Virus record (IMG/VR): IMGVR_UViG_3300020442_001502
Span: 1 to 42,914 of that record
Source: a virus
Reading direction: 5' to 3' (one strand)
Length of the DNA stretch: 42,914 bases
Position numbers and translations under genes: made by a program. This document shows positions 1 to 42,914 of the stretch, piece after piece. How positions within the stretch are numbered: position 1 is the stretch's first letter; every line of letters begins with the position of its first letter. Under the pieces are notes generated by a model, which saw only the letters and a program-made list of their open reading frames with translations, was not told the origin of the DNA and did not search any database.

Positions 1-70
1 CTCAGAATACCTCGGAGACCCTATCATCACCATTGCTAATCATTCGCCTCTCAGTGTCATACAGGGGCAC

Positions 71-99
71 TTGACAAGTATCACAAACTATGGTACAAT
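71..99 (+). promoter_or_regulatory. Sigma70-type promoter
   Basis: A perfect -35 hexamer TTGACA (71-76) is followed after exactly 17 bases by TACAAT (94-99), one mismatch from the -10 consensus. Transcription would start near 105 and run into the small gene at 144. Host-like sigma70 promoters typically drive early genes in T4-like phages, unlike the late boxes found further right. The rest of 1-143 holds no supported plus-strand gene. Confidence 0.55.
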
Positions 100-143
100 A
101 ACCTTGTAGAGGTTCAGAAACCCTCCTAGTATTTTCAAGACTT

Positions 144-347
144 ATGCACTACTTAATCTACGATGATTCGCAGTCCCTCAGAGGAACTTTCAACAGCATT
201 TATGATCTGGAAAGGTATATCGATGGGGTTCGGAATGACCTGGGAGATGCATACCCAAACACTCCGAGATCTTCGCCCTTTGATTACATCAAGTCCATCG
301 GATGGTGTTGGGAATGTGTTGACAACTATGTGGAGAGTAAGGTATAA
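144..347 (+). CDS. Small hypothetical protein (67 aa)
   Basis: Function not recognised. The 67-residue product is acidic and aromatic-rich, with a plausible globular composition: an N-terminal strand (HYLIYDD), a helix-like stretch (YDLERYIDGVRNDLG) and a C-terminal CWECVDNY segment with two cysteines. It is the first gene downstream of the sigma70-type promoter at 71-99, which suggests early expression. I chose the first ATG. No strong Shine-Dalgarno sequence is visible before it. Two other open frames overlap the same bases, but their products are low in acidic residues and look like shadows. Small unknown genes like this are common between the larger modules of T4-like phages. Confidence 0.6.
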   Translation: MHYLIYDDSQSLRGTFNSIYDLERYIDGVRNDLGDAYPNTPRSSPFDYIKSIGWCWECVDNYVESKV

Positions 348-536
348 TGAGAGAGTAATCGGAGGCACTATGTAACACTTAGCGGACAGTTGTTAAATGT
401 TATCGGGGCAGTTAAATTGGCCCCCTTAAATATAAAAAACAGCCACTACCCTAACCTACAAAGGTTCCCCAGAGCGATTGATATATTATTTTGTAAAAGT
501 TTTCCACAGGTTTAAAAAAATTTTCTGAGGTAAAAA

Positions 537-755
537 ATGGACTCTAAGACGCGCATAGAGAGACAGGACACAAGGGTATGGGCATTGGAGCAATTAATTA
601 TCAGAGAGTCCTTTCTAGATCCTCGGATGTATGCCTGTGCTGACTATTATGCATCATCTTATGCTTCTCAAGTATTAGAAGATCTATATACACTATGGGT
701 TGAGTGGAAAGAAGATAATCCCACAGACAATCCACAAGTCAGAAACCGCCTATAG
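537..755 (+). CDS. Small hypothetical protein (72 aa)
   Basis: Function not recognised. A good ribosome binding site (TGAGG at 526-530, six bases from ATG) supports the start. The product looks largely helical, with many charged and aromatic residues (RIERQDTRVWALEQLI near the N-terminus, LEDLYTLWVEWKED near the C-terminus). No membrane segment or signal peptide is visible. It is separated from the preceding gene by about 190 AT-rich bases and followed after four bases by the start of the AbrB-like gene, so the two are probably co-transcribed. Confidence 0.6.
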   Translation: MDSKTRIERQDTRVWALEQLIIRESFLDPRMYACADYYASSYASQVLEDLYTLWVEWKEDNPTDNPQVRNRL

Positions 756-759
756 AAGT

Positions 760-924
760 ATGTCCCATAGATTCACAACCAGATTAGAAGAAGATGATTT
801 CGGTGATTTAATTCTCACAATTCCTTATGAAGCATGTGAAGAACTGGGATGGGATATTGGGACAGAACTCGATTATGAAATTGAAGACAACGCATTTATT
901 CTAAAGAAAGCAGAAGATGAGTGA
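760..924 (+). CDS. AbrB/SpoVT-like swapped-hairpin protein (54 aa)
   Basis: The 54-residue product has the pattern of an AbrB/MazE-type DNA-binding domain: an N-terminal strand (FTTRLEEDDFGDLILTIP), a helix with the E-LGW signature (ACEELGWDIGTEL), then strands rich in acidic and hydrophobic residues ending in FILKK. Proteins of this type dimerise through swapped beta-hairpins and usually bind promoter DNA. From memory, short AbrB-like proteins of this shape occur in cyanophage genomes. I placed the start at 760, just after the previous stop, because the in-frame ATG at 700 would add 20 residues that do not belong to the fold and overlap the upstream gene. The actual target is unknown; a role as a small transcriptional regulator is an inference. 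Confidence 0.6.
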   Translation: MSHRFTTRLEEDDFGDLILTIPYEACEELGWDIGTELDYEIEDNAFILKKAEDE

Positions 925-1153
925 AGAATTAGTTGAAGTACCAATCAATCAAATTGGAGAGTCACTAACGAACATTAATGAGTGTCTGAGAAGACTCGGG
1001 AAGCGCCTACAAGACGTTGAAAAGTATGTGTCCGAGTTACCCACGCCAGACAAGACTTATTACAAACCAGAGGGGTATGAGGACTATCTGAACTTGAAAC
1101 AAAACTATGATGAGATCTATAGGAGGTTAAGGGAGTTAGAAGATGGGGTGTAA
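917..1153 (+). CDS. Small coiled-coil protein (78 aa)
   Basis: Function not recognised. The product looks like a helical hairpin. Residues 10-40 (IGESLTNINECLRRLGKRLQ onward) and 58-76 carry heptad-like leucine, isoleucine and tyrosine spacing with many charges, separated by a proline-containing linker (ELPTPDK). The start codon overlaps the end of the AbrB-like gene by 8 bases, and the stop overlaps the next, large structural gene by 11 bases. Expression is therefore probably translationally coupled to the structural gene downstream. A chaperone or small tail component is conceivable from the position, but nothing in the sequence proves it. Confidence 0.6.
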   Translation: MSEELVEVPINQIGESLTNINECLRRLGKRLQDVEKYVSELPTPDKTYYKPEGYEDYLNLKQNYDEIYRRLRELEDGV

Positions 1154-4070
1154 GATTAACAGTTTCACTGAAGAGTGTGCTGAGAACCATTGTAGTAAAT
1201 CTGTTCCTGCTCTCTTTGGCGTTTCTGGAGCGGGCGGCGTATCAATCGAATACGAGGAGTATCCACAGGCAACAATTCGTTCTGATGGAAGATATAACCT
1301 TCCAGACAGGGAAGCTGACGCTGTTATGCATCCATACTTTGAAGTCGAGTATGACACTGGATTAGGAGCGCCGCCTGCTATTTGCGGCATGGTGTCTAGA
1401 CTTGATCCTTGTAGACAAAATTTTGGTAGAGATAACTTCAATGAAGCTGTAATTGCATTAGATTACACTCCTGATGAGTTATCATTTGACTTTCAATATT
1501 CTGATACCTGGTTTTCCTATATCTGGGATACATCAGATGAAGCAGGACATGTTGGACAAGCAGCATACTATTTGGAGACGCGCCGAGGAACCACTACTAC
1601 TACGACACCTGGCAGTGGTGGTGTTCCTGGAGATCCTGGTTATACTCCAGGTAGTAGTTCATCTGCCACTGATGATGGAGTAAGATGTATTCCTTGTACA
1701 AACTTTACTTGTAGTCCTGCTAAAACCACGTTAAGTTATACTGTTGGTGAAGATCTAACAGGTGATGCAGATTGCCCACATCCAACACTATTCGCTATTG
1801 ATACTGAGTCAAGTAAGATTGCATTCAGTTATGATCAATTCTCAAGTCAACTGCCCAATGGCGTTTTGGACTTTGAGGTTAGTTTTGATGGTGTAACCTA
1901 TGCTGATGCTTGGGATGCAACAACAGAAACTGGTATTGATTACACATCAAGTCAAAATCCATGGTCGACTGATGATGCAGGATTTACTGATTTTGAAGTC
2001 TTTGAACTTAATGATGGTGTAAGTGCAGTAGATTTAAGAGTCAAGTTTAGAATCGAAGCACTGTTTGACGATTCTGGTGCAAATGTAGTGATGCTTGGCA
2101 CTAAATGGACTCTAGCAGAGGTCTTGAATCCTGGTACAGGGTATACTGTGGGTCAAACATTTGCTTTAACAACACCAGTTCGTTTAAATAACAATACGTT
2201 AGTCAATCTAACACTCAATTTAAAGATCACTGCTGTTGGTCCTGTGTCGGTTTTGTCTGGCGGTGACCCTCAAGACATCATGAGAATAGGTGATACTATT
2301 AATGGACACAAAATTACCCGCACTTTCCACACTGAAATTGGTGAATTTCCGTATCATGTAGTGTATCTTGACGGAAATGGTAATGATTTCGTCAAAGACA
2401 CGCAGTATACCTCTAGTAGAAACCATATTATTACCGCAAAAGCGGGTTATGGCATCGTAGATCGTGCAATATTAGTCGGTTTGTACGAATTTTTGGATAA
2501 ATCTCTGCAATTTACTACGGGAGATGTCAATGAAAATGCGCCAGATGTCTTTAATACCGTATCTGCACCTGTTGCATTCATTACTGTGGACGAAAATGGC
2601 GGAATTTCAGATATAAACATTGATTCTGGCGTCTATAGTTTCAATAATAGGAGTCTTGCTGAACTAAATCAAGGAAATGAGTTAGCTGGATACGATGAAG
2701 ATGATAATATTGCGACTTCTGGTGGTACTGGAAGCGGACTAACAGTCGATATTGAGGTTGATAATGTCCTTATTTTTGATAGTGACGCAAATACACAGAC
2801 TGAAGTAGACGGTATTGCCTCAGTAAAGGTGCATAGTGCTGGTAGTGGTTACACAGTTGGTGATATTATCACTATTGCTGGTGGTTCTGCACGGATTCAG
2901 GTAGAAGAAATCACCAATGGTGGAGTTAATTTGGATAAATTGGAAGGAGAACCGATTTTAGGGGTCACCAACCCCGCTGATAATGAAACTGGACTACAAA
3001 ATAAGTCCACAGACGACGGAGAACCCGAATTTATTCTAACAACCACTCAAAAGGAACTAAAATTTGAGATAGTTACGAAAGATGGTGCTGCAGATATTGA
3101 AGCTGTCTCTGACAAAGGCGGAAATAATGTCCCAGCAAAGATAAAAGGCACTTTTACTGGTGGAACACTGACTTCTGTGAAAATTGTAAAGGCGGGAAAG
3201 GGATATAGTTCGGAAGTTAGACCACAATTGCAGATTAAGAACCTCTATGAGGAAGAGGTTGAGACTGTAAAGAATGATGGATACAGGGATGACTTGGTAG
3301 GTGAGTTCCAAGACATCTTAAAAGACCTTCCAGAGGGCGGTCTGAGTGCTTCTCCACAGGATTTGCAAGCAATTGAAGATACTTATGAGCAAGTTCCTAA
3401 AGAACGAAAAAATGCACAAAAGAAGGCTCCTATGGATGTCAAGATGGATTCTGACAGAGATAGAATTCACCAACGCAACCAGGGCAAATTTAGTTCTGCT
3501 GCTACAGAACCTCTGAAGAAGTTAAAACCAGACTACGATTTGAGTTATTTGAAACAAACTCCTATTCCGTCAGAATATAAAAAAGTTATTAGGCAGGATA
3601 AGAAGAGAAGTCAAGATACTTTCCTTCAGAACATTGATGATATTACTCAGGAGAGGATTCCCGAGTATACTTCTTTTCAAGAAACTAAAGTTTCAACTGC
3701 TGTTGGTAGTTTTACTAACTTGCCAACATCCTCAACGGGTACTAAATACCTTATGAAACAATATCGACCAGATCCATCTAAAGTCACAAGAATTGATGTA
3801 ACTTTAGGTTGTACACCTGTCAATATTGGAACATCACATTTTGTATGCAATCAACCAACAAAGCAACAAGATACCACTGAAAGTTCAACTGATGACAACG
3901 GAAATACCGTTCAAGTAAATCAAGTATATACAATGGGTACAGTTATTCAGGGTCCTGGTTGCCAAGCATGGTCAGCAAGTGGTATAATGACTATCTGGCA
4001 TGATCTTGGTAGAGATGCTAGAACAGTTGTACGAGCGCATAAAGCATACGGCAATCCTTTCGCAGAGTAA
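1143..4070 (+). CDS. Large structural protein next to PAAR gene (975 aa)
   Basis: Probable virion structural protein, 975 residues. Visible regions, in order: an N-terminal domain with several cysteines (1-140); a low-complexity Thr/Gly/Pro/Ser linker around 147-183; a CIPC-x4-C cluster near 190; a beta-rich segment; then three scattered GSGYT-type repeats near 330 (GTGYTVGQ), 565 (GSGYTVGD) and 685 (GKGYSSEV). A charged, probably helical stretch follows at 690-820 (Lys/Glu/Asp-rich). The C-terminal 150 residues look globular and end in IMTIWHDLGRDARTVVRAHK. GGGAG at 1131-1135 precedes the ATG, which overlaps the upstream gene. It sits directly before the PAAR spike-tip gene and shares repeats with other proteins here, so a tail or baseplate-hub location is inferred. 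The T4 counterpart is not recognised. Confidence 0.75.
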   Translation: MGCKINSFTEECAENHCSKSVPALFGVSGAGGVSIEYEEYPQATIRSDGRYNLPDREADAVMHPYFEVEYDTGLGAPPAICGMVSRLDPCRQNFGRDNFNEAVIALDYTPDELSFDFQYSDTWFSYIWDTSDEAGHVGQAAYYLETRRGTTTTTTPGSGGVPGDPGYTPGSSSSATDDGVRCIPCTNFTCSPAKTTLSYTVGEDLTGDADCPHPTLFAIDTESSKIAFSYDQFSSQLPNGVLDFEVSFDGVTYADAWDATTETGIDYTSSQNPWSTDDAGFTDFEVFELNDGVSAVDLRVKFRIEALFDDSGANVVMLGTKWTLAEVLNPGTGYTVGQTFALTTPVRLNNNTLVNLTLNLKITAVGPVSVLSGGDPQDIMRIGDTINGHKITRTFHTEIGEFPYHVVYLDGNGNDFVKDTQYTSSRNHIITAKAGYGIVDRAILVGLYEFLDKSLQFTTGDVNENAPDVFNTVSAPVAFITVDENGGISDINIDSGVYSFNNRSLAELNQGNELAGYDEDDNIATSGGTGSGLTVDIEVDNVLIFDSDANTQTEVDGIASVKVHSAGSGYTVGDIITIAGGSARIQVEEITNGGVNLDKLEGEPILGVTNPADNETGLQNKSTDDGEPEFILTTTQKELKFEIVTKDGAADIEAVSDKGGNNVPAKIKGTFTGGTLTSVKIVKAGKGYSSEVRPQLQIKNLYEEEVETVKNDGYRDDLVGEFQDILKDLPEGGLSASPQDLQAIEDTYEQVPKERKNAQKKAPMDVKMDSDRDRIHQRNQGKFSSAATEPLKKLKPDYDLSYLKQTPIPSEYKKVIRQDKKRSQDTFLQNIDDITQERIPEYTSFQETKVSTAVGSFTNLPTSSTGTKYLMKQYRPDPSKVTRIDVTLGCTPVNIGTSHFVCNQPTKQQDTTESSTDDNGNTVQVNQVYTMGTVIQGPGCQAWSASGIMTIWHDLGRDARTVVRAHKAYGNPFAE

Positions 4071-4072
4071 AA

Positions 4073-4630
4073 ATGGCAGCAGCAGCACTATACATGGGCA
4101 CTTGTAGTGGACACGGAACAGGATCTGGGTCCAGTCACCACCCTGGATTGGGTGGAGGCATACAACCAAAGTGTACGTTTCCTGCAAACACCGATGTTAA
4201 GGTTGTTCCAAAAACTGTTATGTTGATGAATGCGACCACACTGTGGCCACCTACACCTCAACGTTCTGTTACTGAGTTAGTACGAACTGTCCGAATTAAT
4301 GCAATTGGTCCTATCCTGGATCAGGATATATTAATTCCACATCCAACACCAACTATGCATACTGTGAGTTACACTGGCATTCCAAAAGGATGTCCTCCAG
4401 GCGTAATCCCCAATAATGCATGGTGGTGTACAATTGGTACTTTGGCAGGGAGAGAACCCCCTGTAGGGCACTCTCGTAAACTGTTCGCTACCGTCAAGAC
4501 GGTTTTTATTAATGGTCGTCGTGCAGGTAGATTTGGAGATCCTTTTGGGGATTTTTCACCAGCATTTCCATGCACCTCTGTGGTGACTGGATGCAGCCCT
4601 AACGTTTATATTGGACTTATTCAAGGTTAA
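4073..4630 (+). CDS. PAAR-motif baseplate spike-tip protein
   Basis: This 185-residue protein is a PAAR-repeat protein, the cone that caps the membrane-piercing spike of contractile tails (T4 gp5.4, type VI secretion PAAR). The signature is clearest at the C-terminus: VFINGRRAGRFGDPFGD around residues 144-160, followed by TSVVTGCSPNVYIG around 168-181. These match the family's V-ING-x2-A-x-x-GD and TGSPNVxIG patterns. The N-terminus (SGHGTGSGSSHHPG, 12-25) is Gly/His-rich. It is longer than T4 gp5.4 (about 97 residues), with an extra middle section (60-125, proline-rich). The gene starts two bases after the preceding structural gene, as expected for a spike-complex operon. I did not assign the zinc ligands. 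Confidence 0.87.
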   Translation: MAAAALYMGTCSGHGTGSGSSHHPGLGGGIQPKCTFPANTDVKVVPKTVMLMNATTLWPPTPQRSVTELVRTVRINAIGPILDQDILIPHPTPTMHTVSYTGIPKGCPPGVIPNNAWWCTIGTLAGREPPVGHSRKLFATVKTVFINGRRAGRFGDPFGDFSPAFPCTSVVTGCSPNVYIGLIQG

Positions 4631-4632
4631 TT

Positions 4633-4779
4633 ATGGCAAAAATGAAAAAATCGCTTACGGGCACCAATATGATCGAGTCAACTCCGAAAAAGACTCGTCA
4701 AGGTGCTGGACAGCATACAAAGTATGCTTCTACTAGTCGTAACAACGCAAAAAAGCGTTATCGTGGTCAAGGACGATAA
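4633..4779 (+). CDS. Small basic conserved phage protein (48 aa)
   Basis: A 48-codon gene too short for usual cut-offs. It starts with ATG two bases after the PAAR stop and ends with TAA at 4777-4779. The product begins MAKMKKSLTGTNMIE and ends SRNNAKKRYRGQGR. It is strongly basic (roughly a quarter Lys/Arg), with no hydrophobic core and probably disordered. I recall a near-identical short protein next to baseplate genes in many cyanophage genomes, always annotated as hypothetical; this is memory, not a search. The composition would suit binding nucleic acid or an acidic partner. The late-promoter-like box GATAAATAC overlaps its stop codon. Confidence 0.78.
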   Translation: MAKMKKSLTGTNMIESTPKKTRQGAGQHTKYASTSRNNAKKRYRGQGR

Positions 4780-4783
4780 ATAC
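4775..4783 (+). promoter_or_regulatory. T4-type late promoter (GATAAATAC)
   Basis: ATAAATA matches seven of eight bases of the T4 late -10 box (TATAAATA) recognised by the phage sigma gp55. It lies 26 bases before the gp25 start and overlaps the stop of the small basic gene. The same motif recurs at three other gene boundaries in this window. Confidence 0.6.
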
Positions 4784-4808
4784 ATTTGTATAAAGTCCTT
4801 ACAGGGAG

Positions 4809-5228
4809 ATGGCTTTAAAAAAGATAGGTGGTTCTAATTTAAAAAGATCGAGAAGTTTTAAAGATTTCTCGGTCAATTTTGACAAGAATCCTTTTACAGA
4901 TGATCTCTCTGTCGTAAATAATGATAACTCCATTAAACAAGCAATCAAAAATTTAATTTTGACTGCTCCTGGAGAAAAACCATTTCAACCATTGGTCGGT
5001 TCATCAGTTTCTCAACTACTGTTTGAACCATTGGACGCATTTACTGCGGATACCATTATGGAAGAAATTACACTGACGATCAATCAATATGAACCAAGAG
5101 TAAAACTTACAAACGTAGATGTTACTCCGATTTTTGAGGGCAACAAACTAAATGTAACTATTGAATATCAGATAGTTGGTTTACCTATTGTTGAGACAAT
5201 AGAATTTGTTTTACAGAGACCAGAGTAA
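4809..5228 (+). CDS. 25: Baseplate wedge subunit gp25
   Basis: Homologue of T4 gp25 (GPW/gp25 family), 139 residues against about 132 in T4. In the contractile tail, gp25 forms part of the core bundle joining the inner baseplate (gp6, gp7, gp53) to the sheath, and initiates sheath assembly. Family hallmarks are visible: a helix ending LTAPGEKPFQP (51-61), the LLFEPLD segment (70-76), and the conserved EPR loop in NQYEPRVKL (95-97 for EPR), followed by two strands. GGGAG lies immediately upstream of the ATG. The stop overlaps the gp6 start by one base (TAATG), so the two are translationally coupled, the usual T4-like order. Confidence 0.95.
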   Translation: MALKKIGGSNLKRSRSFKDFSVNFDKNPFTDDLSVVNNDNSIKQAIKNLILTAPGEKPFQPLVGSSVSQLLFEPLDAFTADTIMEEITLTINQYEPRVKLTNVDVTPIFEGNKLNVTIEYQIVGLPIVETIEFVLQRPE

Positions 5229-7258
5229 TGCAACCAAATAACCTAACAGCGTTAGATTTTGAAGATATTAAATCTTCAATCAAGTCATACTTAAGGACTC
5301 GAACGGAGTTTAGTGATTATGATTTTGATGGGTCATCCCTGTCATATTTGATTGACTTGTTAGCATATAACACTTATTACACCTCATTCAACGCTAACAT
5401 GGCAATGAATGAGGCATTTTTGCCTTCTGCTACAATACGGGACAACGTTGTAAATCTTGCAAAGTTGCTCAACTATGTTCCCAGATCAATTACAGCATCA
5501 AAGGCTTGTGTAAAACTTGAATTGACTACCCAGCAAGTTAATGGTGCATATCCTACTTCAGTAACACTTAAAAAAGGACCTGTTGCATCAGGTGGTGCTT
5601 ATATTTGGAATACTTTAAGTGATATCACAGTTAGCGTAAATCAAACTACTGGTATTGCAGAATTTGATGCTGTGACCATCTATGAGGGTAGTTTAGTTAC
5701 GTTTTCTTATATCGTAAATACATTTGGAAAACAGACTTATAAGGTTCCTTCTGAAGATGCAGACATTTCAACTTTAGTTGTAAAAGTAAGACCAAACGAA
5801 TCCTCCACTCAGTTTGACCTGTATAGTCGTGCAGAGACAGTTGCTACTGTAACACCCACAACTCGTTCATACTTCCTGTCTGAGACTGAAGATATGCGGT
5901 ATGAGATTAGATTTGGTGATGATAGTGTTGGTAGAGCAGTAAAAGATGGTGAGGTCATTGATCTCGAGTATTTGGTTACATCTGGTAGTGATGGTAATCA
6001 AGTTTCAACGTTTGCTTTTATTGGTAGGATTGAAGATAATGCTGGTAGAGCATATGCATCTGCAAATGTTGCTTTGAGCATGAAGCAAAAGTCTCAGCAG
6101 GGTGATGGTGCAGAAAGTGTAGAATCTATCAAGTATAATGCACCGAGATACTATTCTGCACAATATAGAGCGGTAACTGCTCAAGATTATGCGATCATTA
6201 CTAAAAACATTTATAGCAATGCAGATGCTGTAGTTGCTTATGGTGGAGATTCTCTTAATCCACCTGTTTACGGAAAAGTATATATTGTTATTAAAACAAA
6301 AACAGGTTCAAATCTAAATGATGCTACCAAAAATCAAATTGCTGCTGATTTGAGACCTTATGCAATGGCATCTATTGATCCAGTTGTCGTTGACCCTGAT
6401 GATATTTACATCAATGTAAAAGTATTTGCATTGTATGACACTGGTTGTGGATCAAATCCATCTGAAATTGAAACTGATGTCAGTAAGTCAATTACTGATT
6501 GGGGTATACAAACTAAGATCAATAACTTCAACTCTACTTTTAGAGCACAGCAACTTGAGAAAGCAATTACCCTCTCTAATAATTGTATTACTGATACTTC
6601 ACTTCAAACGACTATTTTGAAGTATGTCAAACCAAATACAAACTCAACGAACACATATTGTGTTGCTACAGGATCTAATCTATACAATAGTGCTCCTAGT
6701 AGAGATGGTGGTGATGGTGACTGTAAGAAAGAACCTGTAATTTTATCTGGAACCTTTAGAACTGCCGATAGACCTGGTGTCGATCAGCAATTTGAAGATG
6801 ATGGTTATGGAAAATTGAGAACTTTCTACAATACGGGTATTCGTAAAATTTATACTAGTGATGATGCAGGAACTGTAAATTATGATACTGGTCAAGTTTG
6901 TTTTGGACCAGTTAATATTATCAGCACTGGAGGAGTAGGTCTTCCTGCAGGTGCAGTAAGTATCACTGATGATACAACAGGAATTGGTGATATTATTGAT
7001 ACCACTCTTCTTCCAACCGATCTGCAAATTCCAGTTCAATTCATCCCTGCTAACAATTCAACTATTCCAGCAACAACTCCTGGAACGATTATTAATATAA
7101 TCACACCAACAATTACAGTTGCTCCTGTTGGCACTGTTGTACCTCCCACAATCCCTCTAAATAGTTTGACGCCAACGGATTTCAATGTAACACCTGTTGT
7201 TCTTGATATCCCAACGATTTCTAATCCTGGTTCACTCAACGATTCTAGTTGCTTCTAA
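5228..7258 (+). CDS. 6: Baseplate wedge subunit gp6
   Basis: Homologue of T4 gp6 (baseplate J-like), 676 residues against 660 in T4. Gp6 dimers form the continuous ring of the baseplate wedge, which changes conformation during sheath contraction. Signatures seen: the N-terminal helical region with YNTYYTSFNANMAMNEAFLP (about 47-66) and LNYVPRS (81-87); a beta domain with the YEIRFGDDSVGR strand-loop near 224-236; and the YRAVTAQDYAIITK helix near 312-325, typical of this family. The last 110 residues are unusual, a low-complexity Thr/Pro/Ile/Val-rich tail ending SLNDSSCF that looks like an added flexible extension. It is followed after six bases by the giant gene. Confidence 0.95.
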   Translation: MQPNNLTALDFEDIKSSIKSYLRTRTEFSDYDFDGSSLSYLIDLLAYNTYYTSFNANMAMNEAFLPSATIRDNVVNLAKLLNYVPRSITASKACVKLELTTQQVNGAYPTSVTLKKGPVASGGAYIWNTLSDITVSVNQTTGIAEFDAVTIYEGSLVTFSYIVNTFGKQTYKVPSEDADISTLVVKVRPNESSTQFDLYSRAETVATVTPTTRSYFLSETEDMRYEIRFGDDSVGRAVKDGEVIDLEYLVTSGSDGNQVSTFAFIGRIEDNAGRAYASANVALSMKQKSQQGDGAESVESIKYNAPRYYSAQYRAVTAQDYAIITKNIYSNADAVVAYGGDSLNPPVYGKVYIVIKTKTGSNLNDATKNQIAADLRPYAMASIDPVVVDPDDIYINVKVFALYDTGCGSNPSEIETDVSKSITDWGIQTKINNFNSTFRAQQLEKAITLSNNCITDTSLQTTILKYVKPNTNSTNTYCVATGSNLYNSAPSRDGGDGDCKKEPVILSGTFRTADRPGVDQQFEDDGYGKLRTFYNTGIRKIYTSDDAGTVNYDTGQVCFGPVNIISTGGVGLPAGAVSITDDTTGIGDIIDTTLLPTDLQIPVQFIPANNSTIPATTPGTIINIITPTITVAPVGTVVPPTIPLNSLTPTDFNVTPVVLDIPTISNPGSLNDSSCF

Positions 7259-7264
7259 AGTTAG

Positions 7265-10200
7265 ATGAATATTAATAAGGTCTCCCAGTCTATCGCTTCT
7301 CAGTCTCCTGAGTTCCTTAAGACAGAATATCCTCTGTTTAATAAGTTTATTGAGTACTATTATAGGTCTCAGGAAAAAACTGGTTTAGGACAAAATATTG
7401 TCAATAACTTTTTACAGTATCTTGATATTGACAAACTAGATATTAACATTTTAGGTGGATCTACAAGGGTTGTAGAACCAATTACTGCAGAAAGTGATGA
7501 AATCGTTGTTGAAAGTGTTGATAGTTTTTTAGATACCAACGGATCTATTTTAATTGGTGATGAGGTAATTTATTATGAAAATACCTCTCATGCACCTAAT
7601 ATTGCACTGAGTCCTGGTATTTCGTATGATCAAGTAAAGTTAAAGTGGACTGGACTTGCTCAAATCATTGACTTGTTCGATGGAACATCTATTCGTTTCC
7701 CTCTTACATCACAATCTTCTCCAATTGCTGCTCCTTCGGCTCAGCATTTGATTGTCAGTCTTTACGGTGAAATTTTAATCCCTAATACAGATTATACTGT
7801 TGATGGTACAGATATTGTATTTACAACTGCTCCAAGGGCAAGAAATACTGGAGACGATAATGTTAATACATACATCACCTTCTTGAGTGGTTTTATTGAA
7901 AATACCATTGTATCCATTGACAATATTTCTGGATCTTTCGGAGAAAATAAAACCGAGTTTAAACTTACTGCTGGTGGTACTAAGTATGAACCCATTGCAC
8001 CCGAATATATTTTAGCAGTCTACGATAATAGACTTCTTGTTCCCAATGTAGATTTTTACATTGATGGTGACTTATTCATATTTACTGAAGTCCCACTTAA
8101 CGGAAGAGTTCTGTCTTTATATTCTATTGAGGCACCTATTCCCACCTTTGGATCTGGTGCAGTTGGATATGCACGAATTAATGATACAGGTGAACTTACA
8201 TCTATCAGCATTAATGAAACTGGATCTGGATATCAATACAAATATCCTCCAAGAGTTTCTGTTCAGCATCCCGATGGTTCTGGTGCTTCTGCAAAAGCTC
8301 TTATTGATGGAATTAAGAGTGCGATTCTTCTTGACGGTGGAAAGGGGTATAGCAATACTAATCCACCAACTGTTGTTGTTGAATCTCCCCAGAATGTAGA
8401 TGCTCAAGTGCCTCAACTAAAGGCAGTTGTTACAAATGGATCTGTTTCTAGTCTTGAAGTTGTAAATTCTGGTAGTGGATATACATTTGTTCCTAGAGTT
8501 ACTTTTAAACAACCTGGTGGGGCAAAACTCGGTGCAGCTACCATTACAAATGGAACTATTACAGGAACTATTTCTGTACTAAATGGTGGTCAGGGATATA
8601 CAACTGTACCAACCGTTTATGTTGATGAACCAACGGGAACTAATCCAGTAAATGCAAATTTACAGGCAGTTCTTACCGATGGTGTTGTTACTTCAATCAA
8701 TATTGTAAATGGTGGACAAGGTTTTGAGACTGTTCCTAGGATTGCTATTGTTGATCCTACTGGTGCTCAAGTTTTACAAACCTTAGTCGATGCTGACGGT
8801 AGAGTTGTATCCGTCGAGTTGTTAGATGGCGGCAGTGGTTATGATGACGTTCCTTCCGTTTATATTGTTGATAATGAAGGTAATGGAACAGGAGCGACAG
8901 CAACTGCTAGTGTTTTTAATGGTAGAATTACAGATATTAACATCTCCAATTTTGGATCTGGTTATTCCTCTGCAAATCCCCCTCAAGTAATTATTCAAAA
9001 TCCTCCAGAAGCTAGATCTTCTGTTGAAATTGGTTTGAATGAAGTTACTGGATTTTCTGTATCTAAAAGTGGAAAAGGATATAGTAAAGCAAAGTTTGAG
9101 GGTTGTGCTAGAGCAGTTAGTGGTATCGTTGAATATACTGAAAGCGGCAATGCCGTATTTTCAAATAACACTACAGCATCCGTAGCAAGTGAAAATGCTG
9201 AGGTAAAATGTCTTGATGCCCTTTTTGTTAAGAGACTTTTAGATAAGTACACCGAACAATTCCTTCCTGATGTTCCTGAACTTGACTACACTAAAATTGA
9301 CGTTAGAAACGCAATTAAGTCTGTAAAAGATTTTTACTCTACAAAAGGAACATCGTTTAGCGTTGCGTACCTCTTTAAACTTCTTTATGGTGAAGAGGTA
9401 ACAGTTTCATATCCAAAGGATCAAATTACCAAACCATCTGCAGCAACTTGGTCTATTGATACTATTCTTAGAGCAACTCTTGTTAGCGGTGATCCTACAA
9501 ATATTAAAGATGGTCTCTTAACTCAGGAAGAAAGTATTGCAGATCCGAATATCAAAGCAGCGAGTGCTTTGATTGAGAACTATATTTCAATTAAAACTTC
9601 TGATGTTGAACTTTTTGAACTTGTCTTATCTGAAGAAACTATTGATGGAACTTTCATAGTTCCTTATAAAACAAAACTTGCAGAACCACTTGATACAACT
9701 AATAGTATCATCACTGTAGACTCTACAATTGGTTGGCCAGAAAGAAACGGTGAATTTATCATTGGTGGCACCGAACTTATTCAGTATAAAGAGAAGTCTT
9801 TGAATCAGTTTATTGAGTGTACTCGTTCTGTAAACGGAACTGTCGAAGATTGGGATTCAGCAACAGAAATTACTTCTAACCTTCAAGTCTTTGTAAACAA
9901 AGGAACTCCACAAGAAGTAGTTTTAAATATCGTTGGTATTATTGATGCTCAACAAACAACCTTAACTGATACAGGATCTTATTATCTTACTGGAGATAAA
10001 CTTTCTGTATCTAAATTGGGTGGTAGTTCACAAAAACCTGAATTGCAAACCTGGTTGTACAATGTTAAAAAACTTTTAACTGTTGAAAGTATTACTTTTG
10101 GTGGCGTTGATAATAGATTCGCCACAGTTACTTGTGCAAACTCTCATGGTCTTTTAGTTGGAGATCAAGTTACAATTTACGGTGCTAATCCCATCATTTA

Positions 10201-13200
10201 TAACGGAACTTTCTTAGTAACATCTAGAGATAGTACCACTGTATTCCAATATCAACTTCCACAAACAGCAACTATTGCACCTCAAGGCAATATTCTTGTA
10301 TCTGTTGACCTTAACAAAGGTAAGTCTGATAATAGTGCTGTATTGAATTCTATCGGACCATACACCACAAATATTCAGAATTCCTTCTTTGACGACAATT
10401 ACGTCTATGTTGCCTCTACAGGTATTCCTAATTATAAAATTGGTCCTTTCCCAGGATCCGCTCTTTTACCTGGCAACCAACGTAAATTAAATAGATTTCC
10501 TTTAAATCCTTCTACTATCTCTATTAAGGATAATATTGTCCCAGGTCCTATTGGAACTTGGATCAATGGAACATCCATTTGGTCATATAAATCAAGTGTC
10601 AAGAAGACATTTGGTCCAGTTACAGCAATTAATATTACTAATGCTGGTTCTGACTATGATGCTGCATCTCCTCCAAATATTACTATCTCTGGTGGTGGTG
10701 GATCTGGAGCAACTGGATCTGTAACTGTTAATGGATCTATTACAGAGATTGCTGTAGATGCTGGTGGTAGTGGTTATACTTCTCCTCCTCTGATCTCAAT
10801 TGTTGGTGGCGGCGGTTCTGGTGCTTCTGCAACTGCTATTGTTACCAAAGGTGTTGTTTCCAGTATCTTAGTCAATAATGGTGGTACTGGATATACATCT
10901 CAACCAAGTATCACTGTTGTTGGTGGTGGTGGAACAGGAGCAACTGCAACTGCTTCAGTTCGTGGTCCTATTCAATCAATTGCAGTTACTGCAGGTGGTG
11001 ATTCGTATACTTCAAATCCCAGTGTCACACTGAGTTCTGGTACTGGCGCTGTCGCTCAGGCAATTGTTAATAATGGTAGAATTATCTCGATTGCTATCAT
11101 TTCTGCAGGTACTGGATATACCACAGCACCAGAAGTAACTATTCAAGGTGATGGTTTTGGTGCTGTTGCTCGTGCTACTATTGATACTGATGGCGAAAAT
11201 GCTGGAAGAGTTACTAATATTGAAATTATCAATCGTGGTATTAACTATGTTCAGGGAACAACTTTAATTAATCTGACTTCTGCTGGTTCTGGTGCAACAT
11301 TTGAACCCAGTGTATTCCAATGGACGTATAATCTAGAAGAGACAACAACTGTTGATTCGGCAAGGGGTTCTGTATTTGCTGGATTTAATAATCAGTATGG
11401 TGGTGAATATGCACATATTTCTAATCCTCAAAGACTGAGATATATTCTTGGTGATAACTTATTTGAAAATGTTGCTGGTGCTATTTTAGAACAGGATAGT
11501 CAGTTAGAGCACTCCCCTATTATTGGTTGGGCATTTGATGGTAATCCTATCTACGGTCCCTATGGATATAATGATCCTACAGACCAGTCATCGAATATCA
11601 CTCGGTTGAATACTTCTTATAGACTTAAGACAAATCTGGTTTATAATGAAATTTCTAATCCTACTCCAGTTAGACAATCTGGTCCTCTGTTATCTGACGA
11701 AACAGCAGGTAATTTTGTTGAAGACTATGAATATAGTTTTGGATTAGGTGACCTTGATCAGTATAACGGTCGTTTTTGTAAGACTCCAGATTTTCCCGAA
11801 GGTAGATATTGCTATTTTGTCACCATTGACACAACTGAAGCAGGAAATCCAGTCTTCCCTTATGTTCTTGGTCCAAGTTTTAACTCTATTGCAGATCCTT
11901 GGAACTTAAACAAAGATGCAATTCAACAAAATATTCCAACAGGTGTTGTAAGATATCGTGATCCCTATGAAAATGTTGATATTGATGTTGATAGAGCACC
12001 TAATGCTTCTACAAATGCATTAACTCTTGAAAATGGTGATATTTTGTTATTTGAAGTAGAAGACGAAAATAGAGATGGTATCATTACTCAAGATGAAACT
12101 GATGATCCTGATCAAATCTTTGAAGAATCACCATTACAGTTATTTGACTACTTCCCATCAGTAAGATTTGATTCTAAAGTTGATATTGAAGTTGAAACGA
12201 CAACTAAATTTGAAGATGCTTCCGTAACTGGATTTATTATTGAAGATGCTGGTAAGAGTTATCAGGTTGATGATATTCTTATCTTTGATAACGAAGATAC
12301 TGATGGAACAGGTGTGTCTGCTAGAGTTTCTAGGATTACTGGTGAAACTATTAGTGGTCTCACTTTTGAGACTGAAGGTGATAATTTTATTGGTAAACTT
12401 ACTACAAGTGTACCTCATAATATTGTTGCTAATGACAATATTTTCGTCTCATACAATCCAATCATGGATGAGACAAATAAACAGTTTGTTGTTAGACAAT
12501 TTAAGGGTATTGAAGAAATTGTTGTAAATCAATCTGGTTCGGGATATGACTCAGAAATTCCTCCAACAATCATTATCGATGGTGATGGTGAAGCAGCAGC
12601 GTTGAGCGCAACTGTAAGTCCTACAGGATCAATTGCTAATGTTGATATTGTAAATGCTGGAGTTGGATACACTAAAGATCCTAGAGTTATTTTAAGTCAT
12701 CCTCAAATCTTTAAAAAGGCAGATTATTATGTTGCACTGATTCAGAATGAAAATTATGTGAAAGTTAATGATGTTTTTGTTAATGATGAAAAGGATGCTT
12801 TCTTCTGTGGTAAAACTCTTGATACTAATGGAAATGAAGTTGCATTTATTTCTAAATTCTCAGAACTTGGTGTTAAAGAGTGGGAAGAAAGATTAGAAAG
12901 TCAAGATGGAGAAACTTACACAGAGTTTACTAAACTTGATGTGAGTGGTGATATTATTTGGGTAGTTGGTCACAACAAACCAAATTCTGCAATTCTTACT
13001 GCTTATAATCCTGATGTCATCTTGGCAAAGTATACGCAGTCTATTGATGGACTGAGTGCAACTCTTAATTTCCAAAAAGGATATTCTGGTATTTCTGGTT
13101 CTACAAGAGCAGATAATATCACAACTATTAAGAAGTATTCGGATACTCGTTATATTATTGGTGGATTTACTAATACAAACTCTGCCAATCCACAAGATGC

Positions 13201-16200
13201 TTTTATCGCTTCTATTGATGCTGCAGGTTCTTTTGCTGCAAAGAGAAAATTAGCATCTGCTTCTGGATCTGAAAAAATTACCGATTTAATCGTTTTAGAT
13301 GATGCAGTATATTTCATTATGGAAACTGCATCAACTGATGGTAATGCAGATAGTAAAGTTGCTTTTGGTAAGGTTCTCGTTGGAACCTCTGTAATTACGG
13401 TTGAGTGGATTAAGGAAATTAATAATACTGCATATTCCTTTAGAGATACTAGTTTAGTAGTTGATGAATTTAATGAGTTCTATATTACATCTACATTAGC
13501 ACTTAAGAGTGATAATACCACTAAGGATAGTTTCTGGATTGGTAAACTTGACACTGCTGGAGATCTTCTTTGGAATTACAGATATGCAGTTCCCTCTGGA
13601 AGTTCTATTGAGTTAGCATCTAGATCTACAATCGATATTTTTGGCGATTTAAATCTTGCTTATACCAGAACTGATACCACAACAGGATATAAGACATTTG
13701 ACACTGCTAAAATTGGATATGATGGTAAACTGAAGAAGCATACAAATACAGAATTTAATAAAAATAATATTGAAGGTGTAACTGTAAATGCAATTACCGT
13801 AGATAATTCTGGCGACATTTATGCATTCGGTCAGACTTCTTGGAATAGAAATGAAGTTGTTTGCGAATTTGCTTCTGATGCTACAGATAAAACAGGTCAT
13901 TATACACTAGAAACACTCAGTGCTACTGATTCTGTTAAGTATGAAGGTGGATATGCCAAGATCTTCGGTTTCAATCCCGCAGGTTCTAATTCTGCTTGGG
14001 TTAATGGTGCAATCAAGGTTCCTGGAAATGTACTTGAGGAAAAACTTGGTGATGACTGGACTATTGAGTTTATGCTTCACAAAGACGCTACAAACTCTCA
14101 AACACTCTCCCAGACTCAACAGACACTAGTTGCAATTGGAGATGCTACAGACGCTACTGGCGGTCTCTGGATGTACTATGACATCTCTAGTGGTAAATTG
14201 GAGTTGGTTGTTACCAATAACACTACCACTATTAATGCTGCTGGTGGTGCTATTCAGTCCACACAAACTACAATGTATGCCAATAATAGTTGGCAATTTA
14301 TTGGACTTAAGAAGTCTGGTAATACCTTTACTGGATATGTCAATGGCATTCAAGTTGTTACGGGTACGATTGCCAATACAGATCTTGAAGATAAGAATTT
14401 GTATTTTGGTAATATTCCTGGTAAGAGTGGTACAACAGGACAGTTCCGTTCTAATGAGCAAGGTCAATTCTACATGGATAACCTTGTAATCAAGAACAGA
14501 GCAATCACACCAGACGTTCCTTCTGATGTTACTACTATTCCACCTGTTGCATCTTATGCTTTAGCATTCTCTTGGGCTGATACTGCATGGTTTACAAGTC
14601 ATACAAAGCGTTATGATTATATCGATTATGTTGGTTTTGGTATCAAATCTGATAAGGACTCTGATTCGGAAAGATTGGGTGATAAGGGTGTCCAAGTAAA
14701 TACAAATGTTGGATTTGCAAGAACTGCAATTACTCCAGTAACAGGATCTAACTTAATTGTTACTAACACTGGTTTTGCGTTAGGTGGTGGTGGACTGCAG
14801 GCACTTGATTTTGAGGATGCTACAACTACTATGGTTGTAAATCCAACTGACGTTTCATTGGTTTACAGTAATGATATTTGGGGTGCTAGAACCGCAACTG
14901 TTCCCTCTCCTGGTTCCAATAAACTTTCTATTGAGGCGAAGGTCAAGAATCGTTATTACATGAAGACGACTTCTACGTCAAAAATTGATAATGTACAAGA
15001 ACTTACTCTTAATCAAAAATTCAATATCACTGTTGGATCTAAGTTAGTTCTTAATAATAACTCAGGCAGTTTTGTTAATAGTGGTTATGTTCTTAGTGTA
15101 GATAACACTAATAATAAAGTTTATCTTGCTGTTAATAATAATCTCTGGTCTAATGATCTGAATACTGGTCTTATTTCTACAACTAGATTCGATGAGCAAG
15201 ATTCTTATGGTATTACAGGTCCTGTTGTTGCAGATGTAAATGAAATTTCGGAATATTACTTCTTGAATATTGTTAATACAACGCCTGGAACCTTTGACAT
15301 TGAGTTAGAAGACTGGAACTTAAATAGAACTGCAGCAAATCCTGGAAGTGGTGATTTAGATACTTTTGCTAAATTTAAACCCTTTAGTGTAGATGCATAT
15401 AGCGTAAGAATTGATGAAATTTCTGGTTCTTCTTCTTTCATTACTGGATCTGTAGTTAGCATCACTGATTCTGATATTTCTTTCAATAGTGATAAAACAA
15501 CAGCACAAATTACTAATTTGACTGGTGTTACTAAAATTACTCTCATTGCTACCTTAGACAAAGTACTGCAGGCAACTGCTGTTGCTAATACTGATGAAGT
15601 CTATATTATTACTGGTAATAGACACTATCTGTCTGCAGGAGATAATATTTTTGTTGATGGTAATCCAACTCGTACAGTTGGCGCTACAGCATACGATGAA
15701 TATGATGGATCTTTTGTAGTTGATAGAGTCGTAAGTAATAGAGAATTTACTTATAAATTAAATGCTGTTGCACAGACTGATCCAGCAACAACTCCTGGTG
15801 ATGTCAGCATTTTTGTTAAGTCACCTGTTCTTAAGATGTACTATGGTCACCAATATTTGTTTGACCTTAGTCACTCATCGATGGCTAATGCAAACTTATC
15901 TTTCTCTAAAGATAATCTGTATAAACTTGAATATTCGTTCAACTCTATTGAGAGAATTGGAACACCTGGAGTCACTGGTGAAGGTCAACCAACACCAACT
16001 GTCAAATTAAAAGTTGATCAAAATATTGTAACCAATATTTCGTATTATTTTGATCCATCTAGAACTGGAGATGAATCTCCTATTGATCCAAATAGTTATT
16101 TGGATATTGTTGACTCTCCTTACGTTGGAACATTTACTGTCAGTGAAGTTGCTGGTGCTACTATTACCACGGGTGCAAATATTATCAAATTCCCTCTAAT

Positions 16201-19200
16201 CAATGAACCAGAAGGAAATGCAAATATTACTAGAGCATCTTATAGTACAAGTTCTAAGAAAGCAGTTGGTACAATTGGCGATATTAGATTAATTAATTCT
16301 GGTGGATTCTATGCTAAGTTACCTGTTGTAACTGGTATTCAATCGTCTAGAAAAATTGAAAGAGTTCAGATTAATGAACCTGGAACTGAATATGCTGTTG
16401 GTACATACAATAGTGTTCCTATTGGTGGAGACGGTGAGGGTGGTTTAGTTACTATTGTTGTTGCAGATGGAACTAACGATGAGGGAGATACTATTCCTGG
16501 TCAGATTCAGTCTGTGTCTATTACTTCTCCTGGTAAAGGTTATACCACAGCAAATATTGATATTGAAGCAATTGATGGAATTCTTGGACCTGGATTAACT
16601 GGATCTGGTGCTGATATTGAGGTTGTCATTCCTCCATTCGGAACTGGTGCAGTTGTCTTTGCTAAAGGTAATAATGTTGGTAAGATTAAAAAACTGAAGA
16701 ACAACAACTTTGGTTATGATTACACCCATGATTATACTTTACGTCCTGAGATTACATTCCCCATCAATGCTCAGTTAACTTCTACGAGTATCTTGGATAG
16801 TATTACTGTTACTGATCCTGGTTCTGGATATTCTCAGGCTCCTGCTGTTGTTATTACTGGTGGTGGAGGTTCTGGTGCTATTGCTGAGGCATCGATCAGA
16901 AATGGAAGAATTGAACAGATTGCTATTAAAGATCCTGGAGCAGGATATTCTTCTGCCCCAACAGTTTCTTTGAGATCTTCATTCAATTATGTTGTAAACC
17001 TTGATCTTGGTTTGCTACAGTTTGCATTCCCTCATGGAATTACAAACGGTGCTGAAGTTACTCTTAATGTAGTTGATACTGGAGAAGGAATTGAGTTCCC
17101 ACTTGCCGCTGGTGCAATTGGTAGATTGAATGGAAATACAACATATTATGCTATTGCTGGTACAGCAAACTCTCTTGAAGATGATCAATTAAAACTTGCT
17201 ATCACATCAGCAAACGCTGAATTGGGTGATGCCATTTCATTCTCCAATGCTGGTACAGGAAGACAGCAAGTATTGACCGAATCTTTCGGTGCTGCTGCTA
17301 CAGCAAACGTTATCACATCTACTTTCTTAGAAGGTGAACTTGTATATCAAGGTGATACTCTTGCAACTGCAACTGCAACTGGATATGTTTCTACTAATGA
17401 AGGTTGGCAAATCGGACCAAGAATTCTTAAGATCGTTGATTATACAGGAACTTTTGTACAGAATCAAAGTGTCACTGGCGCTATCTCGAAGTCTTCTGGT
17501 GTGATTAGTGATCTTAAGATTGCTAAAGGTGTTTTGGAAGTTGGACCCATCACCAAAACAACTGGTCAATTTATTGATGACGTTGGCAAACCTTCCGAAA
17601 TTATTCAAAAAATTCAAGACTCTTATTATTATCAAGACTTCTCTTATGCAGTTAAGTCTTCTGTATCTATTGATGACTGGAAAGATATTCTTATTAAGAA
17701 TGTTCACCCTGCATCATTTAAGGTATTTGGTGAACTCAATTTAGAAGAATATGGATATACAGCTAACAAGGATATTGATTTTGAACTTACAAAGTCGGTA
17801 GAACTTGCTAGAGACGCAACTGTTCCTAATATTCAAAGTTTTGCTCTTGCAGAACCAATTTACAGCGAGTTTAATAACACAGAAGTTCTCTTCCGTCAAA
17901 AGCGTCTGACTTCCTCGGAGAATATTCTAACTTCTGTTGTTCAAAGACTTGATAATATCTCAAATCTTTTTGATGGTGAAAGGACTCAATTCCCAATTAC
18001 AGTTAATGGTGAGAACGTAATTGCAAACGCAAACCAACTGCTGATTGTTCTTAATGGTGTTGCTCAGACTCCAGATACTGCGTTTGAAGTTCAAGGAGAT
18101 TCTATTGTATTTGCTGAACCTCCTCAACCACCTGCAAGTGTCAAGTATGTCAATATTGGTATCTCTCAGGTAGCAACTAAGACATTGAGATTCCCTCCTA
18201 ATAGTGGTATTTTCCCGAGTATTGGTAATACCTTAGTTGGTGTATCTTCTACTGCAAGATTAACCGTAACCTCTATTGCAGGCGAGACTATTACTGGTTT
18301 TGTTACTCAAGGAACATTTATTCTTAATGAACAATGTCAAGTTAGTGCTACTGGATTCTCTGGAGCACTTTTAGAGATCACAGATGTTACCAGTAATGGT
18401 TTATTTGGATTTAACGAAACTGTTACTAATCTCTCTGGAGATACTGCAATTGTCGAATCCATCAACCTTGAAACAGGTCAGGAAACTCCTATTGCTGAAT
18501 TGCGTTATAGTATTGGTGCTGCTTCAACAAATATTGAAGTTGTTTCAACAACATCGTCTACTGATGCTCCCGTCCCTGCAGGAACATTTACTACAGGCGA
18601 AAATTATCAAATCGCTAGCGAAATCTTTAGAGTTGATTCAGTTACAAATGGAACAGATTCGACTGTACTTGTAGTAACAAGAGGACAACTCGGAACAACG
18701 ACAATTTCTCATCAAGAGGATACTCCACTGTATTCTACTGAGATTGAAGTTACTAATGCATTGACACTTAGTAAAACCACTGGTACATATCAATCTACAC
18801 CTGGTCTTTTCAATATTCAAACTGATGATACCATTATTGGTGCTCAGTCTGGTGTTGTTGCTAGAGTTACATCTACTAGTGCATATCAAGATCCAGAAAC
18901 ATTAGAATTTATTGAGCAAGTCAATATTTCATCTGGTTCATCTTTCTTTGGTCTTCTCTTCAACAGATTAACCTCAGTCACTTATCCGAATATCATTCTT
19001 GATGATATTTCTAAGTCTCAAGTAAGTATTGTTGATTTTGATGATAATCTGACTGCATTTGACTCTAAGTTCCCTGCTAACGAGTCGGTCAGTAATAATA
19101 TCTTGACTTATGATAACCCTAGCGGTGATTTGGATGATAACGAGTTCATTCGCAATTATAAAATCCGTTATGGTAGCAATAGTGCAGAATTTGGTGTAGG

Positions 19201-22200
19201 GGAAAACTTTAATATTAAGAAACTTACTCTTACTGATGAAGTTGGTGATGGATTCTTTGCTCAGGGTCAAATTATTAGAACTCGTGATACCAAAGCAGAA
19301 ATTATTGGTTATAGTCAGGCAAGAAAGACTATCTACTTAGGAAAGGTTGGTAGAACTCAATCGACTGGTCAGGACTATCACACTGCAACATTTGTTGCTG
19401 GTGCGTCACTTAACACTTACCATAAGAAATTTGGTGCTAGTGCTTTAGCACTTTCTCCTGGAACATCAACACATACTTTTGTAAGTGGTGTTACCAATGC
19501 AATTGTTGCTGGTGGTGGCGCTACAGGATCATTTACTGCTGCTACAGGCACCACATATAACCCATTCACGGGTGATATGGTAATTGAAATTGGCACCCAC
19601 ACTCTTACTACATCAAATACAGTAACTATCGCTAATGATGGCGTAGTATTTACTTGTGCTCAAGATAATAACACATCACAGAAAGCATATCCCCGTGCCA
19701 CTGATCCTGCATCAGGTTCTGCCCGTAACATTACTGCAGTAACTGGAACCACAATCACTGTAAATGTTGGTGCGGTTCCCATTGATGAATATCTGACTAT
19801 TCCAACTTCTACTGAGTTTGGATTTGGCGCTGGAACCTTTACTATTGAAACTTGGATCAAACTCAATAGTGTTGCTGCTGGTAGTAAAACTATCTTTGAT
19901 ATGAGATCTGCTGCGACTGAACTTGCTCCTTATCTGTATGTTGATGGTGCAAATCTCAAGTATTACAATAATGGATCTGTCACAATCACTGGTGCAACAA
20001 ATCTGGTAGTTGACACTTGGTATCATGTTGCTATCTCTAGAAATGGTACTGACACCAAGTTGTTCTTAAATGGTACACAAGAGGGTAGCACATACTCAGA
20101 TTCCAGTAATTATGGTTCTACAAAACCAATTAGAATTGGTGCTGATTACGCAGGTTCTGCTGTTACCACTGGATACTTTGATGATTTCAGAGTTTCTACT
20201 AATGCTCGATATACAGCAAACTTCACCGCTCCCACAGGCATGTTCCATGGTGATGCAAATACCAAACTCCTCTTCCACTTTGATGGTACATATGGTCAAA
20301 CATATACACAAGATTGGTCTGGTGGAGAATCCTTTACTGATGGTGAAGAATTCAATAATGATGCTATTGCAGAGACTTGGAGAGTAGGTTCTTCTAATCT
20401 TCCTTCTGGATTTGCAAACAGAACTCACAGATACTACGATGCCGCAACATCTGTGCAGCAAAACATTGAACTTCTTGCTGCAGAAGGCAACTACGCTGCA
20501 GTTCAAGCATCCCCATTCCAGTTTGATGCATTACAGTCTCCAACAACATTAACGGCAGCAACACCAGTTCTGAATTCTTACTTTGGTAGTGCTGTTGCAA
20601 TTTCTAATGATGGATCTACCGATAGAATGGTAGTTGGTTCTGAAAGATACAATAACTACACAGGTAGAGCATATATCTATGATCTGAATGGTGGAAATGA
20701 AGTTGTTCTTAACGCTTCTGATGGTGCTAATAATGATTACTTTGGTGATTCTGTTGCTGTCAATGCAAACAAAGTTGTAGTTGGTGCTCCTTACAATGAT
20801 GATGGTGGTAATGGTTCGGGTTGTATCTATACTTACAACCTGGATGGTACAGGAGAAAATAAAATTGTTGCTTCTGATGATGCTGCATCAGACTTCTTTG
20901 GTGTTTCTGTTGCAATGACAGATACTTACATCTTTGTTGGTGCTTCTGGAGAAACTAATGGTCAAGGTGCTGTTTATCGTTTCGATCTAGATGGCACTAA
21001 TGAAGTTAAGATTCAAGCTAGTGATGGTGGTGGTGGAGATAATTTTGGATATAGTATTGCTGTTGGTAGCAATCGCCTTGTAGTCGGTGCTAGATTTGAA
21101 GATGATCAAGGTAATAATGCTGGTGCAGCATATGTCTATAACTTAGATGGAACTAATGAAGTTAAGATTAGTGAAACTGATCTAGATCCTAGTGATTATT
21201 TTGGTGCAGCAGTTGCAGTTGGTGACAATAAAGTTGTTATTGGTTGTGGTTCATATGATGGCGATACAAATCAAGTGAGTCAGCAAGGTGCAGTTTTTGT
21301 CTATAACTTAGACGGAACTAATAAAATTAAAATTCAACCATCTGACGGTGGAACAGATGATCAATTTGGTTCAGCAGTTGCAGTTGGTGAAGGAAAGATT
21401 TTTGTATCTTCACCCTATTGGGATGCTGGTGGTCTTCAAAATACTGGTCAGGTTTATGCATATAACCTTGATGGTACTAATGAGGAAAAATTGATCATGC
21501 CATCTGCTGTTGCTTATGATAATATTGGATATCAAAAGTCATTAGCGGTTGGTTCTGATAGAATTATCGTTGGTGCTCAGTATGCTGATCCCAATGGTCA
21601 AGGTTCTGCTGGTGCTGCATACTTCTGGAAATATACACAAGAACTTACATCTGTTGACTTTAGTAACACATATAGAACAATTCTTGCAGAATTGGTTCAA
21701 GATATGCGTAATGGTAGTAACAGTCATATCTGGGATGCGTCTGCTGCTCTCGTAGATAGAACTGGAACTAGTGTCAGTGGTATTGTTGGATATACAACAG
21801 TTGATGATGATCAGTTATTGACTGGTTTCCAGACAATTCAAGGTCTCATGAGTTCTATTGTTAACTATGTGCCTATTACTATCGCAGGTAGTCATGGATT
21901 AACACAATTCACTGATGCAACTGTTACCGATTCTTCTTACGGTACACTCACTGAATTAACTGCCGCAACAGGAACCACTTATAATGCATCGACTGGTGAG
22001 ATGGTTATTACTTCCAACTCTCATGGACTGACAACTAGTAGTCTAATTAGAATCAAACCTGAGTCTTTAAGATTTACCTGTACAAGTGACAATAATGAGT
22101 GTGTCCTTGCTCACCCTCGTAAGAGTGATACTACTGCATATAACAGGGTTCTTAAAGTTACTGCTGTAAGTACAAATACATTTACAGTAAATGTTGGTGC

Positions 22201-25200
22201 ATCTCCTGTTGGTCAACAATATACACACACTTTTGTTGGTGCTGATACAAACGGTATTGTTGTTCTTGGATACACCACATCAGATTGTGCAGACGTTGTA
22301 TCCACAGTTAACAACCTTTTAGATATTACTGAAGATACCATTAGTGAAGCAATTGGTACTACTTCCAACGCTGCTAATGGTGACCACCTTGCAACAATCA
22401 CTAAAGTTACTCCCGCAATTGAGTTTGTTGGTGCTACAGTTGATGCCTATCGGACTAATTCCTTTATTGGAAAATATCACGATGGAACTGACGATGTTGT
22501 TTATACACATCAACTTGATACTGATTCTCAGTACAGATTCCGCGATGCAGCGAATTTGATTCGTGCTAACAGTGCGGTCATTGTAGATAAGGCATCTGCT
22601 GACATGCTTACAAGATATCCAGATCTTGCTAGCGATATGCCTAGAAATGTTGGTGGTAGTGATGCTGGTACAGAGCGTTGTAAGACTGACCTTGCGATCA
22701 TCGTTGGTGAAATGGCTAAGGATATTGAATTTGGTGGTAATGCAAATACAGTCACTGCTGCTAAGTTCTATTTGAACACTAATAATGAAATTCAGCATAT
22801 TAGACTTCAAGTATGGCAATCTGTCTATGCACATGACAGACTTGGTTATTACATGAAGCAGGCAATCAATGGCGATCTTGATTACACAAATACCGATAAT
22901 ATTATCACTGGTGATTGGGGAATCACTAATGATGCTGGTCAATGTGCAAACGTTGCATCCGCTATCGATACTTTAGTTACAACTATCAATGACCTTATTG
23001 CTCCAACCAATGAGGATTATAATATTGCTGCAGATAGACTTTACTTTAACAGAAAGTATATTGCAGAAGAGATTGTAGGACGTAATAATGCAACCTCTGG
23101 AAGAGGATTACTTGGTACTGAATTGAGATATACCAATAATAGTGGTACTTTTACTGCAATCAGTTATGATCGTCCTACCTTTACCACTTATATCAAGGAC
23201 TTCATTGTTGCAATGATTTCTGATCTTCAAACAGGTGGTGATAATAGTACGATCACTCAAATGCAGAAGTTCTTATCTTTTGATCTCAAGATCTCGGATG
23301 ACATCGATACGAAGTTGTTTGCTTTCTTCTATACTCATGAACAGATCAAAATGCTCGCTGAGAAAGCAATCAAGAATCTTCTGTATACTGCAGGATCTTC
23401 TATCAGTGGTGATCAGTATGCTGCATTACATACAAATGATGCGGCATACAGAGATAGTGAGTCTCCAACCGACATCACTGCAGTATCATGCAGAATGAGA
23501 AAACTGGTTGATATTGGTCTGGATACAATTTTACCTGGTGATATTGAGGCACGTAGTGCAGTTAAGAATATTCTATTCAATGAGAATTACTACAAAGCAG
23601 AAATTGCTTCTACTGTAAACTCTCAGTTTGGATCTGGTTCTTGGATATATGACTCTTTTGTCACTGATATCATCACTAATATTCAATATGATCTGTTCAC
23701 TACAGATACAGGTAATAGCAGAACTGCGTACACAGTAACTCTTGAATCTTTCAGCGGAACTTTTGTTGCTGGCAATACCATCACAGATGGTTCTGCTACT
23801 GCAGAAATTCTGTATGTTTCTATGCCTGTTCTAATCATCGGTGCAGTAACTGGAACGGTTTATTCTGCAGGTGATTCTTTATCCTCAGGTGGTGCCTCTG
23901 GTACTATTGCCACTGGCGGAATTACTTCGGCACACCAGTGGTACGAAGATATTAGTAATGTTAAAACTATTGAAAGTGCTACTGCAATTTCTTCCTTGAT
24001 CGAAGGTGCTGTAACTAATACTAACCTTTGGACTTTACCCGAGCAGTTTAATCAAAACTGGAGTGCAACTTTAAGTACAGTTACTGCAAATACTGGAGAA
24101 TCTCCAGATTCAACAACTACTTCGGATAAAGTTGCTGTAACTCAAACTACAGGTGAGCACTACATTGAAAGAACTTATGCTTTATCATCCTTTGATACTT
24201 TTGATAGTACATCTACTAAATTTGATAGTACAAACGATACATTTGACACTGGTGCTACTAGTGCTACGCAGACGTTCACATCATCTATGTTTGTTAAAGC
24301 GGATGAATATAATAATGTTCAATTCTCAGTTCGCTTAGATGGAGGAACTGTTAATGCTAAATTCAAGGTCGATCTGAATACTGGTACATTAGGATCACTG
24401 TTTGTTCAACCAGGCATGACAGTTACCGATCATGGAGCAATCCCATTTGGTGATGGTTGGTTTAGAGTTTATATCACTGCTGAATTTGGTTTTGGTTTCT
24501 CTAATTTCAGAACTAGACTTAATATTCTCCAGAATATTACACAAGTTGATAATTATACCGTTGGTGCTGGTCAAGTTGGTGGTGTATTTGCTTGGGGTGC
24601 TAAACTCACGAATCAACCATTAGCAACATACGTTGCTGTTGGTGGTCAAGAGTTCTACGCTAATGCAGAATTCAATATCAAGAAGTTTGCTCTTGATCTC
24701 ATCCAAGATCAAGTTGGTCTTGCATTGAGCAATCAACTCCCAAGTCCTTCAACTAATGCAGGATTCTATAAGTTCTATGATTCCACTGTTGCTTCAAATT
24801 ATAATGCAGATACAGTCAAAGGATTTGTAAGAACTAGTGTTGATGTCATTAAAGAGCAGTTGAAGTCCAGCATTTACTACACTACTGTTACAGAAAATAA
24901 TCCGTTAACTATTCCAGTTAAAAATTATGGCGATCGTGATATTCCTGTTGGAATTAGTGGTGAAATTATCGGTTCCGATTTCTTCTATTCACAAGATAAA
25001 GATTCTTACGCCGAGATTCAAACTGTAACTCTTAATGAGGCAAAAATTGCTAAGTCCTATAAGAGATTTAGAATTGATGGTAACATTACGGATGGTCCCT
25101 TTACTATGAACGAAGTCGTTCAGAAACAAGGCGATTCTAGTGTTACGGGTGTTGTTTATGGATTCTTTGAAGATGCAAATTATAAGTATCTCGATGTCGC

Positions 25201-26905
25201 TATAACAGGCGGAACATGGGCAATTCTTGATACAATTGTAGGTCAAGCAAATACCACAACTGCACAAATTAGTGCCATTGAAAATCGTTTACATCTGATT
25301 GATATCAAAGGATCTTTTGTTGAGAATATTCCATTCAAGGGATATACAAGTGGGGAGACTGCAGATCCAGTTTCCTTTACTGTTAATCAAGCAGCAGTTA
25401 CCGATAATACTGGTGGTAAGTTAACAGTTGATACTGAGACCCTCGTTGGTTCTTTAGAGACAACCTCGGTTCTTTATCCAGAGTCTTCTAGAGAATACTT
25501 AGAAGTTAGTAAGTATAATGGTCTTGATATTGAAGTTGGTGATAAGATTGCGTCTATCGGTCATGTTCGCTTGACTGTTTCCGTAGATCCTATTTTGAAT
25601 ATCTTTACAGTTGGTAATAGATTATATCAAATTACTGGTGGTGCTCAGAATACTGCAATTTATGGAATAATCACTGAAGTTGATCTTAATAACAACTATA
25701 TTTACTATGTCCCAGTTCAGGGAGCACTTAGTAGCGGTTCTATTGGAGATTATGGTCTGAGTGGAGTTACTTTACAAGGATCTGCAACGGTAAGTGCTAT
25801 CACTAGTGTCGCTGGCGCTGCTTCTGCTAGAGTTCAGGACATTCGTGATGCTGGTCTTAATAAGAGATTGTATCTTACTGATATTGCAGGAACATTCTCA
25901 AGTAGAGATGGCGTTAGGGGTCCTGACAACTATCGTTCTGCAGTTCTCACTAAGGAAGTTCTCACGGGACGAGTTAAGCGTTTCTTCAAAGGATTTGATG
26001 GCACTCAAACCACCTTCGATCTTACAATTGCCAACGGTACACAATATCTTCCAGATCCCGCTGGACACCTTCTTATCTTTGTTAATGGTGTTCTTCAACC
26101 TCCTGGTAGTGGCAATTCTTACAATGCGTTCTCTGATAAGATTCAGTTTACTGAACCACCCGATTTAGGGTCCTCCTTTACTGGTTTCTATATTGGTAAA
26201 TTGAGGCAACTTGATGACATCTCGTTTGAGTTTGATTCTTTACGTCAATCCTTTAACCTTAAGCGTGATGATATTTTCTATTCTCTTACGCTTACAGATG
26301 GTGTTCAGTCTAGTGTTATTAGACCTGAAAACAATATTATTGTTTCTGTTAACGGTGTTCTTCAAGAACCTGGAGTTGGTTTTGAGATTGTTGGTTCTAG
26401 AATTATCTTCTCCGAAATTCCACGCTTTGGATCCACATTTGTAGCATTCTCTTATGTTGGTTCTGAGGCAGACGTTGATGCTGACGTGGTTGTACCACCA
26501 GTTGAAGCAGGAGACTTTATTGATATTGAAGGTGAGGTGAGTGATCGTGAAGTTGCTGTTATTGAGTCTTCAAACTCCCTAATTACATTTGATTATCTTG
26601 GATCTGTGTTTGGTCAAAATGCTGATGCTACAGCAGTTCTGACAAGTGGATATATTGAAAAGGTTCAGGTCACTTCTGGTGGATCTGGATATACATCTAG
26701 ACCTGTAGTCAGACTTGACTCCATCTCTGGATTTGATGGTCAAGTTAAAGCACTCGTAGGTGTTGCTGGAGTCACCGTTACAAATGGTGGATCCAACTAT
26801 GAAAATCCAAGTGTTGATGTTGAAACTTCTGTTCCTGATGATTGGACTGCTCCAGATCTCTCTCTATATGGTGAAGAAGTAATCGACCCTGAAGTAAACC
26901 CATAA
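7265..26905 (+). CDS. Giant multidomain baseplate-adjacent structural protein (6546 aa)
   Basis: One uninterrupted 6546-codon frame, product near 700 kDa. Core segments match a family I recall directly after gp6 in marine T4-like phages: the N-terminal helix (SPEFLKTEYPLFNKFIEYYY, 14-33), a helical block with DFYSTKGT and LLYGEEV (650-718), and DFSYAVKSS...WKDILIKNVHPASFKVFGEL (about 3460-3495). Between and after these lie NGVLQ-type modules (126-290, 3561-3637, 6232-6400), GSGYT repeats (292-615, 1119-1349, 1650-1812, 3004-3240, 6459-6523) and TRG modules (66-115, 802-862, near 3745-3820). Also present are a YHYH-type domain (1416-1540), an SBBP-like propeller (1819-2199), LamG I (2206-2419), LamG II split by a module (4055-4325), an FG-GAP propeller (4439-4793), a helical region (4796-5460) and a CBM-like domain (5586-5792). 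A role at the baseplate periphery with carbohydrate contact is inferred. T4 gp7 identity could not be shown. Confidence 0.85.
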   Translation: MNINKVSQSIASQSPEFLKTEYPLFNKFIEYYYRSQEKTGLGQNIVNNFLQYLDIDKLDINILGGSTRVVEPITAESDEIVVESVDSFLDTNGSILIGDEVIYYENTSHAPNIALSPGISYDQVKLKWTGLAQIIDLFDGTSIRFPLTSQSSPIAAPSAQHLIVSLYGEILIPNTDYTVDGTDIVFTTAPRARNTGDDNVNTYITFLSGFIENTIVSIDNISGSFGENKTEFKLTAGGTKYEPIAPEYILAVYDNRLLVPNVDFYIDGDLFIFTEVPLNGRVLSLYSIEAPIPTFGSGAVGYARINDTGELTSISINETGSGYQYKYPPRVSVQHPDGSGASAKALIDGIKSAILLDGGKGYSNTNPPTVVVESPQNVDAQVPQLKAVVTNGSVSSLEVVNSGSGYTFVPRVTFKQPGGAKLGAATITNGTITGTISVLNGGQGYTTVPTVYVDEPTGTNPVNANLQAVLTDGVVTSINIVNGGQGFETVPRIAIVDPTGAQVLQTLVDADGRVVSVELLDGGSGYDDVPSVYIVDNEGNGTGATATASVFNGRITDINISNFGSGYSSANPPQVIIQNPPEARSSVEIGLNEVTGFSVSKSGKGYSKAKFEGCARAVSGIVEYTESGNAVFSNNTTASVASENAEVKCLDALFVKRLLDKYTEQFLPDVPELDYTKIDVRNAIKSVKDFYSTKGTSFSVAYLFKLLYGEEVTVSYPKDQITKPSAATWSIDTILRATLVSGDPTNIKDGLLTQEESIADPNIKAASALIENYISIKTSDVELFELVLSEETIDGTFIVPYKTKLAEPLDTTNSIITVDSTIGWPERNGEFIIGGTELIQYKEKSLNQFIECTRSVNGTVEDWDSATEITSNLQVFVNKGTPQEVVLNIVGIIDAQQTTLTDTGSYYLTGDKLSVSKLGGSSQKPELQTWLYNVKKLLTVESITFGGVDNRFATVTCANSHGLLVGDQVTIYGANPIIYNGTFLVTSRDSTTVFQYQLPQTATIAPQGNILVSVDLNKGKSDNSAVLNSIGPYTTNIQNSFFDDNYVYVASTGIPNYKIGPFPGSALLPGNQRKLNRFPLNPSTISIKDNIVPGPIGTWINGTSIWSYKSSVKKTFGPVTAINITNAGSDYDAASPPNITISGGGGSGATGSVTVNGSITEIAVDAGGSGYTSPPLISIVGGGGSGASATAIVTKGVVSSILVNNGGTGYTSQPSITVVGGGGTGATATASVRGPIQSIAVTAGGDSYTSNPSVTLSSGTGAVAQAIVNNGRIISIAIISAGTGYTTAPEVTIQGDGFGAVARATIDTDGENAGRVTNIEIINRGINYVQGTTLINLTSAGSGATFEPSVFQWTYNLEETTTVDSARGSVFAGFNNQYGGEYAHISNPQRLRYILGDNLFENVAGAILEQDSQLEHSPIIGWAFDGNPIYGPYGYNDPTDQSSNITRLNTSYRLKTNLVYNEISNPTPVRQSGPLLSDETAGNFVEDYEYSFGLGDLDQYNGRFCKTPDFPEGRYCYFVTIDTTEAGNPVFPYVLGPSFNSIADPWNLNKDAIQQNIPTGVVRYRDPYENVDIDVDRAPNASTNALTLENGDILLFEVEDENRDGIITQDETDDPDQIFEESPLQLFDYFPSVRFDSKVDIEVETTTKFEDASVTGFIIEDAGKSYQVDDILIFDNEDTDGTGVSARVSRITGETISGLTFETEGDNFIGKLTTSVPHNIVANDNIFVSYNPIMDETNKQFVVRQFKGIEEIVVNQSGSGYDSEIPPTIIIDGDGEAAALSATVSPTGSIANVDIVNAGVGYTKDPRVILSHPQIFKKADYYVALIQNENYVKVNDVFVNDEKDAFFCGKTLDTNGNEVAFISKFSELGVKEWEERLESQDGETYTEFTKLDVSGDIIWVVGHNKPNSAILTAYNPDVILAKYTQSIDGLSATLNFQKGYSGISGSTRADNITTIKKYSDTRYIIGGFTNTNSANPQDAFIASIDAAGSFAAKRKLASASGSEKITDLIVLDDAVYFIMETASTDGNADSKVAFGKVLVGTSVITVEWIKEINNTAYSFRDTSLVVDEFNEFYITSTLALKSDNTTKDSFWIGKLDTAGDLLWNYRYAVPSGSSIELASRSTIDIFGDLNLAYTRTDTTTGYKTFDTAKIGYDGKLKKHTNTEFNKNNIEGVTVNAITVDNSGDIYAFGQTSWNRNEVVCEFASDATDKTGHYTLETLSATDSVKYEGGYAKIFGFNPAGSNSAWVNGAIKVPGNVLEEKLGDDWTIEFMLHKDATNSQTLSQTQQTLVAIGDATDATGGLWMYYDISSGKLELVVTNNTTTINAAGGAIQSTQTTMYANNSWQFIGLKKSGNTFTGYVNGIQVVTGTIANTDLEDKNLYFGNIPGKSGTTGQFRSNEQGQFYMDNLVIKNRAITPDVPSDVTTIPPVASYALAFSWADTAWFTSHTKRYDYIDYVGFGIKSDKDSDSERLGDKGVQVNTNVGFARTAITPVTGSNLIVTNTGFALGGGGLQALDFEDATTTMVVNPTDVSLVYSNDIWGARTATVPSPGSNKLSIEAKVKNRYYMKTTSTSKIDNVQELTLNQKFNITVGSKLVLNNNSGSFVNSGYVLSVDNTNNKVYLAVNNNLWSNDLNTGLISTTRFDEQDSYGITGPVVADVNEISEYYFLNIVNTTPGTFDIELEDWNLNRTAANPGSGDLDTFAKFKPFSVDAYSVRIDEISGSSSFITGSVVSITDSDISFNSDKTTAQITNLTGVTKITLIATLDKVLQATAVANTDEVYIITGNRHYLSAGDNIFVDGNPTRTVGATAYDEYDGSFVVDRVVSNREFTYKLNAVAQTDPATTPGDVSIFVKSPVLKMYYGHQYLFDLSHSSMANANLSFSKDNLYKLEYSFNSIERIGTPGVTGEGQPTPTVKLKVDQNIVTNISYYFDPSRTGDESPIDPNSYLDIVDSPYVGTFTVSEVAGATITTGANIIKFPLINEPEGNANITRASYSTSSKKAVGTIGDIRLINSGGFYAKLPVVTGIQSSRKIERVQINEPGTEYAVGTYNSVPIGGDGEGGLVTIVVADGTNDEGDTIPGQIQSVSITSPGKGYTTANIDIEAIDGILGPGLTGSGADIEVVIPPFGTGAVVFAKGNNVGKIKKLKNNNFGYDYTHDYTLRPEITFPINAQLTSTSILDSITVTDPGSGYSQAPAVVITGGGGSGAIAEASIRNGRIEQIAIKDPGAGYSSAPTVSLRSSFNYVVNLDLGLLQFAFPHGITNGAEVTLNVVDTGEGIEFPLAAGAIGRLNGNTTYYAIAGTANSLEDDQLKLAITSANAELGDAISFSNAGTGRQQVLTESFGAAATANVITSTFLEGELVYQGDTLATATATGYVSTNEGWQIGPRILKIVDYTGTFVQNQSVTGAISKSSGVISDLKIAKGVLEVGPITKTTGQFIDDVGKPSEIIQKIQDSYYYQDFSYAVKSSVSIDDWKDILIKNVHPASFKVFGELNLEEYGYTANKDIDFELTKSVELARDATVPNIQSFALAEPIYSEFNNTEVLFRQKRLTSSENILTSVVQRLDNISNLFDGERTQFPITVNGENVIANANQLLIVLNGVAQTPDTAFEVQGDSIVFAEPPQPPASVKYVNIGISQVATKTLRFPPNSGIFPSIGNTLVGVSSTARLTVTSIAGETITGFVTQGTFILNEQCQVSATGFSGALLEITDVTSNGLFGFNETVTNLSGDTAIVESINLETGQETPIAELRYSIGAASTNIEVVSTTSSTDAPVPAGTFTTGENYQIASEIFRVDSVTNGTDSTVLVVTRGQLGTTTISHQEDTPLYSTEIEVTNALTLSKTTGTYQSTPGLFNIQTDDTIIGAQSGVVARVTSTSAYQDPETLEFIEQVNISSGSSFFGLLFNRLTSVTYPNIILDDISKSQVSIVDFDDNLTAFDSKFPANESVSNNILTYDNPSGDLDDNEFIRNYKIRYGSNSAEFGVGENFNIKKLTLTDEVGDGFFAQGQIIRTRDTKAEIIGYSQARKTIYLGKVGRTQSTGQDYHTATFVAGASLNTYHKKFGASALALSPGTSTHTFVSGVTNAIVAGGGATGSFTAATGTTYNPFTGDMVIEIGTHTLTTSNTVTIANDGVVFTCAQDNNTSQKAYPRATDPASGSARNITAVTGTTITVNVGAVPIDEYLTIPTSTEFGFGAGTFTIETWIKLNSVAAGSKTIFDMRSAATELAPYLYVDGANLKYYNNGSVTITGATNLVVDTWYHVAISRNGTDTKLFLNGTQEGSTYSDSSNYGSTKPIRIGADYAGSAVTTGYFDDFRVSTNARYTANFTAPTGMFHGDANTKLLFHFDGTYGQTYTQDWSGGESFTDGEEFNNDAIAETWRVGSSNLPSGFANRTHRYYDAATSVQQNIELLAAEGNYAAVQASPFQFDALQSPTTLTAATPVLNSYFGSAVAISNDGSTDRMVVGSERYNNYTGRAYIYDLNGGNEVVLNASDGANNDYFGDSVAVNANKVVVGAPYNDDGGNGSGCIYTYNLDGTGENKIVASDDAASDFFGVSVAMTDTYIFVGASGETNGQGAVYRFDLDGTNEVKIQASDGGGGDNFGYSIAVGSNRLVVGARFEDDQGNNAGAAYVYNLDGTNEVKISETDLDPSDYFGAAVAVGDNKVVIGCGSYDGDTNQVSQQGAVFVYNLDGTNKIKIQPSDGGTDDQFGSAVAVGEGKIFVSSPYWDAGGLQNTGQVYAYNLDGTNEEKLIMPSAVAYDNIGYQKSLAVGSDRIIVGAQYADPNGQGSAGAAYFWKYTQELTSVDFSNTYRTILAELVQDMRNGSNSHIWDASAALVDRTGTSVSGIVGYTTVDDDQLLTGFQTIQGLMSSIVNYVPITIAGSHGLTQFTDATVTDSSYGTLTELTAATGTTYNASTGEMVITSNSHGLTTSSLIRIKPESLRFTCTSDNNECVLAHPRKSDTTAYNRVLKVTAVSTNTFTVNVGASPVGQQYTHTFVGADTNGIVVLGYTTSDCADVVSTVNNLLDITEDTISEAIGTTSNAANGDHLATITKVTPAIEFVGATVDAYRTNSFIGKYHDGTDDVVYTHQLDTDSQYRFRDAANLIRANSAVIVDKASADMLTRYPDLASDMPRNVGGSDAGTERCKTDLAIIVGEMAKDIEFGGNANTVTAAKFYLNTNNEIQHIRLQVWQSVYAHDRLGYYMKQAINGDLDYTNTDNIITGDWGITNDAGQCANVASAIDTLVTTINDLIAPTNEDYNIAADRLYFNRKYIAEEIVGRNNATSGRGLLGTELRYTNNSGTFTAISYDRPTFTTYIKDFIVAMISDLQTGGDNSTITQMQKFLSFDLKISDDIDTKLFAFFYTHEQIKMLAEKAIKNLLYTAGSSISGDQYAALHTNDAAYRDSESPTDITAVSCRMRKLVDIGLDTILPGDIEARSAVKNILFNENYYKAEIASTVNSQFGSGSWIYDSFVTDIITNIQYDLFTTDTGNSRTAYTVTLESFSGTFVAGNTITDGSATAEILYVSMPVLIIGAVTGTVYSAGDSLSSGGASGTIATGGITSAHQWYEDISNVKTIESATAISSLIEGAVTNTNLWTLPEQFNQNWSATLSTVTANTGESPDSTTTSDKVAVTQTTGEHYIERTYALSSFDTFDSTSTKFDSTNDTFDTGATSATQTFTSSMFVKADEYNNVQFSVRLDGGTVNAKFKVDLNTGTLGSLFVQPGMTVTDHGAIPFGDGWFRVYITAEFGFGFSNFRTRLNILQNITQVDNYTVGAGQVGGVFAWGAKLTNQPLATYVAVGGQEFYANAEFNIKKFALDLIQDQVGLALSNQLPSPSTNAGFYKFYDSTVASNYNADTVKGFVRTSVDVIKEQLKSSIYYTTVTENNPLTIPVKNYGDRDIPVGISGEIIGSDFFYSQDKDSYAEIQTVTLNEAKIAKSYKRFRIDGNITDGPFTMNEVVQKQGDSSVTGVVYGFFEDANYKYLDVAITGGTWAILDTIVGQANTTTAQISAIENRLHLIDIKGSFVENIPFKGYTSGETADPVSFTVNQAAVTDNTGGKLTVDTETLVGSLETTSVLYPESSREYLEVSKYNGLDIEVGDKIASIGHVRLTVSVDPILNIFTVGNRLYQITGGAQNTAIYGIITEVDLNNNYIYYVPVQGALSSGSIGDYGLSGVTLQGSATVSAITSVAGAASARVQDIRDAGLNKRLYLTDIAGTFSSRDGVRGPDNYRSAVLTKEVLTGRVKRFFKGFDGTQTTFDLTIANGTQYLPDPAGHLLIFVNGVLQPPGSGNSYNAFSDKIQFTEPPDLGSSFTGFYIGKLRQLDDISFEFDSLRQSFNLKRDDIFYSLTLTDGVQSSVIRPENNIIVSVNGVLQEPGVGFEIVGSRIIFSEIPRFGSTFVAFSYVGSEADVDADVVVPPVEAGDFIDIEGEVSDREVAVIESSNSLITFDYLGSVFGQNADATAVLTSGYIEKVQVTSGGSGYTSRPVVRLDSISGFDGQVKALVGVAGVTVTNGGSNYENPSVDVETSVPDDWTAPDLSLYGEEVIDPEVNP
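8150..9110 (+). repeat. GSGYT protein repeats, block 1 of giant gene
   Basis: Eight consecutive units of about 35-45 residues encoded in the giant gene. Each follows a pattern like nG-vtsi-v-n-GsGYt-vP-v-i--p-G-gA. The G-x-GY/F anchor occurs as GSGYQ, GKGYS, GSGYT, GQGYT, GQGFE, GSGYD, GSGYS and GKGYS. The block separates the N-terminal helix of the protein from its next conserved helical segment. Confidence 0.8.
10617..11300 (+). repeat. GSGYT protein repeats, block 2 of giant gene
   Basis: Six units with a glycine-rich turn GGGGSGA or GGGGTGA between them (anchors GSDYD, GSGYT, GTGYT, GDSYT, GTGYT, GINYV). The middle units are the most alike in the window, which suggests recent tandem duplication. 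Confidence 0.8.
12720..13865 (+). repeat. Seven SBBP/PQQ-like propeller repeats in giant gene
   Basis: Residues about 1819-2199 contain seven blade-like repeats of roughly 45-60 residues. Each has a hydrophobic strand (for example DIIWVVGH, RYIIGGFT, NEFYITST, DIYAFGQT), then a D-x-F-I/W strand and an outgoing turn such as ID-AAGSF or LDTAGDLLWN. The pattern resembles the seven-bladed SBBP repeat family. Assignment is by eye and less certain than for the FG-GAP block. Confidence 0.55.
16270..16985 (+). repeat. GSGYT protein repeats, block 3 of giant gene
   Basis: Five to six units (anchors GGFYA, GTEYA, GKGYT, GSGYS, GAGYS). One two-unit segment (about 16365-16660), with VPIGGDGEGG, GKGYT and IEVVIPP, closely resembles the gp8 insertion at about 33010-33250. 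Confidence 0.75.
19463..19783 (+). repeat. 107-codon module inserted in LamG domain (copy 1)
   Basis: This in-frame segment carries AATGTTYNPFTGDMV, TFTCAQDNNT-like and TITVNVGAVP motifs. They match a second copy at about 21952-22250 (AATGTTYNASTGEMV, FTCTSDNNE, TFTVNVGASP). Flanking residues KFGASALALSPG and DEYLTIPTS together make an uninterrupted LamG start. Confidence 0.6.
20579..21645 (+). repeat. Seven FG-GAP-like propeller repeats in giant gene
   Basis: Residues about 4439-4793 hold seven repeats of 48-55 residues with the consensus YFG-aVAVg-nkvvVGa, a short polar loop, GaaYvYnLDGTNE and vkI-asDGg-dD. The phenylalanine-glycine start and the VVGA strand are the hallmarks of integrin-alpha-like FG-GAP propellers. 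Seven units make a closed propeller. Repeats 3-6 are close in sequence. Confidence 0.8.
21952..22250 (+). repeat. Second copy of the AATGTTYN-VNVGA module
   Basis: This copy lies in the helical region after the propeller. Here the HTFVGADTNGIV element follows VNVGASP, whereas in copy 1 the matching HTFVSGVTNAIV element precedes the unit, so the two copies are in different register. Confidence 0.6.
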
Positions 26906-26909
26906 ATAA
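26901..26909 (+). promoter_or_regulatory. T4-type late promoter (CATAAATAA)
   Basis: The late-type box overlaps the stop codon of the giant gene (TAA at 26903-26905) and lies 20 bases before the next ATG. It should restart late transcription for the two accessory virion genes, independent of the 19.6-kb gene upstream. Confidence 0.65.
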
Positions 26910-26928
26910 CTAAAAATCATAGCGAGTA

Positions 26929-28149
26929 ATGGCTAAACAACTCCTAAACATTGGCACTACAGCTAATGATAATACAGGTGATACACTGAGAAGTGGTGGT
27001 GATAAAATCAATGATAATTTCACTGAATTGTACACTGCTATTGGCAATGGAGCTACTGTAGGTATCTCTATTGCTAACCCTGCAGTAGGTCAAGTTTTGA
27101 AATATGATGGAAGCAGTTTTTCTCCTTCAAATTTCAATGCGCTTACTTCTGCGTTAGATGTTGCGGGAAATTCTATTATTTCCGCATCAAATGGTGATAT
27201 CACTCTTGTTCCTAACGGAACTGGAGATGTGAGAATTACTGCTGGGAGTCAAACCACAATTTTTGATGGTGCTACTGGAAATGTTTCTGTAGCGTCAACT
27301 ATTTCATATAAGAACGAATATACCGCTTTAGGTAATGCACCTTCTGCAGCATCTAATCCTGGTTATTTTTTCACAGTTGATGGTGATGATAATCCATATG
27401 TGAATATGAACATCACTGCTGGTGGTGTAGGTGATAGTCGAGTAAAACTTCTTACTGAGTATTCAGGACTTGATGCTCTGTCTGATGTTGATATTACGAC
27501 TAATGCTCCTACTGCCAACCAAGTGTTGAAATGGAATGGAACTAATTTTGTTCCTGCTGATGATACTGCTGGCGCTGGTCAGCAAAATATATTTGCCACC
27601 GTTGCTGGTGATACTGGTAGCACTACTGCAAATAGCGTATCCGATACTCTTACTATTGCAGGTGGAACTAATATTGCTACGAGTATTAGTGGAGATACAT
27701 TAACAGTTGCATTTAACGGCACTCTTACCACAACACTGGCAGCGTTGACTGACACTGATGTGACAGGAATCACTCAGGGCGATTCTTTATATTGGAATGG
27801 CACTGATTGGGTTGTTACCAGAAGTCCAATGACCTGGTGGGAACTTGGTGCTAATCAATCAAACCATTTTACGATTAATGGTCCTGGATTTTCTACTCCT
27901 ACGGAAGATCCTACTCTTTATGTCATGAGAGGCATGACTTACGCCTTTGATAATAGTTCAAATGGTGGATCTCATCCCTTCAGAATTCAATCTAGTCAGG
28001 GTTTAAGTGGAACTGCTTATACTCAGGGGCAAAGCGGTAGTGGAACCAATGTTTTGTATTGGACAGTTCCTATGGATGCTCCAAATACTCTTTATTATCA
28101 ATGCACCATTCATGCACTGATGAATGGAACTATCAACGTATTAATCTGA
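26929..28149 (+). CDS. Tail-associated protein with C-terminal cupredoxin-like domain (406 aa)
   Basis: The N-terminus (NIGTTANDNTGDTLRSGGDK, then INDNFTELY) is a signature I associate with short tail-fibre-like virion proteins of cyanophages. Residues 30-300 are beta-rich with fibre-type repeats (GQVLKYDGSSFSP, NQVLKWNGTNFVP, GDSLYWNGTDWVV). The last 95 residues resemble a cupredoxin: RGMTYAFDNS, then SHPFRI with His349, TVPMDAPNTLYYQC with Cys392, His395 and Met398. This is the C-x2-H-x2-M loop plus upstream His of type 1 copper sites. A virion location is inferred from the fibre-like part and from the position between the giant gene and gp8. Copper binding is not proven. The next gene starts five bases after the stop. 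Confidence 0.72.
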   Translation: MAKQLLNIGTTANDNTGDTLRSGGDKINDNFTELYTAIGNGATVGISIANPAVGQVLKYDGSSFSPSNFNALTSALDVAGNSIISASNGDITLVPNGTGDVRITAGSQTTIFDGATGNVSVASTISYKNEYTALGNAPSAASNPGYFFTVDGDDNPYVNMNITAGGVGDSRVKLLTEYSGLDALSDVDITTNAPTANQVLKWNGTNFVPADDTAGAGQQNIFATVAGDTGSTTANSVSDTLTIAGGTNIATSISGDTLTVAFNGTLTTTLAALTDTDVTGITQGDSLYWNGTDWVVTRSPMTWWELGANQSNHFTINGPGFSTPTEDPTLYVMRGMTYAFDNSSNGGSHPFRIQSSQGLSGTAYTQGQSGSGTNVLYWTVPMDAPNTLYYQCTIHALMNGTINVLI

Positions 28150-28154
28150 GTTAA

Positions 28155-31100
28155 ATGGCAAGAACTGTTCCTGGATCTGGTGCCGTCATCGAACCAATCT
28201 TTGATGAGGTTTTCGGTGTTCGTGCGATTAAAGTTATAGATGGTGGTTCTGGATATAATCCTACAGATCCACCTAGATTGACGGTAACTGGTTGTGGTAC
28301 TCCCGATCAGGAAGCGTTGTTATATCCAATTATTGATCCTGATGCTGGAAGAATTACTCACGTTAGAGTTCTTGAAAGGGGTAGGGGATATGATCCTTTA
28401 CGATTGCAGTTTTTCCCTGAACAAGAGACACCTACTGTTGTAGATTCTTTCGATATCAATAGAATTTGGCAAAATCATCCAAATTCTCCTACAAGAGGAA
28501 CGTTTCAAAATATAACTGATAGACTTCGTATTGAGTCTGATAATCATCCAAAACCTACTTGGAGTCAAGCAGAAGCAGCACCTGGCGGTGGACCATTAAT
28601 TGATAGAAGTTTTGATCAGGTATTCATTTATAGGGGTGGTAAAGACGTTCCTGATCCTGGTACTAGAGTAGAGCAAAGTAATAGGGTAACAGGTATCCTT
28701 GCCAACGGTGGTCTTTTTCACACACCAGAGTGGGGTACTGAAGGTGGCACACCTACCAATTTTGCTATTGATTCAGTTAAGTATGATTATATAAAAAATA
28801 ATACTGTTTATGATACCGTAGTAGAAGGAAATGTTCGTTATTATCAATCATCTAAAACTATTGGTGAGTTTGAATTAGATAACGGTGTATTTGATTGGGG
28901 TAATCTTGAGTTATTTACCTGGAATATCAAAACAGAACTTGATAATATTATGCTCACAATCTCTAATGTTGATGAAACATTAGGTTCGATACAAGTTGGG
29001 CGTGTAGTTGATGAAATTGGTGGAAATGCTAGAGGTGAAATTGCCAAAATTTCTAGAGATAGTAATAACAATATTACTAGAGTTTACTTGAGAAATGTAT
29101 CTACTGGAGCATCGTTCTCTAATGGTGATAGGTGTCTTGGATCTAATGGATTCTCATTTACGATTTCTGATGATGTAAGAACTTTCCCAACTGGTATTTT
29201 CTATATTGACTTTGGTCCAGAAGCAGCGGAGTTTGGACCATTTTCTCCTGGAACATATTATATGGCACCTGAAAATATTCAGGTTCAAAGAAATTATTTG
29301 ATTCTTTGGAATCAATCGGATTCTAGTAATCAAGAAGGTGCATTGGGGCACCCAATGCGATTTAGTACGACTCAGGATGGTCCACTAAATTCAAATCCTG
29401 GAACTCTGTATTATAACAGTACTGGATCATCTGCTGCACCTGCTGCTGATTATGAGAATCCGTATCAGGTATTATTCATAATGAATGCAGATGAGACATC
29501 TCGCATTTATTATCATTGTGCTCATCACAGATATATGTCTGGATATGAGGGTGATGAGGGATATATGGTCCTCAGTTCTGAAATAGAGGATGAGGAACAT
29601 GCAAATAATTACTATGCTAGAGACTACTATCAATCAGACAGCAACGATCCCAACACAATTGATAGGTCTCGTCATGTAGATGGACACTCAAAAATTCTGG
29701 GTATGTCCTTTGATGGGTATCCCATTTATGGTCCTTATGGATATAATTCCAGTGGATCTGCTGCTAGAGAAACTTCATCTTTTAGACTTAGAACTACCGC
29801 AGAACTTCCTGGTGCAAGACCTCAGGTAAATACCGTTTCGACAGTTACATATGCAGTAACAGTTTCTAATGGTGAATTTTTATTCGATGGATCAAGACCC
29901 AACTTCTTGTCTCTTGAGAGGGGCAAAACATATATCTTTAATCAAAATAATTCCTCTAATGATTCAGAGTTTTTATTAATTAGTGAAACTGAGAATGGGT
30001 GGCATAGTGTTAGTAATCCTCCAGCAATCGGACAGACATCGTTTTTATATACCTTAGGTGTTCAATATTTTATTAATGGATCTGAAGTCTCCACATTTGC
30101 TGAGTACACTAGTGCTTTTAATGGAGCAACTGCAAGAGAAATTAGATTCACTGTTCCAGTTACAGCACCAAACACATTATACGTTTTTGCTTATACTACT
30201 TCAGGTGCAGGTCTTAGAACAGTTCAAGTTGGTTATGTTTTAGGGGATTTGGTGCAAGATTATATCTATGATTCTTCAGTTGGAACTCTGGATGCATATA
30301 ACGGTAAATTTGGTGTAACTCCTGAATATCCAAATGGAACATATGCATATTATATGACAGAGGATTCTAATGGAAATCCTGTATATCCATATGCTATTGG
30401 TCCAAAGATGTATGGTGTTCCCCTAGCAGAGGGGGGTACTGTTCCTGCAGTTGTAGATTTATTCCCAGATGGTGCAGCAGGACAGGTAATTTTAGATGAT
30501 AATGGAGCAGTCTCTTATATTAAGATGACTAAAAATGGTGATAATTATTATGGTCCTGCAAAGGCAAGGATATTAGGTGGTGAAGGATCTGGTGCATCTG
30601 GAGTTTCTACAGTTCAAACAGTTACTGGTTTGACTCTTCTTAATCCTGGTAGAAGTTATTCTACTGCTCCAACAGTTATCTTTGAAGGTGGTGGTGGACA
30701 AGATGCTCGTGGATCTGCAAAAATTGATACTAACGGAAAAGTTACTTCCATTGCTATTGCTAATCCTGGAGAATTCTATCAAGAACCACCATTTATTTTA
30801 ATTACTGGTGGCGGTGGTATTGGTGCAAAAGCAGTTGCAACAATCGATCAGGGACAAATTACTGCAATTACAGTTACTGAGGAAGGTGAAGGATATACAT
30901 CACCCCCAAATATTATTTTCACTAGACTTGTTAATCTTAAACGTAAAGCGGGTGCTCGCCAGGCAAACAATTCCTCGAATATTTACATTACTGGATTAAC
31001 AAAAACTATTGCTCCAGATGATTCTGAGATCTTTGTAAAATCTACAAGTTCTTTCCCTGGATCTGGTGAGTTTATTGTTGGATATGAAACTATTTCGTAT

Positions 31101-32321
31101 ACTGCAAAAACAGATGAAAAGTTCAGTGGTCTTACTCGTGGTGTAAACTTTAATTATGATCAAAGAATTCTTCTTGATACGAGTCAAGATGACCGTCAAG
31201 GTGTATCAACATATAAATTTAACGTAGGTGATAGACTGATTCGTAGAGTTGAAAGTTCATCTAATAAAGTTGCAAAGGTTTATGATTGGAACCCCGCAAC
31301 TAGAGAACTTCTCGTAGTTTTTGAAATTGACGAATTGGCATTTATTGATGGTGGAATTGCAGCAACTGAAGATGCTACGGTTCAGTTTGATGCTGGTGTT
31401 GCAAATAGCAGTACATCAAATAATCTTACACCCAACCCCCTTGTAGTTACGGAGGATGCAACTGATATCATTACATTATTAACTCAACCTATTACAACTA
31501 TTACCAATAGGGTGTTTGAGGATGATGATGAACAAGACGGAGCGGGAGATGGTATTCCTGACCTGGTAAATACTGGAACTGATTTTGAAAATCAGATTAA
31601 TCTTGATGGTGGTATTTACAATTCTCTTTACGGTATTGAAGAGACACAAGGTGGAACAAATACCACACTATTTGCTGTTGGTGATGCAATTAAAGATGCT
31701 AGTGTTCCATTTAAGTTTGCTGGTGTTGATACTGCAGGTGGTCTTAATGAAGGTACAGATCATCCCTCTATCGTTAATCTATACTTAGGTGAAGGATCTG
31801 GAACTTACAGTGTTAATGAAGTTGTTACTGGAGGATCTTCTGGAGTTGCAGGAACTGTAGTTTCTTGGAATGCTGCAGAAAGGATACTGCAGGTTCAAAA
31901 TGTAGTTCCTTTCAATACTGGTAATGTTGCTAAAGGTGAGGGAGGATTCTTGTATCAATTCTCCGAGAGAGGAACAGTAACAGACTTTTATATTCAAAGT
32001 GCTGGTACAAACTATACAGGAACTCCTACAGTTACTATTGAGGATGTTGGTGATGTTCAATGCACTGGAACTGTTAACATGACAACAGCAGGAGACCAGA
32101 TTGCTTCTATTACTATTACAAACGGTGGTTATGGGATCAATCAGAGCATTGATGGAACATATAATTTACATCCAACTGTTACTTTTACTAACGCTGGCGG
32201 AGATAGTACTGGAGCAGGCGCAGTTGCATATGCAATTCTCGGTGGAGAACTGTTAGATGGAACTGGTGGAGCATCTTATAGAATCAAGAGCATCGAATAC
32301 CTGACGGGTGTTCGTTCATAA
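28155..32321 (+). CDS. Virion protein with cupredoxin-like, YHYH-type and GSGYT domains (1388 aa)
   Basis: Accessory structural protein of 1388 residues. Order: GSGYT repeats (26-86); a long beta-rich region; a cupredoxin-like domain (about 342-475) with HPMRF (His399) and YYHCAHHRYM (Cys455, His458, Met461); the first half of a YHYH-type domain (HSKILGMSFDGYPIYGPYGY, 511-530); a second, ligand-less cupredoxin-like domain (about 562-695); the second half of the YHYH-type domain (DAYNGKFGVTPEYPNGTYAY, near 711-730, then PYAIGP); more GSGYT repeats (780-925); a TRG module (EIFVKSTSSFPGSGEFIVG, near 960); a TSGA-type module (near 1220); and final repeats. Its YHYH and GSGYT parts match segments of the giant protein. 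The function is unknown; decoration or tail fibre attachment is inferred. Confidence 0.75.
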   Translation: MARTVPGSGAVIEPIFDEVFGVRAIKVIDGGSGYNPTDPPRLTVTGCGTPDQEALLYPIIDPDAGRITHVRVLERGRGYDPLRLQFFPEQETPTVVDSFDINRIWQNHPNSPTRGTFQNITDRLRIESDNHPKPTWSQAEAAPGGGPLIDRSFDQVFIYRGGKDVPDPGTRVEQSNRVTGILANGGLFHTPEWGTEGGTPTNFAIDSVKYDYIKNNTVYDTVVEGNVRYYQSSKTIGEFELDNGVFDWGNLELFTWNIKTELDNIMLTISNVDETLGSIQVGRVVDEIGGNARGEIAKISRDSNNNITRVYLRNVSTGASFSNGDRCLGSNGFSFTISDDVRTFPTGIFYIDFGPEAAEFGPFSPGTYYMAPENIQVQRNYLILWNQSDSSNQEGALGHPMRFSTTQDGPLNSNPGTLYYNSTGSSAAPAADYENPYQVLFIMNADETSRIYYHCAHHRYMSGYEGDEGYMVLSSEIEDEEHANNYYARDYYQSDSNDPNTIDRSRHVDGHSKILGMSFDGYPIYGPYGYNSSGSAARETSSFRLRTTAELPGARPQVNTVSTVTYAVTVSNGEFLFDGSRPNFLSLERGKTYIFNQNNSSNDSEFLLISETENGWHSVSNPPAIGQTSFLYTLGVQYFINGSEVSTFAEYTSAFNGATAREIRFTVPVTAPNTLYVFAYTTSGAGLRTVQVGYVLGDLVQDYIYDSSVGTLDAYNGKFGVTPEYPNGTYAYYMTEDSNGNPVYPYAIGPKMYGVPLAEGGTVPAVVDLFPDGAAGQVILDDNGAVSYIKMTKNGDNYYGPAKARILGGEGSGASGVSTVQTVTGLTLLNPGRSYSTAPTVIFEGGGGQDARGSAKIDTNGKVTSIAIANPGEFYQEPPFILITGGGGIGAKAVATIDQGQITAITVTEEGEGYTSPPNIIFTRLVNLKRKAGARQANNSSNIYITGLTKTIAPDDSEIFVKSTSSFPGSGEFIVGYETISYTAKTDEKFSGLTRGVNFNYDQRILLDTSQDDRQGVSTYKFNVGDRLIRRVESSSNKVAKVYDWNPATRELLVVFEIDELAFIDGGIAATEDATVQFDAGVANSSTSNNLTPNPLVVTEDATDIITLLTQPITTITNRVFEDDDEQDGAGDGIPDLVNTGTDFENQINLDGGIYNSLYGIEETQGGTNTTLFAVGDAIKDASVPFKFAGVDTAGGLNEGTDHPSIVNLYLGEGSGTYSVNEVVTGGSSGVAGTVVSWNAAERILQVQNVVPFNTGNVAKGEGGFLYQFSERGTVTDFYIQSAGTNYTGTPTVTIEDVGDVQCTGTVNMTTAGDQIASITITNGGYGINQSIDGTYNLHPTVTFTNAGGDSTGAGAVAYAILGGELLDGTGGASYRIKSIEYLTGVRS
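30500..30930 (+). repeat. GSGYT protein repeats in the 1388-aa protein
   Basis: Four units with anchors GDNYY, GRSYS, GEFYQ and GEGYT and the glycine turns GGEGSGA, GGGGQDA and GGGGIGA. Two more units occur at the N-terminus (28230-28410) and two degenerate ones near 31985-32200. Confidence 0.7.
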
Positions 32322-32325
32322 CCTT

Positions 32326-32334
32326 CATAAATAA
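32326..32334 (+). promoter_or_regulatory. T4-type late promoter (CATAAATAA)
   Basis: Identical nine-base box to those at 26901 and 42015, placed in the 38-base gap between the 1388-residue gene and gp8, 25 bases before the gp8 ATG. Confidence 0.65.
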
Positions 32335-32359
32335 ACAAGAGGACAATAGTACCTAGGAA

Positions 32360-33892
32360 ATGGCAGCCCTATTAACTGATCAATTTAGAATTTTTTCTGC
32401 GAGAAAATTCATTAAAGCACTTGAGGGTCCTGACGCAACTCAGAGTGATTCTGCGGCGGGATCTAATCGAGATAGACTTTATGTCTTTATTGGAAGACCC
32501 CAACCTTGGGATAATGAGAACTCACCACCTCAGGCGGTAGACTCATTTTCTGAGTTTTCCAATTCTTATGATGACATGATTTCCTTGAAGAGGGTTCTTG
32601 CTGCAGACACTGTTCAAGTTGTTCGTCGTATTGACTGGGTTTCTCCTGAAGAAACTACAGGTGGTTTGGGATTTACTTATGACATGTATCGTCATAACTA
32701 TTCTCCAAGTAAAACTGCTTCCTCTGGTGCTACTAAATTATATGATGCAGACTTCTTTGTTGTGAATTCACAATATCAAGTCTATAAGTGCATTTATAAC
32801 GGTACGTCCCCATCTGATCCTAATGGTAAACCTTCTACAGTTGAGCCTACTGGCACTTCCACTAGCATCATCACTACTGGTGATGGATATCGTTGGAAGT
32901 ACATGTACACCATTCCTGTCGCTTCAGTCCTTAAGTTTTTCTCCAATGATTACATGCCAGTCTTCACCAATGACTCGGTAAAGACAAACGCTGTTACTGG
33001 AGAAATTGATACTGTTGTTATTAATGCTGCAGGTTCTGGATATAACAATGGAACTTATGATAATGTTCCTATTAATGGTGATGGTGCAGGTGGTCGTGTT
33101 TCCATCGTTGTTGATGGTGGTAAGATTACTTCTGCCACTGTAACTTCTGGTGGTACAGGATATACATTTGGACAAATCAGTATTTCTTCTATTACTGGTG
33201 TTGGTACAGGTACTGGTGCTGAAGTTGATGTTATCATTCCTCCTCCAAATGGTCATGGATATGACTCTGGAGTAGAACTCGGTGGTTTCCGAGTTATGAT
33301 CAATGCCAAACTTTCTTATGATGAAGGTGCGGGCGATTTCCCTATCGATAACGACTATCGTCGTATTGGATTGGTAACAAATCCTCTCAAGTTTGGTACA
33401 GCAGAACTTATCGCAGACTTAACAGTTTCTGCGGCAAAGGCTGTTATCTTTTCACCAACATTTCAAGGTAACTACGTTCCTGATGAAATTATTACACAAA
33501 CTCGTGTTGTTGGTGGAACAAATGTTACTGCTCGTGGTCGTGTAGTTTCTTGGAATCCTACAACTAAAGTTTTGAAATATTATCAGAACTCTGTTGATGG
33601 TATTTTCCCAGAAGTTACTGGTACTCAAAATGAATTTGATGGTTCTAATGTTATTAGTGGTGCAACTTCGGGTGCATCTGGACAACCAGATGTAAACTTT
33701 CCCACAGTTCCTAACTCATCGTCTAGAACGATTAACAATACTGAATATGATTTGGGTATGAGATTTAATGCTGCATATGCAAAACCAGAGATTGAACCAA
33801 ACAGCGGTCAAGTTGTTTATATAGATAATAGAAGAGCAATCAGTCGTGCAAACGACCAGGTAGAAGACATCAAAATCGTAATCGAGTTCTAA
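32360..33892 (+). CDS. 8: Baseplate wedge subunit gp8
   Basis: Homologue of T4 gp8, a dimeric wedge protein that binds gp10, gp7 and gp6 in the peripheral baseplate. The N-terminal 200 residues carry the family pattern: TDQFRIFSARKF (6-17), LYVFIGRPQPW (40-50), VVRRIDW (88-94), YDMYRHNY (107-114), FFVVNSQYQVYKC (131-143) and DGYRWKYMYTIP (174-185). The C-terminus (INNTEYDLGMRFNAAY) also fits. At 510 residues it is much longer than T4 gp8 (334). The excess is explained by GSGYT repeats at about 211-300 and a TSGA-type module at about 362-446. AGGAA precedes the ATG. The stop overlaps the next start by one base (TAATG). Confidence 0.92.
   Translation: MAALLTDQFRIFSARKFIKALEGPDATQSDSAAGSNRDRLYVFIGRPQPWDNENSPPQAVDSFSEFSNSYDDMISLKRVLAADTVQVVRRIDWVSPEETTGGLGFTYDMYRHNYSPSKTASSGATKLYDADFFVVNSQYQVYKCIYNGTSPSDPNGKPSTVEPTGTSTSIITTGDGYRWKYMYTIPVASVLKFFSNDYMPVFTNDSVKTNAVTGEIDTVVINAAGSGYNNGTYDNVPINGDGAGGRVSIVVDGGKITSATVTSGGTGYTFGQISISSITGVGTGTGAEVDVIIPPPNGHGYDSGVELGGFRVMINAKLSYDEGAGDFPIDNDYRRIGLVTNPLKFGTAELIADLTVSAAKAVIFSPTFQGNYVPDEIITQTRVVGGTNVTARGRVVSWNPTTKVLKYYQNSVDGIFPEVTGTQNEFDGSNVISGATSGASGQPDVNFPTVPNSSSRTINNTEYDLGMRFNAAYAKPEIEPNSGQVVYIDNRRAISRANDQVEDIKIVIEF
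33010..33250 (+). repeat. GSGYT repeats inserted in gp8
   Basis: Two units (GSGYNNGTY and GTGYTFGQI) linked by VPINGDGAGG and closed by VDVIIPPP. The same order of elements occurs in the giant gene at about 16365-16660. Confidence 0.75.
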
Positions 33893-36800
33893 TGGCACAA
33901 AACACTAATCTAAACGTCACACCTTATTACGACGACTTCGATAAGGATAAGAATTTTTATCGAGTGCTGTTTCGTCCTGGATTTCCCATTCAGGCGAGAG
34001 AACTCAGCACGATGCAGAGTATTCTGCAAAATCAAGTAGAATCTGTTGGTACACATCTGTTCAAAGATGGTGCCATGGTTATTCCTGGTCAAGTCGGTTA
34101 TGACCTAAATGTCCAAGCAGTTCTTCTTCAAGAATCATTTTTAGGTAGTGATGTTGAAACATATAGATCTCAACTCACAGGTACGATTATTGAAGGTCTT
34201 ACTACTGGTGTAAAAGCAAAAGTTCTTTATAGTATCTCTGCATCAGAATCGGAAAAGGGATATATCACTCTCTATGTAAAATATATTGATTCTGGAGATA
34301 CTACATCAGCAACTAGTCTGAAGACTTTCCAAATCAACGAACAGTTAGTTACTGATAAAGAAATTACATTCGGTTCAACTCTGATTGAAATAGGAACTCC
34401 GTTTGCTCAACTTCTTCCTGTTAATGCTATTGCACAGGGATCTTCTGCATATATTAGTGATGGTGTCTATTATATTAGAGGACATTTTGTAAATGTACCA
34501 TCTAACTATTTGATTCTGGATCAATATGGTAGCAATCCTTCTTACAGAGTTGGTTTAGAAGTTTTAGAATCTATTGTTACTCCAGAGGACGATGAGTCTC
34601 TGAATGACAATGCTGCAGGCACTTCAAACTATTCTGCACCTGGTGCTCATAGATTTAAAATTCAAACGCAGTTTGTAAAACGATTAATTTCTGATGAAGC
34701 AGATAAAGACTTCATCGAACTTTTAAGAATTAATAATAGTAGAGTAGAAAGTTACGTTCAAAGAACTGAATATAGTGAGTTAGAAAAGTCTCTGGCTCGT
34801 AGAACATATGAAGAATCTGGTGACTATGTAATTGATACATTCAATGTCACAATGCGAGAGCATTTGAATGATGGATTTAATAATGGTGTTTATATTAAAG
34901 GTCAAAATTCCGATCAAGGAAATCCTGCATCTGATGAGAAGTTAGCAATTGAAGTTTCCCCTGGTAAAGCATATATTAGAGGATATAGAACAGAATTTAT
35001 TAGTCCGCGTTATATTGATGTAGATAAACCTAGAGATTTTGAGACTCGTCAGAACGGCATTATTAATTTCAATCTTGGTAATTTTGTAAAAGTATATGAT
35101 GTTTATGGTTGGCCAGAAGTTTCTGGAGATGGTGTTAGTGATGCATATCAGATTCTAAATCTATATGATGACTGGGCGGCAAATGCAACTAGTTCAGTAA
35201 AGTCTGGTGCCAATAGAATTGGTAGATGTAGAACGGTACAATTACAAAAATCTAGTAGTGCATTAGCAGCAACGTCACCCTTTGGAATCGAACCCAGCAT
35301 TACTGGTGGTGTTTACGATCTTTGGTTCTTTGATGTTCAAATGTTTACTGCTCTGAACATTTCAAGTCCCGTAACTTACACCGTAGGTACTAAAGTTGTA
35401 GGTAAAACTTCTGGTGCTGTAGGTTATATTGCAGATACAGGTAATAATACACATTACATCTATCTTGAGCATGTAAGTGGTGTTTTTACTAATGGAGAAC
35501 TCTTATCAATTAATGGTAGAGACTCTGGAACACTTGAAGCAGCACATAGTTATCAACTAAGTGATGTTAGATCTTCCTTTGGTCTTGATGGTTCTCAGAA
35601 TGTTAGATTTGGTGCAAACTGGATCTTGAATGATTCTCGTCCTATCGAGTCTTCAACTGTAAATATTGACGAAACTACGGGTGATATCTTTACTGTAGAT
35701 ACCATTGGCGCTGCAGATTCTTCTAGAACAGCAGGTACATATACTATTGGTACTTCTAATTATTCTGTTTCTCCTAGTGGTGGTACTGGTGCTACCTTCT
35801 CTATCGTAGTTGATGGTAGTGGTGCCGCTACCGTTACTGTTACCGCTGCTGGTAGTGGATACTCTATCAACGATACTATCACCGTTGCTGATGCTCAACT
35901 TGGTAGTGGCGGCGGCGCAGCATTGACATTTGATGTTGCTAGTGTCGGCCGTGAAGATGTTACTGGTTTCCGTACAAGATTTGAAAAAGACTTGAGACCT
36001 GGTGATGTTATTACTCCAACAATCTCGGATTTGGAGGGTACGAATACTGTTCGTGTCAAGAGAGTTGATCCTACTGCTATTGCTACAACTGCTACAAACA
36101 GAAAGTCTACTGTTTTAGAAGGAGATGCAATCTTTGATTATACTAATCAAACTGCTAGACTTGATACCGCGTTAAAAGTTGGTACAGTTGGTGCTGGTGA
36201 ATACGGAGAATTAGTAAGATTACGTCCGTTTATCTTCCAGAAAGATTATCAAAATGGAGAACTTTCTTTTGACCTCCCTGAAGACACAATGAAGTCTCTG
36301 GATGACGAATCGTTCTTCGTCTTTAGAAACTTCGCTTCTAAGACAGTAACCTCTGGTTCTATTACATTCACTCTTCCCGAAACTGAAGCATTTGGTGCAT
36401 TGTCTGGTGATAACTATGTTCTCACGATTATTGACAATGGAAGCTCTGTAGTATTTGCTGATGGTGAAAACGTAGACATTGATGCCGAGGTAGATGCTGG
36501 TGTATTGACAACATCTTTTGGTTCTGATAATCAGTCTTTCTCGATCAGTGGTCTTACTGGTGTTGCTACAGTTACGCTCACAGCATTAGTTTCTAAAAAT
36601 ACTGTTGCTAGAAAGATTAAAACTGCTTCTAAGATGAAGACGTTAAAAGTCTTTAAAACAGATAGAGATGTAGAGGAGCAACCAACAGGTCTTGTTTATA
36701 GTGCTCTTTATGGAACTAGAGTTGAAGATTTAGATATTTCTTTTGGTGTTAATGACGTTTATAATGTTCATGCAATCTATGAATCATTTGATGATAATGA

Positions 36801-39800
36801 CGCATCTTCTCCATATGTTGTTCTCACCGAATCCGTCTTCTTTGCTGCAAGTACACTGATTATTGGTAAAACTTCAGGTGCTAGAGGTAGAGTCATCACT
36901 TTCTCTAACTCAGATTTAAAACTTTATTATGTTGCTCTGAACGAGATTCCCTTTATTACAGGCGAAACTATCACGGGTGAAAACTCTGCGGGAGACGAAA
37001 TTACTGGTATTATTGATGATGGTGAGGATTCAATTTTTGCTGGAAGTAAGGTTATTACCGATCAATTTGAATTTGAACCAGGACAAAGAACTAACTTCTA
37101 TGATGTTTCGAAACTTGTTCGTCTTCCCTCTACGGTAGCACCCACAAGAAGATTGTTGGTAATCTTTGACTTCTTCTCTCATGAAGCATCTGGCGATTAC
37201 TTCTCAGCAGAGTCTTATAGTGGAATCAGTTACAAGGATATTCCCAACTATAAGTTAGATGGATCTATTAAGTATATTAGAGATCAGATTGACTTCCGTC
37301 CTGCTGTTAAAGAACTGAGAAATGGTTCAGGAACTGTTAGTGCTCCCTACTATGTAAACTGTACAACTTTTGACTTTGTTTCTAGAGTTTTTGATACAAC
37401 TGGTGGCGCTGGTGGTGCTACCATCTTTGATATTATGCAAGTTAATTCTTCGTTTAGAGCGGACTATGCATGGTATCTCCCAAGACTTGACAAACTGTAT
37501 CTCTCTCATGATGGTCAACTGATTGTTAGTAAAGGTGTGTCTGGATATTATCTCATTCCACCTCCAAAGATTGAGAATGCTATGCTCTTAGCGACTCTTG
37601 AATACAAACCATATGTATTTGATCCAGAAAGAGATGTTCTGATCAGCACTGAGGTTATTCGTCGGTATACGATGAAAGATATTGGTGATCTTGAGCAAAG
37701 ACTTACTCATGTTGAGTATTATACTTCTCTCTCGATGCTTGAATCACAAGCAGAAAACACTAAGACTTATGATGAAAATGGATTTGATCGTCTGAAGAAT
37801 GGTTATGTTGTTGATGATTTTACCGATCATACAACTGGAGATGTTCTTCATCCTGATTATAAGTGTTCTCTTGATTTCAGAGAGGGTCAACTACGTCCAC
37901 AACACTATACTACAAACGTAGCACTTCAGTATAATGCAGATGATTCTACAAATATTGTAAGAACTGATGGTAATGTTTTGATGCTGCCTTATGAAGATTT
38001 GGCACTCATCACACAACCTTATGCATCTAGAACTGAAAACGTTAACCCATTCAACGTCTTTACCTTTATCGGTCGTATTGACCTTACACCTGCATCTGAT
38101 GACTGGATTGATACTGTTCGTCTTCCTGCTCGTGTTGAGAACGTTGAAGGTGACTTCTCTGCCGTTTCTAGAGACCTTCAGGTTGACCAGAATGGTTTTG
38201 CTCCTATCCAATGGGGTTCTTGGCAAACCAACTGGACTGGTGAAACACTAACATCTACTTCTCAGCAACAATCTAGATCTGGTACTTATGGTATTGGTCG
38301 TCAGTTGGGTCGTGCTGGTCACGGTCAACGTCGTCAAGGTCTGTTCTATCTCCACGAACGTCGTACCTTCCGTGTTGTTAATAACCAAGCACGTCAGGGT
38401 ATTCGTACCAGAGTTGTTCCTAAGATTGAGCGTAGATCTTTAGGTGATTCAGTTCTTTCTAGGAGTAATATTCCTTGGATTCGTTCTCGTAATATTGGAT
38501 TCAATGTTGATCGTTTGAAACCTCGTACAAGAATGTATGGATTCTTCGATGGTGTTGATGTAACCAATTACATCACTCCTAAGGTGATTGAATTGATTAA
38601 GAACTCCTCTACGGATGCAAGAACAAATGAAACTCCTTTCGTTGTTGGTGAAACTGTAATTGGTGAAACCTCTGGTTGTCAATTAAAGGTTGCTGCACCC
38701 GATGATGGTTATAAGACTAATCCTTATGGCAGAGGCACAGAAGTTCTTCCCACATCATATGCTTCTCAGACAGCACTTATTAATCATGACATCACTGCAA
38801 TTTCGGAAACTGTTTCTCCAGACTTCTTTGGTAATATGCAAGTTGGTGAAGTTTTAGTTGGTCAAACATCTGGTGCTAGAGCAGTTGTTCAAGATCGTCG
38901 TTTGCTAACTGATAATGTTGGCAACATGCAGGGTACATTCTTTGTTCCTTCTCCTAAGAATGATGCAAATCCACGTTGGGCGACAGGAACTCGTGCATTT
39001 AGATTCACAACTTCTTCAACGAATAGCAAATCGCCTGGTGCAGTAGATTCTTCTGCGGATGCAACTTACTCGGCAACAGGTACTTTACAAACAGTTCAAG
39101 AAAATATTCTTGCTGTTCGTAATGCAGAAATCGTTAGAGATACTGTTTCTGAAGATAGAGTTGTTCAAACAACCAGAACTGAGACACGTCAGATCGGTTG
39201 GTATGACCCTCTTGCACAATCCTTTATCCATGAGGAAGAAGGTGGTGTATTCGTCTCTGCTGTTGAAATCTTCTTCAATACGAAGGATGATAATATTCCT
39301 ATCTCCATGCAGATCAGAACTATGGAAAATGGTTATCCCACAAAAACCATTCTTCCCTTCTCTGACGTTACCATCACACCTGATCAGGTAGAACTTTCCG
39401 AAACTGCTGCAGTTCCTACTAAGTTCACTTTCAAAGCACCTGTTTATCTCAAGGCATCTGTTGAATATTGCTTTGTTCTTCTGTCTGACTCGAATGAGTA
39501 TCAGGTTTGGATTTCTAGGATGGGTGATGTTGAAGTTAGCGGAGATAGAACTATCTCCGAACAACCTTATGCTGGTGTTCTGTTTAAATCACAGAACGCA
39601 TCTACCTGGACTGCCGACCAGTACGAAGATCTGAAGTTTACAATTTATCGTGCAAACTTTACCGAAACTCAAGGAACAGTTGCATTGAATAATAGTGCTC
39701 AGGGCAAAGGTAATGGTGGTGTTCACAGACTGATTGATAATCCTATTCAGACTATCAAACCAAAACTAACTCTCACTGCTGGTCCAGCTGGCACACAATA

Positions 39801-41514
39801 TACATTTAGTATTGGTGCTCGTTTACTGCAACTTACCTCTAATGCTGAGGCAACTGTAGTTTCTTCCACAACATCTAATAGTGTTGCAGATACCATTACA
39901 GTCAATGATGTTGATGGTAACTGGTTAGCGGGATCATCGTCTACCTTCTTAGTTAGATCATCTGAAGCACTAGCAACTATGGTTGTTGGTAACGTATCTG
40001 GAAGTCTTCAAGTTGGTGATGTTGTTACTGGTGCAACTTCTAATTCTGTTGGTATTGTTAAGACTTGGAATGGATCTAATGCATTGGTACTTCATTATAT
40101 TACTGGTGCATTTACTGACACCGAAACTCTAAACGAAGCAGGAGGTTGGACTGCAACCGTAACATCATCTACTGAAAGTGGTGATTCTTTCGGCGCTTAT
40201 CTATCTGCTGCACCTACCTATGCAAATGACGAGAAAGAAATTCTTGTTTATCATAGAAACAATGGTATGCATAGCAGACAGAATAATGTTAAGATTGAAG
40301 GTGTTATTTCAGAAATTTCTGACACATCTTTAACCAGTGCATTAGCAGCAGCTGCAACATCAATCTCTGTAGATAATGCAACTGCATTCCATACAGTTGT
40401 AAATGGTGCTGCAATTAGTGATGCTAATCCAGGATATATCAAGATTGGTGATGAGATTATCAAATATAATGCTGTTTCTAGTGACGGTAAGACAATTACT
40501 GTTGCTACTTCTGGTAGAGGATCAAACGGCACTACTGACGTAACTCATGCGTCTGGCGCGATTGTTCAGTGTTATAATCTTGATGGTATTCCTCTTATCG
40601 ACATCAATAAGATTCATACAAGTCTTGAATGTCCTTGGATGGATACTTATATGCTTCAAATGGCAGGTGTTGCAAATAACGGCATTCGTGCAGGTGGCAA
40701 TCAAGTCTTTGCTTCTCAGAATGTTCAATTTGAAACTCTTACACCAACTGTTTCTGTCATGAATATGCCTGAAACAGATATCACTGCTAGAATTAATACA
40801 ACTACCGCAACATCTGTTGGAGATGGTGGTGGTGAAGGCGGTTCTTCTCCTAGAGATCAAGCATCATTCGTTAACGATGGTTCTTATATTCCCATCACAC
40901 TGAATGATCTTAACTTCTTCCCCAATCCTAAGATGGTTGCTTCCGAAGTTAATGAGAATTCTAAATTGGATGGTCAGAAATCACTGACTATGCTCATTGA
41001 TCTGTCTACAACTAAGTCTACACTTTCTCCTGTTGTTGACCTTGATAGATGTTCTCTGATTACAACATCCAATAGAATTAATGAATGGCCAGGTGGTTCT
41101 TCTCCTTATGGTCAGCAAGGTCTAATTGATCGTACACAAGATGTTTCTCTTCTCCCACTGGGCGATCAGAATGATTGTGTATATATTACAAGACTTGCTC
41201 GTCTGATTAGAGAGTCTAGATCTCTGAGAGTTGATTTCCAAATGTCTCGCCCACCCGAAGCAGATGTTAGAATTTACTATAGAGCATTTAGCACTGGCAC
41301 TAACGAAGATCTCGATTCTATCGGTTGGGTTCAAATGGACAAACCTCTTCAGTATGATGATTCACCTAGTGAAGAAATTCTTTGGAAGGATTATTATTAT
41401 GAAGTAAGTGGTTTAAACTTCAATGCATTCCAACTTAAGTTTGTATTGAGATCTTCCAGTCAGGCAAGAGTACCACTAATTGCTGATTTACGCGCTATCG
41501 CACTTGCAACCTAA
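33892..41514 (+). CDS. DUF4815-type giant tail/baseplate protein (2540 aa)
   Basis: A 2540-residue structural protein. The N-terminus (NVTPYYDDFDKDKNFYRVLF, then RPGFPIQARELSTMQSILQ) is the hallmark of the DUF4815 family of phage tail proteins, which continues to about residue 420 with VSPGKAYIRGYRTEF. Further parts: a GSGYT unit (603-683); TSGA modules (about 490-547, 980-1043, 1583-1670 and 2027-2093); a conserved block with FDPERDVLISTEVIRRYTMK and DRLKPRTRMYGFFDGVDVT (around 1540-1565); a beta domain beginning IGWYDPLAQSFIHEEEGGVF (1767-1923); a TRG module (2143-2230); and a C-terminal domain with RPPEADVRIYYRAF. It is translationally coupled to gp8 and likely a baseplate-periphery or fibre-anchoring component. 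It has no obvious T4 equivalent by eye. Confidence 0.85.
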   Translation: MAQNTNLNVTPYYDDFDKDKNFYRVLFRPGFPIQARELSTMQSILQNQVESVGTHLFKDGAMVIPGQVGYDLNVQAVLLQESFLGSDVETYRSQLTGTIIEGLTTGVKAKVLYSISASESEKGYITLYVKYIDSGDTTSATSLKTFQINEQLVTDKEITFGSTLIEIGTPFAQLLPVNAIAQGSSAYISDGVYYIRGHFVNVPSNYLILDQYGSNPSYRVGLEVLESIVTPEDDESLNDNAAGTSNYSAPGAHRFKIQTQFVKRLISDEADKDFIELLRINNSRVESYVQRTEYSELEKSLARRTYEESGDYVIDTFNVTMREHLNDGFNNGVYIKGQNSDQGNPASDEKLAIEVSPGKAYIRGYRTEFISPRYIDVDKPRDFETRQNGIINFNLGNFVKVYDVYGWPEVSGDGVSDAYQILNLYDDWAANATSSVKSGANRIGRCRTVQLQKSSSALAATSPFGIEPSITGGVYDLWFFDVQMFTALNISSPVTYTVGTKVVGKTSGAVGYIADTGNNTHYIYLEHVSGVFTNGELLSINGRDSGTLEAAHSYQLSDVRSSFGLDGSQNVRFGANWILNDSRPIESSTVNIDETTGDIFTVDTIGAADSSRTAGTYTIGTSNYSVSPSGGTGATFSIVVDGSGAATVTVTAAGSGYSINDTITVADAQLGSGGGAALTFDVASVGREDVTGFRTRFEKDLRPGDVITPTISDLEGTNTVRVKRVDPTAIATTATNRKSTVLEGDAIFDYTNQTARLDTALKVGTVGAGEYGELVRLRPFIFQKDYQNGELSFDLPEDTMKSLDDESFFVFRNFASKTVTSGSITFTLPETEAFGALSGDNYVLTIIDNGSSVVFADGENVDIDAEVDAGVLTTSFGSDNQSFSISGLTGVATVTLTALVSKNTVARKIKTASKMKTLKVFKTDRDVEEQPTGLVYSALYGTRVEDLDISFGVNDVYNVHAIYESFDDNDASSPYVVLTESVFFAASTLIIGKTSGARGRVITFSNSDLKLYYVALNEIPFITGETITGENSAGDEITGIIDDGEDSIFAGSKVITDQFEFEPGQRTNFYDVSKLVRLPSTVAPTRRLLVIFDFFSHEASGDYFSAESYSGISYKDIPNYKLDGSIKYIRDQIDFRPAVKELRNGSGTVSAPYYVNCTTFDFVSRVFDTTGGAGGATIFDIMQVNSSFRADYAWYLPRLDKLYLSHDGQLIVSKGVSGYYLIPPPKIENAMLLATLEYKPYVFDPERDVLISTEVIRRYTMKDIGDLEQRLTHVEYYTSLSMLESQAENTKTYDENGFDRLKNGYVVDDFTDHTTGDVLHPDYKCSLDFREGQLRPQHYTTNVALQYNADDSTNIVRTDGNVLMLPYEDLALITQPYASRTENVNPFNVFTFIGRIDLTPASDDWIDTVRLPARVENVEGDFSAVSRDLQVDQNGFAPIQWGSWQTNWTGETLTSTSQQQSRSGTYGIGRQLGRAGHGQRRQGLFYLHERRTFRVVNNQARQGIRTRVVPKIERRSLGDSVLSRSNIPWIRSRNIGFNVDRLKPRTRMYGFFDGVDVTNYITPKVIELIKNSSTDARTNETPFVVGETVIGETSGCQLKVAAPDDGYKTNPYGRGTEVLPTSYASQTALINHDITAISETVSPDFFGNMQVGEVLVGQTSGARAVVQDRRLLTDNVGNMQGTFFVPSPKNDANPRWATGTRAFRFTTSSTNSKSPGAVDSSADATYSATGTLQTVQENILAVRNAEIVRDTVSEDRVVQTTRTETRQIGWYDPLAQSFIHEEEGGVFVSAVEIFFNTKDDNIPISMQIRTMENGYPTKTILPFSDVTITPDQVELSETAAVPTKFTFKAPVYLKASVEYCFVLLSDSNEYQVWISRMGDVEVSGDRTISEQPYAGVLFKSQNASTWTADQYEDLKFTIYRANFTETQGTVALNNSAQGKGNGGVHRLIDNPIQTIKPKLTLTAGPAGTQYTFSIGARLLQLTSNAEATVVSSTTSNSVADTITVNDVDGNWLAGSSSTFLVRSSEALATMVVGNVSGSLQVGDVVTGATSNSVGIVKTWNGSNALVLHYITGAFTDTETLNEAGGWTATVTSSTESGDSFGAYLSAAPTYANDEKEILVYHRNNGMHSRQNNVKIEGVISEISDTSLTSALAAAATSISVDNATAFHTVVNGAAISDANPGYIKIGDEIIKYNAVSSDGKTITVATSGRGSNGTTDVTHASGAIVQCYNLDGIPLIDINKIHTSLECPWMDTYMLQMAGVANNGIRAGGNQVFASQNVQFETLTPTVSVMNMPETDITARINTTTATSVGDGGGEGGSSPRDQASFVNDGSYIPITLNDLNFFPNPKMVASEVNENSKLDGQKSLTMLIDLSTTKSTLSPVVDLDRCSLITTSNRINEWPGGSSPYGQQGLIDRTQDVSLLPLGDQNDCVYITRLARLIRESRSLRVDFQMSRPPEADVRIYYRAFSTGTNEDLDSIGWVQMDKPLQYDDSPSEEILWKDYYYEVSGLNFNAFQLKFVLRSSSQARVPLIADLRAIALAT

Positions 41515-41768
41515 TGAATGAACTAGAAGGATTGATTCCAGTTGAAGGTAAGGAGGGTCTTTATAGAGATCCTTCTTCCAATGCTATCGTCAGGGGCAAC
41601 GTTGACGAATATGATAAATATATGGCATCTTACAATAAGAGGCAAAAAGAAGAGGCAGAGAAGAAGGCTTTACAAAAAGACGTTTCTGATCTAAAATCTG
41701 AAATGGGTGATATCAAGTCGCTCCTACTAACGTTAGTCCAAAATCAAAGTAAACATTATGACGATTGA
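41514..41768 (+). CDS. Small coiled-coil protein downstream of DUF4815 gene (84 aa)
   Basis: Function not recognised. Residues 1-40 form a short motif-like region (LIPVEGKEGLYRDPSSNAIV) resembling segments seen in phage capsid- or tail-associated small proteins. Residues 36-80 are a charged helix with heptad spacing (KRQKEEAEKKALQKDVSDLK onward), a likely coiled coil. The start overlaps the preceding stop by one base and the end overlaps the next gene by 11 bases, so the three genes are translationally linked. A GATAAATA box inside the gene (41613-41620) could be an internal late promoter for the next gene. Confidence 0.68.
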   Translation: MNELEGLIPVEGKEGLYRDPSSNAIVRGNVDEYDKYMASYNKRQKEEAEKKALQKDVSDLKSEMGDIKSLLLTLVQNQSKHYDD

Positions 41769-41982
41769 ACAAGTTGCTCAACCTGAGATGCTCCGTCAAT
41801 TCAAGGAGCGATTCACTGCATTGCTTGAAGAAAATAAGCAGTTGGCGGAGAAAATGAAAGAGAATGAAGTTACTGCATTGAAACTGCAGGGTGCTATTGA
41901 AGCACTTGAATATTATAATCCCGAAACTATGTCCGCACCCCCTGAAGAAGAGGATGCAGAAGAGGAAGAATCCGCAGAATGA
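41758..41982 (+). CDS. Small coiled-coil protein with acidic tail (74 aa)
   Basis: Function not recognised. Residues 8-50 make a long amphipathic helix (FKERFTALLEENKQLAEKMK onward), probably a coiled coil. The last 16 residues are almost all Glu, Asp and Ala. It overlaps the preceding gene by 11 bases and is the last gene before a terminator. Two adjacent small coiled-coil proteins suggest partners or assembly factors for the large tail protein upstream, but this is inference only. Confidence 0.68.
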   Translation: MTIEQVAQPEMLRQFKERFTALLEENKQLAEKMKENEVTALKLQGAIEALEYYNPETMSAPPEEEDAEEEESAE

Positions 41983-41987
41983 ACACA

Positions 41988-42009
41988 GGGGCAGTAATGC
42001 CCCTTTTTT
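41988..42009 (+). terminator. Rho-independent terminator
   Basis: GGGGCA (41988-41993) pairs perfectly with TGCCCC (41998-42003) around a GTAA tetraloop, followed at once by six T. It lies five bases after the stop of the last small gene and closes the baseplate transcription unit. Confidence 0.88.
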
Positions 42010-42014
42010 AATGG

Positions 42015-42023
42015 CATAAATAA
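42015..42023 (+). promoter_or_regulatory. T4-type late promoter (CATAAATAA)
   Basis: The third identical box begins only five bases after the terminator's T run and 44 bases before the tail fibre ATG, so the terminator and promoter form a clean unit boundary. Confidence 0.7.
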
Positions 42024-42058
42024 CTGAGAAGCATGTTCTCATAGAGTTGTCGTAAACA

Positions 42059-42914
42059 ATGGCAAATAGAATTCAGTTAAGACGTGGTGGCGCTCAGGAA
42101 TGGCAAAACGCGAACCCAATCCTCGCTCAAGGTGAGTTAGGAATTGAACTTGACACTGGTCGTATTAAGATTGGCGATGGTGTCACATCATGGAACACTC
42201 TGAGATATGAGCGTCCCATCGAGTCTGTATCTAATACAGCAAATACTTTGGTGCAAAGAGATGCCGATGGTAATTTTTCGGCAGGCACCGTTACCGCAAC
42301 TCTGATTGGTAACTCCGCAACTGCTTCTAGACTTGCTTCTTCCCGACAAATTCAATTATCTGGTGACGTTGAAGGTTCTGAAATTTTTGACGGATCTCAG
42401 AATATTACAATTACTGCAACTCTTGACTTACTGTCATCACTACCTCACCACGACAACACTGATACATCAGAAGGAACTTATACAAAAGTTGTTGTAGACG
42501 CTAAAGGTAGAGTCAAAAATGCTTCTAGTCCAACAACTCTTGCTGGATATGGACTGGACACAAACATTGAAGGAACTGGTGCTCAACCATATGATTTAGA
42601 TCTTCAAGCAGTTGCTAATCTTACTACCACTGGTTTGATTAGTAGAAGTGCTACAAATACTATGGTAACCCGTACAATTACGGGTACAGCAACTAGAATT
42701 GCAATTACTGATGGTGGTGGTATTAATGGTAATCCCATTATTGACCTGATTACAACTGCTGTTCAAGCAGGTAATTATAATACTGAATCACTCATATCAG
42801 TATCTGCTGCTGGATCTAACAGTGAACCCTATGGCACTCAGACTGTAAACGCTACGAAATTTACAGTTGACGCTTATGGTAGATTAACCAGTGCAACAAA
42901 TGTACCTATCGCTA
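42059..42914 (+). CDS. Tail fibre protein with Mtd-type N-terminus (partial)
   Basis: Starts at ATG 42059 and stays open to the window end (285 codons seen, 3' end missing). Residues 3-50 (NRIQLRRGGAQEWQNANPIL, then AQGELGIELDTGRIKIGDG) match the N-terminal domain of the major tropism determinant family, a small beta-prism used to attach fibres and receptor-binding proteins to the tail. It continues with fibre-shaft repeats: ADGNFSAGTVTATLIGNSAT, SGDVEGSEIFDGSQNITITA and TYTKVVVDAKGRV, which resemble distal tail fibre proteins of T4-like and related phages. A host-recognition role is inferred. It has its own late promoter. Confidence 0.85.
   Translation, partial: MANRIQLRRGGAQEWQNANPILAQGELGIELDTGRIKIGDGVTSWNTLRYERPIESVSNTANTLVQRDADGNFSAGTVTATLIGNSATASRLASSRQIQLSGDVEGSEIFDGSQNITITATLDLLSSLPHHDNTDTSEGTYTKVVVDAKGRVKNASSPTTLAGYGLDTNIEGTGAQPYDLDLQAVANLTTTGLISRSATNTMVTRTITGTATRIAITDGGGINGNPIIDLITTAVQAGNYNTESLISVSAAGSNSEPYGTQTVNATKFTVDAYGRLTSATNVPIA

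Follow-up and report, generated by a model that had tools for sequence, protein, structure and literature searches.

The baseplate wedge subunit gp7 is one of the few proteins central to every T4-type contractile tail. In T4 itself, six gp7 monomers are bound to gp6 dimers (PMC3004832), while in phage XM1 a gp7 orthologue of 242 aa holds the tail spikes through a loop (residues 80-106) and its C-terminal region (201-242) (PMC10457771). The S-SM1 orthologue, SSM1_102 (T4-GC969), is among the experimentally identified virion proteins (Sullivan 2010, PMC3037559), so that for this orthologue the virion mass spectrometry suggested in the original prediction is already published. ORF122 of S-CREM2 (1937 aa), encoded directly after the likely gp6, was represented by 91 unique peptides (PMC10665884), and S-PM2d081 (3048 aa), called by its authors just a very large hypothetical protein, acquired non-synonymous mutations during coevolution with Synechococcus (PMC9910659). 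Judging by size and number, S-PM2d081 is S-PM2p081, the gp7 found here. The family is thus already known from GenBank and PHROGs (phrog_701); what is new here is its anatomy, and we found no account of its insert architecture, growth or swappable modules in the published literature (open-licence papers).

The window that we analysed is the whole 42.9-kb (42,914 nucleotides) IMG/VR virus record IMGVR_UViG_3300020442_001502. It contains a T4-like structural cluster comprising a phrog_719 protein, a PAAR-like protein, gp25, gp6, a giant open reading frame, a gp9/10-N connector, a phrog_708 protein, gp8, a DUF4815 protein, a small virion protein and an Mtd_N protein (Table 1). The giant ORF lies directly after gp6 in the wedge cluster (gp6 ends at 7258, the giant starts at 7265), and the order gp25-gp6-gp7-gp9-like-gp8 is shared by the three phages compared, S-CAM22, P-SSM7 and P-SSM4. 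The uninterrupted 19.6-kb frame of 6546 codons was confirmed, running from ATG to stop with no internal stop codon, and its product has a calculated mass of 700.8 kDa and a calculated pI of 4.4. It had been proposed to be among the largest phage structural proteins; it does belong to that size class, but as a size record it was rejected, as the gp7 of P-SSM4 is larger (7312 aa) and longer homologues also occur in S-WAM1, ACG-2014d and P-SSM7. The DUF4815 protein beside gp8 (window 33892-41514) is also very long, with 2540 aa vs about 1800 aa in its likely phiM12 counterpart.

Table 1. Features of the wedge cluster and of the giant gp7 in the window (aa, residues of the giant protein).
Feature	Position	Strand	Basis
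gp25, wedge/sheath initiator	4809..5228	+	PF04965, phrog_261
gp6, wedge partner of gp7	5228..7258	+	PF21379, phrog_219
Giant gp7 (baseplate wedge subunit), 6546 aa	7265..26905	+	phrog_701; PF23786 above gathering cutoff
Core segment 1, N-terminal helix-turn-helix (aa 3-57)	7271..7435	+	compact-gp7 HMM, E 3e-9
Insert A, all-beta, GxGY-type repeats (aa 58-653)	7436..9223	+	AF2 and comparison with compact gp7
Core segment 2, helical, DFYSTKGT...LLYGEEV (aa 654-729)	9224..9451	+	compact-gp7 HMM, E 4e-17
Insert B (aa 730-3432), same position as domain V in T4 gp7	9452..17560	+	compact-HMM segment positions
YHYH domain within insert B (aa 1370-1524)	11372..11836	+	PF14240, E 1e-31
Core segment 3, WKDILIKNVHPASFKVFGEL, HPxxF/G block (aa 3433-3493)	17561..17743	+	compact-gp7 HMM, E 9e-15
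C-terminal tail C, in which the most variable part lies (aa 3494-6546)	17744..26902	+	conservation profiles
LamG (concanavalin-like) domain (aa 4175-4315)	19787..20209	+	PF13385, E 5e-19
Exchange site P1 with seven-repeat FG-GAP block, predicted beta-propeller (aa 4425-4794)	20537..21646	+	PF14312, E 2e-55
Exchange site P2, empty in the window (aa 5765-5773)	24557..24583	+	comparison with other loci
gp9/gp10-N-like tail fibre connector	26929..28149	+	PF07880, phrog_677
Wedge-associated protein with YHYH	28155..32321	+	phrog_708
gp8, wedge	32360..33892	+	PF09215, phrog_438

On sequence grounds, we identify the giant as the gp7 orthologue, and hence the baseplate wedge subunit, of a marine T4-like cyanophage of the Kyanoviridae close to P-SSM7 and S-CAM22, because T4 gp7 shares its core segments, the second and third being separated there by domain V. 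The three conserved stretches quoted in the original prediction are real (aa 21-33, about 689-712 and about 3464-3483), and in profile searches all of them match one family, gp7, with one match each and in order. The compact-gp7 HMMs used were built only from the gp7 proteins (498-1007 aa) of Xanthomonas X1, Stenotrophomonas Moby, the freshwater cyanophage BUCT-ZZ01 and Sinorhizobium phiM12, and in 50 shuffles their best match had an E-value of 0.5. Segment 1 corresponds to T4 gp7 from residue 645 (Pfam Gp7_helical 643-689), aligned to T4 solely via a joint profile of segments 1 and 2. Segment 2 has a (K/R)GT motif, matches residues 732-764 of T4-type gp7 and includes the PF23786 match (aa 670-722, 27.3 bits vs a cutoff of 27), and the counterpart of segment 3 in T4 gp7 is at 865-890. 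No other protein in the window carries gp7 core segments. Each of the 22 gp7 proteins examined had one copy of segments 2 and 3, in order, and 20 of them had segment 1 as well, that of ACG-2014f being non-significant with the small compact model and significant with the full one; the order was never violated in the 112 IMG/VR ORFs having all three. Segment 2 alone was found in 518 phage records (E<=0.01), mostly of cyanophages but also of Sinorhizobium, Stenotrophomonas and enterobacterial T4-like phages.

Database comparisons placed the giant in the same family. The best PHROGs families were phrog_701, phrog_19630 and phrog_18802, with scores against phrog_701 of 6067 bits for one half of the protein and 4586 bits for the other, overlapping half, covering most of the family length, and DNA and protein searches recovered homologues in cultured Synechococcus and Prochlorococcus phages. 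A single-sequence search of the PDB gave gp7 of KP1 and T4 as the best, weak matches (0.004), and a profile of the compact homologues matched KP1 gp7 at 5e-11 and T4 gp7 at 7e-8, segment 3 forming a second, weaker part of the match. The AF2 model of a compact gp7 (pLDDT 70) likewise matched best two baseplate chains as long as gp7, one from KP1 (E 5e-7) and one from T4 (E 2e-6); its TM-scores are low (0.17), so that the support comes from the local-match E-value. The T4-type domains V and VI (PF21427/PF21456) gave no Pfam match in the giant. They are absent from compact gp7 and phiM12 too, and therefore mark the T4 clade rather than define the wider gp7 family. NCBIfam gave no match on the N-terminus of the window protein, and TIGR02242 was below cutoff in some compact gp7. 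The gene is named gp7 in the P-SSM2 and P-SSM4 records, and 'structural' or 'hypothetical' in others. Annotation of the region is uneven: the S-SKS1 record has a long gp7 region without an annotated gene (133286-140283), yet segment 2 matches there, and in S-BM1 (OQ319120) and metaG-MbCM1 (JN371769) several genes are annotated across the region of the giant, for example a gp14 neck protein and a YadA protein.

The giant therefore keeps the normal small gp7 core in three pieces, and long in-frame additions bring it to about 700 kDa. These are A (about 590 aa) between segments 1 and 2, B (about 2700 aa) between segments 2 and 3, and C (about 3050 aa) after segment 3, together about 97% of its length. 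Annotated gp7 proteins range from 498 aa (X1) through 1032 (T4) and 3048 (S-PM2) to 7312 aa (P-SSM4). The compact gp7 of X1 (498 aa), Moby (503) and BUCT-ZZ01 (607) share the whole three-segment plan but lack insert A and have a B of about 180-250 aa and a short tail; in compact gp7 generally, segments 1 and 2 adjoin and segment 3 follows after 164-566 aa. T4 gp7 (1032 aa, PDB 5iv5) shares segments 2 and 3, the helical domain of segment 1 and the locus after gp6, but has about 640 aa of its own before the helical domain, separates segments 2 and 3 by only about 103 aa and lacks the cyanophage modules. The XM1 counterpart, gp17 (242 aa), is about 27 times shorter and, according to its published description (PMC10457771), is a T4 gp7 orthologue in the wedge; its spikes are separate proteins on its loop and C-terminus.

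The closest relatives, PSSM7_090 of P-SSM7, BOW88_gp152 of S-CAM22 and the gp7 of P-SSM4 (phrog_701), occupy the same locus and have the three segments, an A near 583 aa and a B near 2700-2800 aa, and those of P-SSM7 and S-CAM22 are 72-75% identical to the window protein in aligned residues. The P-SSM2/S-PM2-type gp7 proteins (3032-5195 aa) are alike in core and in their large B and C, whereas their A is just 83-93 aa in seven isolates. Compact IMG/VR gp7 have an insert A of 18 aa at most, and in each of the 74 window-type IMG/VR loci measured it is about 583 aa long; insert B falls in two length classes in the window-type loci, near 2700 and near 2790 aa. In a gp6 tree, which was midpoint-rooted and has phiM12 and X1/Moby on long branches, phages with a long A form one clade (100/99), those with a short A are its sister (92/91), and compact gp7 lie outside (96/97). 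The proposal of an ordinary baseplate-adjacent protein enlarged by successive in-frame insertions is thus borne out: the segments are collinear with gp7 of 498-607 aa, the steps in A match the gp6 tree, and the presence of tail modules still varies. In the window clade A and B are near-fixed in length and C varies by whole modules. The parsimonious reading is that A and B would have grown in ancestors and then become fixed.

Within tail C, the presence of whole modules varies at definite sites. The anchors of P1 are conserved (around aa 4290-4425 and 4800-4935), and the length between them ranged from about 0 to 802 aa in 74 other ORFs, a count that sets aside two further ORFs as wrong anchor pairings and in which some loci duplicate cultured isolates. 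Thirteen ORFs including the window have an FG-GAP block at P1, of seven units in twelve and six in one. One locus (L191) is collinear on both P1 flanks without the block; S-CAM22 and S-SM1 also lack it, and P-SSM7 has another block there. Seven other loci (L250, L221, L185, L190, L192, L186 and L207) have an FG-GAP block at P2, one of them cut by the contig end. Blocks of P1 and P2 are about 31-42% identical to each other and P1 blocks up to 90% among themselves, so they look like old, site-bound lineages. Close relatives vary in their LamG region, too, both in its length and in its identity, and the LamG/FG-GAP stretch had no match among PDB sequences. Tail sites at which a complete, predicted seven-unit FG-GAP propeller and LamG-region blocks vary in presence are apparently unreported, as is the near-constant length of A and B.

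Comparison with S-CAM22 gave a dN/dS of 0.09-0.30 in every scored 400-aa bin, the propeller bin being unscored as S-CAM22 has no propeller. A value of 0.89 against P-SSM7 (bin aa 4401-4800) arises because unlike blocks were forced into alignment, and we do not take it to mean relaxed selection. The most conserved parts include the surroundings of the core segments, residues 3001-3500 and roughly the final 150 residues, and the most divergent are aa 4800-6000 and the P1 region. The conservation profile of locus L188 was left out because a chaining error affects its first half. AF2 modelling of residues 1-789 predicts helices at 4-52 and 652-767, both of low confidence, and an all-beta stretch at 67-650, mostly with pLDDT above 80; the low confidence of the helical parts would fit a need for the gp6 partner. 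A fold search with this model gave no match in the PDB at E<0.001, and mainly cyanophage and other phage proteins in a viral library. The GxGY-type beta module recurs in the window gp7, the phrog_708 protein and gp8 and matches neck, gp5-type and wedge family profiles, and the region of compact gp7 comparable to it resembles domain I of the T4 sheath protein gp18.

Taken as a whole, the best explanation, which we consider probable, is that of a gp7 orthologue with its core in the wedge, its inserts directed outward and the variable tail C perhaps touching the host. The core segments would supply what gp7 contributes to the (gp6)2-gp7 core bundle, so that the baseplate would contain about six copies of the giant, or about 4.2 MDa. 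A, B and C would point outwards and enlarge the outer baseplate, and the stretch of C in which modules are exchanged may contact the host surface. An extra baseplate collar or host-contact layer, as suggested in the original prediction, is likewise hypothetical. The wedge location of the core is very likely and the outward position of the inserts likely, and host contact by tail C is plausible. However, a LamG, YHYH or FG-GAP fold is no proof of receptor binding, and other genes in the window, such as that of the Mtd_N protein at 42059, may encode the main receptor binders. It is a serious possibility, a little short of an even chance, that the added modules are structural alone, serving as spacers and stiffeners of a large baseplate, while the tail fibres and the Mtd_N-type protein do all the recognition. 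This would suit the near-fixed length and good conservation of A and B and a GxGY module common to gp8, neck and sheath-like families, but sits poorly with a tail C in which relatives have or lack entire FG-GAP and LamG-region modules, and with the coevolution mutations in the S-PM2 orthologue. That the wedge chain is itself a receptor-binding platform, in which exchangeable modules of tail C (FG-GAP at two fixed sites and the LamG region) set host contact and part of recognition lies outside the separate fibres, we regard as possible rather than probable.

An improbable alternative is a processed polyprotein, the 700-kDa product being cut into several virion proteins of which the core part alone is gp7. 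Apart from the extreme length of the product, it draws on S-H38, in which a gene for a subtilase-family protease (19878-21530) is located among the wedge genes a short way downstream of gp7. In ACG-2014d, S-RIM14 and S-WAM1 this place is taken by YHYH proteins, no subtilase is annotated there in the window or the other relatives read, and the core extends across about 3490 aa, which means that a cut inside A or B would split it. It is most improbable that the true gp7 is the adjoining phrog_708 protein and the giant an unrelated structural protein. The S-CAM22 orthologue of the former (24543-28670) is labelled 'baseplate wedge initiator gp7' in one record, a name that conflicts with the core-bearing gene; the phrog_708 protein was rejected as gp7, as it has none of the three core segments and the giant has all three, and the giant lies directly after gp6, as does gp7 in T4, phiM12, X1 and Moby. 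An assembly artefact fusing several genes, the misassembly considered in the original prediction, is excluded for practical purposes by single collinear ORFs at the same locus in the cultured S-CAM22 (6273 aa) and P-SSM7 (7124 aa) and in independent contigs (one IMG/VR ORF spans giant aa 77-6544 at 87.5% identity), and by purifying selection in the scored dN/dS bins.

In summary, a gp7 whose length varies between 498 and 7312 aa while its core stays recognisable constitutes a clean case of a core machine part growing by insertion, and the giant gene takes up about 11-12% of the genome in S-CAM22 and P-SSM4. Taken with the virion proteomics and the coevolution mutations, the assignment to gp7 provides a testable account of the role of giant structural proteins, and the module sites are places in which to seek host-range differences.
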